A stretch of DNA of 64,000 nucleotides from Actinacidiphila alni (GCF_900112845.1 NZ_FONG01000011.1:62001-126000); one strand, 5' to 3'; shown: positions 1 through 64,000, counted from the stretch's first letter. Notes: generated by a model not told the origin, from the letters alone. Numbers and translations are program-made.

Positions 1-754
1 GGTTGGCGTCGACGGCGATCCTGATGTCGGGGCCGACGGCGTCGCGGGCCAGCCGCATCCGGCGCAGGTCGTCGTCGAGGTCGCCGCCGACCTTGAGCTT
101 GATCTGCCGGAAGCCCGCGGCGACCGCTTCCTTGGACAGCCGGGTCAGTTTGTCGTCGGAGTAGCCGATCCAGCCGGGTTCCGTGGTGTAGGCGGGGTAG
201 CCGTGGCGGCGCAGTTCGGCGGCGCGCGCGGCGCGGCCGGGTTCCGCGCGGCGCAGGATCTCCAGCGCCTCGTCGCGGGTCAGGGCGTCGCTGAGGTAGC
301 GGAAGTCGACCATGTCCACGAGCTGTTCCGGGCTCATCCCGGCGAGCAGTTCCCAGACCGGCAGCCCGGCCTGGCGGGCGGCCAGGTCCCAGGCGGCGTT
401 GACGACCGCGCCGGCCGCCATGTGCATCACGCCCTTCTCCGGGCCGAGCCAGCGCAGTTGGGAGTCATGGGTGAGCAGGCGGTAGAAGGCGCCGAGGTCG
501 CCCGTGACACTGTCCACGGAGCGGCCGACCACGTAGGGTCGCAGGGTGGCGATGGCGGCGGCGACGACGTCGTTGCCGCGCCCGATCGTGAAGCACAGAC
601 CGTAACCCGCCAGGCCGCCGGGCGAGTCCGTACGGAGCATGACGTAGGCGGCGGAGTAGTCGGGGTCGGGGTTCATGGCGTCCGAGCCGTCGAGCTGCTC
701 CGAGGTCGGAAAGCGGATGTCGTACACGTCGACCTCGGTAATGGTCGGACTCAT
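1..754 (-). CDS. L-fuconate dehydratase-like enolase-superfamily enzyme (3' part cut by window edge)
   Basis: The reading frame starts at the ATG complementary to 752-754 and runs open to base 1, so the C-terminal part is outside the window. The N-terminus reads [20 protein letters not shown] and continues with [18 protein letters not shown], a signature I recognise from L-fuconate dehydratases (FucD/ENOSF1 type). The IKLKVGG motif carries the KxK catalytic lysine pair, followed by the first metal-ligand strand (IAVDAN) at the edge. Known role of the family: dehydration of L-fuconate to 2-keto-3-deoxy-L-fuconate in the non-phosphorylating fucose pathway, cytoplasmic and Mg-dependent. The upstream region holds an inverted repeat that probably regulates it. 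The substrate is inferred from sequence; L-galactonate or another acid sugar is possible. Confidence 0.82.
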
Positions 755-1050
755 GCACACCCCCGTCGTGAGACATCGGATCTTTTCTTGATGATCCGAT
801 GTATAGCGGCGCGTGATGGTGTGCGTCCAGGGGCTGACCAAAGTTCGTGGATAACAGATCGGATGTCTCGGTCGGCGCCCGTTGCGGGCCTTCCGCAGGT
901 CGGCCGCCGTGCGCGCGCCGGCCCGCCGCCGGTCGCGCGTCGCCGCACACCGTGCCCCGCCCATGACGCCGTAGGCTGGTGCCGCACGTGCAGGAACAGC
1001 AGCCGGTACGGGGACGCTGCCGCGCCCGGCCGGTCGGAAGGAGGCGCTGG
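755..1050. other. Intergenic region between divergent fuconate dehydratase and parJ-like genes
   Basis: This 296-base spacer contains the inverted-repeat operator at 773-802, its extra half-site at 858-867, and the ribosome binding site of the PAC2 gene (GGAAGGAGG around 1036-1044). I see no convincing small gene in it. Open frames crossing it are continuations of antisense shadows. Confidence 0.5.
773..802. promoter_or_regulatory. Inverted-repeat operator upstream of the fuconate dehydratase gene
   Basis: Perfect 10-bp arms ACATCGGATC (773-782) and GATCCGATGT (793-802) are separated by 10 bases, just 5' of the minus-strand start at 754. A third copy of the half-site, GATCGGATGT, lies at 858-867. 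A plausible minus-strand -10 (TATACA, about 800-805) abuts the repeat, so a bound repressor would cover the transcription start. The cognate regulator (GntR or IclR type would be typical) is not in the window. The repeat is seen; the function is inferred. Confidence 0.55.
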
Positions 1051-2073
1051 GTGATCGAGCTCGAGGGGGTACCCGAGCTGATCGACCCGGTCATGGTGGC
1101 CGCGTTCGAGGGCTGGAACGACGCCGGGGACGCCGCCTCGACCGCGGTCGGGCACATGGACCGGGAGTTCAAGGGCGAGGTCTTCGCCGCGCTCGACGCC
1201 GAGGACTACTACGACTTCCAGGTGAACCGCCCCACGGTCTGGATGGACGGCGGGGTGCGCCGCGTCGTGTGGCCCACCACCCGGCTGTCGGTCGTCAGGA
1301 TCACGACGCCCAAGCCCCGCGACCTGGTGCTGGTGCGCGGCATCGAACCGAGCATGCGCTGGCGTTCGTTCTGCAACGAGATCCTCGGCTTCGCCCATGA
1401 ACTGGGCGTGGAAATGGTCGTGGTGCTCGGCGCGCTGCTCGGCGACACCCCGCACACCCGGCCGGTCCCGGTCACCGGGGTGACCTCGGACCCGGACCTT
1501 GCCACCACCCTCAATCTGGAGGAGTCCCGCTACGAGGGGCCGACCGGCATCGTCGGCATCCTCCAGGAGGCGTGCACGCACGCGGGCATCCCCGCGGTGA
1601 GCCTGTGGGCCGCGGTGCCGCACTATGTGTCGCAGCCGCCCAACCCCAAGGCCACGCTGGCGCTGCTCAACCGCCTCGAGGACCTGCTGGACCTGCGCAT
1701 CCCGCAGGGCGAGCTGCCGGAGGACGCGCGCGCCTGGCAGGTCGGGGTGGACCAGCTCGCCGCCGAGGACAGCGAAGTCGCCGAGTACGTACAGACGCTG
1801 GAGGAGGCGCGGGACACCGCGGAGCTGCCCGAGGCGTCAGGCGAGGCGATCGCCAAGGAATTCGAGCGCTATCTGCGCCGCCGCGACCCGCAGGCCGGGG
1901 AGTACGCGAGCGAGGGCGAGGGCGGGGTGCCGCAGTTCCGGGAGCGGGCGCAGTCGCCGCGCCCGGACCGGGACATCGACACCGACACCGATCCGGGCCC
2001 GGAGCCGAGTTCCGGGCCGGACGGCGGCGCGGACGAGGACGGCGACGGCGAATCGCCGGAGGACAGCAAGTAG
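1051..2073 (+). CDS. parJ: PAC2-family protein, probable ParJ orthologue
   Basis: A 340-aa cytoplasmic protein starting at GTG 1051 behind GGAAGGAGG; a longer frame to 979 lacks a binding site. The N-terminal PAC2 domain starts [20 protein letters not shown] and is followed by DAGDAAS, typical of actinobacterial PAC2 (proteasome-assembly-chaperone fold) proteins. The middle has the conserved [17 protein letters not shown] loop. The last 60 residues are acidic, low-complexity and probably disordered ([17 protein letters not shown]). In Streptomyces the PAC2 gene neighbouring mshC is, to my knowledge, SCO1662/ParJ, which regulates ParA assembly during sporulation. Here mshC lies close by but a GH31 gene intervenes. 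The family call is firm; the ParJ name rests on synteny. Confidence 0.75.
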
Positions 2074-2105
2074 GGGGGTGAGGGGGCCCGCCCCCTCACC
2101 CCCCT
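2072..2105. terminator. Convergent terminator between parJ-like and GH31 genes
   Basis: A perfect 15-bp stem AGGGGGGTGAGGGGG (2072-2086) pairs with 2091-2105 around a 4-base loop. The left arm overlaps the TAG stop of the plus-strand gene, and the minus-strand GH31 gene ends 11 bases beyond. It is placed to end transcription from both sides. There is no U-tract, as is usual in Streptomyces. Confidence 0.8.
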
Positions 2106-2115
2106 GTTCAACCGG

Positions 2116-5100
2116 TCACGCGCAGTGGAACGTCGCGTCCGCCCAGTCCCCGTGGTCGCCGCTCAGCGAGGCCGCGGCCGGGGTGATCTTCAGATGGACG
2201 TGCCTGGCGCCCGTGACCGGCACGGACACCGGCACCGTGTCCGACGCCCCGGTGAGCACCGGTGACGTCCACAGCGTGGTGCCGTCCGCGACGACGGAGA
2301 AGGTCACCGAGCCGTAGCCGTTGATCTCGTCGTCGATACCGACGTCGGCGCTGAACACCGAGCACCGGCCGCCGAGGTACACCTCGATGTCGGAGGCGGC
2401 GTGCGCCCCGATGCCCTTGGCGTACGTCTTCCCCGCCAGGGTCAGGGTGTGGCCGTCGTCGGCCGCCGACTCGCCGTTGCTGCGGTCGCGTTCCGGCGGA
2501 CCCCAGCCGTTGGTCGAGGTCAGCCAGGTCAGATCGCTCGCGTACGTGTCGGTGGTCGGCGGTGCGGGCATCGCCGCGACCGCGAAGGGCTGGGTGGCGA
2601 CCCGCCCCGGCGCCGACGACAGGTAGTCGGCGCGCGCGGTGAGCACCGCCTGCCCGGCCTTGACCCCGGCGGGCGGCGTGACGGAGAAGGTCAGCCGCTT
2701 GGTGGCGCCCGCGGTCAGCACCGGCACGGTCCGCGGCGCCGACACCTGCCAGCCGTCCGGCACCTGGAGCGACACCTTGGCGCCGACCACCGGCAGCCGG
2801 CCCGCCGTCAGGTCCACCGTGACGTCGGAGGCCACCCCGGCGCCGGTCTCCTGGCCCGCGGGCGCGGAGACGACGGCGGCGGAGTCCGGCACCCGGCCGC
2901 CGAGCGCGCTGGCACCCGCCAGCCGCAGCGTGAAGGCGTGCGCGGTGGACCGGCTCGCGGTCTTGACCCGCACCACTCCCCCGCGGTCGGCCGCGTCGTA
3001 CCACCAGCCCTGCGTCGCCTTGTCGAAGGCGGCCTTGCTGCCGAGCCGCGGCAGCGGCCGGTTCTCCAGCAGCACCGCGCCGGGCGCGTCACCGGTGTGC
3101 AGCGTGAAGTCGTACGGCCGCGAGGTCTGCTTCCCCTTGAAGTCGCCGACACTGGCGCCGACGTTCACGCTCACGTCGCCCGCGCCGGACCGCGGAGCGG
3201 CGACGGTCACCTTCTGCTGCGCGTACTTGCCGTCACGGCTCTGCCGGGTGACGCCGTCGTCCTCGTAGAGGGTGAAGGACGAATTGCCCTGCGGGTAGAC
3301 GTCCCAGGCGAGCGGGGAGTCCGCGGTGCGGTCCTGGTACGACCTGATGCCGGGCCACATCGGCACGGCGGCGCCGGCCTTGACGAACAGCGGCAGGGTG
3401 CCGAGCGGCGCGCTGTAGCCGTCGACGGTGGTCGGGCCGTGGTAGATCCGGCCGGTCCAGTAGTCGGTCCAGGTGCCCTTGGGCAGGTAGATCCCGTCGC
3501 GCACCGTGCTGTCCTGGTAGACGGGCGCCACCAGGAAGTCCTGGCCGGACAGGAATTCGTACTTCGCCGCGTCGGTGGCCGCCTTCGGGTCGTCGGGGTA
3601 CTCCAGCGCCAGCGGCCGGACCGCGCCGACCCCGGTACGGTTCGCCTCGGCCGCGTAGCTGTACATGTACGGCAGCAGCGACTCCTTGAGCTTGAGGTAC
3701 TTCCGGTTGATCGAGGTGTACGGCTCCCCGTACTGGTACGGCTGCTTGTCGCTCGCCGCCCAGCCGTCCATGCTCATCACGGCGGGCAGGAAGGACTTCC
3801 ATTCCAGGTCGCGGGTGTACGTGTCGGCGCTGCCGCCGAAGATGCCGTCGATGTCGCCGGAGGTGTAGGCGAGGCCGGACATCGTGGCGCCGGCGTAGGT
3901 CGGGATCTGCCAGCGGATGTAGTCCCAGGTGCCGTACTGGTCGCCGGACCACTGCACTCCGCAGCGCTGCGCGCCCGACCAGCTCTCCGGCGCCCAGGTG
4001 AAGCCGCGCGCGTCGCTGTTGTCCTCGATGCCCTGGTAGGCGGCCTTGCAGCCGTCCAGCGCGTGCTTGTAGCCGTCGCCGACCCAGGCGACGTCCAGCT
4101 TGGCGACCCGCTGGCCCGCCTTGACCTGGTCGGCGAGCTTGTCGAGGCCGTCCTCGGTCCACAGGCCGAGCTTCATCTTCTGCTGTGCCAGGCCCGCCGA
4201 GGTCTCCGGCAGGTTCTCGTAGCCGCAGCCGTAGCCGTCGTTGACCAGCATCCAGCCGTTCGGCATGTCGTTGGCGGTGTAGTCGGCGGCCACGTCGAGC
4301 GCGTCCAGGGTGTGCCGTTCACCGCGGTTGGCGTTGTGCAGGTAGCAGTCGGAGTCGCCCGGCTCCAGGCCGTAGATCGGCGGCAGGAAGGGCTTGCCGG
4401 TGAGCTTGGTGTAGTCGCCGATGACCTGCTTGGCGTCGCCGGCGAAGTAGTAGGCGTCGAAGCGCTGTTCCTTCGCGCTGGCGGTCACCGGGTCGCCGAA
4501 CGCGTAGGTGTTGGGCGCGTAGGTGTTGCGGAAGACGCCGTAGCCGGCCGTGGAGAGGTAGAAGGGCACGGAGTTGGGGTGCCCGCCGTCGTTCCAGTTG
4601 CCGTCCACGCTGACCTGGACGGTCTTGCCGCGGTGCGAGGTGTTGCCGCTGCCGTTCTGCATGCCGCCGCCGTAGAACTGCTCGGTGGCGCCGCGGGTCA
4701 GGGTCTGGGTGGTGCTGTCCCCGGTCCAGCTCAGCGGCTTGGTCTCGGCCCAGATGCGGGTGCCGTCCGCCTTGTAGAGCGCGAAGCGCAGCGGCACCTT
4801 GTAGGCCCGCAGCGTGACGGCCGAGGTGCTCAGTTCGTAGGCGTCGCCCGCGTCCTTCCAGCGCGTGGCGGGCGGGGCGCCCTGCGGAAGGACGATGTCG
4901 TCGCCGGTGGGGTCGGTGAAGGTGCCGTCCGGGGCGAGTTCGATGCGGAAGGTGTCGGTGGACACGAAGCTGACCCGCGCCTGCGCCTGGCCGGCGTGCA
5001 GCCCGTAGACGGAGCCGTCGTGGTCGAAGCCGGTCACGTCCCCGACGGACGTCGTGGCCGACGGGTCGGGCGCGGCGGCCTGGGCGCCGCCGGGGCCGGC

Positions 5101-5169
5101 GAAGGCAAGGAGCAGACCGAGCACGGCCGCACCGGCAAGCGCCACTCTAGTGCGCACTCTTGTTTGCAT
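2116..5169 (-). CDS. Secreted GH31 alpha-glycosidase (alpha-galactosidase/alpha-xylosidase type) with NEW3 and NPCBM domains
   Basis: A 1017-aa exported enzyme. Residues 1-32 form a Sec signal peptide (RTRVALAGAAVLGLLLAFA...AQAAA). An N-terminal beta domain (about 40-250) precedes the GH31 TIM barrel (about 255-640). The predicted nucleophile is D359 in AKLDVAWVG and the acid/base D410 in VQWSGDQYGTW. A proximal beta domain follows, then an alpha-galactosidase NEW3 beta-sandwich (about 775-870) and a C-terminal NPCBM carbohydrate-binding module (about 880-1017, STNGWGPPERDRSNGES). The same NPCBM type ends the GH27 enzyme at the right edge. Members hydrolyse alpha-linked galactosides, xylosides or glucosides; specificity cannot be read here. 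The start is the ATG at 5169, with no strong ribosome binding site. The gene separates parJ from mshC. Confidence 0.88.
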   Translation of the reverse strand: MQTRVRTRVALAGAAVLGLLLAFAGPGGAQAAAPDPSATTSVGDVTGFDHDGSVYGLHAGQAQARVSFVSTDTFRIELAPDGTFTDPTGDDIVLPQGAPPATRWKDAGDAYELSTSAVTLRAYKVPLRFALYKADGTRIWAETKPLSWTGDSTTQTLTRGATEQFYGGGMQNGSGNTSHRGKTVQVSVDGNWNDGGHPNSVPFYLSTAGYGVFRNTYAPNTYAFGDPVTASAKEQRFDAYYFAGDAKQVIGDYTKLTGKPFLPPIYGLEPGDSDCYLHNANRGERHTLDALDVAADYTANDMPNGWMLVNDGYGCGYENLPETSAGLAQQKMKLGLWTEDGLDKLADQVKAGQRVAKLDVAWVGDGYKHALDGCKAAYQGIEDNSDARGFTWAPESWSGAQRCGVQWSGDQYGTWDYIRWQIPTYAGATMSGLAYTSGDIDGIFGGSADTYTRDLEWKSFLPAVMSMDGWAASDKQPYQYGEPYTSINRKYLKLKESLLPYMYSYAAEANRTGVGAVRPLALEYPDDPKAATDAAKYEFLSGQDFLVAPVYQDSTVRDGIYLPKGTWTDYWTGRIYHGPTTVDGYSAPLGTLPLFVKAGAAVPMWPGIRSYQDRTADSPLAWDVYPQGNSSFTLYEDDGVTRQSRDGKYAQQKVTVAAPRSGAGDVSVNVGASVGDFKGKQTSRPYDFTLHTGDAPGAVLLENRPLPRLGSKAAFDKATQGWWYDAADRGGVVRVKTASRSTAHAFTLRLAGASALGGRVPDSAAVVSAPAGQETGAGVASDVTVDLTAGRLPVVGAKVSLQVPDGWQVSAPRTVPVLTAGATKRLTFSVTPPAGVKAGQAVLTARADYLSSAPGRVATQPFAVAAMPAPPTTDTYASDLTWLTSTNGWGPPERDRSNGESAADDGHTLTLAGKTYAKGIGAHAASDIEVYLGGRCSVFSADVGIDDEINGYGSVTFSVVADGTTLWTSPVLTGASDTVPVSVPVTGARHVHLKITPAAASLSGDHGDWADATFHCA

Positions 5170-5218
5170 GAAGCGTGTTTAGCGCAAAATCGAGCATTCG
5201 ACCATGGGCACGACAGAA

Positions 5219-5252
5219 ACCGCCCCTGGACTCCGGGGAGTCCAGGGGCGGT
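5219..5252. terminator. Strong hairpin terminator downstream of mshC
   Basis: Arms 5219-5233 and 5238-5252 form a 15-bp perfect stem (core CGCCCCTGGACTC) with a CGGG loop. It lies between the 3' end of mshC (5295) and the start of GH31 (5169), both on the minus strand, so it separates the housekeeping gene from the hydrolase gene. Confidence 0.8.
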
Positions 5253-5294
5253 GAAGTCCGGCGGGGCGCCGTGACGAGGCCGGCTCCGGGGTGG

Positions 5295-6524
5295 CTACAG
5301 GGCGACGCCCAGCAGCGCGTCCACGGCGCGGGAGACCAGACCGGGCGCACCGGTGTCCGTCCCGCCGTCGGCCTCCTGCGCGGCGGCCCAGCGGTCCACG
5401 GCGGCCAGCGCGCGCGGCGCGTCCAGGTCGTCGGCGAGCGCCTCGCGGATCTCCTCCAGCAGCGCGTCGGCGGCCGGTCCGTCCGGCCGCGAGACGGCGG
5501 CGCGCCAGCGCCCGAGCCGGTCCACGGCCTCGGCGAGCACCGCGTCCGTCCACTCCCAGTCCGAGCGGTAGTGGTGCGCGAGCAGGGCGAGCCGGATCGC
5601 CGCCGGGTCCACGCCGTCGCGGCGCAGCGCCGAGACGAAGACCAGATTGCCCTTGGACTTCGACATCTTCTCGCCGTGCAGCGCGACCATTCCGGCGTGC
5701 ACGTACGCCTTCGCGTACGGGTACTCGCCGGTCAGCACCTGCGCGTGCGAGGCGCCCATCTCGTGGTGCGGGAAGGCCAGGTCGGAGCCGCCGCCCTGGA
5801 CGTCGAAGCCCATGCCGAGGTGGTCGAGCGCGATCGCCACGCACTCGATGTGCCAGCCGGGGCGGCCGGGGCCGAGCGAGCCGCCGTCCCAGCTCGGCTC
5901 GCCCTCGCGGGCGCCCATCCACAGCATCGGGTCCAGCGGGTTCTTCTTGCCCGGCCGGTCCGGGTCGCCGCCGCGCTCGGCGGACAGGACGCGCATCGCC
6001 TCCGCGTCCAGGTTGGAGACCTTGCCGAAGTCGGGGTCGGCCGCGACCGAGAAGTAGACGTCGGTGCCCAGTTCGTACGCGGCGCCGGCGTCCCGCAGCC
6101 GCTCGATCAGCGGGACGATGCCCGGGATGGCCTCGACCGCGCCGATGTAGTGGGCGGGCGGCAGCATCCGCAGCGCGGTCATGTCCTCGCGGAAGAGCGC
6201 GGTCTCCCGCTCGGCCAGCTCCGTCCAGTCGTCACCGGTGGCGTTCGCCCGCTCCAGCAGCGGGTCGTCGATGTCGGTGACGTTCTGGACGTACTCCACC
6301 TGCCGCTTGGTGTCGAGCCACACGCGCTGCACCAGGTCGAACGCGTTGTACGTGGCCGCGTGCCCCAGGTGGGTGGCGTCGTAGGGGGTGATCCCGCAGA
6401 CATAGATCCGGGCCACCGGGCCCGGATCGATCGTCAGCGGCCCACCGGTCGCGGTGTCGTGGAGACGGAGTGCGCGTCCAGTGCCGGGAAGGGCGGGGAC
6501 GTCGGAAGCGGGCCAGGCATGCAT
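5295..6524 (-). CDS. mshC: MshC, cysteine:glucosaminyl-inositol ligase (mycothiol biosynthesis)
   Basis: A 409-aa class I aminoacyl-tRNA-synthetase-like ligase. It joins L-cysteine to GlcN-Ins using ATP, the third step of mycothiol synthesis; mycothiol is the main actinobacterial thiol buffer. Visible motifs are [18 protein letters not shown] (zinc cysteine and HIGH-like HLGH), the WHIECVAIA segment, FPHHE and the KMSKSKGN loop. The length matches the family (about 410 aa). It is distinguished from cysteinyl-tRNA synthetase by its short C-terminus without an anticodon-binding domain. The start ATG at 6524 gives the typical [17 protein letters not shown]-terminus. A strong terminator follows. 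Expected to be housekeeping. Confidence 0.96.
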
Positions 6525-6744
6525 GTCATGAGATTAACCGTGCGCACGACCGGCAAACGAACCGGAGCTGGGGAAATGCGTCACGCAGCGGCCACGGGGC
6601 GGGGCCGACGGGCCCCTCGGGCCGTCGTCGGCGGGCGTCCCGGACCGGGACTCGCGGGCCTGCGGGACCGGGCGCGGCGGCCCGGCGGCTGCGCTCCTCC
6701 GACCGACCGTCCCCGGCCATCCCCGCCCGCCCCCGGCCGGTCCG

Positions 6745-7707
6745 TCAGACCGGCGGCCAGGGGATCGACGGCCAGTCGCCGCCCGGCGCCGGATGGATCC
6801 CGGACCGCAGCAGCCGGTCCGTCCTGGCCCGCAGCGCGGCCGTCTCCGCCTCGGTGATCAGCTCGCCGAGCCGGTCGCCGAGCGCCCCGGACAGCTCCCG
6901 CTGAAGGGTGTGCAGGACGGCCACGGCCTCGTCGGTCAGCGGCTCGCCCGCCCAGCCCCACAGCAGGGTGCGCAGCTTGTCCTCGGCGTGGAAGGTCACC
7001 CCGTGGTCGATGCCGTAGAGCCGCCCGTCGGAGGCGGCGAGCAGATGACCGCCCTTGCGGTCGGCGTTGTTGATGACGGCGTCCAGCACGGCCAGGCGGC
7101 GCAGGCGTATGTCGTCCGCGTGCACCAGCAGAGCGTTGCGGCCGTTCTCCAACTGGGCCTCGACGACGCGCTTCCAGCCGGGGGCGGGCTCGGTGTCCTC
7201 GGTCAGCCCGAACAGCTCCGGCCGCCCGTCGTCCTCGCCGTCGTCGGTAACAACATCATCGGCGTCGGCGTCGGCGTCATCGGCCTCCGCCCCGTCCGAG
7301 TCCCCGTCCGAGCCCTCGTCCGCTTCCGCTCCCAGGTCCGGCGGGTCGATCCAGAGCTGGACCATGCCCTCGCCGTACGGCCCGTCCCGCAGCACCGTGG
7401 GCGGCACCAGGCCCCAGCCGGTCGCCTCCGAGACCAAGTACGCGGCCACCTCGCGCTGGGCGAGGGTGCCGTCGGGGAAGTCCCACAGCGGCCGTTCCCC
7501 GGCCACCGGCTTGTACGCGCACGCGTAGCGGCGGCCCTCGTACTCCGTCTCGCAGAACAGCACGGCGTTGGACGCGTCGCGCACCTGGCCGCGTACGGTC
7601 AGCTCGCCGTGCAGCAGCACCTCGGGGCCGGGCCGCGCGCCCGCTTCGGGGCCCGGGCGGGCCGCCGGCTTCAGGCCGACCTCCGGTACCCGTTCTGACG
7701 CGGGCAT
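6745..7707 (-). CDS. SCO1664-family protein (PI3/4-kinase-like fold)
   Basis: A 320-aa cytoplasmic protein. The ATG at 7707 is chosen because GGAAGGACACGT precedes it; this start overlaps the end of the DUF3090 gene by 37 bases, implying translational coupling. Conserved stretches include VLLHGELTVRGQVRDASNAV, the YKP loop (ACAYKPVAGERPLWDFPDG), VLDAVINNADRKGGH and LYGIDHGVTFH, resembling the nucleotide- and metal-binding segments of phosphatidylinositol-kinase-like folds. Residues about 130-170 are an acidic insert rich in Asp and Ala. The biochemical function is not established to my knowledge. Pairing with DUF3090 near mshC is conserved in Streptomyces. Confidence 0.8.
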   Translation of the reverse strand: MPASERVPEVGLKPAARPGPEAGARPGPEVLLHGELTVRGQVRDASNAVLFCETEYEGRRYACAYKPVAGERPLWDFPDGTLAQREVAAYLVSEATGWGLVPPTVLRDGPYGEGMVQLWIDPPDLGAEADEGSDGDSDGAEADDADADADDVVTDDGEDDGRPELFGLTEDTEPAPGWKRVVEAQLENGRNALLVHADDIRLRRLAVLDAVINNADRKGGHLLAASDGRLYGIDHGVTFHAEDKLRTLLWGWAGEPLTDEAVAVLHTLQRELSGALGDRLGELITEAETAALRARTDRLLRSGIHPAPGGDWPSIPWPPV

Positions 7708-8261
7708 ACGTGTCCTTCCGGGTCCAGGGGGAGGCTGCACAGCGGGCACGGCGGGCGGCCCGCGGAGACCACGTCGAGGGCGCGCTTGGCGAAGGAGCGG
7801 GCCTGGGCGCCGGTCAGCAGCACGCGCAGCAGCGGGGGGCCGTTCTCGTCGTCCTGGAGCAGCTCCTCCTCGGCCGCCTCCAGATCGTCGTCGTCCTCAC
7901 CGCTCAGCTCGACCAGCGCCTGTGCCTCGATGACCATCCGGTCGTGGGCGCCGTCCCAGGCCAATGCCATGGTGCCGACCCGGAACTCCTCCTCGACCGG
8001 GGCGTCCAGCGGCGCGGAGTCGGCCAGTTCCGCGGGGGCGACGGCGGGCACCGGGGCGTTGCCGCCGGACCTGCGCACCACCTCGTCCAGCAGTTCGTCC
8101 ACCCGCTCGGCGAGCGCCGCCACCTGCGTCTTCTCCAGGGCGACACTGGTGGTCCTGCCCTTGGCGGTGGCCTGGAGGAAGAAGGTCCGCTGGCCCGGCT
8201 GTCCGACCGTCCCGGCCACGAAACGGTCCGGGTGCTCGTAGAAGAAGACCTGACGGGGCAC
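7671..8261 (-). CDS. DUF3090-family protein
   Basis: A 196-aa soluble protein beginning MPRQVFFYEHPDRFVAGTVG, the diagnostic start of DUF3090. It ends with a probable zinc knuckle CPLCSLPLDPEGHVCPRQNG, where CxxC plus a third Cys and His are visible. The gene is first of a two-gene unit: its 3' end overlaps the start of the kinase-fold gene. Function unknown; the conserved partnership suggests the two proteins act together. Confidence 0.85.
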   Translation of the reverse strand: MPRQVFFYEHPDRFVAGTVGQPGQRTFFLQATAKGRTTSVALEKTQVAALAERVDELLDEVVRRSGGNAPVPAVAPAELADSAPLDAPVEEEFRVGTMALAWDGAHDRMVIEAQALVELSGEDDDDLEAAEEELLQDDENGPPLLRVLLTGAQARSFAKRALDVVSAGRPPCPLCSLPLDPEGHVCPRQNGYRRSA

Positions 8262-8364
8262 GTCCCGCTCCGTTATCTCGACTGAATCGCTGCGATGGTG
8301 CGATGCGCTTGTGGTGGCATTCTGTGTTCCGCCTGCCGGTCCCCCACCCTACTGCGGAAGCTGA

Positions 8365-9120
8365 TCACGGGGCGCCGGTGGAGCCCCCGACGACCGCGTC
8401 GCCGCTGTGGTCGTCGGCGTCGGAGGTGTCCGAAGCGTCGGCGGTGTCCTGCTGCCCGTCCTTCCCATTGTCCCGCGGGGGCGGCGGGATCAGCGGGGTC
8501 AGGTCGCCGGTGTCGCCGAGCCGCAGCAGGAACGGGCGGTGCGGGGTGTAGCGGATCACCGTCACCGAGCAGGGGTCGGTGCTGATCCGCTGGAAGAGGT
8601 CGAGGTGCATGCCGAGGGCGTCGGCGGCCAGCGACTTGATGATGTCGCCGTGCGAGCACATCAGGTAGAGCGCGTCCGGCCCGTACTCGGCCTCGATCCT
8701 GGCGTTCCAGTCGCGTACCGCGTCCACCGCGCGGGCCTGCATCGCGCGCAGCGATTCGCCCTCCTCGCCGGGGAAGACGGCCGCCGACGGGTGCTGCTGA
8801 ACGGTCTTCCACAGCGGTTCGCCGGCCAGTTCGCCCAGCTTGCGGCCGGTCCAGTCGCCGTAGTGGCACTCGCCGATCCGCTCGTCGGTGTGCGACGGCA
8901 GTTCGGGCCGGGTGTCCAGCAGCGGTCGCAGGGTCTCCTGGCAGCGCTGCAACGGGCTGCTGACGACGGCGGCGAGCGGCAGGGCGGCGAGCCGGGCGGC
9001 GAGCACGGTGGCCTGGGCCCGGCCGGTGTCGTCCAGGGCCACGCCCGGACTCCATCCGGCCAGCACTCCGTCGGCGTTGGCGGTCGACCGGCCGTGCCGG
9101 ACAAGGATCACGGTGGGCAT
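8365..9120 (-). CDS. Histidine phosphatase family protein (MSMEG_4193-type)
   Basis: A 251-aa member of the phosphoglycerate-mutase/histidine-phosphatase superfamily. The catalytic RHG motif is in the N-terminal VILVRHGRS, the second catalytic His in LYLMCSHGDIIKSLA, and the conserved GE in RIGECHYGDW. The start MPTVILVRHG (ATG 9120) is the usual N-terminus; an upstream in-frame ATG at 9204 would add 28 unrelated residues. The last 45 residues are acidic and disordered. The substrate is unknown. The gene follows the conserved order near DUF3090. Confidence 0.87.
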   Translation of the reverse strand: MPTVILVRHGRSTANADGVLAGWSPGVALDDTGRAQATVLAARLAALPLAAVVSSPLQRCQETLRPLLDTRPELPSHTDERIGECHYGDWTGRKLGELAGEPLWKTVQQHPSAAVFPGEEGESLRAMQARAVDAVRDWNARIEAEYGPDALYLMCSHGDIIKSLAADALGMHLDLFQRISTDPCSVTVIRYTPHRPFLLRLGDTGDLTPLIPPPPRDNGKDGQQDTADASDTSDADDHSGDAVVGGSTGAP

Positions 9121-9327
9121 GCCCGCCACCGTAACCCTTCCGCGGCACACCCGTTGTGCTGGGTGACGGCCGTGGCGGGGAAGATCCCCCCGAGCCCCCA
9201 CCACGGCCGCTGAATTCCCGCGATCCGCTTGCCCCCGGCGTGACCCTCACCGACTTGCCCCCTGGGTAAGGTCTAGGGGTCGAGGGGCCCCTTCAGTTGT
9301 CGGGCAGCCGTCGGGATCGCGAAGCAG

Positions 9328-9945
9328 GTGGAGATGTTCAGCAAGGCGACGAGGAGCCGTCCGGCCGCGCGCCGGACCGGGCCGGCCGGCTCGGACTGGT
9401 CGCCGTACGGACGTCTCGAGGACGCGGCCGACGCCTACTTCCTGCACGCCGATGTCGCGCTCGACGCCATCGGGGGTGTGCTGGGCCGCCGCCGGGTGCG
9501 CGGTTTCACGCTGGAGCGGGTGGTCGACCTGACCGAGGCGGGCACCTCGGTGTGGCAGGAGGCCGCGGTCTGCGACGGGCGGCGGCTGATCCTGTGGCAC
9601 AGCGAGGAACTGGCCGACGACAAGGCGCCGGGCGGGACCGTGCTGGACTCGTCGGTGCAGGTGCTGCCGCTGGACTCGATCGGGCACGTCGGGATGCGCA
9701 CCCTGGTGGGGCGCGACGAGTTGGGGCGGCGGATCGACCGCGGGGTGTATCTGGTGCTGGCCACCGCGATGCCGCACGAGATGAGCGCGGTGCAGTCCGA
9801 TCCGGACTCGCCGCTGCCGGTCACCTCCGCCAAGTTCCGTCCCGAGGCGTTCCGTTTCAGCAAGTCGCTGGACGACGGCGGGGCCGGGCAGATAGCGCGG
9901 CTGATCGCGTTCGGGCGGCTGCTGGGGCAGTTGGTGCCCCACTAG
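9328..9945 (+). CDS. Conserved actinobacterial protein of unknown function
   Basis: A 205-aa soluble protein (GTG 9328; ATG 9334 is an equally possible start, with AGGTGGAG just upstream). The N-terminus is basic and Pro-rich, followed by a compact domain (WSPYGRLEDAADAYFLHADVALDAIGGVLG...). I recognise no catalytic motif. It is divergent from the phosphatase gene and convergent with the F420 oxidoreductase gene, with a terminator between. Codon use matches the neighbours, so it is a real gene; function not assigned. Confidence 0.75.
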   Translation: MEMFSKATRSRPAARRTGPAGSDWSPYGRLEDAADAYFLHADVALDAIGGVLGRRRVRGFTLERVVDLTEAGTSVWQEAAVCDGRRLILWHSEELADDKAPGGTVLDSSVQVLPLDSIGHVGMRTLVGRDELGRRIDRGVYLVLATAMPHEMSAVQSDPDSPLPVTSAKFRPEAFRFSKSLDDGGAGQIARLIAFGRLLGQLVPH

Positions 9946-9962
9946 GCAGGACGGGACCGGGT

Positions 9963-9994
9963 GCGCTCACGGGGCACGGATCCCCCGTGAGCGC
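9963..9994. terminator. Convergent terminator
   Basis: A 12-bp perfect stem GCGCTCACGGGG (9963-9974) pairs with 9983-9994 around an 8-base loop, between a plus-strand gene ending at 9945 and a minus-strand gene ending at 10023. Confidence 0.7.
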
Positions 9995-10022
9995 GCCCGG
10001 CCGCCCGGGCGTGTCGTACGGC

Positions 10023-11072
10023 TCAGGCGACGCCCGCGCGCTCCAGCGCCTCGACGCCGGCGCGCAGGCCCGCGATCCGCTCGTCGAGCGTGAAGCCCGC
10101 GGGTGTCACATTGAGCGTGGTCACCCCGGCCGCGGCGTACTCGCGCAGCCGGTCCGCGATCCGGTCGACGGTGCCGAGCAGGCAGGTGGAGTCGATCAGG
10201 TCCTGCGGTACGGCCGCGCCCGCGCCGTTCTTGTCGCCCGCCAGGTACTTGTCCTGGATCTCGGCGGCCTCCTTCTCGTACCCCATCCGCTGGGCGAGCT
10301 GGTTGTAGAAGTTCTGCTTGCGGCTGCCCATGCCGCCGACGTACAGCGCGGTGTACGGGCGGAAGATGTCGGCGAGCGCGGCGACGTCGTCGCCGAGGGC
10401 CAGCGGCAGCGTGGGGCTGACGTCGAAGCCGTCCAGCGTCAGGCCGGCCTTCTCGCGGCCCGCCCTGATGTGCCGCAGCGCGGTCTCCTCCAGATGGGCG
10501 GCGGACGGGAAGATCAGCAGGGCGCCGTCGGCGATCTCGCCGGTCTGCTCCAGGTTCTTGGGGCCGATCGCGGCGATGTACAGCGGGATGTACTCGCGCT
10601 CGGGGTGCACGGTGAGCTTGATCGGCTTGCCGGGGCCGCCGGGCAGCGGCAGCGTCCAGTGCTCGCCCTCGTAGCTGAGCCGCTCGCGGGTCATCGCCTT
10701 GCGGACGATCTCCACGTACTCGCGGGTGCGGGACAGCGGCTTGTCGAATTTGACGCCGTACCAGCCCTCGGAGACCTGCGGGCCCGACACGCCGAGGCCG
10801 AGCCGGAAGCGGCCGCCGGACAGCGAGTCCAGGGTCGCGGCGGTCATCGCCGTCATCGCCGGGGTGCGCGCCGGGATCTGGAAGATCGCCGAGCCGACGT
10901 CGATCCGCTCGGTCTGGGCGGCGACCCAGGAGAGCACGGTGGGGGCGTCGGAACCGTACGCCTCGGCCGCCCAGCACACCGCGTAGCCGAGCCGGTCCGC
11001 CTCCTGGGCGACGGCAAGGTTGTCCGCGTCCATCCCGGCGCCCCAGTAGCCGAGGTTGATCCCGAGCCGCAT
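10023..11072 (-). CDS. LLM-class F420-dependent oxidoreductase
   Basis: A 349-aa luciferase-like monooxygenase-fold protein (MRLGINLGYWGAG...). It contains GSAIFQIPARTPAMTAMTAATLD and the RFRLGLGVSGPQVSEGW segment typical of actinobacterial F420-dependent dehydrogenases. It probably uses coenzyme F420; the substrate is unknown. The ATG start is preceded by AGGGGAG. The gene is divergent from an aldo/keto reductase, an adjacency of two redox enzymes that may be functional. Confidence 0.88.
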   Translation of the reverse strand: MRLGINLGYWGAGMDADNLAVAQEADRLGYAVCWAAEAYGSDAPTVLSWVAAQTERIDVGSAIFQIPARTPAMTAMTAATLDSLSGGRFRLGLGVSGPQVSEGWYGVKFDKPLSRTREYVEIVRKAMTRERLSYEGEHWTLPLPGGPGKPIKLTVHPEREYIPLYIAAIGPKNLEQTGEIADGALLIFPSAAHLEETALRHIRAGREKAGLTLDGFDVSPTLPLALGDDVAALADIFRPYTALYVGGMGSRKQNFYNQLAQRMGYEKEAAEIQDKYLAGDKNGAGAAVPQDLIDSTCLLGTVDRIADRLREYAAAGVTTLNVTPAGFTLDERIAGLRAGVEALERAGVA

Positions 11073-11200
11073 ACCGCTCCCCTTTACTGATGAGTAACGT
11101 CGTTGTCACTCCGGACTGTAGCGCCCACCCGGGGCGTGGTGGCCTGTCAGGTACGTCACTGCCGCCCATTCGACCGGCGCGGGCAGTAATCTCAGCGCCC

Positions 11201-12181
11201 ATGGAGCAAAGGCACCTCGGCCGCACCGGGTTGCGCGTGTCCCGGCTCGGGCTCGGCACGCTCACCTGGGGGCGCAACACCGGCGAACGCGACGCCGCCG
11301 ACCAGCTCAAGGCGTTCTGGGACGCCGGGGGCACCCTGGTCGACACCGCGGACGTCTACGCGGACGGCGGCGCCGAGTATCTGCTCGGGCGGCTGATCGA
11401 GGATCTGGTGCCACGGTCCGACCTGGTCATCGCCACCAAGGCGGGCAGTGTGCCCGACCCCGACCGGCGGTTCGACGCCTCGCGCGGGCATCTGCTGTCC
11501 GCGCTCGACGCGTCCTTGCAGCGGCTGGGCACGGACTACGTCGACCTGTGGCAGGTGCACGCCTTCGATCCCGGGACGCCGCTGGAGGAGACGCTCCAGG
11601 CGCTGGACATCGCGGTCAGCTCCGGGCGGGCGCGCTACGTCGGGGTGTCCAACTTCTGCGGCTGGCAGCTGTCCAAGGCCGCGACCTGGCAGCTGGCCGC
11701 GCCGGGGCGCACCCCGCTGGCCAGTACGCAGATGGAGTACTCGCTGCTCCAGCGCGGTGTGGAGCGGGAGGTGCTGCCCGCGGCGGTGGACCTCGGCGTC
11801 GGACTGCTGCCGTCCTCGCCGCTGGGCCGGGGCGTGCTCACGGGCAAGTACCGGCACGGGACGCCGCCGGAGTCGCGCGGCGGCTCCGAGGACATGGCCG
11901 CTTTCGTCGCGCCCTATCTCGACGAGACGGCGCGGCTCATCGTGGACGCGCTGGCCATAGCGGCCGACGGTCTGGCGGTCTCGCCGCTGCACGTCGCCCT
12001 CGCGTGGGTACGCGACCGGCCCGGGGTCGCCGCGCCCATCCTCGGGGCGCGCAACGCGCAGCAGCTCATCGCCTCGTTGTCAGTGGAGGCACTTACGCTT
12101 CCGGATGAGATCTGTCTGGCGCTCGACGATGTGTCGGCGCCGCTGCACCGCTATCCGGACCACGACTGGAGCACGCTCTGA
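11201..12181 (+). CDS. Aldo/keto reductase
   Basis: A 326-aa (beta/alpha)8 NADPH-dependent reductase. It starts MEQRHLGRTGLRVSRLGLGTLTWG. The catalytic tetrad can be placed: Asp and Tyr in LVDTADVYADG, Lys in VIATKAG and His in DLWQVHAFDP. The start at ATG 11201 gives the canonical N-terminus; no clear Shine-Dalgarno precedes it, so the mRNA may be leaderless. The physiological substrate cannot be read. Confidence 0.9.
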   Translation: MEQRHLGRTGLRVSRLGLGTLTWGRNTGERDAADQLKAFWDAGGTLVDTADVYADGGAEYLLGRLIEDLVPRSDLVIATKAGSVPDPDRRFDASRGHLLSALDASLQRLGTDYVDLWQVHAFDPGTPLEETLQALDIAVSSGRARYVGVSNFCGWQLSKAATWQLAAPGRTPLASTQMEYSLLQRGVEREVLPAAVDLGVGLLPSSPLGRGVLTGKYRHGTPPESRGGSEDMAAFVAPYLDETARLIVDALAIAADGLAVSPLHVALAWVRDRPGVAAPILGARNAQQLIASLSVEALTLPDEICLALDDVSAPLHRYPDHDWSTL

Positions 12182-12209
12182 ACGGCACGCACGTCCCACG
12201 GAGGCCGCA

Positions 12210-14750
12210 GTGACCGACCGCCCCACGGACGGTTCCGCCGGAGTCCCGGCGTCCCGTACCGCCCCGGCCCCCGACCTCGCCGCCCTCGCGGCCGCCGTCC
12301 GCTCCATCGAACGCGGCGAGAACCCCGCGGCCCCGGCCCCCCGCGGCGACGCCGCCGAGGCCCGCCGCAAACGCCGCGAGGCGATGGCCGCGGAGGCCGC
12401 CGCGATGCAGGCCGCCGAAGCAGCGGAAGCGGCGGGCACCGCCGCGACACCCCAGCCCGCCGCCCCGGCGGAAGCCACCACCGAGGACACACCCCCGGTC
12501 GGGACCACTGACACGACGGCGACGCCCGCCGCGGCCGGGAGCACGGATGCCGCCGGTGCGGCGACCGAGGACACGGCGACCGCCGACGCCGACCGCGACA
12601 GCGCTACGGAAGGCGCCGGAGGCGAGGGCCCGGACGGTACCGGCGGGACGGGGACGCAGGACGGTCCCGGCCCGGAAGCCGGCGAGCACGGCAGCGAGGC
12701 CGCCGACCCGGCAGGCACCGAGGGAACGGCCGTCGCGGGGCCCGGCGACGCGGGTCAAGCACCGGACACCGCAGGTGCGGCTGCGGAACATACCGGGGCG
12801 GAAGCCGCCGAGGCCGAAGCAGACCCCCGTGCCGAGGACACGGCCGCCGGGCCGTCCGGCCAGGAAAGGCGGGCGCCGCACGCTTCGGGCGCGGGAGCCG
12901 GCGAGCACGGGCGCGAAGCTTTCGGCGCCGACGCGAGTTCGGTCGGGCGGGCCGGGCGGGCGGACGCGGGTGGTCGCGGGAGCGGGGCGCAGGGCGGGGC
13001 GGCTGCGGCATCGCGGAAGGTCGAGGTGGATGCGGGGGCCGTGGCGGCGACGCGGGTGGTGCTGGAGGAGGGCGGCGCGCCCGGGGAGTTGGGGGAGGCG
13101 GCCGTACGGGCGCTCGGGGAGCGGGCCGGGGAGGCGCTGCGGGCGGATCCCTGGCTGGTGCTCGGGCTGCCCGGGGTGCGGATGGAACCCGCGGACGCCT
13201 TCGCGCGGGCACTGCTCGGCGCGGAGTGCCGCCCGGACGACGAGCGGCGCGCGAACGCCCTGGTCGGCTGGCTGCTGGAGCGCGCCGCCGACCAGGGCCA
13301 CACCGCCCTGCGCGCCGCCGACCTGGAATCGGCGCTGGCGGCCCGTGCCGTACCCGACCCGGCCGCCGCCCTGGCCTCGGCCGCCGCCGACGGCCGGGTC
13401 CTGGTCTTCCCGGAGAATCCCGGGAAGCCCGGCGCGGAAGCGCCCGCCGAGGAGGACGAGGAGGAGTCCGAGCCGGACGTCCCCCTGCTCGTCGGCCTCG
13501 ACCGTTACGCCCTCGCCGAGGAGAGCCTCGCGGACGGCTGCGTCCGCCTGCTGCGTTCCTTCGAGAGCGAGGGCGACGGCGCCGACTGGGAGCAGGCCGC
13601 CGCGGGCGCCCCCTCCCGCTCGGCCGCCGACCTGATCCGGGCCGCGGCCGGCAGCGGCCTGGTCGTGCACTCCGGCGGCGAGGCGGCCCGCGAGGAGCCG
13701 GTCGCCCTGGTGGCCGCCGCCCGCGCGGCGGGCCTGCGGGCGTACGCCGCCGCGTACACCGCCAACGGCAGGCGCAGGCTCGCCGACGCCCTCGGCGAGG
13801 ACGCGGCCGTGACCGTCGAAGCGCTGCTTGCGGGCACGCAGGGTCCGGGCCGCGCGCCCGACGGCGCCCTCGCCCTGGACGTGCTGGCGGTGCTGGACGC
13901 CCAGCAGTTGGGCACCGAGGAGGCCGCCACCTTGGTGGAGGCGGTGCCCGACGGCGCCCGCCTCGTCCTCAGCGGCGACGAGCACGCCATGTGGTCCGCC
14001 GGCCCCGGCCACGCCTTCGCCGACCTGCTGGCCGCGAAGATCTGCCCGCGCGCGGCCTCCCGCACCCCCGACCCGGGCCCGATCGGCGAGCTGACCTCCC
14101 TGGTCGGCATCGGCGAACTCGCCCCCGTGGACGCCCCGGACAAGGAGGTCGTGGTCGTCCCGGTGCGCGACCCGCGCGAAGCCGTGCACCGTACGGTGCA
14201 GCTCGTCGCCGACTCCGTACCCCGCGCCCTCGGCGTCCCCGCCGACCGCACCCAGGTCATCACCCCGGGCCACGGCGGCGCCGTCGGCACCCGCGTGCTC
14301 AACGCCGCGCTGAAGGAACGCCTCAACCCCGGCCCCGGCCGCTTCGCCGGCTTCGACCCCGGCGACCGCGTCGTCCACGTACCGGTCCCGGGCCGTACGC
14401 TGCCGGGCACCGTCGTCGGCGCGGAGCCGGACGGGCTGCGGCTGGAGTGCGAGGACGGGCCCGTCCTCGTACCGCGCGCGGACGTCGCGGCCACCGTCCG
14501 GCACGGCTGGGCGATCACCGGCCACCAGGCCGCCGGTATGCGCTGGCCCGCCGTGGTGGTGGTCGTACCGGGCGACGCGGGACCGCTGCTGACCCGCTCC
14601 TGGGTCTACACGGCGTTCGCCCGCGGCGAGCGGCACCTGTCGGTGGTGCAGGGCGCCGACCAGGGCCTGGCCCAGGCGGTGGCGGGTCCGCCCGCGGCGC
14701 CCCGTACGACCCGGCTGGTGACGGTGCTGCGCGAGCTGGCCACCGACTGA
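12210..14750 (+). CDS. Degenerate RecD2/TraA-like helicase-related protein with HhH region
   Basis: An 846-aa protein starting at GTG 12210 behind a GGAGG. Residues about 1-270 are Ala/Glu/Pro low complexity. From about 275 it follows the layout of RecD2-type helicases: an HhH-like segment (ALRADPWLVLGLPGVRMEPADAFA), a helical domain, and two RecA-like lobes. The lobes look inactivated. The position of Walker A (about 485) reads LVVHSGGEAAREEP instead of GxPGTGKT. The motif III region reads LVLSGDEHAMWSAGPG. The C-terminal motif reads GWAITGHQAAGMRWP rather than a GTIHKSQGxE-like sequence. It is therefore probably not an ATPase and may be a DNA-binding or scaffold protein. A strong hairpin follows at 14778. 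Confidence 0.8.
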   Translation: MTDRPTDGSAGVPASRTAPAPDLAALAAAVRSIERGENPAAPAPRGDAAEARRKRREAMAAEAAAMQAAEAAEAAGTAATPQPAAPAEATTEDTPPVGTTDTTATPAAAGSTDAAGAATEDTATADADRDSATEGAGGEGPDGTGGTGTQDGPGPEAGEHGSEAADPAGTEGTAVAGPGDAGQAPDTAGAAAEHTGAEAAEAEADPRAEDTAAGPSGQERRAPHASGAGAGEHGREAFGADASSVGRAGRADAGGRGSGAQGGAAAASRKVEVDAGAVAATRVVLEEGGAPGELGEAAVRALGERAGEALRADPWLVLGLPGVRMEPADAFARALLGAECRPDDERRANALVGWLLERAADQGHTALRAADLESALAARAVPDPAAALASAAADGRVLVFPENPGKPGAEAPAEEDEEESEPDVPLLVGLDRYALAEESLADGCVRLLRSFESEGDGADWEQAAAGAPSRSAADLIRAAAGSGLVVHSGGEAAREEPVALVAAARAAGLRAYAAAYTANGRRRLADALGEDAAVTVEALLAGTQGPGRAPDGALALDVLAVLDAQQLGTEEAATLVEAVPDGARLVLSGDEHAMWSAGPGHAFADLLAAKICPRAASRTPDPGPIGELTSLVGIGELAPVDAPDKEVVVVPVRDPREAVHRTVQLVADSVPRALGVPADRTQVITPGHGGAVGTRVLNAALKERLNPGPGRFAGFDPGDRVVHVPVPGRTLPGTVVGAEPDGLRLECEDGPVLVPRADVAATVRHGWAITGHQAAGMRWPAVVVVVPGDAGPLLTRSWVYTAFARGERHLSVVQGADQGLAQAVAGPPAAPRTTRLVTVLRELATD

Positions 14751-14777
14751 CGGCTGTCGGCGGCCGACACACGAGAG

Positions 14778-14812
14778 GCGGGGGCGGACAGTTCGGCACT
14801 GTCCGCCCCCGC
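14778..14812. terminator. Convergent terminator
   Basis: Perfect 14-bp stem GCGGGGGCGGACAG (14778-14791) with 14799-14812 and a TTCGGCA loop, between the RecD-like gene and the minus-strand gene ending at 14856. Just beyond it, around 14820-14842, a GCCGTAA unit is repeated three times; this is a short tandem repeat with no obvious role. Confidence 0.8.
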
Positions 14813-14855
14813 CCGCGCCGTAAGCCGTAAGCCGTAAGCCGCGAGAACGACCGCC

Positions 14856-15467
14856 TCAGCGGTCCGGATCGAGCGCCCCCAACTCGTCGTCGAAGACCGC
14901 GCTCACGTCGAACCGGCAGATCACCAGCTGCGGATCGGCCTGTTCGAAGGGCGCCTCCAGCCACTCCCCCGGTTCCGCCGCCTCCTGCGCGGCCGAGACC
15001 CACACCGTGGAGTCGCCCTCCTCCAGGCCGAACTCCTTGTGCCGCTGGGCGATCTCGTCGGGTTCGTACTCCCCGAAGATCACCCCGACGGCCGCGTTCA
15101 CGGTGGCGTCGGCCGCGCTGTCGTCCTCGTCGGCCCGTCTGGCCTGGGCGAAGAGCCGGTCCGGCTCGACGATGGTGTAGTCGCGGCGGATCAGCACGCT
15201 GATCGCCTCGGGGTCCTCGGGCCCGGTGTACTCCGGCATCGAGTCACCGGCCGGCACCTCGAAGGGAGTCACCTCGTCGTAGGTGTCGTACAGCAACTCG
15301 TCGTAGGTCTCGGCGGCCGAGGCCAGTGACTCGAACGCCGCGTAAACGGCGGGATCGTCTTCGCCCGTACGGTGCTCGATCGCCTCGAGGTGGCGGTCCA
15401 GCGCGGCCTTGACCGCCTCGACAGCGGCTCGGACCTCGGCAACGGTGGGCTGCACGTCATCAGACAT
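14856..15467 (-). CDS. Conserved hypothetical acidic protein
   Basis: A 203-aa very acidic soluble protein starting MSDDVQPTVAEVRAAVEAVK (ATG at 15467). The N-terminal third is helical and may form a coiled coil. The middle has PAGDSMPEYTGPEDPEAISVLIRRDYTIVEPDRLF. A longer open frame reaching 16142 is rejected because it runs antisense through DUF5703 and the chaplin gene. No signal peptide or catalytic motif is recognisable. It is divergent from the DUF5703 gene 48 bases away. No Shine-Dalgarno is evident, so translation may be leaderless. Confidence 0.8.
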   Translation of the reverse strand: MSDDVQPTVAEVRAAVEAVKAALDRHLEAIEHRTGEDDPAVYAAFESLASAAETYDELLYDTYDEVTPFEVPAGDSMPEYTGPEDPEAISVLIRRDYTIVEPDRLFAQARRADEDDSAADATVNAAVGVIFGEYEPDEIAQRHKEFGLEEGDSTVWVSAAQEAAEPGEWLEAPFEQADPQLVICRFDVSAVFDDELGALDPDR

Positions 15468-15515
15468 GAGGCAGACGCTATCCGCACCGGGGTGTTGCCC
15501 GCACAATAGATAGCG

Positions 15516-15704
15516 ATGCCGGAATACGAATTCAGAGAGATGTACGTCGCACGCGGGGTCTCCCGCAAGGAAGCGACGCGACTGCTGACGGACGAGGCCG
15601 AGTACGGGCACTGGGAACTGGACCGGGTCCGGCTTTACGCCGACGGCAGTCGCAGGGTGCGGCTGCGCCGCAGGATCATCCGCCAGGTGCGGGCCACATG
15701 GTGA
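15516..15704 (+). CDS. DUF5703-family small protein
   Basis: A 62-aa highly basic protein, MPEYEFREMYVARGVSRKEA..., matching the small DUF5703 family found next to this locus in Streptomyces. The second half is Arg-rich (RRVRLRRRIIRQVRATW), compatible with nucleic-acid or membrane association. It has no transmembrane helix. Divergent from the acidic hypothetical gene; function unknown. Confidence 0.8.
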   Translation: MPEYEFREMYVARGVSRKEATRLLTDEAEYGHWELDRVRLYADGSRRVRLRRRIIRQVRATW

Positions 15705-15749
15705 GCCCGCCGCCGTAGGAGTGCCGCCCGCAAGAGCCCGGACACGGGT

Positions 15750-15787
15750 CCGGCCCCGGCGCGCGGCATACGCGCGTCCGGGGCCGG
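15750..15787. terminator. Convergent terminator
   Basis: A roughly 16-bp GC stem with one bulged T (left arm from 15750, CCGGCCCCGGCGCGCG; right arm ending 15787) and a GCATA loop. It lies between DUF5703 (ends 15704) and the chaplin gene (ends 15815). Confidence 0.7.
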
Positions 15788-15814
15788 TTCCGACATGCCG
15801 GGCCTGTCGGTCGA

Positions 15815-16048
15815 CTACTTGTTGACGCAGTAGTTGCCGAAGGCCGGGTTGAGCAGACCGATCACGGAGACCGTGTTGCCGCACGCGTTGACCGGCACGT
15901 GCACGGGGATCTGGATCAGGTTGCCGGACAGCACGCCGGGAGACTGCACAGCGGCGCCCTGGGCGCCGGAGTCGGCGACAGCCATGCCGGCGCCCGCGAG
16001 CACGAGACCGCCGGTGACAGCCGCAGCGGCTACGACCTTCTTGATCAT
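15815..16048 (-). CDS. chpH: Short chaplin (ChpH-like)
   Basis: A 77-aa secreted hydrophobic protein. The signal peptide runs MIKKVVAAAAVTGGLVLAGAGMAVA, followed by one chaplin domain (SPGVLSGNLIQIPVHVPVN...CGNTVSVIGLLNPAFGN) with the two conserved cysteines and terminal NK. Chaplins assemble into amyloid fibrils that coat aerial hyphae and lower surface tension; short chaplins diffuse to the surface and have no sortase signal. The ATG at 16048 follows an excellent AGGAGGAAGA site; an in-frame start at 16069 is less likely. In S. coelicolor chpH lies next to the long chaplin gene chpC, which is absent here. Confidence 0.93.
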   Translation of the reverse strand: MIKKVVAAAAVTGGLVLAGAGMAVADSGAQGAAVQSPGVLSGNLIQIPVHVPVNACGNTVSVIGLLNPAFGNYCVNK

Positions 16049-16194
16049 TTTCTTCCTCCTGATTGACAAGTGCGGTCCCAGCCGCGGACCACACCCGTCG
16101 TAACGAAGGCGGAGGAATAGAGCTACGAAAGCACTGGATCATTCACTCGTCCCGGCGACAACGGCCGCCGGGACGGGCACACACGGACGAATCC

Positions 16195-17532
16195 TCAGCA
16201 GTTGTCGATGAAACGATCGAGGACGCGCACCCCGAAGCGCAGGCCCTCCACCGGGACCCGCTCGTCCACGCCGTGGAACATCCCCGCGAAGTCCAGCTCC
16301 GGCGGGAGCTGGAGCGGCGCGAAACCGAAGCAGCGGATGCCGAGGTCGTCGAAGGACTTGGCGTCGGTGCCGCCGGAGAGCATGTACGGCACGGCGTGCG
16401 CGATCGGGTCCTCCGCCTTGAGGGCGAGCTGCATGGCGTCCACGAGGGCGCCGTCGAAGTCGGTCTCCAGCGCCTTGTCGGAGTGCAGCGACTCACGCTT
16501 GACGCGCGGGCCGAGGATCCGGTCGAGGTCGGCGAGGAACTCCTCCTCGTAACCCGGCAGGAAGCGGCCGTCCACATGGGCGGTGGCCTGCCCGGGGATG
16601 ACGTTGACCTTGTAGCCGGCGCCGAGCATCGTCGGGGCCGCGGTGTTGCGCAGGGTGGTGCCGATCATCTTGGCGACGCCGCCGAGCTTGGCGAGCGTGG
16701 TCTCCATGTCCTCCGGGTCCAGCTCGATGCCGAAGGCGTCGGACAGCTCGTCGAGGAAGCCGCGCACCGACTTGGTGACCCGGACCGGGAACTGATGCCG
16801 GCCGAGCCGTCCCACGGCCTCGCACAGCTCGGTGATCGCGTTGTCGTTGTTGGTCATGGAGCCGTGCCCGGCGGTGCCGTCCACGGTGAGCCGCATCCAG
16901 TGCATGCCCTTCTGGGCGGTCTCGATCAGATACAGCCGCAGATTCTCGTTGACGGTGAAGGAGAAGCCGCCGACCTCGCCGATCGCCTCGGTGACGCCCT
17001 CGAACAGATCGGGGTGCTTGTCGACCAGGTGCCGGGCGCCGTACACCCCGCCCGCCTCCTCGTCCGCGACGAAGGCCAGCACGATGTCGCGCGGCGGCTT
17101 GCGGCCGGACCGCAGCCGGTCGCGGACGACCGCCAGCGTCATGGCGTCCATGTCCTTCATGTCGACCGCGCCGCGGCCCCACACACAGCCGTCGGCGATC
17201 TCGCCGGAGAACGGGTGGTGCGTCCAGTCGTCGGCGTTGGCCGGGACCACGTCGGTGTGGCCGTGGATCAGCAGCGCGGGCCGCGACCGGTCCTCGCCCT
17301 CGATCCGGGCGACGGTGGAGGCGCGGCCCTGGTGCGACTCGAAGATCCGCGGCTCCAGGCCGACCTCGGCGAGCTTCTCCGCGACGTACTCGGCCGCGGC
17401 CCGCTCGCCGGGCCCCGAGTGGTCGCCGTAATTGCTGGTGTCGATCCGGATCAGCTCACGGCACAGGTCGACGACCTCGTCCTGGCCCGCGACCGCCCCG
17501 TTCTCCGGTCCGCCCGGCTTCGACTCGCTCAC
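16195..17532 (-). CDS. M20-family metallopeptidase/amidohydrolase
   Basis: A 445-aa zinc hydrolase of the M20/M25/M40 (ArgE/DapE/CPG2) family. Metal-binding motifs are visible: LLIHGHTDVVP (His and Asp), WGRGAVDMKDMDA (bridging Asp) and FVADEEAGGVYGARHL (catalytic and ligand Glu). HGS of the dimerisation lid and a late FSGGTDAKSF-like segment follow. The GTG at 17532 is chosen because of the GAGGAGACGGA site upstream. Probably a cytoplasmic di- or N-acyl-peptidase; the substrate is unknown. Confidence 0.9.
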   Translation of the reverse strand: MSESKPGGPENGAVAGQDEVVDLCRELIRIDTSNYGDHSGPGERAAAEYVAEKLAEVGLEPRIFESHQGRASTVARIEGEDRSRPALLIHGHTDVVPANADDWTHHPFSGEIADGCVWGRGAVDMKDMDAMTLAVVRDRLRSGRKPPRDIVLAFVADEEAGGVYGARHLVDKHPDLFEGVTEAIGEVGGFSFTVNENLRLYLIETAQKGMHWMRLTVDGTAGHGSMTNNDNAITELCEAVGRLGRHQFPVRVTKSVRGFLDELSDAFGIELDPEDMETTLAKLGGVAKMIGTTLRNTAAPTMLGAGYKVNVIPGQATAHVDGRFLPGYEEEFLADLDRILGPRVKRESLHSDKALETDFDGALVDAMQLALKAEDPIAHAVPYMLSGGTDAKSFDDLGIRCFGFAPLQLPPELDFAGMFHGVDERVPVEGLRFGVRVLDRFIDNC

Positions 17533-17731
17533 GCTGTCTCCGTCTCCTCGCTCGTTCCCGTCCGCACCCGCCGCCACCCGCCCGGCGACCGCGGCCGACT
17601 TCCTCCTCCCATACTCCCCCGACACCCCCGCCCGCCCCAAGGCTCCGCCACCGCGCGCGTGATCGACGTGACGGGATCTTTGCTATGGTTTACCTCGTCG
17701 CCACGGCCCCGCAGCCGCGGTGACACACCCG

Positions 17732-17819
17732 GTCCGGGTGGCGGAATGGCAGACGCGCTAGCTTGAGGTGCTAGTGCCCTTTATCGGGCGTGGGGGTTCA
17801 AGTCCCCCCTCGGACACCA
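17732..17819 (+). tRNA. tRNA-Leu (GAG anticodon)
   Basis: An 88-base class II tRNA with encoded CCA. The acceptor GTCCGGG (17732-17738) pairs with CTCGGAC before A-CCA. The anticodon arm GCTAGCTTGAGGTGCTAG carries GAG, there is a long variable arm (TGCCCTTTATCGGGCG), and the T arm reads GGGGGTTCAAGTCCCCC. It reads CUC and CUU leucine codons. It lies at the boundary between conserved and accessory genes. Confidence 0.97.
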
Positions 17820-17937
17820 TCATCATCGGCACGGCCTCCAGTGCCGCCCGATGCCGACCGCGCTCGCGGTCGCACTCCCCCCTTCCGTCCGTCGCGGCGG
17901 CCACCCTCTGACCGGCACACCGGCCGGGCGTACGGCT

Positions 17938-17970
17938 GCGGCCGGCCCGGGAGGGATCCGGGCCGGCCGC
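17938..17970. terminator. Terminator between tRNA-Leu and the cellulase gene
   Basis: Perfect 13-bp stem GCGGCCGGCCCGG (17938-17950) with 17958-17970 and a 7-base loop, 22 bases past the end of the minus-strand cellulase gene and downstream of the plus-strand tRNA. Confidence 0.75.
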
Positions 17971-17991
17971 GGCGGCGGAGCCGACGGTGCG

Positions 17992-19458
17992 TCAGGACAC
18001 CGCGCAGCTCGCGCCGTTGAGCGTGAACGCGGTGGGCGAGCCGCTGCCCGAGGCCGTGCCCTGGAAACCGAAGGCGGTGGAACCGCCCGCCGCAATGGTC
18101 CCGTTGTAGCCCAGGTCGGTGGCGGTCACCGCGGCGCCGGACTGGGTGGCCTTGGCGTTCCACGCGCTGGTGATCTTCTGGTCGCCGGGGAAACTCCATG
18201 CGAGCGACCAGCCGTTGACGGCGGCGGCGCCGGTGTTGCGTACGGTCACGTCGGCGGTGAAGCCGCCCGTCCAGGCGCTGGCGATCTTGTAGCTGACGGA
18301 GCAGGCCGCGCCGGTGGGCGGCGGGGTCGTCGGCGGTTCGGTCGTGGGCGGCGGAGTCGTAGGAGGCGTGGTGGTCGGTGGGGTCGTGGGCGGGGTGGTG
18401 GCCGGCGGCACGGGATCGGACGGCGCGGCGGACGCCAGCGCGTAGGCGATGTCCGGCAGGAAGGTGCCGGCGGCTCCGGCGCAGCCGTCCGCCTCACCCG
18501 GCGGCTTCACCCAGAGGAACGCGTCGATCGCCTGGTCCCCGGTGTCGGTCGTGGGATAGGTGCCGATGGCGCGGCCGGACGGATCGCACCATTCCCCGCC
18601 GCCGGCCGGGCCGTTGCCGTTCCGGCTGGTGTCGATCACGGCGTGCAGATTGGCCGGGTTGCCGAGCGCGGCCAGGACGTTCTTGGCGAAGTTCACTTCG
18701 TTGGACGTGGTGTTGAAGTTGGAGACATTGGTGAACAGGCCGTCGGCGCTGGTCAGGATGCCGGCGCTGCGCAGCCGGTTGGCCTGCTCCGAGGCGCTGT
18801 TCCAGGCCGAGTGGCCGCCGTCCAGGTACACCTTCGCGTTCGGCGCGGCGGCGTGGATGGCGGAGCCCGCGCGGGAGAGCGAGGCGAACCGGTCGGCCTG
18901 CTGCTGCGCGGTGAGGCAGGTGGTCAGGGCGATGGAGTCGGGTTCCAGGATGATGATCGACTGGCCGCTGCCCAGCCCGGCGGCGAAGTCGCGCACCCAG
19001 GCGTCGTACGAGGCCAGGTCCGGTGCGCCACCGGCGGAGGCGCCGCCGCAGTCCCGGTTGGGGATCTCGTACACGGCGAGCACCGGCACCTGTCCCGCGG
19101 CCGCCGCGGCCGTGGTGATCGCCCGGACGTCACCGGTGACGGTGGTGGGACTGTAGTTGGAGAACCAGATCGCCTGCGGCTGGCTCGCTATCCGACGGGC
19201 GATGACCGGCCGGCGGGAGTCGCCGGGGTTGGCGGCGACCCAGCGGGCGACCTGCGAGTCGGGGTCCTTGTAGAGCTGGGTGGCTGCCGGAAGTCCGGCC
19301 GGTGCGGCGGCGCCCGCGGTGAGTCCGGTGCTCAGCGCGATACCGGTGGCGGCGAGGCCCGCCGCGAGGCCGAACGCCACGGCCTTGCGGAGCCGCGACC
19401 CGCGCGGTGGGACCGCGGGCGGCTCGGTGGGGGGCGGGTTTCCGATGGGACGTGTCAC
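17992..19458 (-). CDS. Secreted GH6 cellulase with C-terminal CBM2
   Basis: A 488-aa exported beta-1,4-glucanase. A basic N-terminus and hydrophobic segment (KAVAFGLAAGLAATGIALSTG) form the signal peptide. The GH6 catalytic domain occupies about 60-350; the conserved acids are in EIPNRDCGG and IIILEPDSI, and LWVKPPGEADG is the family's substrate-binding loop. A Thr/Pro linker leads to a CBM2 cellulose-binding domain (about 385-488, CSVSYKIASAWTGGFTADVTV). The short catalytic domain suggests an endoglucanase, but a cellobiohydrolase cannot be excluded. GTG 19458 has GGAGGA upstream. A CebR-type operator lies about 70 bases upstream, so induction by cello-oligosaccharides is likely. Confidence 0.93.
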   Translation of the reverse strand: MTRPIGNPPPTEPPAVPPRGSRLRKAVAFGLAAGLAATGIALSTGLTAGAAAPAGLPAATQLYKDPDSQVARWVAANPGDSRRPVIARRIASQPQAIWFSNYSPTTVTGDVRAITTAAAAAGQVPVLAVYEIPNRDCGGASAGGAPDLASYDAWVRDFAAGLGSGQSIIILEPDSIALTTCLTAQQQADRFASLSRAGSAIHAAAPNAKVYLDGGHSAWNSASEQANRLRSAGILTSADGLFTNVSNFNTTSNEVNFAKNVLAALGNPANLHAVIDTSRNGNGPAGGGEWCDPSGRAIGTYPTTDTGDQAIDAFLWVKPPGEADGCAGAAGTFLPDIAYALASAAPSDPVPPATTPPTTPPTTTPPTTPPPTTEPPTTPPPTGAACSVSYKIASAWTGGFTADVTVRNTGAAAVNGWSLAWSFPGDQKITSAWNAKATQSGAAVTATDLGYNGTIAAGGSTAFGFQGTASGSGSPTAFTLNGASCAVS

Positions 19459-19520
19459 AGGTGTCCTCCGTGCTCTCGTGGGGGGAGAGTGGCCGTCCAA
19501 TGAGCGGGGGCCGGATGCGG

Positions 19521-19542
19521 CGTATGGGAGCGCTCCCATACG
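19521..19542. promoter_or_regulatory. CebR-type operator upstream of the GH6 cellulase
   Basis: A 22-base perfect palindrome whose core TGGGAGCGCTCCCA (19525-19538) is the known binding site of CebR, the LacI-family cellobiose-responsive repressor of streptomycetes. A possible minus-strand -10 (TAGGCT) lies just upstream. A second copy of the same core occurs at 46407-46420. cebR itself is not in the window. Confidence 0.9.
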
Positions 19543-19629
19543 CCGGACCGAGCCTAGCGAGTACGACGAGGGTGCGTCATCCCCCGTGCGGGGACGCGTT
19601 TACCGCGTTCGCGGGCGCCCGCGGGTCTC

Positions 19630-19915
19630 TCACGGCCTCGCCGCGAGGCGGCAGTACGCCTGGTTCCAGCGGATTTCCTTGGCGAATTCCCTGACGGTGG
19701 TGCTGTCGTCGATGAGCAGCAGTTCGGTGCGGAGCATGTCGGCCAGGTCGATCAGCTCTTCGCTGCCCACGGCGCTGGACAGCACGGCGCGATGGGGCCC
19801 GCCGGCGGTCGGCCACGCCGGGGAGTTGGCGCGGACCGCCGAGGTCCTCGAAGTTTGTGGTGAAGGCGTTGAACCCGCTCTCGGTCGGGAAGGCGCGCAG
19901 CCCCAGTTCGATACG
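19630..19915 (-). pseudogene. Remnant of L-arabinose isomerase (araA), C-terminal pieces
   Basis: Two frames on the minus strand carry adjacent fragments of an L-arabinose isomerase. One (about 19915-19805) reads [20 protein letters not shown] then [14 protein letters not shown], the mid-protein signature. The next (about 19815-19630) reads [20 protein letters not shown] and ends [26 protein letters not shown], the extreme C-terminus. The roughly 170 residues normally between them are missing and the join changes frame. The N-terminal half is also absent. AraA converts L-arabinose to L-ribulose; this copy cannot be functional. Confidence 0.75.
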
Positions 19916-19969
19916 TGCGGCCTAGCGCAGCGATCCGTGCCCTTCGCCGTCGGCGGCGACAACTGTGTC

Positions 19970-20003
19970 GGCGCGGTCCCGCGGCTCTCCGCGGGACCGC
20001 GCC
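19970..20003. terminator. Strong hairpin, probable terminator
   Basis: Perfect 15-bp stem GGCGCGGTCCCGCGG (19970-19984) with 19989-20003 and a CTCT loop. It lies downstream of the DUF308-like gene (ends 20156, minus strand) and upstream of the araA remnant. Confidence 0.65.
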
Positions 20004-20019
20004 GGGCGACGAGTGGGTC

Positions 20020-20039
20020 CGGTACGAGCACTCGTACCG
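20020..20039. promoter_or_regulatory. Inverted repeat CGGTACGAG-CA-CTCGTACCG
   Basis: Two perfect 9-bp arms (20020-20028 and 20031-20039) separated by 2 bases have the size and tightness of a repressor operator. Its position upstream of the araA remnant suggests a leftover operator of the lost gene. No regulator can be assigned. Confidence 0.35.
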
Positions 20040-20155
20040 ACCGGTTCGCTTTCGATGACGGCCGCGGTCTCCGTGGCGTCGGGCCGGGTGCTGCCGTCCG
20101 TGGGGGTACATGGCATACGTGGCGTACGTGGCGTCGCCCTTGTCGGCGCGCCGGG

Positions 20156-20737
20156 TCAGCGCGCCTTGTCGGTGCGGCCGAGGCGCAGGGCCGAGACGAG
20201 GAAGAAGATGCCGCCGAGGATGGCGTAGCCGCCGATCGAGGTCAGCTTCGGGTCGGAGCCGGAGGCGCTCAGCGCGAACTGGGCGCCGGCGAGCACCGAG
20301 ATGCCGCCGCTGAGCATCATCGGCCACTGGCCGCCCATCGCGCCCTTGCGGCGGCTGAGGCCCACGATCAGCTGGACGGCGCCGGCGACGATCGCCCAGG
20401 CACCCCACACCCGCAGTACGGCCGGGACGCCGGAGGCGCCCGCGACGCCGAGGCCGGCGGCGGCGACCGCGCTGATCAGGATGTTCGCCTGGAGGCCGCG
20501 GACCGGTCCCGTGGTGCCCGCGGAGCGGATGTCCACGACGGCCGCGGCGACGTCGAACAGCGGGTAGACGACGAGCAGGGTGATGCCGAGCGCGCCGAGG
20601 TGGGACTTGTCGGCGAACAGCAGGGCCGCCCAGACGACGGCGAACGCGAACCGCACGAAGTACAGGCGGCGCAACGCGGGTGCGAAGCCGCCGGTGGCGG
20701 TGGGTGAGTCTGCCGCGGTCGAGTCGACGGTGGTCAT
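20156..20737 (-). CDS. DUF308/HdeD-like integral membrane protein
   Basis: A 193-aa protein with about six hydrophobic segments (LYFVRFAFAVVWAALLFA, ALGITLLVVYPLFDVAAAVV, ILISAVAAAGLGVAGASG, WGAWAIVAGAVQLIVGL and others), in the pattern of DUF308/HdeD membrane proteins. The ATG is preceded by AAAGGA. It is divergently arranged with a TetR regulator, and the shared promoter region holds repeated GAACGTTCT motifs, so it is probably the regulator's target. Function unknown; related proteins are linked to acid or general stress. Confidence 0.8.
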   Translation of the reverse strand: MTTVDSTAADSPTATGGFAPALRRLYFVRFAFAVVWAALLFADKSHLGALGITLLVVYPLFDVAAAVVDIRSAGTTGPVRGLQANILISAVAAAGLGVAGASGVPAVLRVWGAWAIVAGAVQLIVGLSRRKGAMGGQWPMMLSGGISVLAGAQFALSASGSDPKLTSIGGYAILGGIFFLVSALRLGRTDKAR

Positions 20738-20801
20738 GAGGGGTCCTTTCGGGCTGGGGCGAAGGGGAGGCGGGGACGGTCGGCCGCCGGAGTCCCCGTG
20801 C

Positions 20802-20901
20802 GAGACCGAACGTTCTCCCTCGACTCAGCATGGCAACGCCGCTCCACACTGTCAAGGCAGAACGTTCTTTCTCGTTCATGACATATGAGACCGATCGTTC
20901 T
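20802..20901. promoter_or_regulatory. Divergent promoter region with repeated TetR-type operator
   Basis: Direct repeats GAGACCGAACGTTCT (20802-20816) and GAGACCGATCGTTCT (20887-20901) differ by one base. Between them is a perfect palindrome AGAACGTTCT (20859-20868). Three related sites between divergent genes strongly suggest control of both genes by the adjacent TetR protein. The spacing is seen; binding is inferred. Confidence 0.65.
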
Positions 20902-20923
20902 GCCGTTTGTTAACCTGGCCCCC

Positions 20924-21544
20924 ATGAGTCGGACCACAGAAGGCGGCAGGGGCGGCAGCACCTCCGAGGCGCGGGCGCGGCTGCTCGGCACGGCGACCCG
21001 GATCTTCTACACGGAGGGGATCCACTCCGTCGGCGTCGACCGGATCGTCGCGGAGGCGCAGGTCACCCGCGCCACGCTGTACCGGCACTTCTCCGGCAAG
21101 GAGGACCTCGTCCTCGCCTATCTGGACCTGGCCGACCAGGGCATCCGCGGGCCGGTCGGCGCCGCACTCGCCGGCGGGGAGTCCGCGCCCGACCGGGTCA
21201 GGGCCGTCGCCAGGACCATCACCGACGGCATCCGCTCCCCCGGCTTCCGCGGCTGCGCCTTCCTCAACGCCGTCGCCGAGTACCCCGACGCCGCGCACCC
21301 GGTCCACCGGGCCGTCATGGCCCACCGGGACTGGTTCCTCGCGACCGTCACCGAGCTGCTGGCGGAGACCGGCATCGAGCCGGCCGACGCGGCCGGGCGG
21401 CACTTCGTCATGCTGCGCGACGGTGCGATGGCGGCCGGCTGCCTCTTCGATCCCGAGCTGATCTCCGAGACCTTTCTCCGCGGGGTCGACGGGCTGCTGC
21501 GGGTGGCGGCCGAGCGGGCCGCCGCCGCGGCGCAGTCCGGCTGA
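20924..21544 (+). CDS. TetR/AcrR-family regulator
   Basis: A 206-aa repressor. The N-terminal HTH (ARLLGTATRIFYTEGIHSVG to ATLYRHFSGKEDLVLAYL) is typical. The C-terminal ligand domain has SPGFRGCAFLNAVAEYPDA and MLRDGAMAAG. ATG 20924 is chosen; the frame extends to 20885, but that start would place coding sequence over the operator repeats. It is paralogous to the TetR at 22186. Likely represses itself and the divergent membrane-protein gene. Confidence 0.88.
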   Translation: MSRTTEGGRGGSTSEARARLLGTATRIFYTEGIHSVGVDRIVAEAQVTRATLYRHFSGKEDLVLAYLDLADQGIRGPVGAALAGGESAPDRVRAVARTITDGIRSPGFRGCAFLNAVAEYPDAAHPVHRAVMAHRDWFLATVTELLAETGIEPADAAGRHFVMLRDGAMAAGCLFDPELISETFLRGVDGLLRVAAERAAAAAQSG

Positions 21545-21569
21545 GGCGCGGCGACGCGGAGCCGCGCAC

Positions 21570-21609
21570 ACGAAAGGGACCGCCCCCTTGAGGGGACGGT
21601 CCCTTTCGT
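21570..21609. terminator. Convergent terminator between tetR and ohr
   Basis: A 13-bp stem (ACGAAAGGGACCG, 21570-21582, with 21597-21609) extended by an inner CCCC/GGGG pairing. It separates the plus-strand tetR from the minus-strand ohr gene. Confidence 0.8.
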
Positions 21610-21624
21610 ACGGCTGCGGCCGCG

Positions 21625-22053
21625 TCAGACGACGGCGAGGTCCACGGTGATGTTGCCGCGGGTGGCGTTGGAGTACGGGCACACCTGGTGCGCCTTCTCC
21701 ACCAGGTCCTTGGCGGTGACGTCGTCCACGTTCGGGATCGACACCGACAGCTCGACCGTCAGGCCGAAACCGCCCGACGGGATCTTGCCGATGCCCACCT
21801 TCGCCGTCACCCGCGAGCCGGAGATGTCGGCCTTCGCCTGCCGGGCCACTACGCCCAGGGCGCCCTGGAAGCAGGCGCTGTAACCGGCAGCGAAGAGCTG
21901 CTCGGGGTTGGTGCCGCTGCCCGCACCGCCCATCTCCGTCGGCGGGTTGACGATCACGTCGAGCTTGCCGTCATCGGTGGCGACCCGGCCGTCACGGCCG
22001 TTCTCCGCGGTGGCGACGGCGGTGTACAGCACGTCCACGGGCTGGATGCTCAT
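21625..22053 (-). CDS. ohr: Organic hydroperoxide resistance protein (Ohr)
   Basis: A 142-aa OsmC/Ohr peroxidase that reduces organic hydroperoxides with a pair of reactive cysteines, in AAGYSACFQGAL and HQVCPYSNATRGN. The N-terminal arginine (GRDGRVATDDGKLDV) and NPEQLFAAGY segment match Ohr, not OsmC. The ATG follows AAGGAG. It is divergent from a TetR regulator over a clear operator. Ohr genes are usually paired with MarR-type OhrR, so TetR control is a variation. Confidence 0.93.
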   Translation of the reverse strand: MSIQPVDVLYTAVATAENGRDGRVATDDGKLDVIVNPPTEMGGAGSGTNPEQLFAAGYSACFQGALGVVARQAKADISGSRVTAKVGIGKIPSGGFGLTVELSVSIPNVDDVTAKDLVEKAHQVCPYSNATRGNITVDLAVV

Positions 22054-22104
22054 GAGGGGGTTCTCCTTGGGTGCGAGGTTGTGCGCTACTGGGTAGACTC
22101 AGCC

Positions 22105-22130
22105 AGGTAGACTAACTAGTAACTCTACCT
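22105..22130. promoter_or_regulatory. TetR-type operator between ohr and tetR
   Basis: A 26-base imperfect palindrome centred on ACTAGT, with outer arms AGGTAGA (22105-22111) and TCTACCT (22124-22130); 22 of 26 positions are self-complementary. An extra half-site GGGTAGACT lies at 22091-22099. It is placed to repress both divergent genes. Confidence 0.7.
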
Positions 22131-22185
22131 AGAGCCACAGTGCCAGACGCGACGGCTCGATGCAAGAGGAGGCGAAACACGTACG

Positions 22186-22758
22186 ATGACCACCGTGAAC
22201 ACGCCGGTACGAGAGCGCCTGATCGAGGCGGCCACCGAGCTCTTCTACGCGCACGGCATGCGGGCGGTGAGTGCGGACCGGATCATTGAGCGGGTCGGCA
22301 CCACGAAGGTGACCTTCTACCGGCACTTCAGGACCAAGGACGATCTGGTCGTCGCGTATCTGGAGGGGCGGGCCGCCGCCGAGCGGGAGGCGGTCGAGGG
22401 GGCGATCGCGCGGGCCGGCGGTGATGTGGACGCGGCGCTGCGGCTGATCTCGGAGGGGATCGGGGCTTCGGCGTGCAGCCCGGGTTTTCGTGGCTGCGCC
22501 TTCATCAACGCCGCCGCCGAATATCCGGATCCTGCCGGGCCCGTGCGCCGGCTCAACGCGACCCATCGCGCCTGGTACACCTCGACCTTCGAGCGCCTCC
22601 TCGCCCCCCTCGCCCTCCCCGACCCGTCCGCCGCCGCGGCGGACCTGATGGTCCTCCGCGACGGCGCGATGGTAGCGGGCTACCTGGGCGACCCCACGGC
22701 GGCCGCCGGCTCCTTCCTCCGCGGAGGCCGCGCGATCACGGGGTTGCGGCGGGGCTGA
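22186..22758 (+). CDS. TetR-family regulator divergent from ohr
   Basis: A 190-aa TetR protein: HTH RERLIEAATELFYAHGMRAV to KVTFYRHFRTKDDLVVAYL, and a C-terminal domain with SPGFRGCAFINAAAEYPDPA and MVLRDGAMVAGYLGDP. These C-terminal signatures are shared with the TetR at 20924, so the two are paralogues 650 bases apart. It probably controls ohr through the palindrome at 22105-22130. The conserved Cys in RGCAF could sense oxidants, but that is speculation. Confidence 0.88.
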   Translation: MTTVNTPVRERLIEAATELFYAHGMRAVSADRIIERVGTTKVTFYRHFRTKDDLVVAYLEGRAAAEREAVEGAIARAGGDVDAALRLISEGIGASACSPGFRGCAFINAAAEYPDPAGPVRRLNATHRAWYTSTFERLLAPLALPDPSAAAADLMVLRDGAMVAGYLGDPTAAAGSFLRGGRAITGLRRG

Positions 22759-22821
22759 AGCCCGCTCGGAGAAGCGTCGTCGCCCGATGTCGTTCGGTAC
22801 GACCGGCCGAGCGGGCCGCTG

Positions 22822-23127
22822 TCATGTCGATACCTGGTCGAGGACCGTCTGAAGGGCCTCCTCCAGAAGGTGCGGACCACAGGCCGCCTGGATCGAATTC
22901 CCGTCCGCCCAGTAGTGAAGCCAGTTGTCTTCCGAAGTACCGACGACTACGCGGTCCAGCGTTCGCCCTTCCCATACGGTCCCGGTGGTGTCGAGGCGGA
23001 TCATCCACCCTGGGTTGTCGAGGCTTTCGATCCTGACACCCGCGGAATGTTCCCAATCACCGTCGCAGTTGCTCGCGTACCAGTCTTGCAAGCGCACCAA
23101 CGCATCGGCACTTGACATCGGCTCCAC
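22822..23127 (-). CDS. Imm53-like immunity protein
   Basis: A 101-aa protein (GTG 23127; ATG 23118 possible). LVRLQDWYASNCDGDWEHSA followed by GVRIESLDNPGWMIRLD is the pattern I associate with Imm53-family immunity proteins. It starts 9 bases after the stop of the toxin gene on the same strand, the standard toxin-immunity order. It should bind and neutralise the C-terminal toxin domain encoded upstream. Cytoplasmic, no signal peptide. Confidence 0.75.
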   Translation of the reverse strand: MEPMSSADALVRLQDWYASNCDGDWEHSAGVRIESLDNPGWMIRLDTTGTVWEGRTLDRVVVGTSEDNWLHYWADGNSIQAACGPHLLEEALQTVLDQVST

Positions 23128-23136
23128 TCAGCTTCT

Positions 23137-25033
23137 CTAGTAACCGGCCGTGTTTTCCCAGGGCTCCGTGGGCCTGGCGGAACCGTCCGGAAGGTTGACG
23201 TGAGGTGTGGGTATCGAATCGCCGGTCACCTTGTCATAGTGAGGAACGCCTTGCATGTCGACGCGCTTCACCTGTTCCCACGGCGCAGGATTCCGGGGGT
23301 TGGTCTGCTCGGTCCATTCCGCGTAATGGGCCACCTTTCCGGTCGAGGCGTCCCTCCGGAAGGTCACATGCGGCCCCTCGGCGCGAGGATCAGGGCGCAA
23401 TCCCTTTGTCCGGCCTCCGGCCGCACAGTTGTGCACCAGCACCGGTGCCCCGCCCGCCACGACATAGTACGTGTGGGCGCTGTCCACCGTGAGGTTGTGG
23501 ACGGTGGAGAGGGCGGTCCAGGCGCGGGTGGCGGTGATTTGGACCCAGGCGCCCGTGCTGGTGCGGAGCCATTGGCCGGGCTTGAGTTGGCCGGCCTGGA
23601 GCCATTTGTGGAGGTTGGGGGACCAGAAGGGGTGGCCCTTGGTGGCGGTGAGGGTGCCGGTGGCGTGGCCCTTGGGGCCGTCGGTGTCGACGGTCAGCTC
23701 GACCATCTGCTTGGTGCCGCGCCCGGTGATCGTGTCGGTGACCTCGTCACCGGCCGACTTTCCGGTGGTGGGATCGGTCGCCTTCACCCTGTCGCCGGGA
23801 CGGACGTCCTCGATCGGCTTCGTACTGCCGTCGGCCATCAGCACCTTGGTGCCGGCGGCGAAGCTGTTCGCCGACGCCAGCGCGGTGACGGTGTTCACGC
23901 AGTCCACCGCGTCGCCGACATCCTCGGCCGCGTGCTGCGCCTTCCGTGCCCCGTTGGCGAGCTTCTCCGCCTCCACGGCCATCCGGCCGGCCTTCGCCGA
24001 GCGGGCCGCGACCGCGCCCGCGCCGCCGGCCAGCAGGCCGGCCACCGTGGCGGCGGCCCACACGCAGGACTCGGCGTCACCGGTGGTGACGCAGGAGGTG
24101 ATGTCGCTCAGCCCCGAGACCTCGTAGGCCAGTTGCGCGCCCACCTTGACCGCGTCCCACACCACGGGCGCCGCCGCGCGGGCGAAGTCCGTGGCCGCCT
24201 GGACGGCGTTGGAGACGTCCTCGACGACCACCCCGGCGGCCTGGACCGCCACGTCGCGGACGGTGCTGACCGCCTTGGCGGTGTCGGCGACCACGTCACG
24301 GGTGACCGAGACGACCGCGGCCGGGAGTTTCGCCGCCACCGACACCACCGTCTTCACCGCGGTCATCAGCGGTTTGGCGGCGGCGACGATGTCGGGGATC
24401 GGATTGTGCTGCACGGCCCAGGCGACGGCCTGCTTCGCCTTCTTGGTGATGGCCTTGGCCCGGGCGATCGCCGCCCGCTTGGCGGCCTCGGCCTTCTCCT
24501 TCGCCCAGCGGGCCGCGTCCGCGGCACCGCTCTTCTGCGCGACCCAGGTGACGGCGTTCTTCACCGCCTGCACACCGCGTTGCAGCGCCTTCTTGCCCTG
24601 CTTGTACACCCACTTCAGGCCGCTGCCGATCGCCTTGACCGCCGAGACCGCGAAGTGCCAGGCGGGCGCGATGACGCTGTTGTACAGCCAGGAGGCGCCG
24701 GACCGGATGCCGCCCCAGACGTAGCTCGCGCCCTTCGCGACGTAGCCGGCGCCCTTGGCGACGTAATGCGCGCCCTTCTTGGCGGCGCTCGCCACCTTGT
24801 GGCAGGCGCCCGAGAAGATGCCGCAGCCCAGGTGCCCGTCGGGGTCCACGGTGTCGAGCGGGTCGCCGTTGCCGTAGGTGTAGCGGTTGGCCAGGATCGA
24901 CGCGCCGCCGGAGTAGTCGAGCGAGTCGCGGGAGTCGAAGGTGCCGCCGGACGGGTCGTACCAGCGTGCCCCCATGTCGACCTGGTCGGTCGACGGGTCG
25001 GTCCAGTCGCCCTGGTAGCCGACGTCGCCCGGC
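23137..25033 (-). CDS. 5'-truncated Rhs-core/HINT polymorphic toxin with type-24 toxin tip
   Basis: The frame is open from about 25033, where homology stops, to 23137. It begins within the Rhs core (DVGYQGDWTDPSTDQVDMGA, then RWYDPSGGTFDSRDSL...NPLDTVDPDGH-like). A long Ala/Lys/Val helical region follows, then a HINT autoprotease (NSFAAGTKVLMADGSTKPIE to APVLVHNC). The C-terminal tip of about 95 aa has GPHVTFRRDASTGKVAHYAE, VKRVDMQGVPHYDK and IPTPHVN, matching polymorphic toxin type 24. HINT cleavage after VHN would release the tip. The N-terminal repeats and secretion region are missing and the ATG at 24975 has no binding site, so it is probably not expressed as a normal effector. An immunity gene follows. 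Confidence 0.8.
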
Positions 25034-25646
25034 GCTGTTCGGCCTCGACGCCTCGGGCGCGGTGCAGACCGCGCTCTTCAACGGCACCTCGGTGTCGGCC
25101 TGGACCAGCCTCGGCGGGTCCGGCCTCAACGGCAGCCCGGCCGTGGTGGTCAACCCCGGATACCGGCTGCGGCTCTTCGTCCGGGACGCGGACGGGCACA
25201 TCGTCACCAAGGCCCAGTCCGCCGAGGGCGGCGCCTACGACGCGGACTGGACCCAGGTGGGCGACCAGATCGCGGCCGGCTCCCCCGCGGCGACGCTCAG
25301 CCCGACCACGGGCAGCATCGAGATCGTGGTGCGCGGCACCGACAGCCTCATCCACAGCACCGGTGAGGCGGTCCAGGGTTCGGGCACCTGGCGGGACTGG
25401 GAGACGCCCACGCCCACGGAGACGGCGACCGACCCCACCGTCCTGAACTACTCCACCGCCAACGGCCAGATCTGGGGCTACAGCTTCCGCACCACCACCA
25501 ACCAGGTCTGGCTCTTCTCCACCTCGACGACCGGCTTCGCGGCCCGCGCGAAGACGGCCCAGGGGTCCGCCGCTCCGGAGACCGGCGCCCCGGTGCGGGC
25601 CCCGGCCTTCACCGGGCACGCGCTGCCGGCCCCGCCGCAGGAGTAA
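25032..25646 (+). pseudogene. 5'-truncated lectin-like beta-propeller gene fragment
   Basis: About 204 codons in one frame, from ALFGLDASGAVQTALFNGTS to APAFTGHALPAPPQE. Repeats such as GYRLRLFVRDADGHIVTKAQ and TGSIEIVVRGTDSLIHST resemble PLL/tachylectin-type propeller blades found in secreted actinobacterial proteins. There is no start codon, binding site or signal peptide: the frame begins exactly where the opposite-strand Rhs gene loses its 5' end. It is interpreted as the 3' remnant of a secreted protein, brought here by rearrangement. Confidence 0.65.
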
Positions 25647-25688
25647 CCAAGGCGCAGCACATAGGAGAGAGCACAGTAATAAGAGGAG

Positions 25689-26627
25689 TCACCGCGTGAC
25701 GGTCGGGGGCGGCGGCGCATGCCGCCCCCGACCTTCTTGTGCCAGGACGCGGTCGAGGGCCGCCCGGCCGGCCGGGCCCCACGAGGGCTTGCCGCCGGGC
25801 AGGCCGCGCTCGCCGTTCTCCCCCATGAGCATGAGGAACAGGCTCTTCATGACGGCCAGTCCGCGGGCGCGGCGGATCGTCGCGGGTTCCGCTTGCGCGT
25901 ACGTGTCGAAGAATCCGGCCGCGGCGCCCGCGGGAAGAAGGACCCACGCCGCCGCGAGGTCCCAGGCCGGGTCGCCCGCGCAGAGGTCGCCGAAGTCGAC
26001 CACGCCCGCGAGGGTGCCGTCGGCGACGACGACATTGGCGGGGTGCAGGTCGCCGTGCACCCAGACCGGCGGCCCCTGCCACGCCGGGGCGGCGACCGCG
26101 TCGTCCCAGACGGCCCGGATGTCGCTCTCGAGGCCGGCCGGGGCGACGGCGTCGAAGAAGTACGTGAAGCCCTCGGTGGCCTCGGCCGGATGACCGCCCC
26201 GGTCGGAGGGTGCGGGCGCCTGCGCGGGCGCCGCGACATGGAGGGCGGTGAGGAAACGGGCCAGGGCGTCGGCCGCGTGGGCGCCGCGGCTGATCGGGGC
26301 GCGGTCGAGCGGCTCGCCCGGCACCCAGGTCATGACGGTCCACGGCTTGGGGAAGCGGGCGGACGGCTCGCCGGTCCGTACCGGGACCGGCACCGGGAGC
26401 GGCAGGCGCGGGGCCAGTTCGGGCAGCCAGCGGCGTTCCTTGCGCTGGAGGTCGGGCGCGCGGTCGGTGCGCGGCATGCGGACGGCCAGGTCGTCCCCGA
26501 GCCGCCACTGCTGGTTGTCCCAGCCGCCCGTCACCTCGCGAACGGCCAGCCCGGCCAGGTCCGGGTGCTGCTCCCGCAGTAGTTCACGGACCAGGTCGGC
26601 GGTGATCTCGATCGCGGAGTCGGTCAT
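25689..26627 (-). CDS. Aminoglycoside phosphotransferase (APH)-fold kinase
   Basis: A 312-aa protein-kinase-like fold enzyme. The catalytic loop WVHGDLHPANVVV (Asp and Asn) and the metal motif GVVDFGDLCAGDP are intact. The N-lobe has GGWDNQQWRLGDDLAVRMPR. Family members phosphorylate small molecules (aminoglycosides, macrolides, choline, homoserine); the substrate is unknown and no resistance claim is made. The ATG is at 26627. The gene lies just downstream of a GNAT acetyltransferase gene on the same strand (54 bases). Confidence 0.87.
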   Translation of the reverse strand: MTDSAIEITADLVRELLREQHPDLAGLAVREVTGGWDNQQWRLGDDLAVRMPRTDRAPDLQRKERRWLPELAPRLPLPVPVPVRTGEPSARFPKPWTVMTWVPGEPLDRAPISRGAHAADALARFLTALHVAAPAQAPAPSDRGGHPAEATEGFTYFFDAVAPAGLESDIRAVWDDAVAAPAWQGPPVWVHGDLHPANVVVADGTLAGVVDFGDLCAGDPAWDLAAAWVLLPAGAAAGFFDTYAQAEPATIRRARGLAVMKSLFLMLMGENGERGLPGGKPSWGPAGRAALDRVLAQEGRGRHAPPPPTVTR

Positions 26628-26681
26628 GCGACGCCACGGTACCGGGGCCGTCGTAGGGCCCGCGTACGTACGGCGGGCCGC

Positions 26682-27284
26682 TCAGGCCGGGCGCACGGTG
26701 CGGGTGACGACCCAGCGGTGCGGGGAGACCGGGCGGGTCCGGGTGAAGCCGTGCGACTCGAAGACGGCCATCGGTCCGGTGTGCAGGAAGGAGCCCGACA
26801 CCGTACGGTCGTCGGTCTCCTCCGGGTAGCCCTCGACGGTGCCGCCGCCCAGGCGGGCGATCTCGGCCAGGGCGCCGCCTAGCGCGGCATGGGCGACACC
26901 GCTCTTGCGCAGGCCCTTGCCGGTGAAGAAGCAGGTGATGCGCCAGTCGGGCGGTTCGGCGAGACCCTGCTCGTACTTGCGGCGGCTCTTGATCTCCGGC
27001 AGTTCCTCCGGCGGCCCGAACTGGCACCAGCCCACGCACTCGGCGCCGCGGAACACCAGGGCGGCGTGGGTGCGGCCCTCGCGGACCCGCTCCTGCTTCT
27101 CGGCCCGATTCTGCTCGGCGCTACGGCCCTTGCCGACCTTGACGTGGAAGCCCATGCACCAACAGCCGCCCCACACCCCGTTGTTGGCCTCCACCAGCGC
27201 CGCGAAGGCGGGCCAGGTGGAGGTGTCGAGCGGGCGGACGGTGAGGGGTGCGGCGGGTGCGGCGTCGGTCGCGTCAGGGCTCAC
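26682..27284 (-). CDS. GNAT-family N-acetyltransferase
   Basis: A 200-aa acetyltransferase-like protein (GTG 27284 after GAAGAGGG). It contains GGCWCMGFHVKVGKGRSAEQ, the LVFRGAECVGWCQFGPPEEL strand pair, and WRITCFFTGKGLRKSGVAHA, where the acetyl-CoA loop (Q/RxxGxG/A) is replaced by KGLRKSGVA. The substrate is unknown. It may be co-transcribed with the APH-fold kinase. Confidence 0.83.
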   Translation of the reverse strand: MSPDATDAAPAAPLTVRPLDTSTWPAFAALVEANNGVWGGCWCMGFHVKVGKGRSAEQNRAEKQERVREGRTHAALVFRGAECVGWCQFGPPEELPEIKSRRKYEQGLAEPPDWRITCFFTGKGLRKSGVAHAALGGALAEIARLGGGTVEGYPEETDDRTVSGSFLHTGPMAVFESHGFTRTRPVSPHRWVVTRTVRPA

Positions 27285-27350
27285 CCCTCTTCTTTAACAC
27301 GGCGAGGCGCCGCCGGAGCCGGTGCGACACCGGTCCCGCGGTGACACGCC

Positions 27351-28835
27351 CTAGCCGCGGCCGGCGGCGGTGCGGGCGCCGTCCGCGGTCAGCCGTGCCA
27401 GAGCGTCCGCGAGCAGGCCGGGCACCACAGGGTCGTCGATCAGGTCCTTGCCGAAGATCTCGGGCAGGGCCAGGAGCCGGCCGACGACCTGCTCGGCGGA
27501 CGTACAGTCCGCGACGGCGGTCCGCAGGACGGGGGCGAGCGGGTCGTCCAGGTCGCGTGGCGCGCCGTCGTCGGTGCGGTCGGTCCACACCCAGCGCATC
27601 CAGGCCGCCACCGCGAAGGCGCTGCCGCGCGGTTCGATGCCGGCCTCCCGGCAGGCACGGACCGTCGCGAGCAGGCGTTGCGGCAGCTTCTGCGAGCCGT
27701 CCATCGCCACCTGCGCGGTGCGGTGCCGCAGCGCCGGGTTGGCGAAGCGGCCGAGGAGCTGCCCGGCGTAGTCGCGCAGGTCCATGCCGTCGGGTGCGTC
27801 GAGCGTGGGGATCACTTCGTCGGCGAGCATCCGCTCCACCAGGCCCCGGAAGCCGTCGTCCGCGACGGCGTCCGCGATGCTGCGGCAGCCGGCCAGCGCG
27901 CCCAGATAGGCCAGCGTCGAGTGCGACCCGTTGAGCATCCGCAGCTTGACCCGTTCGTACGGCGCCACATCGGGGGCGAGGACGGCGCCGGCCCGTTCCC
28001 AGGCGGGGCGGGACGCGGCGAAGTCGTCCTCGATGACCCACTGGCGGAACGGCTCGGTGACCACGACTCCGGCGTCCGTCACGCCGAGCGCGGCGGCGGC
28101 CCGCTCGCGGTCGGCGTCGGTGGTGGCCGGCACGATCCGGTCGACCATGCTGCCGGGGAAGCGCACCTGGGCGTCGGTCCAGGCGCGCAGGGCGGTCGCC
28201 TCCGCGGCGGGCAGGAGGTCGGTGAACTCCGCCACCAGGCCGCGCAGCGTCGCCCCGTTGTGCGGCAGATTGTCGCAGCTGAGCACGGTGACCGGCCCGG
28301 CGTCGGCGCGCATCCGCCGTTGCAGGCCGCGGACCAGCAGGCCGAGCGCGGTGCGGGGACCGGTCCCGTCGTCGGCCACGTCGGCCAGGACGCGGGCGTC
28401 CCGGCACAGCAGGCGGCCGGTCGCCGGGTCGTGGCTGTAGCCCTTCTCGGTGACGGTCAGCGTGACCACCCGTACCGCCGGGTCGGCGATCCGCGCGAGC
28501 ACCTCGGCCGTACGCTCGGCCGCGAACAGCACTTCCCGGACGGCGGCGGACACCCGGGCGGTCGTCCGCGTACCGCCGTCGCAGAGCACGGTGTAGAGGC
28601 CGTCCTGCGGGGCGAGTTGGCCGACCACGGCGGCGCTGCGCATCGTCACGCCGCAGATGCCCCACCGGCCGCCGGCCGACGCGATCGCGTCCTCGGTGTA
28701 GGCGGCCTGGTGGGCGCGGTGAAAGGCGCCGAGGCCGAGGTGGACGATGCCGACGCCGAGGCCGCGCGGGTCCACGGGGGGCCGCAGCTCGCGCGGGACG
28801 GTGTCGAGGGTGCGCAGATCGAGCCGGGCGGTCAC
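27351..28835 (-). CDS. Mannitol-dehydrogenase-family hexuronate reductase (tagaturonate/fructuronate reductase type)
   Basis: A 494-aa NAD-dependent polyol/hexuronate oxidoreductase. The N-terminal dinucleotide fold shows VGIVHLGLGAFHRAHQAAYT. Catalytic region residues are in KLRMLNGSHSTLAYLGAL (Lys, Asn, His) and TVTEKGYSH. GTG 28835 directly follows the TGA of the altronate dehydratase gene (TGAGTG), so the two are translationally coupled. With altronate dehydratase as partner, reduction of tagaturonate to altronate (UxaB role) is the best reading; fructuronate reduction to mannonate (UxuB role) is the alternative. Confidence 0.85.
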   Translation of the reverse strand: MTARLDLRTLDTVPRELRPPVDPRGLGVGIVHLGLGAFHRAHQAAYTEDAIASAGGRWGICGVTMRSAAVVGQLAPQDGLYTVLCDGGTRTTARVSAAVREVLFAAERTAEVLARIADPAVRVVTLTVTEKGYSHDPATGRLLCRDARVLADVADDGTGPRTALGLLVRGLQRRMRADAGPVTVLSCDNLPHNGATLRGLVAEFTDLLPAAEATALRAWTDAQVRFPGSMVDRIVPATTDADRERAAAALGVTDAGVVVTEPFRQWVIEDDFAASRPAWERAGAVLAPDVAPYERVKLRMLNGSHSTLAYLGALAGCRSIADAVADDGFRGLVERMLADEVIPTLDAPDGMDLRDYAGQLLGRFANPALRHRTAQVAMDGSQKLPQRLLATVRACREAGIEPRGSAFAVAAWMRWVWTDRTDDGAPRDLDDPLAPVLRTAVADCTSAEQVVGRLLALPEIFGKDLIDDPVVPGLLADALARLTADGARTAAGRG

Positions 28836-30437
28836 TCACATCACCGCGCCGAGCTGCCAGGGCGCGAACTCGTTGTCACCGAAGCCGAGGAGTTCGCTGG
28901 CGGTCTGCCGCCCGGAGGCCGTGTCGAGCACCGCGTCGTAGATCCGCCGCCCGACCTCCTCGACGGTGACCGAGCCGTCGACGATGCCGCCGCAGTCGAG
29001 GTCCATGTCGTCGGTCATCTGCTCGTACAGGTCGGTGTTGGTGGACAGTTTCAGGCACGGTACGGGCTTGCAGCCGAAGACCGAGCCGCGGCCGGTGGTG
29101 AAGCAGAGGACGTTGGCGCCGCCCGCGACCATGCCGGTGACCGACACCGGGTCGTAGCCGGGCGTGTCCATGAACACGAAGCCGGGGATGCCGACGCGTT
29201 CGGCGTACTCGAACACACCGGCCAGCGGTGCCTGGCCGCCCTTGGCCGCGGCGCCGAGGGACTTCTCCAGGATGGTGGTGAGGCCGCCGGCCTTGTTCCC
29301 GGGCGACGGATTGTTGTCCATGCTCGCGTTGTTGGCCGCGGTGTACTGCTCCCACCAGCGGATCCGGGCGTAGAGCCGCTCGGCGACCTCGGGGGTGACG
29401 GCCCGGCGGGCCAGCAGGTGCTCGGCGCCGTAGATCTCCGGTGTCTCGCCGAGTACGGAGGTGCCGCCGGCCGCGACCAGCAGGTCGGAGGCGACGCCGA
29501 GGGCGGGGTTGGCGGTGATGCCGGAGAAGCCGTCGGAGCCGCCGCACTGGAGACCGAGCACCAGCTCGGACACCGGGAGCGGTGCGCGCCGGAAGGCGTT
29601 CACGGTGGGCAGCAGGTCCCGGATCCGCTCGACGCCCTCGCGGACGGCCGCCCGGGTGCCGCCGGCCGCCTGGATCGTGAGCGTCTCGGCGGCGCCGACG
29701 CCGTCGCGCGCGAAACGGTCCGTCAGTTCGGCGACGGTGTTCACCTCGCAGCCGAGGCCGACGACGATGACGGCGGCGAAGTTGGGGTGCGCCGCGTATC
29801 CGCTGAGCGTGCGGCGCAGCATTTCCATGCCGTCGCCGTCGGGCGTCATCCCGCAGCCGGTCGGGTGGGTGAGGGCCACGACTCCGTCGACGTTGGGGTG
29901 GTCGGCGAGCACGCCGGACCGGGTGACCTGGTCGGCGACCAGCCGGGCCACGGTGGCGGAGCAGTTCACCGACGACAGGACGCCGATGTAGTTGCGGGTG
30001 GCGGCGCCGCCGTCGGGGCGCCGGTAGCCGTCGAAGGTGAGCCGCAGTCCCGCGGGCAGCTCCGGCAGCCGGGCCACCACGTCGTCGCCGACCTCGTCGC
30101 GGCCGAGCGTGCCGATTCTGAGGTTGTGCGCGTGCAGGTGCTCGCCCCGGCGGACCGGGCGGTCGGTGACGCCGATCACCTGGCCGTACTTGCGTACCGT
30201 CGCGCCCGCGGGGAGGTCGCGGACGGCGAGCTTGTGGCCGCGCGGCACGGCGTCGCGGACCGTCAGCTCCAGCCCGTCGAGATCCTGCCCGGGGGCGAGG
30301 GCGCGCAGGGCGACCGCGACGTCGTCGTCCGGGTGCAGCCGCAGGAACGGCGCTCCCTGGCGCGGGCCGGCGGTGGTGGAGGCGGCGGTGGAAGTGGCAG
30401 TGGAGGTGGAGCCGTTCGTGGCGCCTGTGGTGGTCAT
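28836..30437 (-). CDS. uxaA: Altronate dehydratase family protein
   Basis: A 533-aa enzyme. After a Thr/Ser-rich leader, an N-terminal SAF domain (about 28-110, DDVAVALRALAPGQDLDGLE) is followed by the UxaA catalytic domain with YIGVLSSVNCSATVARLVAD, THPTGCGM, LGLQCGGSDGFSGITANPAL and FTTGRGSVFGCKPVPCLKLS. The conserved cysteines suggest an iron-dependent dehydratase. It converts D-altronate to 2-keto-3-deoxygluconate in galacturonate degradation. ATG 30437 follows GAGGAAGG. It lies 158 bases downstream of the ABC transporter operon on the same strand and may be its distal part. Confidence 0.9.
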   Translation of the reverse strand: MTTTGATNGSTSTATSTAASTTAGPRQGAPFLRLHPDDDVAVALRALAPGQDLDGLELTVRDAVPRGHKLAVRDLPAGATVRKYGQVIGVTDRPVRRGEHLHAHNLRIGTLGRDEVGDDVVARLPELPAGLRLTFDGYRRPDGGAATRNYIGVLSSVNCSATVARLVADQVTRSGVLADHPNVDGVVALTHPTGCGMTPDGDGMEMLRRTLSGYAAHPNFAAVIVVGLGCEVNTVAELTDRFARDGVGAAETLTIQAAGGTRAAVREGVERIRDLLPTVNAFRRAPLPVSELVLGLQCGGSDGFSGITANPALGVASDLLVAAGGTSVLGETPEIYGAEHLLARRAVTPEVAERLYARIRWWEQYTAANNASMDNNPSPGNKAGGLTTILEKSLGAAAKGGQAPLAGVFEYAERVGIPGFVFMDTPGYDPVSVTGMVAGGANVLCFTTGRGSVFGCKPVPCLKLSTNTDLYEQMTDDMDLDCGGIVDGSVTVEEVGRRIYDAVLDTASGRQTASELLGFGDNEFAPWQLGAVM

Positions 30438-30595
30438 CGGCCTTCCTCGGTCGTCGGCCGGTGTCGGTCACGGGGGTGGACCGACGCCGGTCCGTCGCTT
30501 CGTCGACTCGTCGTTTCATCGGCTCGTCGCGTGGATGTCGTGCCGTGTCGCACGGATCGCGTGGATGGTCGTGCCGCTGCGGGCGGCCCGTCGCT

Positions 30596-31669
30596 TCAGG
30601 TGTGCAGCCAGCAGCGGACCCAGTGGCCGGATCCGGCGTCCGCCGCTTCCGGCATCCGCTCGGCGCAGATCGCCTGCGCGTGCGGGCAGCGGGCGCGGAA
30701 CGGACAGCCGGCCTCCGTACCGCCGTCGGCGCCCGTGGCGGATCCGGCGGCGGAATCGGGGTCGTCGTCCGCGTCCGGTCCGCCGGCCGCGGCGGCGAGC
30801 GAGGCCGCCGCGGTCCCGGTCCCGGCCTCGCCGGACAGCAGCCGGTCGGGGTCGGGCGAGGCGGCCAGCAGCAGTTGGGTGTAGGGGTGCTTGGCGTTCT
30901 GGGTGACCGCCTCGGCCGGGCCGCCCTCGACGAGGTGCCCGCTGAACATCACCACGACCTCGTCGGCCACGTGCCGGGCGCTGGCGATGTCGTGGGTGAT
31001 GTACAGCATCGACAGGCCGTCGCGGTCGCGCAGTTCGGTGAGGAGGTTGAGGATGTCGAGCCGGATCGAGACGTCCAGCATCGACACCGGTTCGTCGCCG
31101 AGCAGTACGGAGGGGTCGGCGGCCAGTGCCCGGGCGACGGCGGCGCGCTGCCGCTGCCCGCCGGACAGTTCGTGCGGGTACTTGTCGATGAATTCGCGGC
31201 CCGGGGTGAGATTGACCCGCTCCAGCAGCTCGATGATCCGCGCCTCCAGTTCGGCCGCGCCGGGCGTGCCGAAATTCCGCAGCGGCCGGGACAGGATGTA
31301 GCGCAGGCGGTGCAGCCGGTTCAGTGACGCGAACGGGTCCTGCATGATCATCTGCACATGGCCGTAGTGCCGGCGCCGGTCGCGTCTGCGCTCGGCGTTG
31401 ACCGGCCGGCCGTCGAACCGGATCTCACCGGAGGTCGGCCGGTCGCCGAGGGCCAGCAGCCGGGCGAGTGTGCTCTTGCCGGAACCGCTCTGCCCGACCA
31501 GCGCGAGGATCTGCCCGCGCCGCAGGGCCAGGTCCACTCCGTCGACGGCCCGGACCACCTGGCCGTGGCGCCGACCGTGCATCGGGATGTGCCGGGTGAG
31601 GCCGACGGCTTCGAGGATCGGCGGAGCCGTGTCCGGCGCCTTGTACGTGTCGTTGGCCGTCGCTGTCAT
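30596..31669 (-). CDS. ABC transporter ATP-binding protein (DppF/OppF type)
   Basis: A 357-aa ATPase: Walker A GQSGSGKST, signature LSGGQRQR, Walker B VLLGDEPVSMLD and the H-loop YITHD. The C-terminal oligopeptide/dipeptide-transporter domain carries a CPFRARCPHAQAIC cysteine cluster, preceded by a disordered Ala/Asp/Gly stretch. ATG 31669 overlaps the upstream ATPase stop (ATGA). It energises import by the permease pair encoded upstream. Confidence 0.92.
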   Translation of the reverse strand: MTATANDTYKAPDTAPPILEAVGLTRHIPMHGRRHGQVVRAVDGVDLALRRGQILALVGQSGSGKSTLARLLALGDRPTSGEIRFDGRPVNAERRRDRRRHYGHVQMIMQDPFASLNRLHRLRYILSRPLRNFGTPGAAELEARIIELLERVNLTPGREFIDKYPHELSGGQRQRAAVARALAADPSVLLGDEPVSMLDVSIRLDILNLLTELRDRDGLSMLYITHDIASARHVADEVVVMFSGHLVEGGPAEAVTQNAKHPYTQLLLAASPDPDRLLSGEAGTGTAAASLAAAAGGPDADDDPDSAAGSATGADGGTEAGCPFRARCPHAQAICAERMPEAADAGSGHWVRCWLHT

Positions 31670-32658
31670 GACTGCTCCTGTGTGGCGGGCCCGGTCAGCA
31701 GGCAGGCGGTGCCGTGCCCGCCGACGGTGAGCAGGGGCGGCCGTACGGTGTCGCATCCGTCGGTACGGCGCGGGCAGCGCGGGTGGAAGGCGCAGCCCTT
31801 GGGCAGGTCCCACAGATCGGGCGCCGAGCCGCCGATGGCGCGCACCGTACGCGGGCGGCCGTGCAGGCTCGGCGAGGAGTCGCGCAGCCCGAGGGTGTAG
31901 GGGTGCAGCGGGTCGCGGTAGATGGTGGCCGCGGCCCCCGTCTCGACCACCCGGCCCGCGTACATGATCATGATCCGGTCGGCCAGTTCGACGAGCAGCG
32001 ACAGGTCATGGGTGATGAAGACGATCGCGAAGCCGAACTGTGCCTGCAACTCCTGGAGCCGGCCGAGGATCTGACGCTGCATCACCACGTCGACCGCGGT
32101 CGTCGGCTCGTCCATCACGATGATCTCGGGGTCGCAGGCCAGCGCGAGCGCGATGGCCGCGCGCTGCCGCATCCCGCCGGAGAACTCGTGCGGGTAGTTG
32201 CGCGCCCGGTCGCCCGGGATGCCGACCATCTCCAGCAGTTCGGCGGCGCGCTGCCACGCCTCCTTGCGGCCGATCCGCCGGTGGGCGCGGAGCACGTCGA
32301 CGAATTGCGCGCCGACCCGCATCACCGGGTTGAGGGCGGTCATGGCGCTCTGGAAGACCACGGCGAGCCGGTCCCAGCGCAGCTCCCGCAGTTGCCGGTT
32401 GGGCGCGCCGAGCAGGTCCACCGGTTCGCCGTCGCGCGGGTGGTAGCGGACCGAGCCCGCCACGATCCTGGCCGGCGGGCGCTCCAGCCGGGTGACCGCG
32501 GTCATCAGGGTCGACTTGCCGCTGCCGCTCTCCCCCGCGACGCCGAGGATCTCGCCGCGGTGCAGCCGGAAGCTGATGTCGTCGACCGCGCGGGACGGCC
32601 GGTCGGTGCCGTATTCGACCGTGAGGCCGGCCACGTCGAGTATCGGATCCGCGGTCAT
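31666..32658 (-). CDS. ABC transporter ATP-binding protein (DppD/OppD type)
   Basis: A 330-aa ATPase with Walker A GESGSGKST, signature FSGGMRQR, Walker B IIVMDEPTTAVD and H-loop FITHD. Its C-terminal oligo-ABC domain has GCAFHPRCPRRTDGCD cysteines. ATG 32658 overlaps the permease stop by 4 bases, and its own stop overlaps the next start by 4 bases. It forms the heterodimeric motor with the following ATPase. Confidence 0.92.
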   Translation of the reverse strand: MTADPILDVAGLTVEYGTDRPSRAVDDISFRLHRGEILGVAGESGSGKSTLMTAVTRLERPPARIVAGSVRYHPRDGEPVDLLGAPNRQLRELRWDRLAVVFQSAMTALNPVMRVGAQFVDVLRAHRRIGRKEAWQRAAELLEMVGIPGDRARNYPHEFSGGMRQRAAIALALACDPEIIVMDEPTTAVDVVMQRQILGRLQELQAQFGFAIVFITHDLSLLVELADRIMIMYAGRVVETGAAATIYRDPLHPYTLGLRDSSPSLHGRPRTVRAIGGSAPDLWDLPKGCAFHPRCPRRTDGCDTVRPPLLTVGGHGTACLLTGPATQEQS

Positions 32659-33584
32659 CGGGCGCCCTCCGGGGTGACGCCGCCGGAGCGGCGGGAGCGG
32701 CCTGCGGCGGACCCGGGTTTCCGGGTGCGCAGCCGGGGGTCGGCGAGTTCGTCCACGCCGAAGTTGATGAGTCCGGCGGCCGTGCCGACCAGGGCGATGC
32801 ACAGGCCGGGCGGCAGGAACCACCACCAGGCGCCGCTCTGCAACGCGCCCTGCGACTGCACCCAGTAGAGCATCGTGCCCCAGCTGACGGTGCTGGCGTG
32901 GCCCGCGCCGATGAAGTCGAGTCCGGCCTCCGCGGCGATCGAGCCGACGACGGAGAACAGGAACGTCGAGGCGATGACCGGCGCGAGGTGCGGGATGACC
33001 TCGAGCAGCAGGATCCGGGTACGGGACTCGCCGGAGTAGTTGGCCGCCTCGACGAAGTCCCGGTTACGCAGCGACAGGGTCTGGGCGCGTTTGGCCCGGG
33101 CTCCGCCGGCCCAGCTGGTCAGGCCGATGATCACGGCGACGGTCAGCCAGCCGCCCCGGCCGCGGGTGTAGCTGGCGACCAGGATCAGCAGCGGCAGGCC
33201 GGGGATGACCAGGAAGATGTTGACGAAGGCGGTCAGGGCGGCGCCGGACCGTCCGGTGGTGTAGCCGCTGAGCACACCGAGCAGCACGGCCAGGGCCGTG
33301 GCGATGGCGCCGCCGATCAGGCCGACCAGCAGCGAGGTCCGGGTGCCGGCCACCAGTTGGGCGAAGACGTCCTGCCCGAAGGAGGTGGTGCCGAGCCAGT
33401 GCCTGCCCGACGGCGACTCCAGATTGCCGCCGGCGTGCAGCCGGTTGGCCGACTGGCCCAGCACATGGCCGACGAAGAGCTGCCCGAAGGCGGCGACCAG
33501 GACGAGCAGCAGGAAGACGGCCAGTCCGACACGGACCTTGCGGTTGGCCGGGACACGGAAGCGGACGTGGTGTCGACGGGTCAT
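32655..33584 (-). CDS. ABC transporter permease (DppC type)
   Basis: A 309-aa inner-membrane protein. The first transmembrane helix is VGLAVFLLLVLVAAFGQLFVG, and the conserved GTTSFGQDVFAQLVAGTRTSL marks DppC-type permeases. The EAA-type loop (EAANYSGESRTRILLLEVIP) contacts the ATPase. Six membrane segments are expected. It overlaps the downstream ATPase gene by 4 bases and starts after the DppB-type permease gene. Confidence 0.92.
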   Translation of the reverse strand: MTRRHHVRFRVPANRKVRVGLAVFLLLVLVAAFGQLFVGHVLGQSANRLHAGGNLESPSGRHWLGTTSFGQDVFAQLVAGTRTSLLVGLIGGAIATALAVLLGVLSGYTTGRSGAALTAFVNIFLVIPGLPLLILVASYTRGRGGWLTVAVIIGLTSWAGGARAKRAQTLSLRNRDFVEAANYSGESRTRILLLEVIPHLAPVIASTFLFSVVGSIAAEAGLDFIGAGHASTVSWGTMLYWVQSQGALQSGAWWWFLPPGLCIALVGTAAGLINFGVDELADPRLRTRKPGSAAGRSRRSGGVTPEGAR

Positions 33585-34651
33585 GACGCCGCCTCACGGG
33601 TGCGGGGATCGAGCAGGACGTACAGGCAGTCCATGACGAAGTTGGCCACCAGGACCGTCATGGAGATCACCAGGAACAGCGCCTGCATCAGGGGGTAGTC
33701 GAGGTTGAGGATGGCCTGGTTGAGCAGGCTGCCGAGTCCGGGGTAGTTGAAGACCATCTCGGTGAGCAGCGAGCCGCCGACGACCAGGCCGATGGAGACC
33801 GCGAAGCTGCTGACGCTCGGCAGCACCGCGTTGCGCGCGGCGTACGCGGTGGTCACCCGGGTCTCCGACAGGCCCTTGGCGCGGGCGAGCAGCACGTAGT
33901 CCTCGTTGACGACGGAGGCCATCATGTTGCGCATGTGGATCAGCCAGCCGCTGATCGAGGTGAGCACGATGGTGGCGGCGGGCAGCAGCGCGTGGGTGAC
34001 CGCGCTGGAGATGAACCGCGGGTCGAAGCCGGGGGCGAGGTCGGGCCTGGCGCCGCCGGACAGCGGGAACCAGTCGAGCCGGAAGGCGAAGACGTACACC
34101 AGGATCAGCGCGGCCCAGAAGTACGGCAGCGAGTGCACGAAGATCGACAGCGGGCTGATGACGGTGTCGAGCCAGCCGCCCGGCCGGCGGCCGGCCAGTG
34201 CGCCCAGGACGGTGCCGAGGACGAACGCGATCACCGTCGAGACGCCGAGCAGCAGCACCGACCACAGGAAGCCGGAGCGCACCACGGTGGAGACCGGGGT
34301 GGGGTAGAAGGCGAGCGACAGACCGAAGTCGCCGTGGAACAGGCCGCCGAGGTAGGAGAAGTACTGCCGCCACAGCGGCTCGCTGTGGGCGCCGCCGAAC
34401 AGCCGGTGCACCAACTGCACCCGGTCGGGGGTGACGGGCCCGAGTTCGGACATCTTCAGCAGGATCGCGGAGGCCGGGTCGCCCGGCATCAGGCGCGGCA
34501 GCAGGAAGTTCAGCGTCGCCGCCGCCCACGCCGCGACCAGGTAGAACGCGATCCGCTTCAGCAGCACGCTGCCCCAGATCCGCCGGACCGCGCTGCGGGA
34601 GGTCCGGCGGACGGCGGCCGGTGCCTTGGACACCGCCGGCGACAGGGTCAC
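33581..34651 (-). CDS. ABC transporter permease (DppB type)
   Basis: A 356-aa permease: the first helix is RIAFYLVAAWAAATLNFLLP, followed by RLMPGDPA, then the DppB-type ISGWLIHMRNMMASVVNEDY and VLLARAKGLSETRV coupling loop. Start GTG 34651 (VTLSPAVSKAP) is preferred; GTG 34660 is possible. Both lie just after the TAG of the binding-protein gene. The 906-residue open frame to 36301 is an artefact of reading on through the upstream gene in another frame. The stop overlaps the DppC-type start. Confidence 0.9.
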   Translation of the reverse strand: MTLSPAVSKAPAAVRRTSRSAVRRIWGSVLLKRIAFYLVAAWAAATLNFLLPRLMPGDPASAILLKMSELGPVTPDRVQLVHRLFGGAHSEPLWRQYFSYLGGLFHGDFGLSLAFYPTPVSTVVRSGFLWSVLLLGVSTVIAFVLGTVLGALAGRRPGGWLDTVISPLSIFVHSLPYFWAALILVYVFAFRLDWFPLSGGARPDLAPGFDPRFISSAVTHALLPAATIVLTSISGWLIHMRNMMASVVNEDYVLLARAKGLSETRVTTAYAARNAVLPSVSSFAVSIGLVVGGSLLTEMVFNYPGLGSLLNQAILNLDYPLMQALFLVISMTVLVANFVMDCLYVLLDPRTREAAS

Positions 34652-34662
34652 GCCGCCCACGC

Positions 34663-36282
34663 CTAGCCCTTGGTCGCGGGTCGCAGCGACAGGAACAGCT
34701 TCTCGGCGTACACACCGCTCACCGCACCGGGGTCGGGCGTGGTGTACGGGTTCTTCTCGGTGGGCCAGCCGGTGTACCGCGTCGTGGAGTACATATACGG
34801 CGTGCCCTTGACGACGACCGGGATGGTCGGCACCTGGTCGGTCATGATCTTCTCCAGGCCCTTGGTGGCCTCGGTCTGGCCGGCCGGGTCCGCCTTGGCG
34901 AGCTTGTCCAGCGCGGCCTTGGTGGCGGGGTCGTCCCAGCCGATGATGCTCTGCGTGCTGTCCGGCGAGAGCATGCTCCAGTAGAAGTTGTAGAGGTTGG
35001 AGCCGAAGACGTAGGCGTCGCCGAAGACCGCGTCGAAATTGTGCTTGCCCTCGTCGGCGACGTACGCGCTGGGCGCCTCGCCCGGCACGGTCGCCTTGAT
35101 ACCGAGCTGCGACAGCTGTCCGGCCAGTTCCTGGGCGTAGGCCATGCCGTCGGCGAAGGTGCTGACGGTGAGGATCTCCAGGGAGAGCTGCTTGCCCTTG
35201 GCGTCGACCAGGCGTCCGCCCTTGAGCTGGTAGCCGGCCTGGGCCATCTCCTTGAGCGCGGCCTGCCGGTCCTGCGCGAGGGGTTCCTTGGCACCGTCGG
35301 GGATGACCTGGCCCCAGCTCTGCGCGGTCAGGCCGGTCGGGCCGACCGCCTGGTAGACGCCGGGGTTGTAGGCGTCGGCGACCTTCTCGCGGTCGAGCGC
35401 GAGCGCGATGCCCTTGCGCACGTGCACGTTGTCGAACGGCGCGCGCCGCAGATTGAGCAGCAGCGGCTTCATGCTCGCGCGGATCGGCCACAGGTGATTG
35501 TGGGCGGTGTCCTTGTCGAGGTACTGGGACTTGATGTTGGGGATGCCTGCGTAGGAGAGGTCCACCTCGTGCCGGACCATCTGCTGCGCGAGCAGATTGG
35601 TGCTGCTGGTGGTGACGTAGTTGATCTGCTTGACCGGGACGTCCTGCCGCCAGTAGTCCTTGCGGGCGGTGAAGCTCACCTGCTGGCCGGTGACGCGGCC
35701 CAGCGCGTACGGGCCGCTGCCGACCGGGCTGCGGTTGATGTACGTGTCGGGGTCCTGCTTCGCCCACAGCTTGCGCGGGACGATCGCGACCCGGCCGATC
35801 TGCTGGATCTGGGAGTAGGCGGGGCTGGCGAAGGTCAGGGTGACGCCGCCGCCCTCGGGGACGACCGTGGTCAGCGGCACGGCCAGCAGCTTGTGCTGCT
35901 TCATGTACTCGAAGGTGAACACCACGTCGTCCCGGCTTAGCGCGGTGCCGTCGGACCACTTCGCGCGGTTGTCGAGTTCCAGGTGCAGCGCCTTGCCGCC
36001 GGCGTCCCAGGTGTACTTGGTCGCCAGGCCCGGCATGAACTGGTTCTTGTCGGCGGTGTTGAAGTCGAAGAGCTGCTCGTAGATCAGGCCCACCGTGCCG
36101 CGCAGCGCGTTGGGTGAGAACGGGTTGAAGTTCGCCTGCAACGTGGGCTGGGAGTACGCGGCGACGGTGAGCACCGAGGAAGCGGAGCTCGCTTCCTCGC
36201 CGGATGTACAGGCCGCCGTACCCGCGCCCAGCACCGCCATGGCGGAGATGACCGACGCGACGGTTCGCGATCTGGCAGACAC
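34663..36282 (-). CDS. ABC transporter substrate-binding lipoprotein (SBP_bac_5 family)
   Basis: A 539-aa lipoprotein. The signal sequence ends in the lipobox LGAGTAAC (Cys about 25). The family-5 binding fold shows LIYEQLFDFNTADKNQFMPG, KWSDGTALSRDDVVFTFEYM and RSPVGSGPYAL. This family binds peptides, but also oligosaccharides in several bacteria. GTG 36282 follows GAGGAGG. It is the first gene of a five-gene importer operon, with a promoter containing a LacI-type operator, and is next to amino-sugar and uronate genes; an oligosaccharide ligand is inferred. Confidence 0.9.
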   Translation of the reverse strand: MSARSRTVASVISAMAVLGAGTAACTSGEEASSASSVLTVAAYSQPTLQANFNPFSPNALRGTVGLIYEQLFDFNTADKNQFMPGLATKYTWDAGGKALHLELDNRAKWSDGTALSRDDVVFTFEYMKQHKLLAVPLTTVVPEGGGVTLTFASPAYSQIQQIGRVAIVPRKLWAKQDPDTYINRSPVGSGPYALGRVTGQQVSFTARKDYWRQDVPVKQINYVTTSSTNLLAQQMVRHEVDLSYAGIPNIKSQYLDKDTAHNHLWPIRASMKPLLLNLRRAPFDNVHVRKGIALALDREKVADAYNPGVYQAVGPTGLTAQSWGQVIPDGAKEPLAQDRQAALKEMAQAGYQLKGGRLVDAKGKQLSLEILTVSTFADGMAYAQELAGQLSQLGIKATVPGEAPSAYVADEGKHNFDAVFGDAYVFGSNLYNFYWSMLSPDSTQSIIGWDDPATKAALDKLAKADPAGQTEATKGLEKIMTDQVPTIPVVVKGTPYMYSTTRYTGWPTEKNPYTTPDPGAVSGVYAEKLFLSLRPATKG

Positions 36283-36353
36283 CCCTGCCTCCTCTCGTCA
36301 TTCACCAGGCTGGATGTGCCCCGCGACAGGGGGTTCTCGGCGGGGTGCAACGC

Positions 36354-36382
36354 ATGCTGCCAACGATTGCTGCAACTGTCAA
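36354..36382 (-). promoter_or_regulatory. Promoter of the ABC importer operon with an embedded LacI operator
   Basis: On the minus strand, -35 TTGACA (36377-36382), a 17-base spacer and -10 CAGCAT (36354-36359) form a good promoter. The spacer holds the operator-like GCCAACGATTGC (36359-36370), one of five related sites in the cluster. A bound repressor here would block RNA polymerase directly. Confidence 0.7.
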
Positions 36383-36425
36383 TGCAATGTGCAGCAACGA
36401 TGGCCAGACCTGAGGCGGCGGCGCA

Positions 36426-36445
36426 GCAAACGATTGCGGTACACT
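36426..36445 (+). promoter_or_regulatory. LacI-type operator and -10 of the lacI-family gene
   Basis: GCAAACGATTGC (36426-36437), the best-conserved operator core, lies immediately 5' of a -10-like TACACT (36440-36445), about 45 bases before the regulator's start codon. No good -35 is visible. The arrangement suggests autoregulation. Confidence 0.65.
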
Positions 36446-36490
36446 CGCACCTTCAGGAAGAGGTAACAGCTCACCAGCGGAGGGGCCCCC

Positions 36491-37486
36491 ATGACCGTGA
36501 CCCTCGCGGACGTCGCGGACGCCTGCAATCTGTCGGCCTCGACGGTGTCGCGCGCACTGTCCGACCCCGGCAAGGTCAATGCCGCGACCCGCAGCCGGAT
36601 CGAGCGGGTGGCCCGCGAGATGGGCTATGTGCCGAACCGGGTGGCCCGGTCCCTGGTCTCCGGGCGCACCGACACCATCGGCCTGATCGTGCCCGACATC
36701 GCCAACCCGTTCTTCCCGCCGGTCATCAAGGCCGTCCAGGCACGCGCCCGGGACAAGGGGTACACGGTGCTGCTGGCCGACACCGACGAGCACGCCGCCG
36801 ACGAGCTGGACCGCGCGCGCAGCCTCGGCAAGCAGGCCGACGGGCTGATCCTCGCCTCGCCCCGCACCTCGATCGAGACGCTGCGCCGGCTCGGCGGGAA
36901 CGGCACGGTGGTCTTCGCCAACCGGGACGTCGAGGGCGCCCCCAGCGTCGTGATCGACGAGGCCGAGGGCATGTCGCAGGCCGTCGAACACCTGGTCAGG
37001 CTCGGCCACCGGCGGATCTGCTACCTGTCGGGCCCCAAGCGCTCGTGGTCGAACAAGCAGCGGCACGAGGCGGTCGTGGCGGCGAGCGCCGCCTTCGGCG
37101 CCGAGCTGCTGGAACTCGGCCCGTTCGAGCCGCAGATCCAGGCCGGGATGCGCGCCGCCGACGTCCTGCAGTCCGCGGGCGCGACCGCCGCGATCGCCTA
37201 CGACGACCTGATCGCGCTCGGTGTCATGGCCCGGCTCACCGAGCAGGGCATGCAGATCGGCCGCGAGGTGAGCGTCATCGGCATCGACGACAGCCCGATG
37301 TCGCAGGCCGCCTACCCGATGCTGACCTCGATCCACGTCCCCGGGGTGGAGCTGGGCACCACCGCGGTGGACCTGCTGCTCGCCCGCATCCAGGACGACG
37401 CGGACGCGCCCGAGACCGACGGCGGGGCGATCCGGCTGGAGACCCGGCTGGTCATCCGCGGCTCGACGGGCCTGCCCGTCACCTGA
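36491..37486 (+). CDS. LacI-family transcriptional regulator of the polysaccharide cluster
   Basis: A 331-aa repressor. The HTH (VTLADVADACNLSASTVSRA) and hinge helix (PNRVARSLVSGRT) are followed by a periplasmic-binding-protein-like sensor domain (TIGLIVPDIANPFFPPVIKA ... SVIGIDDSPMSQAAYPMLTS). ATG 36491 follows GGAGGGG. It is divergent from the ABC importer operon. Operator-like sites beside its own start and at 40.3 and 43.6 kb suggest it controls the whole 30.6-44.9 kb set. Its effector is probably a sugar released from the polymer; identity unknown. Confidence 0.92.
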   Translation: MTVTLADVADACNLSASTVSRALSDPGKVNAATRSRIERVAREMGYVPNRVARSLVSGRTDTIGLIVPDIANPFFPPVIKAVQARARDKGYTVLLADTDEHAADELDRARSLGKQADGLILASPRTSIETLRRLGGNGTVVFANRDVEGAPSVVIDEAEGMSQAVEHLVRLGHRRICYLSGPKRSWSNKQRHEAVVAASAAFGAELLELGPFEPQIQAGMRAADVLQSAGATAAIAYDDLIALGVMARLTEQGMQIGREVSVIGIDDSPMSQAAYPMLTSIHVPGVELGTTAVDLLLARIQDDADAPETDGGAIRLETRLVIRGSTGLPVT

Positions 37487-37505
37487 CGCGGCACGCTCGT
37501 ACGCA

Positions 37506-37549
37506 CTCGCCCGCGGCCACGCACCGAGCGGTACGTGGACGCGGGCGAG
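37506..37549. terminator. Convergent terminator between lacI and the secreted hydrolase gene
   Basis: A 16-base arm CTCGCCCGCGGCCACG (37506-37521) pairs with 37534-37549 with one mismatch; the loop is 12 bases. It lies between genes ending at 37486 (plus) and 37584 (minus). Confidence 0.7.
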
Positions 37550-37583
37550 CTGCTGTCAGAGGTGCCGCCTCAACGGATCGGCG

Positions 37584-38879
37584 TCAGTGAGTGGGTGTCA
37601 GCACCAGACCGGTGTTCGGCGGCACCGTCGTCCGGCCCGAGTACGTCACGCCGTGCAGGTCCGTCCAGGTGCCCGGCAGGATCAGCTGCCGCGACGCGGT
37701 GCTCGACGGGTTCACCACCGTCATGCCGTGCTGGTAGGAGCGCAGCCACAGGCCCGTGCCGTGCCCGATCGGCCCGGTGACCGGCCTGCCGAGGTCGACG
37801 TCCAGCTCGGGGATGTCGTTGTACTGGGCGTAGTCCTTGAGCCCGGTCATCACCATCATCGTCGGCCGCTCGCGGTAGAGCAGGTAGTTCGCCACCACCC
37901 ACTGCCGCTGCTCGGGCGACGCCTGGTCCCAGGTGTCGGTGGGCAGCTTGTTGTCGATCACCATCGGCTTGCAGCGGAACTCGCGGATCAGGTCGTACAT
38001 CATGGACCACTCGTCGTCGGTGACGTTCTCCGGACGGTGGACGGTGAAGCCCTGTTCGTTGAGCCAGATGTCGGACGTGGCGATCGCCTTGCGCGTCGCG
38101 TTCAGCCACGCCTCGGTCTTGTCCTGGCTGAAGTCGTGCAGGCTGGCGTTGAAGGTGATGTTGAAGGCGCCCGCGGCGCCGCGCGCGTGCAGCCCGCCTG
38201 ACAGGTAGGACAGCCAGTCGTTGACGTAGTCGAAGAACGTCGCGTCGTCCGGGTCGTCGCTGAACTGCTGCACCCAGTTGCCGTCGGCGTCGTAGTGCCC
38301 GCTCATCTTGAAGTCGTTGCGCAGGCCGATGTTGTCCACCGCGATCACCTTGTACCCGGCGGCGATCGCGGGCTCGATGATGGTGGTGAAGTACCACTGC
38401 CGCACTTCGGGGTTGGCGACGTCCAGCGGGGTGTACACCTGGTTGCCGAACTCCCAGGCGGGGGTGGTGCGGTCGGCGGTGTACTCGATCCACGTCGGGT
38501 GGTTCGTGCGGAACCAGTCGTAGGTGTACGTGCGCAGCGGCGCGTTGCGGAACGCGGTCATGTAGTAGCTGCCGACCACGCCCTGCGGCTGCTGCGGGCT
38601 GAGCGATCCCCAGACGTAGTACACATGCCCGGCGTACACCGAGGGGTCGGTGACACCGCGGTCGAAGATCTGGGCCTGCGACACCCCGTGGTCGGGCGTC
38701 TGCGGGAGGGTCAGGCCACTGTTCGACGGCGGACAGGCGGCCGACGTCGTCCGCGCGACGGACGACGCGGCGGTGGACGCGGCGGCGGCCGGGGCGGCCG
38801 ACGCGGTCTGGGACACGCCCGCGCCCGCCGCCGTGACAAGACCGGCGATGACGGTCGCGAGTACGCGTATGCGTTTCAC
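37584..38879 (-). CDS. Secreted TIM-barrel putative glycoside hydrolase, Sec-type paralogue
   Basis: A 431-aa protein with a Sec signal (RIRVLATVIAGLVTAAGAG...ASA). It has a putative glycosidase architecture resembling the 'hypothetical glycosyl hydrolase' (GHL15-like) families. Strand-end acidic residues are in YKVIAVDNIGL and SDIWLNEQGFTVHRPENVTD. NHPTWIEYTADRTTPAWEFG and LDVANPEVRQWYF are shared with the adjacent paralogue. A C-terminal beta domain follows (VVNPSSTASRQLILPGTWTD). The exact CAZy family is not assigned with confidence. It follows the paralogue gene by 66 bases and is probably co-transcribed. Polymer cleavage outside the cell is inferred from secretion and context. Confidence 0.72.
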   Translation of the reverse strand: MKRIRVLATVIAGLVTAAGAGVSQTASAAPAAAASTAASSVARTTSAACPPSNSGLTLPQTPDHGVSQAQIFDRGVTDPSVYAGHVYYVWGSLSPQQPQGVVGSYYMTAFRNAPLRTYTYDWFRTNHPTWIEYTADRTTPAWEFGNQVYTPLDVANPEVRQWYFTTIIEPAIAAGYKVIAVDNIGLRNDFKMSGHYDADGNWVQQFSDDPDDATFFDYVNDWLSYLSGGLHARGAAGAFNITFNASLHDFSQDKTEAWLNATRKAIATSDIWLNEQGFTVHRPENVTDDEWSMMYDLIREFRCKPMVIDNKLPTDTWDQASPEQRQWVVANYLLYRERPTMMVMTGLKDYAQYNDIPELDVDLGRPVTGPIGHGTGLWLRSYQHGMTVVNPSSTASRQLILPGTWTDLHGVTYSGRTTVPPNTGLVLTPTH

Positions 38880-38945
38880 TCTTGCTCCTTTTCGGGTGGT
38901 GCGCCGTGTGGTGGTGCGTTCTTCGGGGGGCCGGGTGGCCGGGGG

Positions 38946-40199
38946 TCAGGCGGTCGGGCCGGCCAGGACGGTGCCGGAGTTGGGCGGCAGCGCGATCTGC
39001 CCGGTGTGGGCGGTGCCGCGCAGGTCGGTCCAGGTGCCGGCCGGCAGCGCGGTGGTGGTCGTCTGCGTGGACGAGGGGTTCACCAGCGCGAGGCCGCCGG
39101 TGTAGGCGCGCGCCCGGGCGCCGCCGGTGTCGGTGTACGGCGCGGCGGACGGCGCCCCGATGTCGGTGTGCAGCTCCGGCCGGTCGAGGAAGACGTGATA
39201 CTGCTGGTCCCCGCAGAGCGCGAGCATGCTCCGCTGCTCGCGGCAGAGCAGGTAGTTGGCGATCACCCAGTCGATCTGGGCGGTGCTCGCGTCGGCCAGG
39301 TCGTCGGTCGCGGTCTGGTTGATGGACACGTACGGGGTGGTCGGCGCGATCTGCCGGACGAGGTCGAATCTGTCCTGCCACGCCTGGTCGTTGTAGTTCG
39401 CCACCCGGTGCGCGGTGAAGCCCTGCTCGTCGACGTAGACATCGACCAGGCCGATCGCCGCGAGCATGTCGGCGGGCTTGACCGACGCGTTCCAGGTGAT
39501 GTTGGCGGCGATGCCGGCGCCCGCCGCGTGCAGCCGGCCGGCCAGGTAGTCCAGCCAGTCCAGGACCGCGGCGGCCCAGTCGTCGTCCACCCGCTCCCCG
39601 CTGAACTGCTGGACCCAGGTGCCGGCGGAGTCGAAGTGCCCGCAGTTGCCGTAGCCGTTGAAGGTGACGACATTGTCGAAGCCGACGAAGGGATAGCCGG
39701 CGTCGAGCAGCGGCTGGACGTAGGTGTCGTAGTAGTAGGTGCGGACGGCCGGATTGGTGAAGTCGATCGGCAGGTAGACGGTGTTGCCGAATTCGTAGGC
39801 CGGGGTGGTCCGGTCGGAGGTGTAGACCAGCCAGTCGGGGTGGTTGGCCTGGAACCAGGCCAGGTCGTGGGTGCGGTCGTAGTCGCGGAAGGCCGGCAGA
39901 TAGCCGCACGGGACGGCGCCGGCCGGCTGGGCGAGGCTGCTCGCGCCCCAGACGAAGTAGGTGAGCCCCGCGTAGACGGAGCGGTCCGGAATCTGGTTGT
40001 CGAAGATCTGCGCCCGGGCGATCCCGGAGTCCGGCGGGTCCGGGAGCACCGGTCCCGCGGTCACCGCCGCCGGCGTCGCCGCGGCAGCGCCGGGCAGGTC
40101 GGCGGTGGTCGCGAGGGCGGCCGCCACGAGCGTCGAGCCGGCCAGGAACACCCTGCGGGTGACGCCCCGTCCGGGTCCGGCACTGCGTTCATCACTCAT
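38946..40199 (-). CDS. Secreted TIM-barrel putative glycoside hydrolase, Tat-type paralogue
   Basis: A 417-aa protein. The N-terminus has a twin-arginine signal (TRRVFLAGSTLVAAALA). The body parallels the neighbouring Sec-exported paralogue: NHPDWLVYTSDRTTPAYEFG, IDFTNPAVRTYYYDTY, YPFVGFDNVVTFNGYGN, ITWNASVKPADMLAA and VDVYVDEQGFTAHRVANYND, with the same C-terminal LVNPSSTQTTTTALPAGTWT. The Asp of the FDN motif and the Glu of DEQGFT, conserved in both, are candidate catalytic residues. ATG 40199 gives the proper Tat start; longer frames are shadows. It is first gene of the pair under the operator-containing promoter at 40299-40328. Confidence 0.72.
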   Translation of the reverse strand: MSDERSAGPGRGVTRRVFLAGSTLVAAALATTADLPGAAAATPAAVTAGPVLPDPPDSGIARAQIFDNQIPDRSVYAGLTYFVWGASSLAQPAGAVPCGYLPAFRDYDRTHDLAWFQANHPDWLVYTSDRTTPAYEFGNTVYLPIDFTNPAVRTYYYDTYVQPLLDAGYPFVGFDNVVTFNGYGNCGHFDSAGTWVQQFSGERVDDDWAAAVLDWLDYLAGRLHAAGAGIAANITWNASVKPADMLAAIGLVDVYVDEQGFTAHRVANYNDQAWQDRFDLVRQIAPTTPYVSINQTATDDLADASTAQIDWVIANYLLCREQRSMLALCGDQQYHVFLDRPELHTDIGAPSAAPYTDTGGARARAYTGGLALVNPSSTQTTTTALPAGTWTDLRGTAHTGQIALPPNSGTVLAGPTA

Positions 40200-40298
40200 C
40201 CTGTGCCCCTTCGGGAAGTTCTGCACACGCTTGCCGAGTTGCCTTGAGCTGTTACGCGATATCGGCCGGCAGCGATGCTGCCGTGCTGATGCGACCGC

Positions 40299-40348
40299 AA
40301 GGTAAAACACTGCAAACGATTGTTGCAATAGGCGCACGAAGCTAAGCT
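40299..40348. promoter_or_regulatory. Divergent promoters sharing one LacI-type operator
   Basis: The operator TGCAAACGATTG (40311-40322, extended to TTGCAA at 40328) lies in two overlapping promoters. On the minus strand, -35 TTGCAA (40323-40328) and -10 TACCTT (40299-40304) are 18 bases apart and serve the hydrolase pair. On the plus strand, -35 TTGTTG (40320-40325) and -10 TAAGCT (40343-40348) are 17 bases apart and serve the SGNH gene. The latter would start transcription at or next to the GTG at 40356, giving a leaderless mRNA. Confidence 0.7.
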
Positions 40349-40355
40349 GCTCGGC

Positions 40356-41195
40356 GTGACGGCACACGAGACTTCCCCTCCCCGCCCATCCGACGGCAGT
40401 ACGGCGGCCCCGGCCGCCGCGCTGTCCGGCCTCCTCGCCGCGGACCGGCCACTCACCTGGGTGATCGCCGGCGACAGTGTCGCGCAGGGCGCGCGCTGGA
40501 CCGCGGGTGAACGCGACTACGCCCAGCACCTGGAGGAACGCGTCCGCTACGAACTCGCCCGGTACGCCGACGCGTTCACCCGCACCGCGGTCAGCGGCTG
40601 GCGCACCGGCGACGTCGCCGGCACCCTCGACCGGGTCACCCGGCCCGAGCCCGACATCGTCTCGCTGGGCATCGGGCTCAACGACACCAAGCTCGGCCCC
40701 GCGCATCTCGCGGACTTCGACCGGGGCCTGCGGGATGTCGTCGCACGGCTGCGGTCGGCCGGCGCGCTGGTCCTGCTCCATCTGCCCAATCCCGTACGCC
40801 CGCAGGCGCCGCCGGAGCTGATCGGGCCGCTGCCGGAGTACGTGGCGGCCATGCGCGCGGTGGGCCGGGACACCGGTTGTGTGGTGGTGGACCACTACAC
40901 GCCGTGGACCGGCGCCGGTGACGGCTGGGCGCCCGCCGCCTGGATGGGCGACCCGATCCACCCCAACGGCCGGGGCCACAAGGTGATGGCGGGCACGCTG
41001 CTGCGGACCCTGGGCCTGTGGGACGACGCGAGCGAGTGCTGCGCGCTCACCGTCGCGGCCGGGCTGCCCGACGGTCCGGGCGGTCCCGACAGCCCCGGCG
41101 GATCCGATGGTCCCGGCGATGCCGGCGGGTCCGATGGTCCCGGCGATTCCGGCGGCCCGTCCGCCGCGGAGGGCTCCGGCGCCCCCACGGCCTGA
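40356..41195 (+). CDS. SGNH/GDSL-type hydrolase (probable carbohydrate esterase)
   Basis: A 279-aa protein without a signal peptide. The catalytic blocks of the SGNH superfamily are clear: block I VIAGDSVAQG (Ser), block III GIGLND (Asn) and block V DPIHPNGRGHKVMA (Asp and His). The last 45 residues are a repetitive Gly/Pro/Ser/Asp tail (PDGPGGPDSPGGSDGPGDAG...), coded by imperfect DNA repeats near 41086-41160. It could remove acetyl or other acyl groups from imported oligosaccharides. GTG 40356 has no Shine-Dalgarno and is probably leaderless. It is followed by an oxidoreductase gene on the same strand. Confidence 0.83.
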   Translation: MTAHETSPPRPSDGSTAAPAAALSGLLAADRPLTWVIAGDSVAQGARWTAGERDYAQHLEERVRYELARYADAFTRTAVSGWRTGDVAGTLDRVTRPEPDIVSLGIGLNDTKLGPAHLADFDRGLRDVVARLRSAGALVLLHLPNPVRPQAPPELIGPLPEYVAAMRAVGRDTGCVVVDHYTPWTGAGDGWAPAAWMGDPIHPNGRGHKVMAGTLLRTLGLWDDASECCALTVAAGLPDGPGGPDSPGGSDGPGDAGGSDGPGDSGGPSAAEGSGAPTA

Positions 41196-41245
41196 GCGGC
41201 CGATCCGTGCACGAGAAGGTCCGGCAGGACCGGAAAGGAACTCCC

Positions 41246-42601
41246 ATGTCCACAAAGCGCTATGCGGTATGCGGTCTGTCTAACCGCGGCCTGGCGGCGT
41301 TCGTCCATCCGCTGATGGGGCTGACCGGCGGGCGCGCGGACGGCGTCCTCGGCTACGGCGGTGTCAGCGACGACCTGTCCGGCTCCGCGCAGGTGGTGGC
41401 GCTGGTCGACAGCGACCCGCGGCGGCTCGACGGGTTCAACGCCCAACTGCGGGCCGCCGGGGCGGCCGAACTGCCCCGCTACTCCCCCGACGCCTTCGAC
41501 CGGATGATCGACGAGGCGGCGCCCGACGCCGTCATCGTCACCTCGCCCGACAGCACGCACGAGGCGTACATCGTCGCCGCCCTCGCCCGCGGCGTCGAGG
41601 TCATCACCGAGAAGCCGATGGTGAGTTCGGCGGCGGCGGCCCGGTCGGTGCTCGCCGCGGAACGCGACAGCGCCGCCGGGGTACGGGTCACGCACAATCT
41701 GCGGTACGCCCGTACGCACCGCGAGATCAAGCGGATGATCCTCGGCGGCGCGATCGGCGCCGTGACCCGGGTGACGCTGGACTACCACGTGGACGTCCGC
41801 CACGGCGCGAGCTACTTCACCCGCTGGAACCGGCAGCGCGCCCACGGCGGCCTGGCCGTGCACAAGTGCTGCCACCACTTCGACCTGGTGACCTGGCTGG
41901 TGGGCCAGGAGCCCGTGGAGATCTTCGGCTACGGCGCGCTGAACTACTACGGGCCGCGCAGCCCGCACCGCCCGCGCGTACCGGCGGGACCCGACGGCGG
42001 GGGCGGCGCGGACGCGTCGGCCGGGCCGCCGACGGCCGATCCGTATCTGCCCGGGCTGCGTGCGACCGGTGTCGTCGCCGACGGTGCCGGCGGGCAGGCG
42101 CGCACCGGCCTGTTCGGCCTGCCGTACGCCGAGCAGTATCCGGCCGACCGCCCGATGTACATCTACGACGACGCGATCGACATCGAGGACACCTACAGCG
42201 CGGTGGTGGCGTACGCGGGCGGCGCGAGTCTCGGGTATTCGATCGACTTCTCCAGCACGTGGGAGGGGTACCGGCTCGGGATCAGCGGCACGCACGGCTC
42301 GATCGAGATGCTGCACGGCCGCGGGCTCGACGGCGAGCCGCTGCCCGGCAGCGACACGATCGCGCTGGCACCGCTGTTCGGGGAACGGTCGACCGTGCAC
42401 GTGGACGCGCCGAGCGGTGAGCACGCCGGGGCCGACCCGGAGATGCGCCGCGATCTGTTCGTCGGACAGAGCGCGGAATCACGGGAGTTGGGGCTTGCCG
42501 CGAGCAGCCTGGAAGGCGCCTGGGCGGTGGCGCTCGGCGAGGGGCTGTGGCGCTCGTGCGTGGAGCACCGGCCGTTCACGGTCGCGGAACTGCTCGGCTG
42601 A
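41246..42601 (+). CDS. Gfo/Idh/MocA-family oxidoreductase
   Basis: A 451-aa NAD(P)-dependent sugar oxidoreductase. The Rossmann domain shows AVCGLSNRGL, VVALVDSDPRR and the hallmark VITEKPMVSS. The substrate domain has LDYHVDVRHGASYFTRWNRQ and LAVHKCCHHFDLVTWLVGQE, and an extra Gly/Ala/Pro insert near residues 245-275. ATG 41246 follows GGAAAGGAA. Some members cleave glycosides by an oxidation-elimination mechanism; whether this one does is unknown. The SGNH gene upstream is probably in the same transcript. Confidence 0.87.
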   Translation: MSTKRYAVCGLSNRGLAAFVHPLMGLTGGRADGVLGYGGVSDDLSGSAQVVALVDSDPRRLDGFNAQLRAAGAAELPRYSPDAFDRMIDEAAPDAVIVTSPDSTHEAYIVAALARGVEVITEKPMVSSAAAARSVLAAERDSAAGVRVTHNLRYARTHREIKRMILGGAIGAVTRVTLDYHVDVRHGASYFTRWNRQRAHGGLAVHKCCHHFDLVTWLVGQEPVEIFGYGALNYYGPRSPHRPRVPAGPDGGGGADASAGPPTADPYLPGLRATGVVADGAGGQARTGLFGLPYAEQYPADRPMYIYDDAIDIEDTYSAVVAYAGGASLGYSIDFSSTWEGYRLGISGTHGSIEMLHGRGLDGEPLPGSDTIALAPLFGERSTVHVDAPSGEHAGADPEMRRDLFVGQSAESRELGLAASSLEGAWAVALGEGLWRSCVEHRPFTVAELLG

Positions 42602-42624
42602 GCCAGGTCCCCCGGCGCACCGCT

Positions 42625-42660
42625 CGGCGCGCCGACGAGCTGCCTCTCGTCGGCGCGCCG
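42625..42660. terminator. Convergent terminator
   Basis: Perfect 15-bp stem CGGCGCGCCGACGAG (42625-42639) with 42646-42660 and a 6-base loop, between the oxidoreductase gene (plus) and nagB (minus). Confidence 0.8.
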
Positions 42661-42762
42661 TTTCCGTGGCCCGCGCGGTCGCCCGGCGCGAGCCGTGGCC
42701 CGTACGGACGGTGCGCCGTCAGCGCGTCGGCCCGCCCGGGGCGCTCGCGGGCTAGCCGCGGG

Positions 42763-43569
42763 TCACGCGCCGTCCCCGGCGGCGGCCAGCTCCCGGATGA
42801 CCTCGGCCGACTCGGCGGCCGACTCCGCGTCGAGGAACAGCCGGGCGTGCGGGGTACGGCGCAGGATCGTCGACGGCCAGTCCGTCGTCGGCTCCAGCGT
42901 CAGGGTGCTGCGCACGGCCTGCGCCTTGCGCGCCTCAGGCGTCACCACCTGCACGCTGCCCGCCGCGAGCAGCGCCGGGATGGTCAGCGATATCGCGGTG
43001 ACCGGCACCGAGGCGCGGTCGGGGAAGTGGCCCTCGCCGACCTGCTGGTCGATCGAGCGCTGGGTCAGCCGGATGACCCGCACCCACCGCGGGTCGGCGA
43101 AGTCCGCCTCGCCCGGCTCGTTGAACGCCAGATGGCCGTTCTCGCCGATGCCCATGCAGGTGAGGTCGATCGGTGCCGCGCGGAGCAGCGCCTCGTAGCG
43201 CGCGCACTCGGCCTCGATGTCCTCGGCGGTGCCGTCGATGTACTCCACGGCGGCCGGGCCGAACGGTTCGGCGACCCGCTCGCGTATCCATTTGCGGAAC
43301 GAGGCCGAGTGCCCGTCACCGACGCCGATGTATTCGTCCATGTGGAACACCGTGATCTTGCTCCACGGGATGTCCTGGCCGGGCAGCGCGGCGACGAAGG
43401 CGAGCTGGGAGTTGCCCGTCGCCATGATCACGCGGGCCGAACCGCGCTGGTCGACCGCCTGCCGCAGCACCTCGGCGGTGTGCTGCGCGGCGGCTTCCGC
43501 CATCTCGGCGGTGGTCGGGTGAATCGCCACCGGCAGGCTGCCGGCGCGGACGAGTCGGGCCGTGGTCAA
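42763..43569 (-). CDS. nagB: Glucosamine-6-phosphate deaminase (NagB)
   Basis: A 268-aa enzyme of usual length that converts GlcN-6-P to fructose-6-P and ammonia. Family motifs: VIMATGNSQLAFVAAL (phosphate loop), ITVFHMDEYIGV (catalytic Asp), and LTCMGIGENGHLAFNEPGEA with the catalytic His. It is divergent from nagA over a region with two operator-like sites. Separation from the usual DasR-controlled nag genes and the presence of LacI-type sites suggest a dedicated copy for this cluster. Confidence 0.93.
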   Translation of the reverse strand: MTTARLVRAGSLPVAIHPTTAEMAEAAAQHTAEVLRQAVDQRGSARVIMATGNSQLAFVAALPGQDIPWSKITVFHMDEYIGVGDGHSASFRKWIRERVAEPFGPAAVEYIDGTAEDIEAECARYEALLRAAPIDLTCMGIGENGHLAFNEPGEADFADPRWVRVIRLTQRSIDQQVGEGHFPDRASVPVTAISLTIPALLAAGSVQVVTPEARKAQAVRSTLTLEPTTDWPSTILRRTPHARLFLDAESAAESAEVIRELAAAGDGA

Positions 43570-43605
43570 GGGAGTCCTCCTCGGGACTGGGGTGCGGACA
43601 CCGCA

Positions 43606-43634
43606 AGGTTAGCAATCGCTTGCAGCAATGTCAC
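43606..43634 (-). promoter_or_regulatory. nagB promoter with embedded LacI-type operator
   Basis: Minus-strand -35 GTGACA (43629-43634), a 17-base spacer and -10 TAACCT (43606-43611). The spacer contains the operator-like GCAATCGCTTGC (43612-43623). This is the same geometry as the ABC importer promoter. Confidence 0.68.
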
Positions 43635-43687
43635 CGCAAATGCCCACACCGCCTCATCGCTCGGCCATCACGGCTGGTGGAGGGCTG

Positions 43688-43732
43688 TTGAAACGAGTGC
43701 ACCTCAGCAACTACATTGCTGCAACGCTTGCA
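43688..43732 (+). promoter_or_regulatory. nagA promoter followed by a LacI-type operator
   Basis: Plus-strand -35 TTGAAA (43688-43693), 18 bases, then -10 TACATT (43712-43717). The palindrome TGCAACGCTTGCA (43720-43732) lies at the expected transcription start, where a repressor would block elongation. It is one base shorter in the centre than the other sites. Confidence 0.62.
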
Positions 43733-43780
43733 GTGCGGTGGGCCTGCACAGCGGAACCGCGGACCGGGAATCGAGGAACG

Positions 43781-44947
43781 ATGACGGAGACGCTCGAAGG
43801 CTTCAGCGCGGAGGGCCGACCGATCCGGGTGCGGTTCTCCCCCGCGGGCATCGAGGAGATCGGCGAGATCGACCACGCCCCGGACCTGCTGCTGGTCCCC
43901 GGGCTGATCGACGTCCAGCTCAACGGCTACGGCGGGGTGGACGTCAACGCGACCGACGGGGACCGGGCGCTGCCCGACCTGCTGCCGCTGCTGTGGGCGC
44001 ACGGGGTGACGACCTTCTACCCGACGGTGGTCTCCGCCGCCGCGGACCGCACCGCGGAGCTGGTCGCGCGGATCGCGCACGCGCGGGCCACCGACGAGGA
44101 CTTCGCCGGCGCCGTCCCCGGCATCCACCTGGAGGGGCCGTATCTGTCCGGGCTGGACGGCTATCGCGGGGCCCACGACCCGGCGATCCTGCGGGACCCG
44201 GACACCGCCGAGTTCGACCGCTGGCAGCGGGCGGCGGGCGGTCTGATCAGAATCGTCACGCTGGCCCCGGAACGCGCCGGAGCGGCGGACTTCACCCGGC
44301 ACCTGACGGCGCACGGGGTGACGGCCGCCATCGGCCACTCGGCCGCCGGCGCGGCCGACGTGGCGGCCTTCCGCCGGGCCGGCGGACGCTTCTCGACCCA
44401 CCTCGGCAACGGGATCCCGGCGTCCCTCGACCGGCACGACAACGTGCTGTGGCCACAGTTGGCGGAGCCCGGCCTCGCGGCGACCCTCATCGCCGACGGG
44501 CACCACCTGCCGCTCCCGGTGTTCACCGCGCTGCTGCGCGCCAAGGGCCTGGAACGCGCGGTGCTCGTCAGCGACGCCGTGACCGTCGCCGGGTGCCCGC
44601 CGGGCGACTACCGGACCCCGGTCGGCGGAGACGTCACGGTCGAGGCAGGCGGCCGGGTGTCGCTGCGCGGGACGGCGTATCTGGCGGGCAGCGGCGCCTC
44701 GTTGGCCGAGTGCGTGCGGTGGGCCTGCGCGACGGCCGGGCTGCCGGCCGCCGACGCCTTCGCGATGGCCACCCGGCACCCGGCGGATCTGCTCGGCCTC
44801 ACCGACCGCGGCCGGCTGGCCGTCGGCGCGCGCGCCGACCTGGTGCGGTTCGAACGGGACGCCGCCGGCCGGCCGGGCGCGGTCCGCACCACGGTGGCCG
44901 GCGGCGTCGTACGCTTCAGCGCGGACGCGGACCCGGTTCGAGCGTGA
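43781..44947 (+). CDS. nagA: N-acetylglucosamine-6-phosphate deacetylase (NagA)
   Basis: A 388-aa amidohydrolase that deacetylates GlcNAc-6-P (or GalNAc-6-P in related enzymes) before NagB. Landmarks: LLVPGLIDVQLNGYGGVDVN, GIHLEGPYLS (metal Glu), AAIGHSAA (His), STHLGNGIP (His) and LVSDAVTVAG (catalytic Asp). ATG 43781 with GAGGA is preferred; the frame extends to 43628, but that would run through the promoter and operator. Divergent from nagB. Confidence 0.93.
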   Translation: MTETLEGFSAEGRPIRVRFSPAGIEEIGEIDHAPDLLLVPGLIDVQLNGYGGVDVNATDGDRALPDLLPLLWAHGVTTFYPTVVSAAADRTAELVARIAHARATDEDFAGAVPGIHLEGPYLSGLDGYRGAHDPAILRDPDTAEFDRWQRAAGGLIRIVTLAPERAGAADFTRHLTAHGVTAAIGHSAAGAADVAAFRRAGGRFSTHLGNGIPASLDRHDNVLWPQLAEPGLAATLIADGHHLPLPVFTALLRAKGLERAVLVSDAVTVAGCPPGDYRTPVGGDVTVEAGGRVSLRGTAYLAGSGASLAECVRWACATAGLPAADAFAMATRHPADLLGLTDRGRLAVGARADLVRFERDAAGRPGAVRTTVAGGVVRFSADADPVRA

Positions 44948-45404
44948 CCGCGGCGCCGCCGAGCGCCGGTGCCTCGACCGGAGTCCGATCCAGCGGGCTG
45001 CCCTCGTCCCGGCACCGTCGGCCCGACGAGGCGGGACCGGGGGTCGTCCAGGTCCAGGAAGCGTGCCCGCGCCGGGAGTTCGACCAGGGGGACACGGAAC
45101 CGCCGGCCCCGCGCCGGGTCACCGTACCGGGCCGCGTCATCAGGCACGGCCCCTAGGCCGAGGACGCCTGAGGCCCGCGTCCGCCACCTCTCGACCCTCC
45201 CTGTCCGTCCTGTACCGGAGCCCCGTCCCCGTCCCCAAGGGGGGATCGGCGATCCGTGGACAAGCGGGCCCTTAATCCGCGGACGGCCGGGTCCGAGCAT
45301 GGACGTACCGGCCGACGGCCGGACGCCGCTGCTCGGCGCGGGCACCGGCGGACACCGCGGGCCCCGGAACAGCCGCGGCGCGCACGCAGGAAGAGGGCCC
45401 TCTC
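44948..45404. other. Gap after nagA with possible decayed coding remnant
   Basis: No intact gene is convincing in these 457 bases. On the minus strand about 45170-45020 reads GAVPDDAARYGDPARGRRFR then VPLVELPARARFLDLDDPRS. After a frame change, about 45020-44916 reads DEGSPLDRTPVEAPALGGAA then VTLEPGPRPR before a stop. Together they look like the C-terminal beta-domain of a hydrolase broken by a frameshift. This is a weak inference from amino-acid texture only. Confidence 0.3.
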
Positions 45405-46343
45405 ATGACGCGGAACACCGATATCGACATCCCCGACCTGTCGGGGAAACTCGCCGTCGTCACCGGCGCGAGCGACGGGATCGGGCTGGCCATGCTCCCC
45501 CGGCTCGCGGCGGCGGGCGCGGAGGTGATCATGCCGGTCCGCGACCCCGCCAAGGGCGAAAGGGCCGCCGGGCTGGTCCGTGACCGCGTGCCCGGCGCGC
45601 GGATCTCCACCCGGGCGCTCGACCTGGCCTCGCTCGACTCGGTCGCCGCCCTCGCGGACCTGCTCGTCTCGGAGGGCCGCCCGATCGACCTCCTGATCAA
45701 CAACGCGGGCGTGATGAACCCGCCGAACCGGCAGGTGACCGCGGACGGCTTCGAGTTGCAGTTCGGCGTCAACCACCTCGGGCACTTCGCCCTCACTCTC
45801 GGCCTGCTGCCGCTGCTGCGCGAGGCCGGTGCCCGGGTCACGCACCAGACGAGCATCGCCGCGCGGCGCGGCGGCATCCACTGGGACGACCTCAACTGGG
45901 AGCAGGGCTACGACACGGCGAAGGCGTACAGCCAGTCGAAGATCGCCGTCGGGCTGTTCGCCCGTGAGCTGGACGCGCGCAGCGCCGCCGAGGGGTGGGG
46001 CATCACCAGCAATCTGAGCCACCCGGGCGTCTCCCCCACCAATCTGCTGTCCGCCCAGCCCGGTATGGGCCGCCCCCGGGACACCCCCGCGGTCCGGCTG
46101 ATCCGTACCTTCTCCCGGCTGGGCGTCCTCGTCGGCACCGCCGAGACCGCCGCGCTGCCCGCGCTGCTGGCCGCGACCGGCCCGCGGGCGCGCGGCGGGG
46201 AATTCTACGGTCCGGGCGGCGCCGGCAATCTGCGCGGCGCCCCGGTCCGGCAGGAACTCTGGCCGCCGCTGCGGGACATGGCCGCGGCGCACCGGCTGTG
46301 GGAGGCGTCCGCGCGCCTGGTCGGCGAGCGGTTCCCGGTCTGA
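45405..46343 (+). CDS. Short-chain dehydrogenase/reductase (retinol-dehydrogenase-like)
   Basis: A 312-aa SDR. The cofactor motif is [14 protein letters not shown], followed by [12 protein letters not shown], the catalytic region [13 protein letters not shown] and [10 protein letters not shown] (the Tyr and Lys of YxxxK), and [10 protein letters not shown]. It resembles actinobacterial SDRs annotated as retinol dehydrogenase-like; NADP(H) use is likely. ATG 45405 follows AGGAAGAGG. Substrate unknown. Confidence 0.9.
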
Positions 46344-46378
46344 GCCCGCGCCGGGCCGGGGGCGCCCGCGCCGCACCA

Positions 46379-46420
46379 TTGACAGGGCGGGCGGGCGCCC
46401 GCATTGTGGGAGCGCTCCCA
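46379..46420 (+). promoter_or_regulatory. CebR-controlled promoter of the clan GH-A hydrolase
   Basis: A perfect -35 TTGACA (46379-46384), 17 bases, then -10 CATTGT (46402-46407). The CebR-type palindrome TGGGAGCGCTCCCA (46407-46420) begins at the last base of the -10. Repression by blocking initiation is expected, with relief by cello-oligosaccharides. Confidence 0.85.
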
Positions 46421-46472
46421 TGCATGACCGCACCGCTCCCCCCACATCCCGCCTTCCGAAGGTGAGAACGCC

Positions 46473-48578
46473 GTGCGCCCACTCATGTCCTCCCGGCCTC
46501 CCCGGAGCCGGCCCCTACCCGGGCGCCGCCGCCTGATGGCCGCCGCCTCGACCGTCGCGCTGCTCGGCGCCCTGCTGATCGGCGGCGCGTCCGCGCGGGC
46601 GGACGACCCGCCCGCCGGCGCGGCCGACGCCGACGTGACCGTCAACACCGCCCAGGGCCTGGGCACGATCCCCGACACGGCGTACGGCCTCAACAGCGCC
46701 GTGTGGGACGCGCAGATGAACGCGCCCCAGGTGCGGGACCTGCTCAACGCCGCGAACCTCGGCATGCTGCGCTATCCCGGCGGGTCCTACGGCGACATCT
46801 ACCACTGGCGGACGAATTCGGCGCCCGGCGGATACGTCGCGCCCGGCACGGACTTCGACGCCTTCATGGGCACGGTGCGCTCGATCGGCGCGCAGCCGAT
46901 GCTCATCGCGAACTACGGCTCCGGCACCCCGCAGGAGGCCGCGGACTGGGTGCGCTACGCCAACATCACCCAGGGGTACGGCGCGAAGTTCTGGGAGGTG
47001 GGCAACGAGCTGTACGGCAACGGGCATTACGGCTCCGGCTGGGAGCACGACGACCACCCCGACACCTCCCCCACCGCCTACGCCGACGGGGTGCTCCAGT
47101 ACGCCGCCGCGATGAAGGCCGTCGATCCGACCGTCAAGGTCGGCGCGGTGCTCACCATGCCGGGCAACTGGCCGGACGGGGTGCTCGGCGACGGCGAGGC
47201 CGCGGACTGGAACCACACGGTGATCCCGCTGATCGCGGGCAAGGCCGACTTCGTGATCGTGCACTGGTACCCGACCAGCTCCGACACCGCACACCTGCTG
47301 AACACCCCGTCCCAACTGACCGGCGAACTTGCCCAGTTGCGCGACGAGCTGGCCGCGGCGGGCGCGCCGGACACCCCGATCGCGCTGACCGAGGTCAACG
47401 GCGGCCGGGACGTGAACACCCAGCCCAACGCCCTGTTCGGCGCGGACGCCTGGTTCACGGCGTTGCAGAGCGGGGTGTTCACGGTCGACTGGTGGGACAC
47501 CCACAACGGCGCCCAGCAGATCTCCACCTCCCCCGACGGCGCCACCGACTTCAACGACTGGGGCGTGCTCTCCAGCGGGGACTGCGTCGGCGCGGTGTGC
47601 GAGCCGCCGCTGAACACGCCCTTCCCGGCGTACTACGCGATCAGGATGCTCAGCCAAGTGGGCCGTCCCGGCGACACGATGGTCGGTTCGGGCAGCAGCA
47701 GCGCGACGGTCGCAGCCCACGCGGTGCGCCGCGCGAACGGCGATCTGAGCGTGCTGCTGATCAACAAGGACCCCGCCGCCGCGCACAGCGTGGATCTGCG
47801 CTTCGCCGGTTTCACGCCGGACACCGCGGCGCCGGTGACGGTGGCGACCTACCGCGACGGCGCCACCGGCATCGACACCGCCACCGCGGCGTACGGCGCG
47901 CGGCAGACCCTGCCCCCGTACTCGCTGACCACGGTGACCGTGCACCCCAAGGCCGGTACCGCGTCGGCCCTTTCGGCGCCCGGGGCGCCGAAGGTGATCG
48001 CGGCGGGGGCCACGGGCGCGACGGTGAGCTGGACCCCGTCGACCGGCGGCACGGTCACCCGCTACGAGGTCTACCGGCAGCTCGGCACGACCAGTGAGCT
48101 GCTCGCGGACAGCACGGGCGGCTCCGTCACCGTCCGCAATCTCACCCCGGGGACCACCTCCACCTGGAACGTGCTGGCCCGGGACGCCGACGGCCGGCTG
48201 TCCGCGCCCTCGGCACCCGTCACCGTACGCACCGGCACGCCCGCGGACTCCACCTGCCGGGTCGCGTACCGGACCACGGCCGGCTGGGGCAACGGCTTCA
48301 ACGCCGAGGTGACGGTCACCAACACCGGTCCGACGCCGATCACCGGCTGGACGCTGGCCTTCGACTTCCCCGGGGCGGGTGAGTCCGTCACCGGTTTCTG
48401 GAACGCCACGGTCCGCGCGGACGGCCGGCATGTCGTGGCCACCCCGGTGGACTGGAACGCCACGCTGGCCGCCGACGGCGGCAATGCGGCGTCCTTCGGC
48501 TTCACCGGCGCCAATGACGGCGCGGCTCCCCCGCCGACCGTCTTCACCCTCAACGGCACGGTCTGCACGACGACATGA
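46473..48578 (+). CDS. Secreted clan GH-A glycoside hydrolase with FN3 and CBM2
   Basis: A 701-aa exported enzyme. A basic N-terminus and hydrophobic core (MAAASTVALLGALLIGGASA) form the signal. The catalytic domain (about 55-490) shows the clan GH-A acid/base in KFWEVGNELYGNG and the nucleophile in PIALTEVNGG. LRYPGGSYGD and FVIVHWYP resemble arabinofuranosidase-like (GH51/GH39-type) barrels. An FN3 module (about 500-590) and a C-terminal CBM2 (about 600-701, CRVAYRTTAGWGNGFNAEV) follow. GTG 46473 has GAAGGTGAG upstream. The CebR operator ties it to cellulose or hemicellulose use. The exact family is unresolved. Confidence 0.85.
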   Translation: MRPLMSSRPPRSRPLPGRRRLMAAASTVALLGALLIGGASARADDPPAGAADADVTVNTAQGLGTIPDTAYGLNSAVWDAQMNAPQVRDLLNAANLGMLRYPGGSYGDIYHWRTNSAPGGYVAPGTDFDAFMGTVRSIGAQPMLIANYGSGTPQEAADWVRYANITQGYGAKFWEVGNELYGNGHYGSGWEHDDHPDTSPTAYADGVLQYAAAMKAVDPTVKVGAVLTMPGNWPDGVLGDGEAADWNHTVIPLIAGKADFVIVHWYPTSSDTAHLLNTPSQLTGELAQLRDELAAAGAPDTPIALTEVNGGRDVNTQPNALFGADAWFTALQSGVFTVDWWDTHNGAQQISTSPDGATDFNDWGVLSSGDCVGAVCEPPLNTPFPAYYAIRMLSQVGRPGDTMVGSGSSSATVAAHAVRRANGDLSVLLINKDPAAAHSVDLRFAGFTPDTAAPVTVATYRDGATGIDTATAAYGARQTLPPYSLTTVTVHPKAGTASALSAPGAPKVIAAGATGATVSWTPSTGGTVTRYEVYRQLGTTSELLADSTGGSVTVRNLTPGTTSTWNVLARDADGRLSAPSAPVTVRTGTPADSTCRVAYRTTAGWGNGFNAEVTVTNTGPTPITGWTLAFDFPGAGESVTGFWNATVRADGRHVVATPVDWNATLAADGGNAASFGFTGANDGAAPPPTVFTLNGTVCTTT

Positions 48579-48588
48579 CGGCTCCCCG

Positions 48589-48613
48589 GCCCACCCCTGT
48601 CATAGGGGTGGGC
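48589..48613. terminator. Convergent terminator
   Basis: Perfect 10-bp stem GCCCACCCCT (48589-48598) with 48604-48613 and a GTCAT loop, between the GH-A hydrolase gene (plus) and the YbhB-like gene (minus). Confidence 0.75.
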
Positions 48614-48629
48614 ACGCGGGCCGCGGCGG

Positions 48630-49184
48630 TCAGCGTTCGTGGATTCCGGTCAGCCGGCCGCGGGCGAGGACGGCGGCGGGGACGGCGGACAGGAAGGCCC
48701 GGGGCCGCGCGGTGACGGCCAGCTCCGCGGGCGCGGACAGCGCGAAGAGCTGGAAGACGTAGCGGTGCGGGCCGTGGCCCTTGATCGGCGCGGGGCCGTG
48801 GTAGCCGCGGCCGACGGTGGAGCGCAGCGGCCGTACTCCCCCGGCGGGCTCGCGGGCGTCGAGGGCACCGGGGTCGAGGGCGCGGACGGCCGGGTCGATC
48901 AGCGCGACGCAGTGCACGGCGGGTGTGCGCAGGGGGACATCGATGTCCTCGACGACGAGCAGGAGTTGCACGGTGCCGGCCGGCGGCGGACTCCAGGTCA
49001 GCCGGGGCGAGCGGTCGGCGCCGCCGACCCGCTTGGCGCGGCTCTCCCGGGGCATGGTGTCGCCGTCGCCGAAGTCCTCGCTGGTGAGGGTGAGTTGCCG
49101 CGCGCTTTGGAGATGGGGCAGGTGCCAGGCGGCCCGGCCCTCGTCCGCGCGGCGGTTCCGCAGCAGCCGGCCGAGCGGGCTCAT
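48630..49184 (-). CDS. YbhB/YbcL (Raf kinase inhibitor-like, PEBP) family protein
   Basis: A 184-aa protein with PEBP signatures: LTSEDFGDGDTMPRESRAKR, DRSPRLTWSPPPAGTVQLLL, VEDIDVPLRTPAVHCVALID and YHGPAPIKGHGPHRYVFQLF. It probably binds a small anionic ligand; function is unknown. ATG 49184 overlaps the stop of the isochorismatase-like gene (ATGA), making it the last gene of a four-gene operon led by a MarR regulator. Confidence 0.87.
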   Translation of the reverse strand: MSPLGRLLRNRRADEGRAAWHLPHLQSARQLTLTSEDFGDGDTMPRESRAKRVGGADRSPRLTWSPPPAGTVQLLLVVEDIDVPLRTPAVHCVALIDPAVRALDPGALDAREPAGGVRPLRSTVGRGYHGPAPIKGHGPHRYVFQLFALSAPAELAVTARPRAFLSAVPAAVLARGRLTGIHER

Positions 49185-49750
49185 CGGCCCGCCCCGGTCA
49201 TCGCGACGATCTCGGCGGTGGTGGCGGTCTCGCCGAGCTTGGGGAAGATCCGCTCGACGCTGTGGCGGTGCGCGTCGGCGTCCGGGTCGGTCATGGCGTC
49301 GGTGGCGAGCACGACGTGGTAACCGTGGTCGGCGGCCGAGCGGGCGGTGGACTCCACGCCGGAGCTGGTGGAGATGCCGGCGAGAAAGACCTGGGTGACG
49401 CCGAGGTCGCGCAGCAGCGTGTCGAGTCCGGTGTCGTGGAAAGCGCTGCGCCGGCGCTTGGTCACGCGGTGGTCGGTCGGCCGGACACCCAGGTCGTCGA
49501 CCGGATCGGCCCAGCCGGGCGGCCGTTCGGTGTCCCGCGCCGCGGCCCGTACGGTGTCGACCCGGCCGGGCGCGCGGCCGGTGACGGTGACCAGGACGAC
49601 GGGCAGGCCGCGGCGCCGGAAGGCGTCGGCCAGCTCCGCCGAGCGCGCGACGGCCGCGGTGGTGGCGGCGCCGGGCAGCGCGGAGACGATGCCCTGTTGC
49701 AGGTCGACCAGGACGAGCGCGGGTACGGGGTCGATGGTGGTCAGTGTCAT
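49181..49750 (-). CDS. Isochorismatase-family hydrolase lacking the usual cysteine
   Basis: A 189-aa protein with the family's Asp (ALVLVDLQQGIV) and Lys (DHRVTKRRRSAFHDTGLDTL). The nucleophile position reads VFLAGISTSSGVESTARSAA, where cysteine hydrolases have C before VESTA; here it is Gly. True isochorismatases (EntB, PhzD) also lack that Cys, so hydrolysis without a thiol nucleophile or loss of activity are both possible. It overlaps the MFS gene stop and the YbhB start by 4 bases each. Confidence 0.85.
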   Translation of the reverse strand: MTLTTIDPVPALVLVDLQQGIVSALPGAATTAAVARSAELADAFRRRGLPVVLVTVTGRAPGRVDTVRAAARDTERPPGWADPVDDLGVRPTDHRVTKRRRSAFHDTGLDTLLRDLGVTQVFLAGISTSSGVESTARSAADHGYHVVLATDAMTDPDADAHRHSVERIFPKLGETATTAEIVAMTGAGR

Positions 49751-51519
49751 GGTGCGTGCTGCTCCTGTGGAGGGTGTACGGGGCCGGGCTCGCGCGGCGC
49801 GGTGGCCCGCGGGGCACTGGCGCCGCGCAGGTAGGAGGCGATCGCGGCGAGCAGGGCGAGTGTCGCGCCGAAGGCGAAGACGACGACCAGGCCGGAGTGG
49901 AAGGGGCCGGAGATCAGGTGCGGGAAGAATTCGTGCCCGGTCAGCGTCTGCCGCTGCGCCGCCGTCAGGTGCGTCAGGGCACCGGTGGGCCGGAGCAGGT
50001 TCTCGACCGGATTGACGCCGAGCTGGGCGGCGAAGAGCGAGGAGACCGGGGGCAGATCGGCGGCCTGTGCGGCGGCGTGCGCGGGGACGCCCTGGGCCTG
50101 GAGCCCGGTGCTGAGCGAGTGCGGGAGGCGACTGGCCAGTCCGGCGATCATCAGGGAGAAGAACACGCCGATCGAGACGGCGGTGCCCGAATTCTGGAAG
50201 GTGGCGCGCATCCCGGAGGCGACACCGCGCGACCGGGTGGGCACGCTGCCCATGATCGAGGAGGAGTTGGGGGACGCGAACATCCCGCTGGCGATGCCGT
50301 TGAGCGCGATCAGCACCGCGAAGACCCAGTAGCTGAAGTCGATCGGCAGGGCCATCAGTCCGAGGAAGGTGGCGCCGAACAGCAGCGCGCCGCCGGTGGC
50401 CAGGCCGCGCGAGCCGAGCCGGTCCGACAGATAGCCGGAGACGGGTCCCGCGGCGAGGAAGCCCGCGGTGAGCGGCAGCATGAAGATGCCCGCCCACAGC
50501 GGCGTGTCCACGTAGTCGTAGCCGTGCAGCGGCAGCCAGATGCCTTGCAGCCAGATGACCAGGACGAATTGCATGCCGCCGCGGCCGATGGAGATGGCCA
50601 GGCCCGCCAGATTGCCGAAGGTGAAGGCGCGGCGCCGGAACAGGCCGAGGTCGATCATGGGCGCCGGGCTGCGCCGCTCGATGACGACGAAAGCCGCGAG
50701 CAGCGCGAGACCGCCGATGATCATCGCGTCGACCAGCGGGTTCGTCCACCCCATGGTGTGCCCGTGGTACGGCTGGAGGCCGAAGGTGACGGCGATCAGC
50801 ACCGCGCTGAGCCCCACCGCGAAAGTGATGTTGCCCCACCAGTCGATCCGGCCGCCGCCGCGCTGCCCGGTCTCGCGCAGCGTGCGGTAGGCCCACACGG
50901 TGAAGAACACGCCGACCGGTACGTTCACCCAGAACACCGCGCGCCAGTCCCAGGCCGCGAGCAGTCCGCCGGCCACCAGGCCGATGAACATGCCCGCGAG
51001 GCCCGCGATCTGATTGATGCCCAGGGCGAAGCCGCGCCGCTCCTTGGGGAAGGCGTCGGTGAGGATGGCCGCGGAATTCGCCTGGAGCATGGACCCGCCG
51101 ACGGCCTGCACGACGCGCCAGGCGATCAGCCACATCGCGGCGTGGCCGCCGTCGAACGGGTCGAAGGAGAGCAGGACCGAGGCGACGGTGAAGACCGCGA
51201 AGCCGCTGTTGTAGATCCGGACCCGGCCGTACATGTCGCCCAGCCGGCCGACCGTGACCACCAGCACGGCCTGGACCAGCCGGTAGCCCATGATCATCCA
51301 GAGCAGATACGCGATGTTTCCCGGCGCCAGCGGGTCCAGATGGATGCCGCGGAAGATGGCGGGCAGCGAGATCAGCACGATGGAGCCGTCGAGCGCCGAC
51401 ATGAAGACGGCGGCGGTGGTGTTGGTCAGCGCCGTCCAGCGGTAGCGGTCGTCGGCGCCGCGGCTGCCGCGGCCCGCTGTCTCCTGCCGCGCTATCGGTC
51501 CGCGCTTCATATGTTTCAC
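49747..51519 (-). CDS. MFS transporter, DHA2 (EmrB/QacA) family, 14 TMS
   Basis: A 590-aa multidrug-type exporter. It has DGSIVLISLPAIFRGIHLDP, motif A GRLGDMYGRVRIYNSGFAVF, and motif C-like AGLAGMFIGLVAGGLLAAWD. Hydrophobic segments fit 14 helices, with a long extracellular loop before the last (QAADLPPVSSLFAAQLGVNP). GTG 51519 overlaps the MarR stop (GTGA). It is expected to export a toxic compound or metabolite sensed by MarR. Confidence 0.92.
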   Translation of the reverse strand: MKHMKRGPIARQETAGRGSRGADDRYRWTALTNTTAAVFMSALDGSIVLISLPAIFRGIHLDPLAPGNIAYLLWMIMGYRLVQAVLVVTVGRLGDMYGRVRIYNSGFAVFTVASVLLSFDPFDGGHAAMWLIAWRVVQAVGGSMLQANSAAILTDAFPKERRGFALGINQIAGLAGMFIGLVAGGLLAAWDWRAVFWVNVPVGVFFTVWAYRTLRETGQRGGGRIDWWGNITFAVGLSAVLIAVTFGLQPYHGHTMGWTNPLVDAMIIGGLALLAAFVVIERRSPAPMIDLGLFRRRAFTFGNLAGLAISIGRGGMQFVLVIWLQGIWLPLHGYDYVDTPLWAGIFMLPLTAGFLAAGPVSGYLSDRLGSRGLATGGALLFGATFLGLMALPIDFSYWVFAVLIALNGIASGMFASPNSSSIMGSVPTRSRGVASGMRATFQNSGTAVSIGVFFSLMIAGLASRLPHSLSTGLQAQGVPAHAAAQAADLPPVSSLFAAQLGVNPVENLLRPTGALTHLTAAQRQTLTGHEFFPHLISGPFHSGLVVVFAFGATLALLAAIASYLRGASAPRATAPREPGPVHPPQEQHAP

Positions 51520-51989
51520 CGGTCGGCGCCCCCCTGGTCGGTCCGGGGGTCGATGTGCTGTGCCAGCCGCTCCAGCAGGGGCGCGGCCGCCGCGAGCCGC
51601 TCCAGCTCCTCCGGTGTGAAGGCGCCGCCGGTCAGCGCCCGGGCGGCCAGTTCCACCCGTGCGTTCCGCTTGTCCTGCAATGCCTGCCGCCCGGCCGCGG
51701 TCACCGACAGCAGGACGCGCCTGCCGTCGGCGGGGTCGGGGCGGCGCTCGACGTAGCCGCGTTCGCGCAGCGTGCCGAGCGTCGCCCCCATGGCCTGGGC
51801 GGTGATCTGCACGTCCCTGGCCAGCGCCGAGGAGGTGGTGGGGCCCGAACGTTCCAGGCCGGACAGGGCCGTTCGCTCGGGCATCGTCAGTCCGCCGTCG
51901 ACGGGGATCTGCCGCACCCGCCGGAGCAGGACGCCGATGCTCGCCAGCAGCGCCGAGGCGACGGCCTCGGGGGCCGGGGTTTCACTCAT
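51516..51989 (-). CDS. MarR-family regulator
   Basis: A 157-aa winged-helix repressor: LTMPERTALSGLERSGPTTS, SALARDVQITAQAMGATLGT (recognition helix), LRERGYVERRPDPADGRRVL (wing). ATG 51989. It heads an operon with an MFS exporter, an isochorismatase-like and a YbhB-like gene, all overlapping by 4 bases. An imperfect palindrome in its leader suggests autorepression. Confidence 0.92.
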   Translation of the reverse strand: MSETPAPEAVASALLASIGVLLRRVRQIPVDGGLTMPERTALSGLERSGPTTSSALARDVQITAQAMGATLGTLRERGYVERRPDPADGRRVLLSVTAAGRQALQDKRNARVELAARALTGGAFTPEELERLAAAAPLLERLAQHIDPRTDQGGADR

Positions 51990-51997
51990 GTACTAAA

Positions 51998-52015
51998 GCT
52001 ACCTTATAAAGCAGC
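51998..52015. promoter_or_regulatory. Probable MarR operator
   Basis: An 18-base imperfect palindrome centred on TTATAA (arms GCTACCTTA / TAAAGCAGC, 7 of 9 pairs), in an AT-rich island 9 bases upstream of the marR start. Both size and position fit a MarR autoregulatory site. Confidence 0.55.
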
Positions 52016-52085
52016 CTTAGCAAATGTCGTCGCCGCACCCGGGCACGCGTCGGGCGGGGCCCCGTACAGTCCCGGCCGGACGGTG

Positions 52086-52766
52086 TCAGGGGGTGTCGGC
52101 GAGGCCGTGGCGCCAGGCCCAGGCGATGAGGGCGCCGCGGTCGTCGAGGGCGAGTTTGGCGAGGACGTGGTTGAGGTGGGTCTTGACTGTGGCCTCGCTG
52201 ACCACCATCTCCTTGGCGACCTGGCGGTTGTTGAGGCCCTGGGCGACCAGACGGACGACGTCGATCTCGCGGCGGGTGAGACCCTCCGCGGCGGGCGGGA
52301 CGGCCGTGGTGGGGGCCGGGGCTGCCGGGGCCGGGGACGGGTCGGCGATGACCAGCTGGACCAGGCGCTGCTGGACGGCGGGGTCGAGCACCGTACGCCC
52401 GGCGGCGACGTCGCGGACGGCGGCGAGCACCGCCTCGCCCGCGGCGTCCTTGGTGAGGTAGCCCGCCGCGCCCGCGCGCAGCGCCGGAAGGACCGCCTCG
52501 TCGTCGGCGTACGTGGTGAGGATCAGCACCCGGGTGCCCAGGTCCTCCGCGGTGATCGCGGCGGTCACCCGGGCGCCGTCCAGCTCCGGCATCCGCAGGT
52601 CGACCAGCGCGACGTCCGGCCGCAGTTCACCGGCCAGCCGGACCGCCTCCCGCCCGTCACCGGCCTGGCCGACGACCTCCATGTCGTCGGCCGACGACAG
52701 CAGCAGGACGACACCGTCGCGCACCACCGCCTGGTCGTCGGCGACCAGTACCCGAATCGTCGTCAC
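52086..52766 (-). CDS. NarL/FixJ-type response regulator
   Basis: A 226-aa two-component regulator. The receiver domain (IRVLVADDQAVVRDGVVLLL) has the phosphoacceptor Asp in VALVDLRMPE and Lys in AGYLTKDAAGE. The LuxR-type HTH reads LTRREIDVVRLVAQGLNNRQ then VAKEMVVSEATVKTHLNHVL. GTG 52766 follows GGAGAGG. It lies 51 bases downstream of its kinase gene. DNA targets unknown. Confidence 0.93.
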   Translation of the reverse strand: MTTIRVLVADDQAVVRDGVVLLLSSADDMEVVGQAGDGREAVRLAGELRPDVALVDLRMPELDGARVTAAITAEDLGTRVLILTTYADDEAVLPALRAGAAGYLTKDAAGEAVLAAVRDVAAGRTVLDPAVQQRLVQLVIADPSPAPAAPAPTTAVPPAAEGLTRREIDVVRLVAQGLNNRQVAKEMVVSEATVKTHLNHVLAKLALDDRGALIAWAWRHGLADTP

Positions 52767-52817
52767 CCGTCCGCCTCTCCGCACGCACTCGCCGGACCCG
52801 TACCTGACACGGTCCGT

Positions 52818-54089
52818 TCACGGCTCCATCTTCGCGCCCGCGGCGCCGGGCCCCGTGCCCGCCCCCGGACCGGGCGCGCCCCCGTCCACCGGCACCCGCA
52901 GGGTGATCCGCCAGCCGGGCCCGTCGGGAGCGGGACCTGACTTGAGGGTGCCGCCGACCGCGTCGAGCCGCTCCGCCATGCTGCGCAGCCCGCTGCCGGA
53001 GCCCTTGACCCCCGAGGGGCTGCCGCCCGACGGCAGCCCGTGGTCGCGCACCGCCACCCGCAACTCCTCTTCCTCCCAGACCAGATGGACGTCGATCGCG
53101 CTGCCGGTGGCGTAGCGCGCCGCGTTCGTCATGGCTTCCTGCACCGCCCGGTACACCGCGTGTCCCGTCTCCCGCGCGAGCCGGCCTGGCCTGCCGGTGA
53201 CGCGGATACGGGCCTCGCCGGGGAAGCCGGCCACCAGCGCCGGGAGGTCGTCGACACCGCGCGGCTGTGCGGCGCGCAGCGCGCCGACCGCGGCGCGCGC
53301 CTCCTGGACGCCGTCCCTGGCCAGCTGCGCCGCCCGGTCGAGCGGACCGGTCAGCGATTCGGGGGCGCCCTCGCGCGCGGCGACCGCGCGGATCGCCTGC
53401 AACTGGACGGACAGGCCCGCGAGGCTGTGCGCCAGCACGTCGTGCATCTCCCGGGCGATCCGGTTGCGTTCCTCAGTGGCGGCCGCCTCCTGCTGTGCGG
53501 CGCGGGACGCCTCCACCTCGGCCAGCAGCGCGACCGCGCGGTCGCGCTCCACCTCCAGCGCGGCGTGCTCGATGGAACGGTCGGCGATGAACCAGGCGCC
53601 GACGCCGGCCAGCAGTCCGGCGAGATTGCCGGAGATCGCCAGGATCGTGACGCCGAAGGCGACCGAGACCACGGCGACCGCGGCATTGCCGACCGGGCCG
53701 CGCGGCACATGGGCGGGCAGGATGGCGGCGCCTGCCAGGACCGGGATCTCGCCGAGGCCGTTCGGGGCGAGCAGGGTCATGGCGATGCCGCACGCGATGG
53801 TGAGCGCCACACCGACCAGGGCCAGCCGGTCGGCCAAAATCCGGCGGGCCAGCAGCATGCCCAGCTCAGCGAGCAGGCCGAGCACACCGACGGCGACCTT
53901 GACGGCGGTGCCGTGCGCGGCGATCACCGACAGCACCACGCACACCACCATCGCGGTCACGCCGACCAGCGAGCGCCGGTCGAAGCCGCGCTTCATCAGC
54001 GGGCGGCGCGACGCGGCGGGCTCACCGGTCCGCGGCATGTCGCCGGTCTCCTGCACGGGGGCCGCCACCGGCACCTTCCCTGGGGCCAT
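52818..54089 (-). CDS. Sensor histidine kinase (HisKA_3 family)
   Basis: A 423-aa membrane kinase (ATG 54089 with AGGAGA; a GTG at 54170 is the alternative). Several N-terminal hydrophobic helices (VGVTAMVVCVVLSVIAA, VAVGVLGLLAELGMLLA, ALVGVALTIACGIAMTLLA and others) lead to a short coiled linker and the dimerisation domain with the phosphoacceptor His in RNRIAREMHDVLAHSLAGLS. The ATPase lobe has VQEAMTNAARYA (N box) and the G box VKGSGSGLRSMAERLDAVGG. It is paired with the NarL-type regulator. With no large extracellular domain, the signal is probably within the membrane. Confidence 0.92.
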   Translation of the reverse strand: MAPGKVPVAAPVQETGDMPRTGEPAASRRPLMKRGFDRRSLVGVTAMVVCVVLSVIAAHGTAVKVAVGVLGLLAELGMLLARRILADRLALVGVALTIACGIAMTLLAPNGLGEIPVLAGAAILPAHVPRGPVGNAAVAVVSVAFGVTILAISGNLAGLLAGVGAWFIADRSIEHAALEVERDRAVALLAEVEASRAAQQEAAATEERNRIAREMHDVLAHSLAGLSVQLQAIRAVAAREGAPESLTGPLDRAAQLARDGVQEARAAVGALRAAQPRGVDDLPALVAGFPGEARIRVTGRPGRLARETGHAVYRAVQEAMTNAARYATGSAIDVHLVWEEEELRVAVRDHGLPSGGSPSGVKGSGSGLRSMAERLDAVGGTLKSGPAPDGPGWRITLRVPVDGGAPGPGAGTGPGAAGAKMEP

Positions 54090-54173
54090 CACGGGGATCT
54101 CCTGCCTCGCCGGGCACGGCACGGACCAGCGGCCGGGTCGGCCGCTGGTCCGGGTCGGTGCCGTGGTCACCGG

Positions 54174-54722
54174 TCACACGTAGATGTCGGGGCGGGCCGC
54201 CTGCGCCCGGGCGGGCTGCTCGCCGCGGTGGGCGCGGGTCAGCAGCTGGCCCCGGGCGACGATCGTACCGAGCCTGACCACGACTTCCGCGAACGCCATG
54301 AGGATCAGCGCCACCACCCACGCCTGCGCGCTGGTGATGTCGTGCCTGGCGGAGAAGTGGCCGACGTGCGCGGCGCCGGAGGCGTGGCTCGTCCAGACCG
54401 CGAAGCCCAGCCGGAAGCCCATGCTGACGACCCACAGGGCCGCCGCCGTCAGGCTCGCCTTGATGTACACGTGGCCCTCGGAGTAGCGCACCCGGGTGAA
54501 CAGTCCGCCGAACAGTCCGAAGGCCGCGCCCACCCCGGCCCCGAGCCCCGCGAGCAGCAGATCGTTGCCCTGCGTCGGGATCTGGTCCAGATAGTTGTTG
54601 GCCGCCCATCCGATGATCGCCAGCGGGAGGACGATCGTCCTGGCGGTGAGCCGCTCCTCGCGCATCTGCCGGAAGACGATGAGGAGGAGTGCGATGTCGA
54701 TGATCCAGTCGGTGGTCGTCAT
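54174..54722 (-). CDS. Small integral membrane protein of a two-component operon
   Basis: A 182-aa protein (ATG 54722) with about five hydrophobic segments (WIIDIALLLIVFRQ, TIVLPLAIIGWAANNYL, DLLLAGLGAGVGAAFGLFGG, ASLTAAALWVVSMGFRLGF, AWVVALILMAFAEVVVRLG), reminiscent of DUF1453/CcdC-like membrane proteins. It lies directly upstream of the sensor kinase gene on the same strand and may be an accessory to signal sensing. Family assignment is tentative. Confidence 0.72.
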   Translation of the reverse strand: MTTTDWIIDIALLLIVFRQMREERLTARTIVLPLAIIGWAANNYLDQIPTQGNDLLLAGLGAGVGAAFGLFGGLFTRVRYSEGHVYIKASLTAAALWVVSMGFRLGFAVWTSHASGAAHVGHFSARHDITSAQAWVVALILMAFAEVVVRLGTIVARGQLLTRAHRGEQPARAQAARPDIYV

Positions 54723-55016
54723 GCGTTCGACTATCCGCGCGACGGCCCTCAATACCTTCAACCCACGGGTGGAACGCGGGTGGAAACCGCCTCCGGCGGG
54801 CCTCCACCCCTGGGGTCACCCATAGGGTCTCCTGCCGGTGTTTGCGCAGGCCAGAGGGGCCGGGAGCGGCGGCCGGCCGTGGGGGCCGGGTGGGGGTGGG
54901 GTTCGGCGCGTCCCGAGGGGGTGGCGGGACGGGGGTGGTACCTGTTGACCGACGGTCGGATGGGGAGTTCACTGCGCGAGCTGTTTACCTGCGGTTCCCT
55001 CACACGAAGGAGATCC

Positions 55017-58000
55017 GTGTCCAGACGTCTCATTCCGCTCCCCCGGCCGCGGGTCCCGCGCGGCGCACCGGTGCGGGCCGCCGCACTCGTGACCGTCCTC
55101 ACGACGCTGCTGTCCCTGGTGACCGGGATCGTGCTCGCCGGACCCGCCGCCGCGGCGGCGCCGGCCGACGCGACCCCGGTGTTCGACCCGTCGGCGGCCC
55201 GCGAGGCCGCCGTCCGGCTGCTCGGGCCCGACGCGGCACGGCAGCTCGACCTGGTGGCGGTCGCCGCCGCGGCCGGCGGCCAGGACCGGTACCGGATCGA
55301 GGCGGCCGACCGCCGGGTCCGGATCAGCGGCACCACGCCCGGCACGATCCTGGCGGGCCTCGGCCGGTATCTGCGGGTGGTCGCGCACGCCGACATCTCG
55401 CTCAACGGCACGCAATTACGGCTGCCCGACCGGCTGCCGCTGCCGGCCGCCCCGATCGAGCGCTCGGCCGATGTCCCGCACCGCTTCGCGCTCGACGACA
55501 CCGACGAGGGCTATGCGGGCGCCTACCTGACCTGGCCGCAGTGGCAGCGCCGGATCGACGTGCTCGCGCTGAACGGCATCAACGAGATGCTCGTCTACGA
55601 GGGCCAGGAGGCCGTCTACGAGCGGACGTTCCGGCAGTTCGGCTACACCGACGACGAGATGCGGTCGTGGATCCCGCAGCCGGGCCACCAGCCGTGGTGG
55701 CTGCTGCAGAACATGTGCTGCGAGGGCGCCCCGATGAGCCGGCAGCTGCTCGACAGCCATGTGGCGCTGGGCCGCAGGATGACCGGCTATCTGCGGCAGT
55801 TGGGCCTCACCCCGGTGCTGCCGGGCTACTACGGCACCGTCCCGCCGGACTTCGCGGCGAAGAACCCGGGCGCGCACCTGGTCCCCCAGGGCACCTGGAA
55901 CGGCTTCACCCGGCCGGACTGGCTGGACCCGACGACACCCCTCTTCGACCGGGTCGCGGACGCCTTCTACCGCGAGCAGAGCGCGCTGTTCGGCGACAGC
56001 TCGATGTACAAGATGGATCTGCTGCACGAAGGCGGCCGGCCCGGTGACGTGGATGTCGGCGACGCCTCACGGGCCGTGCAGAACGCCCTGGACCGGGCGC
56101 ACCCGGGTGCGATCTGGGCGATCCTCGGCTGGGAGAGCAATCCGCGCAAGGAGACGCTCCAGGCCGTGGACACCTCCCGGATGCTGGTGCTCGACGGCAA
56201 TTCCGACACCACCGCGGTGACCGACCGGGACACGGACTACCTCGGCACGCCGTACGCCTTCGGCACGATCTGGAATTTCGGCGGCAACACCAATGTGGGC
56301 GCGGCCATGAGCATCTGGAACACCAAGTTCCACGCGTGGCTGGACACCCCGGGCACGGCGCTGCGCGGCATCGCGATGATGCCCGAGGCGATCGACAACA
56401 ATCCGGTGGCGATCGAGTTCTTCGCCGATCTGGCGTGGGAGCCGGCCGCGGTCGACATGGACGCCTGGATGGCGGCGTACGCCACCGCCCGGTACGGGGC
56501 CGCCGATCCGCACGCGACCGCCGCCTGGCAACTGCTGGGCAGGACCGCCTACTCCTGGCCCGGGGACACCGGCACCCGGCACACCAGCAGCCTGTTCTCG
56601 ATCCAGCCCGGCCTGCTGGTGACCGCGGGCGCCGTCCCGTACGACCCGAAGGACGTCGAGCGCGCCTTCGGCGAACTCCTGGACGTGGCACCGCGGTTGC
56701 GCCGCAGCACGGCGTACACCTACGACATCGTCGACCTCGGAAGGCAGGTGCTGTCCAACGACACCCGCACCCTGCTGCCGGAGATCCGCCGGGCGTACGC
56801 GGCCGGGGACCTGCCGGGCTTCGACACGCTGAGCAAGCGGTGGATGAGCGAACTGCACCTGCTGGACGACCTGCTGGCCGGTGACGGTACGTCACTGCTG
56901 GGCGTCTGGCAGCAGGAGGCCGCCGCGGAGGCGACAACTCCCGCCGAAGCCGCGCGCCTTGAGATCGACGTGCGCTCGCTGGTGAGCATCTGGTCGCAGG
57001 ACCACCCGATCCAGGACTACGCGGGCCGCGAGTGGAACGGTCTGGTCGGGGACTACTACGGCAGCCGCTGGCGGATGTTCTTCGCCTCGCTGCGCACGGC
57101 GCTCACCAGCGGCGGCTCACCGCGGGTCATCGACTGGCGCGCGGTCGCCGCCGACTGGGTGCACGAGAAGGCGCGCTACCGGTCCACCCCCACCGACGAC
57201 GCCTATCAGCAGGCGCGGAAGGTCGCCGCCCTCACCGCGGGCGGCCTGTCGGTGGCCGCGGACCCGAAGGGCGGGGCGCCCGGCACGACCGTACGGGTCA
57301 CCGCGTCCTTCACCAACGACAGCGCGCTGCGGGCCACCGGACCCGCCGTCTTCCGGCTCACCGCGCCCGAGGGTTACGGTGTGCGCGCGGCCGGCGCCGC
57401 TCCCCCGTCGTCGGTGCCGCCGGGCGCGACGGTCACCGCCGCCTGGGACGTGGCGATACCCGGTGACGCCGTCCCGGCCGCTCTGGCGCCGCTGACGGCG
57501 ACGGTCCGCTGGTCGTCCGCCGATCCCGACGGGCAGTCCGGCGAAGGCCGTTCGGATTCCGCGACGGACACCACCGACATCCTGGTCACCGGCCCGGTGG
57601 CCGACCCGTATCTGACCGCCTCCTCGGTGCCGGGCGGCGGATCGCCGGTGCTGTTCGGGCAGGACGGCGACACCTTCGGCATGGCGGGCGGCGGCGCCGA
57701 CGTGGGCGCGGGCCGGGACGAGTACGGCACGGTCTACCGCCCGCGGTTGCTGACGACGGGGCAGGCGGTCGGCACGCGGGTGCTCGACCAGGAGGACAGC
57801 GGCCCGTACGCGCGCGCCGGGCTCGTCGTGCGCGCCGATCTCGCGCGGCCGGGCAGCGCCGGTTACGCGAATCTCGCCGTCACCCCGGAGCACGGCTGCG
57901 TCTTCATGTGGGACGCGGACGGCAACGGCACCCTCGAACACAATGTGTCGAGCGGCGGTTTCACCGGCCCGGTCCAGCTGCGGATCAGCCGCGACGGCGA

Positions 58001-58610
58001 CACCTTCACCGGCTGGTGCAGCCAGGACGGCAGCGACTGGGCGCGGGTGGGGTCGGCGACGCTGCCCGGCGCGACGCCGGCCGAGGACGCGGGTCTGCTG
58101 TTCACCGCGGTGGACGCCGCCACCCACCGGCAGGGCGCCGCCCGCTTCGAGGGCCTGACCGTGGCGCCCTTCACGCCCCGCGACACCTCGGGCGACACCG
58201 TGCTGAGCGTGGGCAGGCCGACCGACGCCATGTCCTCGGAGGCCGGCAGCCCGCCGTCGGCGGCGGTCGACGGCGACCGCAGCAACAAGGCGTACTGGGC
58301 GAGCACGATGAACAACGGCGCCACCTGGTGGCAGGTGGATCTCGGTGCCGTCAGCGACCTGTCGTCGGTCAATGTCCGCAATTACGTGGACGGCAAGCGG
58401 GCCTACACCTACACGCTGACGGGCAGCACGGACGGGGTCCACTGGTTCGTGCTCGGCGGCAAGGACACCGCGGCCGCGGCCACCGACGCGGGCGACACGT
58501 ATCGACTGGCGGCCTCGGCCCGCTATGTGCGGGTCCACGGCCTCGGCAACTCCGCCAACACCTCCTTCCATCTGACGGAGGTGACGGTGGGCGGCGCGAC
58601 GGCCGCCTGA
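55017..58610 (+). CDS. Secreted GH89 alpha-N-acetylglucosaminidase with C-terminal CBM modules
   Basis: A 1197-aa exported enzyme. GTG 55017 is preceded by AAGGAG; the open frame to 53040 is a shadow of the kinase operon. After a long signal (AALVTVLTTLLSLVTGIVLA), a NAGLU N-terminal domain, the catalytic barrel (FALDDTDEGYAGAYLTWPQW, EGAPMSRQ, WNGF) and the helical C-domain are recognisable. Candidate catalytic Glu are E338 in DLLHEGG and E457 in AMMPEAIDNNPV. A NEW3-like domain (about 735-860), a beta-sandwich and a terminal F5/8C (CBM32-type) domain follow. GH89 removes terminal alpha-GlcNAc from mucin-type, heparan-like or bacterial glycans. Confidence 0.92.
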   Translation: MSRRLIPLPRPRVPRGAPVRAAALVTVLTTLLSLVTGIVLAGPAAAAAPADATPVFDPSAAREAAVRLLGPDAARQLDLVAVAAAAGGQDRYRIEAADRRVRISGTTPGTILAGLGRYLRVVAHADISLNGTQLRLPDRLPLPAAPIERSADVPHRFALDDTDEGYAGAYLTWPQWQRRIDVLALNGINEMLVYEGQEAVYERTFRQFGYTDDEMRSWIPQPGHQPWWLLQNMCCEGAPMSRQLLDSHVALGRRMTGYLRQLGLTPVLPGYYGTVPPDFAAKNPGAHLVPQGTWNGFTRPDWLDPTTPLFDRVADAFYREQSALFGDSSMYKMDLLHEGGRPGDVDVGDASRAVQNALDRAHPGAIWAILGWESNPRKETLQAVDTSRMLVLDGNSDTTAVTDRDTDYLGTPYAFGTIWNFGGNTNVGAAMSIWNTKFHAWLDTPGTALRGIAMMPEAIDNNPVAIEFFADLAWEPAAVDMDAWMAAYATARYGAADPHATAAWQLLGRTAYSWPGDTGTRHTSSLFSIQPGLLVTAGAVPYDPKDVERAFGELLDVAPRLRRSTAYTYDIVDLGRQVLSNDTRTLLPEIRRAYAAGDLPGFDTLSKRWMSELHLLDDLLAGDGTSLLGVWQQEAAAEATTPAEAARLEIDVRSLVSIWSQDHPIQDYAGREWNGLVGDYYGSRWRMFFASLRTALTSGGSPRVIDWRAVAADWVHEKARYRSTPTDDAYQQARKVAALTAGGLSVAADPKGGAPGTTVRVTASFTNDSALRATGPAVFRLTAPEGYGVRAAGAAPPSSVPPGATVTAAWDVAIPGDAVPAALAPLTATVRWSSADPDGQSGEGRSDSATDTTDILVTGPVADPYLTASSVPGGGSPVLFGQDGDTFGMAGGGADVGAGRDEYGTVYRPRLLTTGQAVGTRVLDQEDSGPYARAGLVVRADLARPGSAGYANLAVTPEHGCVFMWDADGNGTLEHNVSSGGFTGPVQLRISRDGDTFTGWCSQDGSDWARVGSATLPGATPAEDAGLLFTAVDAATHRQGAARFEGLTVAPFTPRDTSGDTVLSVGRPTDAMSSEAGSPPSAAVDGDRSNKAYWASTMNNGATWWQVDLGAVSDLSSVNVRNYVDGKRAYTYTLTGSTDGVHWFVLGGKDTAAAATDAGDTYRLAASARYVRVHGLGNSANTSFHLTEVTVGGATAA

Positions 58611-58630
58611 CCCGGGGCCGCGCATACGCG

Positions 58631-58668
58631 GACGGTGGCGCGGGAGCGATCGCTCCCGCGCCACCGTC
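58631..58668. terminator. 38-base perfect palindrome, convergent terminator
   Basis: Arms 58631-58649 (GACGGTGGCGCGGGAGCGA) and 58650-58668 are exact complements with no spacer. It lies between GH89 (plus, ends 58610) and the arabinofuranosidase gene (minus, ends 58682). A very stable bidirectional terminator is the simplest reading. Confidence 0.8.
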
Positions 58669-58681
58669 GGTCGAGGGGACG

Positions 58682-60535
58682 TCAGTTGAGGGCGAACTTC
58701 TGGGCGGCGCTGCCGTTGCAGTCGTAGATCTGGAGCCGGGTGCCGTTGGCGGAGGCGCCGCTCGGCGAGTCCAGGCACCGGCCGGACTGCGGATTGCGCA
58801 GGGTGCCGTCGGCCTGCTGCTGCCACACCTGGCCGCCGACGCCGTTGCAGTCGTACAGCTCGACGGGGGTGTTGTTGGCGGTGCCGTTGCCGTTGATGTC
58901 CAGGCAGCGGCCCAGCGTGCTCAGCGAGCCGTTGGAGTTGAGGTACCAGTGCTGGTCGACCGCCCAGGACTGGCAGTCCCACAGCTGGACGGCGGCGAGA
59001 TTGCCGCCGCTGTCGTCGGCGGCGACGTCCACGCACTTGCCGCCGGGCCCGGGGATCGGGGAACCGCCGTGGACGGCGAATTTCTGCGCGGCGCTGCCGT
59101 TGCAGTCGTAGATCTGGAGCCGGGTGCCGTTGCCGGTGGCGCCGCTCGGCGAGTCCAGGCACCGGCCCGACTGCGGGTTGAACAGCGAACCGTCCGAGCG
59201 CTGCACCCACTTCTGGCCGCCGACACCGTTGCAGTCGTACAGCTCGACCGGGGTGTTGTTGGCGGTGCCGTTGCCGTTGATGTCCAGGCAACGGCCGATC
59301 GTCCGCAGGGAGTTGTCGCCGAAGTGCGACCAGTGCTGGTCCTCGGCGTACGTCTGGCAGTCCCACAGCTGGACGGCCGCGCCGTTGACGCCGGTGTCGT
59401 CGGCGGCGACGTCCACGCACTTGCCGCCGGGACCGGTGATGGTGCCCTGCGGGCCGTTGGGCACATTGGTCTGGCCGGAGTAGCCGACCGAGACGATGTT
59501 GGCCTGGACGGCGTTCTCGGCGGCGTCGGTCGGATAGCCGGAGACCATGACGCCCTCGAAGAAGGTGCCCATGTTGCGGTTGCTGTTGTCACCGCCGGTG
59601 CCCAGGATGATGCCGCCCTCCTGGTGCATCGGCCGGTAGCCGCCGCGTGTTGGCAGTCCCCCGTTCCACCAGGTCGACAGCGCCCCCGATTGGGAGTTGC
59701 CGCCCTTGATGGCGTACGTCGTCTGCCCGTCGTTCTTCAGCATGGCTGTGACGTAAGGGGTGTTGTTGCCCTTGTTGGCGGTGTTGGAGCCGTTGTCGCC
59801 CTGGAACATGCCGTTCTCCATGTCGGCCTCGACCCAGGGTCCCGAGCCGGAACACGGCGCGAAGTAGCAGGTGGTGGCGATGGAGACGGCGTCCATGTGG
59901 CCGTTGCCGGTGTCGGCGGGGGTGCTCTCGGCGTTGCCGTAGTCGAAGCAGCAGTCGGAGCCGACATGGGTGCCGCTGGCGACCATGTAGACGCCCTCCG
60001 GCTGGCCGTTGACGGCGACGCCGGGCGCCACGCCGACGTAGCGGTAGCCGACGCCGGGCGAGATCCAGATGCCGTAGACCTTGTGGCCGCCTGCCGTCAC
60101 CGCGATCTCACTGGCGTCCGCGCCGCGGTCCGCGGCGCCCGCGGTGCCGGCCGGGCTGATGGCCAGGTCGCTGTGGTGCGGGCTCTGGTCGTACACCTTC
60201 GTGATGCGGCAGGTGGTGTTGGCACAGAAGGTGTCCTGCGCCTGGGCGTTGGCGTAGCCGCCGGGTGCGAGCAGGCCGATGTCGGTCCTGGCGCCGTCGG
60301 AGGCGCGGGTGACCTGGTACAGCGGGCCGTTGTACGCGCCGTACAGGGCGCGGACCGTGCTGTGCGCGGCCACGCACTGGGTGCCGGCCGCGCCGTAGAT
60401 GTCGCAGGGCAGCGACGCGGCGGCCTGCGCCGGTGCCGGCAGGGCGATGAAGGCGCCGAGGACGAGGCCGAGGGTGGCCACCGCCGACAGCAGCGCCTTC
60501 CGGGCCCAGGTGACGGTGAATCTCCTTCTGCGCAT
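58682..60535 (-). CDS. Secreted GH54-type alpha-L-arabinofuranosidase with two ricin-B (CBM13) modules
   Basis: A 617-aa exported enzyme. The signal peptide (ALLSAVATLGLVLGAFIALP...AQAAA) is followed by an ArabFuran-catal domain (about 40-370): LPCDIYGAAGTQCVAAHSTV, CRITKVYDQSPHHSDL, GSDCCFDYGNAES and GGIILGTGGDNSNRNMGTFF. Two nearly identical ricin-type beta-trefoil modules follow (about 372-490 and 500-617), each with GKCVDVAADD, CLDINGNGTANNTPVELYDC and GRCLDSPSG. It releases terminal arabinofuranose from arabinoxylan or arabinan; the lectin modules bind the polymer. A good promoter is visible at 60637-60665. Confidence 0.92.
   Translation of the reverse strand: MRRRRFTVTWARKALLSAVATLGLVLGAFIALPAPAQAAASLPCDIYGAAGTQCVAAHSTVRALYGAYNGPLYQVTRASDGARTDIGLLAPGGYANAQAQDTFCANTTCRITKVYDQSPHHSDLAISPAGTAGAADRGADASEIAVTAGGHKVYGIWISPGVGYRYVGVAPGVAVNGQPEGVYMVASGTHVGSDCCFDYGNAESTPADTGNGHMDAVSIATTCYFAPCSGSGPWVEADMENGMFQGDNGSNTANKGNNTPYVTAMLKNDGQTTYAIKGGNSQSGALSTWWNGGLPTRGGYRPMHQEGGIILGTGGDNSNRNMGTFFEGVMVSGYPTDAAENAVQANIVSVGYSGQTNVPNGPQGTITGPGGKCVDVAADDTGVNGAAVQLWDCQTYAEDQHWSHFGDNSLRTIGRCLDINGNGTANNTPVELYDCNGVGGQKWVQRSDGSLFNPQSGRCLDSPSGATGNGTRLQIYDCNGSAAQKFAVHGGSPIPGPGGKCVDVAADDSGGNLAAVQLWDCQSWAVDQHWYLNSNGSLSTLGRCLDINGNGTANNTPVELYDCNGVGGQVWQQQADGTLRNPQSGRCLDSPSGASANGTRLQIYDCNGSAAQKFALN
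58690..59430. repeat. Tandem repeat encoding the two ricin-B modules
   Basis: Two copies with a 384-base period (for example TGCCGTTGCA at 58711 and 59095) encode the 128-residue lectin modules. Long stretches are identical at the nucleotide level, indicating recent duplication or gene conversion. Confidence 0.8.
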
Positions 60536-60636
60536 GCGGTGCTCCTTGAGGTGGGGGGTGGAGCCGGGTCCTGCGGGGTGGAGCGGGCCGACGCCGTGGG
60601 GGTGCGCGTCCGGTGCTGAAGCGTCAACTCGGCCGG

Positions 60637-60665
60637 AAAGTACGCTTGTTGTTCGACCGCGTCAA
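60637..60665 (-). promoter_or_regulatory. Promoter of the arabinofuranosidase gene
   Basis: Minus-strand -35 TTGACG (60660-60665), 17-base spacer and -10 TACTTT (60637-60642), in an AT-rich patch about 100 bases before the start codon. This is close to the streptomycete HrdB consensus. The rest of the 308-base gap to the next gene (60536-60843) shows no gene. Confidence 0.7.
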
Positions 60666-60843
60666 TATTTGTTGCTTTCTTTGGCGTCCGCCCCGCGAAT
60701 CGCTGTCCGAATCTGTGGCTTCCGTACGGTCCGCCGGACCTCCGTACCGGCGGCCGACGAACACGGCGCCATGGCGCGGAGGTTCGGCTACCGTCATGGG
60801 TGTCGGCCCCGCCGCACCGGGGCGCGTGCGTTACGGAGGACCG

Positions 60844-61824
60844 ATGAGGGCCGTCGTCCAGGACCGGTACGGAGACCCCGGCACGCTGTCCCTCGGCAGC
60901 GCCGCCAAGCCCGAACCCGGCCCGGACGAGGTGCTGATCCGGGTGCACGCCGCCGCCGTGAACGCCTACGACTGGCACCTGATGCGCGGCGACCCGTATC
61001 TGGCCCGGCCGGCCTTCGGGGTGCGCCGGCCGAGGACGCGGGTCCGCGGCCGGGACTTCGCCGGCCAGGTGGTCGGCACCGGCCCGGGCGTCACGCGGTA
61101 CCGGCCCGGCGACCAGGTGTTCGGCGAGGCGGACGGGGCCTTCGCGGAGTACGTGTCGGCCGGCCAGGACGTGCTGGCCACGATCCCGGACGGGCTGACC
61201 TTCGAACAGGCCGCCGCCCTGCCGCTCGCGGGCAACACCGCGCTGATGGCGCTGCGCGACGCGGGCCGGGTGCGGGCCGGTCAGCACGTGCTGATCAACG
61301 GCGCGTCGGGTGGCGTCGGCACCTTCGCCGTACAGATCGGCAAGGCGTTCGGCGCGCGGGTCACCGCGGTGTGCGGCGCCCGCAACGCCGATCTGGCGCG
61401 GTCGATCGGCGCCGACCACGTCGTGGACTACGCGACCGAGGACTTCACCCGGGGCGGGGAGCGCGCCGACGTCGTCCTCGACCTCGTCGGCAATCACCGA
61501 CTGGCCGCGCTGCGCCGCGCAGTGACGCCCGGCGGCACGCTCGTGCTCTCCGGCGGCGGGGCGTCCGAGGGCGGCAGCCTGTTCGGACCGATGGCGCTGC
61601 TGCTGCGGGCGCGGGCCACCGCCCGCTTCGCCCGCGGGCAGCGGCTGACGGTACTCACCGCCACGCCGAGCGGCGCGAATCTGGCCGCGCTCGCGGACCT
61701 CGCGAGCCGGGGGCGGCTCACCCCGGTCGTCGACCGGACCTACCCGCTGGCCGAAGTGCCCGACGCCATCCGGTACATGGAGACCGAGCACGCGCGCGGC
61801 AAGGTCGTCATCACGGTCCGCTAG
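60844..61824 (+). CDS. NAD(P)-dependent quinone-oxidoreductase-like enzyme (MDR family)
   Basis: A 326-aa zinc-independent medium-chain reductase. The N-terminal GroES-like domain shows VLIRVHAAAVNAYDWHLMRG and RGRDFAGQVVGTGPGVTRYR; the nucleotide-binding motif is VLINGASGGVGTFAVQIGKA. It lacks zinc-site cysteines. ATG 60844 follows GGAGGA. Probably a stress-related NADPH:quinone or enone reductase. Confidence 0.9.
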   Translation: MRAVVQDRYGDPGTLSLGSAAKPEPGPDEVLIRVHAAAVNAYDWHLMRGDPYLARPAFGVRRPRTRVRGRDFAGQVVGTGPGVTRYRPGDQVFGEADGAFAEYVSAGQDVLATIPDGLTFEQAAALPLAGNTALMALRDAGRVRAGQHVLINGASGGVGTFAVQIGKAFGARVTAVCGARNADLARSIGADHVVDYATEDFTRGGERADVVLDLVGNHRLAALRRAVTPGGTLVLSGGGASEGGSLFGPMALLLRARATARFARGQRLTVLTATPSGANLAALADLASRGRLTPVVDRTYPLAEVPDAIRYMETEHARGKVVITVR

Positions 61825-61946
61825 CACCTGTCGCGGCCGACCCCGGCAGGCGACTCCGGCGGCCGACTCCGACCGAAGTCTTGTCATGGACCCGTGTGCC
61901 TCCTAACGTGTCGCCGCGAAGAAAATTGCTCGACTCTGTTCAGTTC

Positions 61947-61959
61947 CGTTGATTCAACG
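61947..61959. promoter_or_regulatory. Palindrome CGTTGATTCAACG upstream of the GH27 gene
   Basis: A perfect 6-bp inverted repeat around a central T, about 95 bases before the alpha-galactosidase start in an AT-richer leader (61920-61980). It has the look of a LacI-type operator but differs from the other two operator families in the window. The regulator is unknown. Confidence 0.4.
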
Positions 61960-62054
61960 CGTCGAAAAGTCGTCAATCCGCACACGATCAGTCCCACGGC
62001 GCAGTTCCACGGGCTCCGGCCCGCCTCGCCAACACCGCGAGCAGAGGAATCTCC

Positions 62055-64000
62055 ATGCCACGACTCGTCCGCAGGCTGCTCGCCTGCGCAACCGCCGCCA
62101 CTTTGTGGGGCGGTGCCCTGGCCGGCGCGGCCGTCACCGCCGGCGCGGTGGTCACCGCCACCCCGGCCGCCGCGCTCGACAACGGCCTCGCCCTCACGCC
62201 CCCGATGGGCTTCAACGACTGGAACGCCTTCGGCTGCGACGTCAGCGAGCAGTTGATCGAGCAGACCGCCGACTACTTCGTCAGCTCCGGGCTCAAGGAC
62301 GCCGGTTACACCTACGTCAACATCGACGACTGCTGGATGACGCACACCCGCGACGCGGACGGCCGGCTGGTCCCCGACCCGGTGAAGTTCCCCGACGGCA
62401 TCAAGGGCACCGCCGACTACGTGCACAGCAAGGGCCTCAAGCTCGGCATCTACGAGGACGCGGGCACGGCGACCTGCGCCGGCTACCCGGGCAGCCTCGG
62501 CCACGAGACCACCGACGCGCAGACCTTCGCGGACTGGGGCATCGACTACCTCAAGTACGACAACTGCAACAACAACAGCGACGGCACCCGCGAGGACTAC
62601 GTCAGGCGCTACACCGCGATGCGCGACGCGCTGGCCGCCACCGGCCGGCCGATCGTGTACTCGCTGTGCGAGTGGGGCGTCAACGAACCCTGGGAGTGGG
62701 CCGGTGACGTCGGCAACTCGTGGCGCACCACGGGCGACATCAACGACAGCTGGAACAGCATGCTGTCCATCGCCAAGGCCAACATGCCGCTCGCCTCGGC
62801 GGCCGGACCCGGCCGCTGGAACGACCCGGACATGCTGGAGGTCGGCAACGGCGGCATGACCGACACCGAGTACCGCACCCACTTCTCGCTGTGGTCGATG
62901 ATGAACTCGCCGCTGCTGATCGGCACCGATCTGCGCAAGGCGACGCCCGAGACGCTGGCGATCCTCGGCAACAAGGACGTCATCGCGCTCGACCAGGACA
63001 AGCTCGGCGCCCAGGCCACCGTGCTCTCCTCCGACGGCGACGCGTACGTCCTCACCAAGAAGCTCGCGAACGGCGAGCGCGCGGTCGCGCTGTTCAACGC
63101 GGGCGACCAGGCGCGGCGGATCGCCACCACCGCGCGGGCCGCGGGGCTGCCCAAGCGCGGCAGCTACTCGGTGCGCGATCTGTGGTCGCACACCGACTAC
63201 GAGAGCGCGGGCGGCCTGTCCGCGACCGTGCCCGCGCACGGCACCGTCCTGCTGCGGGTCGGCACCAACCCGGCGGCGGTGCTCAAGGCACCGCTGTTCG
63301 ACACCGGTGTGACAGGACCCGACCACATCGAGCCGGGCCACAGCGCGAGCATCAGCACGTACGCCACCGACCTCGGCACCCTGCCGGCCGCCGAGGTCAA
63401 GGTGAAGCTGACCGCGCCCGACGGCTGGAGCCTGCGCGCCAAGGGCGGCACCGGCACGCTGCTGCTGCCGGGCGGCAGGACCTTCAGCACCCCGTGGACG
63501 GTCGGTGTGCCGGCCGACGCGCAGCCCGGCTCGTACCCGGTGTCGGGGACGGTCAGCTACCGTTCGCTGACCAGCGGAAAGAAGCTGACGGTGCCGCTGA
63601 TCGGCAGTGTCACCGTCAAGGTGCCGCCGCCGTCCGGGACCAGCTATCTCAGTGATCTGCCGTGGACGTCGTCCACCAACGGGTGGGGGCCGGTCGAGCG
63701 GGACCGCAGCAATGGTGAGACCGGTGCGAGCGACGGCAATCCGATCACGCTCGGCGGCACCGTCCACACCAAGGGTCTCGGTGTCCACGCGCCGAGCAGC
63801 ATCAGCTACTACCTCGGCGGGAAGTGCTCCACGGTGACCGCGACGGTCGGCGTGGACGACGAGAAGAACGGCAAGGGCAGCGTGGAGTTCACCGTCACCA
63901 CGGACGGCACCACCGTCGCGGACAGCGGTGTGGTCACCAACCCGATGGGCGGCAAGCCGATCACGGCCGACGTGACGGGCGCGCAGAATGTGACGCTCGC
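62055..64000 (+). CDS. Secreted GH27 alpha-galactosidase with NEW3 and NPCBM domains (3' end cut by window)
   Basis: At least 648 residues; the frame runs off the right edge. The signal peptide (LLACATAATLWGGALAGAAV...AAA) is followed by the GH27 barrel beginning NGLALTPPMGFNDWNAFGCD. The nucleophile D169 is in DYLKYDNCN, the acid/base D228 in TTGDINDSW, and WNDPDMLEVG is intact. A C-terminal beta domain, an NEW3 domain (about 430-520) and an NPCBM module (about 535 on, SSTNGWGPVERDRSNGETGA) follow. The NPCBM closely resembles that of the GH31 enzyme at 2116-5169. It hydrolyses alpha-galactosides such as galactomannan side chains; beta-L-arabinopyranosidase activity also occurs in this family. 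Confidence 0.93.
   Translation, partial: MPRLVRRLLACATAATLWGGALAGAAVTAGAVVTATPAAALDNGLALTPPMGFNDWNAFGCDVSEQLIEQTADYFVSSGLKDAGYTYVNIDDCWMTHTRDADGRLVPDPVKFPDGIKGTADYVHSKGLKLGIYEDAGTATCAGYPGSLGHETTDAQTFADWGIDYLKYDNCNNNSDGTREDYVRRYTAMRDALAATGRPIVYSLCEWGVNEPWEWAGDVGNSWRTTGDINDSWNSMLSIAKANMPLASAAGPGRWNDPDMLEVGNGGMTDTEYRTHFSLWSMMNSPLLIGTDLRKATPETLAILGNKDVIALDQDKLGAQATVLSSDGDAYVLTKKLANGERAVALFNAGDQARRIATTARAAGLPKRGSYSVRDLWSHTDYESAGGLSATVPAHGTVLLRVGTNPAAVLKAPLFDTGVTGPDHIEPGHSASISTYATDLGTLPAAEVKVKLTAPDGWSLRAKGGTGTLLLPGGRTFSTPWTVGVPADAQPGSYPVSGTVSYRSLTSGKKLTVPLIGSVTVKVPPPSGTSYLSDLPWTSSTNGWGPVERDRSNGETGASDGNPITLGGTVHTKGLGVHAPSSISYYLGGKCSTVTATVGVDDEKNGKGSVEFTVTTDGTTVADSGVVTNPMGGKPITADVTGAQNVTL

Follow-up and report, generated by a model that had tools for sequence, protein, structure and literature searches.

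Two adjacent secreted proteins of Actinacidiphila alni, encoded within the window (the whole 64,000-nucleotide stretch analysed; GCF_900112845.1, NZ_FONG01000011.1:62001-126000), belong to Pfam family GHL15 and probably form a two-enzyme extracellular depolymerase that supplies an amino-sugar oligosaccharide catabolic pathway. According to the proposed mechanism, the specialised pair, probably retaining α-glycosidases, would cut an amino-sugar-containing polysaccharide outside the cell by endo action, and the resulting oligosaccharides would be imported by a co-regulated family-5 binding protein and an Opp-type ABC transporter. Inside the cell, an SGNH esterase would trim the sugars, a Gfo/Idh protein would oxidise or cleave them, NagA would deacetylate them and NagB would deaminate them. 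Three promoters would be repressed by a LacI-family regulator, and repression would be relieved when an oligosaccharide or its derivative binds the regulator; a likely use is that of soil bacteria eating an amino-sugar-containing slime or wall polymer.

The gene of the Sec-exported copy (P0001, 431 aa) occupies 37584..38879 on the minus strand with a GTG start, and that of the Tat-exported copy (P0002, 417 aa) occupies 38946..40199 on the same strand with an ATG start, leaving a gap of 66 bp. The two proteins are 45% identical across 372 aa (BLASTP, E = 1e-101), a likeness far past chance level, and both genes are true coding sequences in host DNA of 72.4% G+C; as a query against the 8.27 Mb host genome, P0001 matches only itself and P0002. 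The preliminary description had reported two adjacent paralogues here (37584-40199) with long shared motifs, and all of these are present: HPTWIEYTADRTTPAWEFG in P0001 corresponds to HPDWLVYTSDRTTPAYEFG in P0002, AVDN at a strand end to GFDN, NEQGFT to DEQGFT, and the C-terminal NPSST..LPGTWTD to NPSST..LPAGTWTD, where the Sec copy departs from that account by missing the A of LPAG. The same account paired a Sec with a Tat export route, and inspection of the N-termini agrees. In particular, P0001 begins with a Sec-type signal (VKRIRVLATVIAGLVTAAGAG..TASA-A), and P0002, a predicted Tat substrate, carries the twin-arginine motif VTRRVFLAG followed by a hydrophobic stretch. By the same inspection, the twin arginines are kept as ITRRSLL in all four Kribbella Tat orthologues, and the Kribbella Sec orthologues have MRLRRMSS-type starts that lack two hydrophobic residues past the arginine pair.

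In a tree of 16 sequences, the Sec and Tat copies form two supported clades, each uniting the window's copy with its four Kribbella counterparts. Orthologues are 60-63% identical, and paralogues across the two clades are 40-42% identical; the copies are therefore old, specialised partners, and not the products of a recent duplication. The clades are separated by 40 clade-fixed differences, some of them beside the candidate catalytic residues (R187/F180 and D189/G182 shortly past the nucleophile position, and N274/D257 adjoining the acid/base position), and the Sec clade has a 10-residue insertion past strand 5. These differences suggest, from the alignment, that the Sec and Tat copies have different subsites and may act as complementary, non-redundant enzymes.

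The pair sits in a cassette of 12 genes with the order oppF-D-C-B, SBP5, lacI, ghl15-Sec, ghl15-Tat, SGNH, Gfo/Idh, nagB and nagA. The importer lies on the minus strand and consists of OppF-like (30596..31813) and OppD-like (31666..32826) ATPases, both assigned by Pfam and Kribbella comparison, an OppC-like permease (32655..33584; Pfam BPD_transp_1, 73-75% identical to Kribbella), an OppB-like permease (33581..34663, start approximate; 71-72% identical to Kribbella), and an SBP_bac_5 binding protein (34663..36282; Pfam, with orthologues of 62-64% identity in three Kribbella loci), whose best PDB sequence relatives include Vibrio chitin-oligosaccharide binding proteins. The LacI-family regulator (36491..37486, plus strand; Pfam LacI/Peripla_BP_3) has an orthologue of 71-72% identity in the same place in four Kribbella loci. 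On the other side of the pair are an SGNH/GDSL hydrolase resembling acetyl-xylan esterases (40356..41195, plus; Pfam Lipase_GDSL_2 and PDB matches, 45-48% identical in Kribbella), which lacks an evident signal peptide, and a Gfo/Idh/MocA oxidoreductase (41246..42601, plus; Pfam, 57-59% identical in Kribbella and 45-46% at locus L064), whose nearest PDB sequence is an aldose-aldose oxidoreductase. A GH109-type NAD-dependent glycosidase is not claimed for this last gene, because its Pfam domains are generic Gfo/Idh domains and its nearest PDB entries are sugar dehydrogenases.

The cassette is completed by a NagB-like glucosamine-6-phosphate deaminase (42763..43569, minus; Pfam Glucosamine_iso, 72-74% identical to Kribbella) and a NagA-like GlcNAc-6-phosphate deacetylase (43781..44947, plus, start inferred, with the longest ORF beginning at 43628; Pfam, 56-61% identical to Kribbella). 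PDB matches of the latter are NagA proteins and it scores 185 bits against TIGR00221 (cut-off 225.65); NagA and NagB both fall under their NCBIfam equivalog cut-offs. The cassette lacks a sugar kinase that could supply NagA and NagB with their 6-phosphate substrates, and no intracellular glycosidase is evident in it. The amino-sugar genetic context pointed out in the preliminary description is consistent with NagA and NagB, with the chito-oligosaccharide-like binding protein and with a conserved regulon. Adjoining the importer, UxuB-like and altronate/galactarate-dehydratase-like genes occupy 27351-30437; these UxaA/UxuB-like genes were considered as members and dropped, as they are absent from the Kribbella cassettes. 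Elsewhere in the window, at 46473-48578, lies a gene for a protein with a CBM2 and an FN3 domain; Pfam matches nothing in its first 500 residues.

The cassette promoters share palindromic operators, which define a predicted LacI regulon that, by motif search, is specific to this locus within the genome. With up to three mismatches allowed, the window holds five sites for the 16-mer CTGCAAACGNTTGCAG, against an expectation of 0.84 matches, and every one of them falls in one of the cassette's three divergent promoter regions; the tool count is 10 because palindromes match both strands. Two putative operators lie on the plus strand in the lacI/sbp promoter region (36357..36372, a 16-mer match, and 36424..36439, an exact GCAAACGATTGC), a weaker site lies in the GHL15-Tat leader (40221..40236, plus; 16-mer match), and the remaining putative operators lie between GHL15-Tat and SGNH (40310..40325, plus; 16-mer match, conserved in Kribbella) and between NagB and NagA (43610..43625, plus; GCAATCGCTTGC). 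Across the 8.27 Mb genome, the 16-mer with up to two mismatches has four matches, all inside the cassette, and the exact GCAAWCGNTTGC is found in two places, again both inside it. With the pattern reversed as a control, the whole genome yielded 4 matches, both strands counted; the raw count is therefore modest, and the weight lies in the clustering within 4 kb at promoters. The motif is also found at the same promoters in Kribbella.

The same gene order was found in five genomes, those of the host and of four Kribbella. The GHL15 pair is present in 1 of the 35 genomes of the host's genus and 4 of the 38 Kribbella genomes, and among 394 genomes of the class only the host itself has a close orthologue of the binding protein. 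Because the cassette is patchy in occurrence, yet retains its order, its distribution suggests lateral transfer. Further, a contig end from a genome in the order of Kribbella (L064) carries the C-terminal part of a GHL15 gene together with genes for NagA, SBP5, an AXE1-like esterase and two Gfo/Idh proteins like that of the cassette (45-46% identical); this separate, rearranged locus supports the tie between GHL15 and these four kinds of protein. One Kribbella locus (L031:12876-13464) has lost the importer save for an oppF remnant and has kept both GHL15 genes and the Nag genes.

The preliminary description could place the pair in no characterised CAZy family, a view that needs correction: P0001 and P0002 score 42.6 and 38.2 bits against Pfam GHL15 (PF14885), both over the gathering cut-off of 27, and their nearest solved relatives are the GH168 fucanases. 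GHL15 is the sole Pfam entry up to E = 1, with no match to GH114 (PF03537). Searches with the two proteins gave no match in NCBIfam, PHROGs or the phage records searched, and a BFVD fold search returned weak generic barrels only. The family was defined as a hypothetical one, hypothetical glycosyl hydrolase family 15 (Naumoff 2011). Literature found on GHL15 names the family without a function, except for GH168 and the PDB label of a GH168 structure, and we know of no activity for any GHL15 protein outside GH168.

Most of the other GHL15 genes seen are part of clusters for exopolysaccharide synthesis, alongside Wzx/Wzz, glycosyltransferases or PelF. At L063:5772-10365 and on plasmid pTC2 of Paenarthrobacter aurescens (L073:5385-9092), a GHL15 gene directly follows or overlaps a PelF glycosyltransferase gene (PelF scores of 202 and 244 bits, respectively; cut-off 100), and on pTC2 galE comes next after GHL15; the GHL15 proteins of both loci lack an obvious signal peptide. 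These loci may be small Pel-like operons with GHL15 in place of the PelA hydrolase. In Caballeronia, some 5 kb separate a distant homologue from pel genes, and in bacilli pel operons are flanked by PelA-hydrolase-like genes and galE (PMC7112168). A further locus, L070, was rejected as a case of GHL15 beside PelF and an Agd3-like deacetylase, since its protein is a GH114 enzyme that cross-matches the GHL15 profile; the cross-match is itself evidence, at the profile level, for an apparent kinship of GH114 and GHL15. At this prokaryotic locus (L070:202-7678), the GH114 gene runs convergently to a cluster that encodes PelF and a CBM87-bearing, Agd3-like deacetylase with domains of the fungal galactosaminogalactan type. 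Elsewhere, a viral contig (L034:4665-6032, IMGVR_UViG_3300031251_000011) encodes a GHL15-like protein, 30% identical to P0001 with both acids kept, among phage virion structural, baseplate-like and tail-fibre genes, which makes it a candidate phage depolymerase, and one Eremiobacterota MAG (L015:9641-12951, L016, L018) has several GHL15-like paralogues of lipoprotein type that conserve both acids.

From the association of GHL15 relatives with PelF, pel genes and galE, an α-linked galactosamine polymer is the leading candidate for the substrate. We tentatively propose a Pel- or galactosaminogalactan-like α-linked amino-sugar polymer, with rather more doubt than confidence, and this is the least certain step of the mechanism; the PelF-linked proteins belong to other GHL15 branches, and the fold fits fucanases too. 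A pure GalNAc substrate is weakened because NagB is nearer to glucosamine-6-phosphate than to galactosamine-6-phosphate enzymes, scoring 117.6 bits against deaminase models of the former and 69.5 bits against isomerase models of the latter. These scores, the match of NagA to GlcNAc-6-phosphate deacetylases and the uronate genes beside the importer would also suit a heteropolymer with α-linked GlcNAc (such as a capsule like heparosan, or a GlcNAc-containing bacterial exopolysaccharide), with the chemistry otherwise the same; however, the Kribbella cassettes lack the uronate genes, GHL15 relatives associate with PelF, and the closest folds that act on α-linked amino sugars are galactosaminidases, so that we hold such a substrate to be somewhat unlikely.

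The TIM-barrel fold assigned in the preliminary description is borne out by AlphaFold (AF2) models of P0001 (pLDDT 78.8, pTM 0.79) and P0002 (pLDDT 84.5, pTM 0.82), each a barrel followed by a C-terminal beta domain. Structure prediction and fold comparison, the check proposed there, ranked GH168-type entries first (Z = 24.6-26.7; about 25-26 for P0001 and 25-27 for P0002), with superpositions that span the full length, C-terminal beta domain included (304-317 residues, rmsd 2.7-3.5). GH191 followed (Z = 17.8-18.5), and then Ega3, GH114 and PelA structures (Z = 15.4-17.0), in all of which the barrel alone is aligned; together these represent the GH191/GH114/GH166 galactosaminidases. Identity in the structural alignments is 10-16% to GH168, and 8-16% over GH168 and GH191. 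In addition, a PDB search with a profile of 10 homologues matched five GH168-type entries, one of them a mutant of another: 9nhf was the best (E = 4.6e-7), followed by 9f9v, 9jos, 8ya6 (Fun168A; E = 0.0023) and 9jp3.

On these grounds the pair could be GH168-type endo-α-1,3-fucanases, or enzymes for another fucose-rich polymer, yet this is improbable: single-sequence phmmer searches of the PDB with P0001 and P0002 found no match and no GH168, the identity is low, the cassette holds NagA and NagB, the binding protein is chito-oligosaccharide-like, and none of the 18 neighbouring window proteins tested belongs to a sulfatase or fucose-catabolism family. The refutation named in the preliminary description, a confident match to a characterised family with a known substrate, thus applies by half: the GH168 fold match stands, but the match is structural, at 10-16% identity, and the gene context is at odds with fucoidan.

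The frequent presence of other GHL15 genes in exopolysaccharide-synthesis clusters raises a different reading, that the pair remodels the cell's own exopolysaccharide or wall, with the fragments recycled through the importer and the Nag genes. Against it, the cassette contains no glycosyltransferase or flippase, it is as patchy as given above in both genera, and its LacI repressor is a dedicated one, as is usual in systems for nutrient uptake; self-remodelling is thus quite unlikely.

The shared Asp and Glu singled out in the preliminary description as candidate catalytic residues prove to be the only acids invariant among 14 diverse sequences (both window copies, Kribbella, strong-scoring GHL15 proteins, Eremiobacterota and the phage contig). 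Six columns do not vary (Y106, D182, E275, G364, R380 and N390), and therefore D182 and E275 are the sole invariant acids; the acidic pair is kept in this broader alignment, strong-scoring GHL15 proteins included. The Glu of the Caballeronia homologue is misaligned in one alignment and aligned in another. In P0002, the counterparts are D175 (predicted nucleophile), inside strand 171-177 of the model, and E258 (predicted acid/base), right past strand 254-257. In the homologue-profile alignment, the residue of 9nhf facing D182 has index 170; provided that the chain bears the usual 21-residue pET tag, this is native Asp167. A retaining mechanism has been inferred for GH168, with Asp167 as the predicted nucleophile (PMC12210190). 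E275 aligns with the corresponding Glu of 9f9v, the GH168 acid/base, indirectly, through a strong-scoring GHL15 protein (L005). An Asp nucleophile and a Glu acid/base also occupy this end of the barrel in GH191, GH114, GH135 and GH166 (PMC12054363). In the proposed mechanism, the strand-4 Asp (D182/D175) would be the nucleophile and the strand-6 Glu (E275/E258) the acid/base. That one or both copies are instead non-hydrolytic, as a binding protein or transglycosylase, is very unlikely: GHL15 function is hypothetical and the Sec model has a low-confidence loop (245-251), but neither acid is missing from either copy or from any of the 10 orthologues.

Having one regulator, an importer and catabolic enzymes together, the cassette offers a direct route to the substrate through the inducer and the binding-protein ligand. 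If the substrate is Pel-like or galactosaminogalactan, both proteins would be new biofilm degraders, and the siting of GHL15 beside PelF would be explained. A broader proposal is doubtful, though possible: that GHL15 is a further Pel/galactosaminan hydrolase family, replacing the PelA hydrolase beside PelF/GalE in some actinomycetes, and that the window cassette is a laterally spread, dedicated system for eating the cationic amino-sugar biofilm polymer of others by means of a differently specific Sec/Tat pair.

Compared with known systems, the pair is most similar in structure to the GH168 endo-1,3-fucanases (Fun168A, 8ya6/8ya7; MeGH168, 9nhf), with which it shares the full-length fold at Z about 25 and the nucleophile position; it differs in its low identity, in lacking a fucan-degradation context and in being accompanied by other sugar-catabolism genes. 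With the GH191/GH114/GH166 endo-α-1,4-galactosaminidases (TM1410/TmGH191, Ega3 and the PelA hydrolase domain), it shares the barrel fold (Z = 15.6-18.5), the GH114 protein that cross-matches the GHL15 profile, and the ability of GHL15 to adjoin PelF and GalE, the place that PelA-hydrolase-like genes and galE take in bacilli; unlike them, it has no Pfam GH114 match and superposes over the barrel only. Within GHL15, both proteins exceed the gathering cut-off, keep the Asp and Glu and place a C-terminal beta domain after the barrel, whereas they score low (38-43 bits), are 13-20% identical to strong-scoring members, carry the extra shared motifs NHPxW and EQGFT, and lie in a catabolic cassette while other members lie in exopolysaccharide clusters. 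Chitin-oligosaccharide uptake systems with family-5 binding proteins resemble the cassette in the family of the binding protein, the type of ABC transporter and the NagA/NagB-type genes downstream; in contrast, the window cassette lacks a chitinase and has the GHL15 pair, the SGNH esterase and the Gfo/Idh protein. The pair is ordinary by family and new in its setting, as a co-regulated and apparently mobile GHL15 pair within a predicted amino-sugar oligosaccharide uptake cassette.
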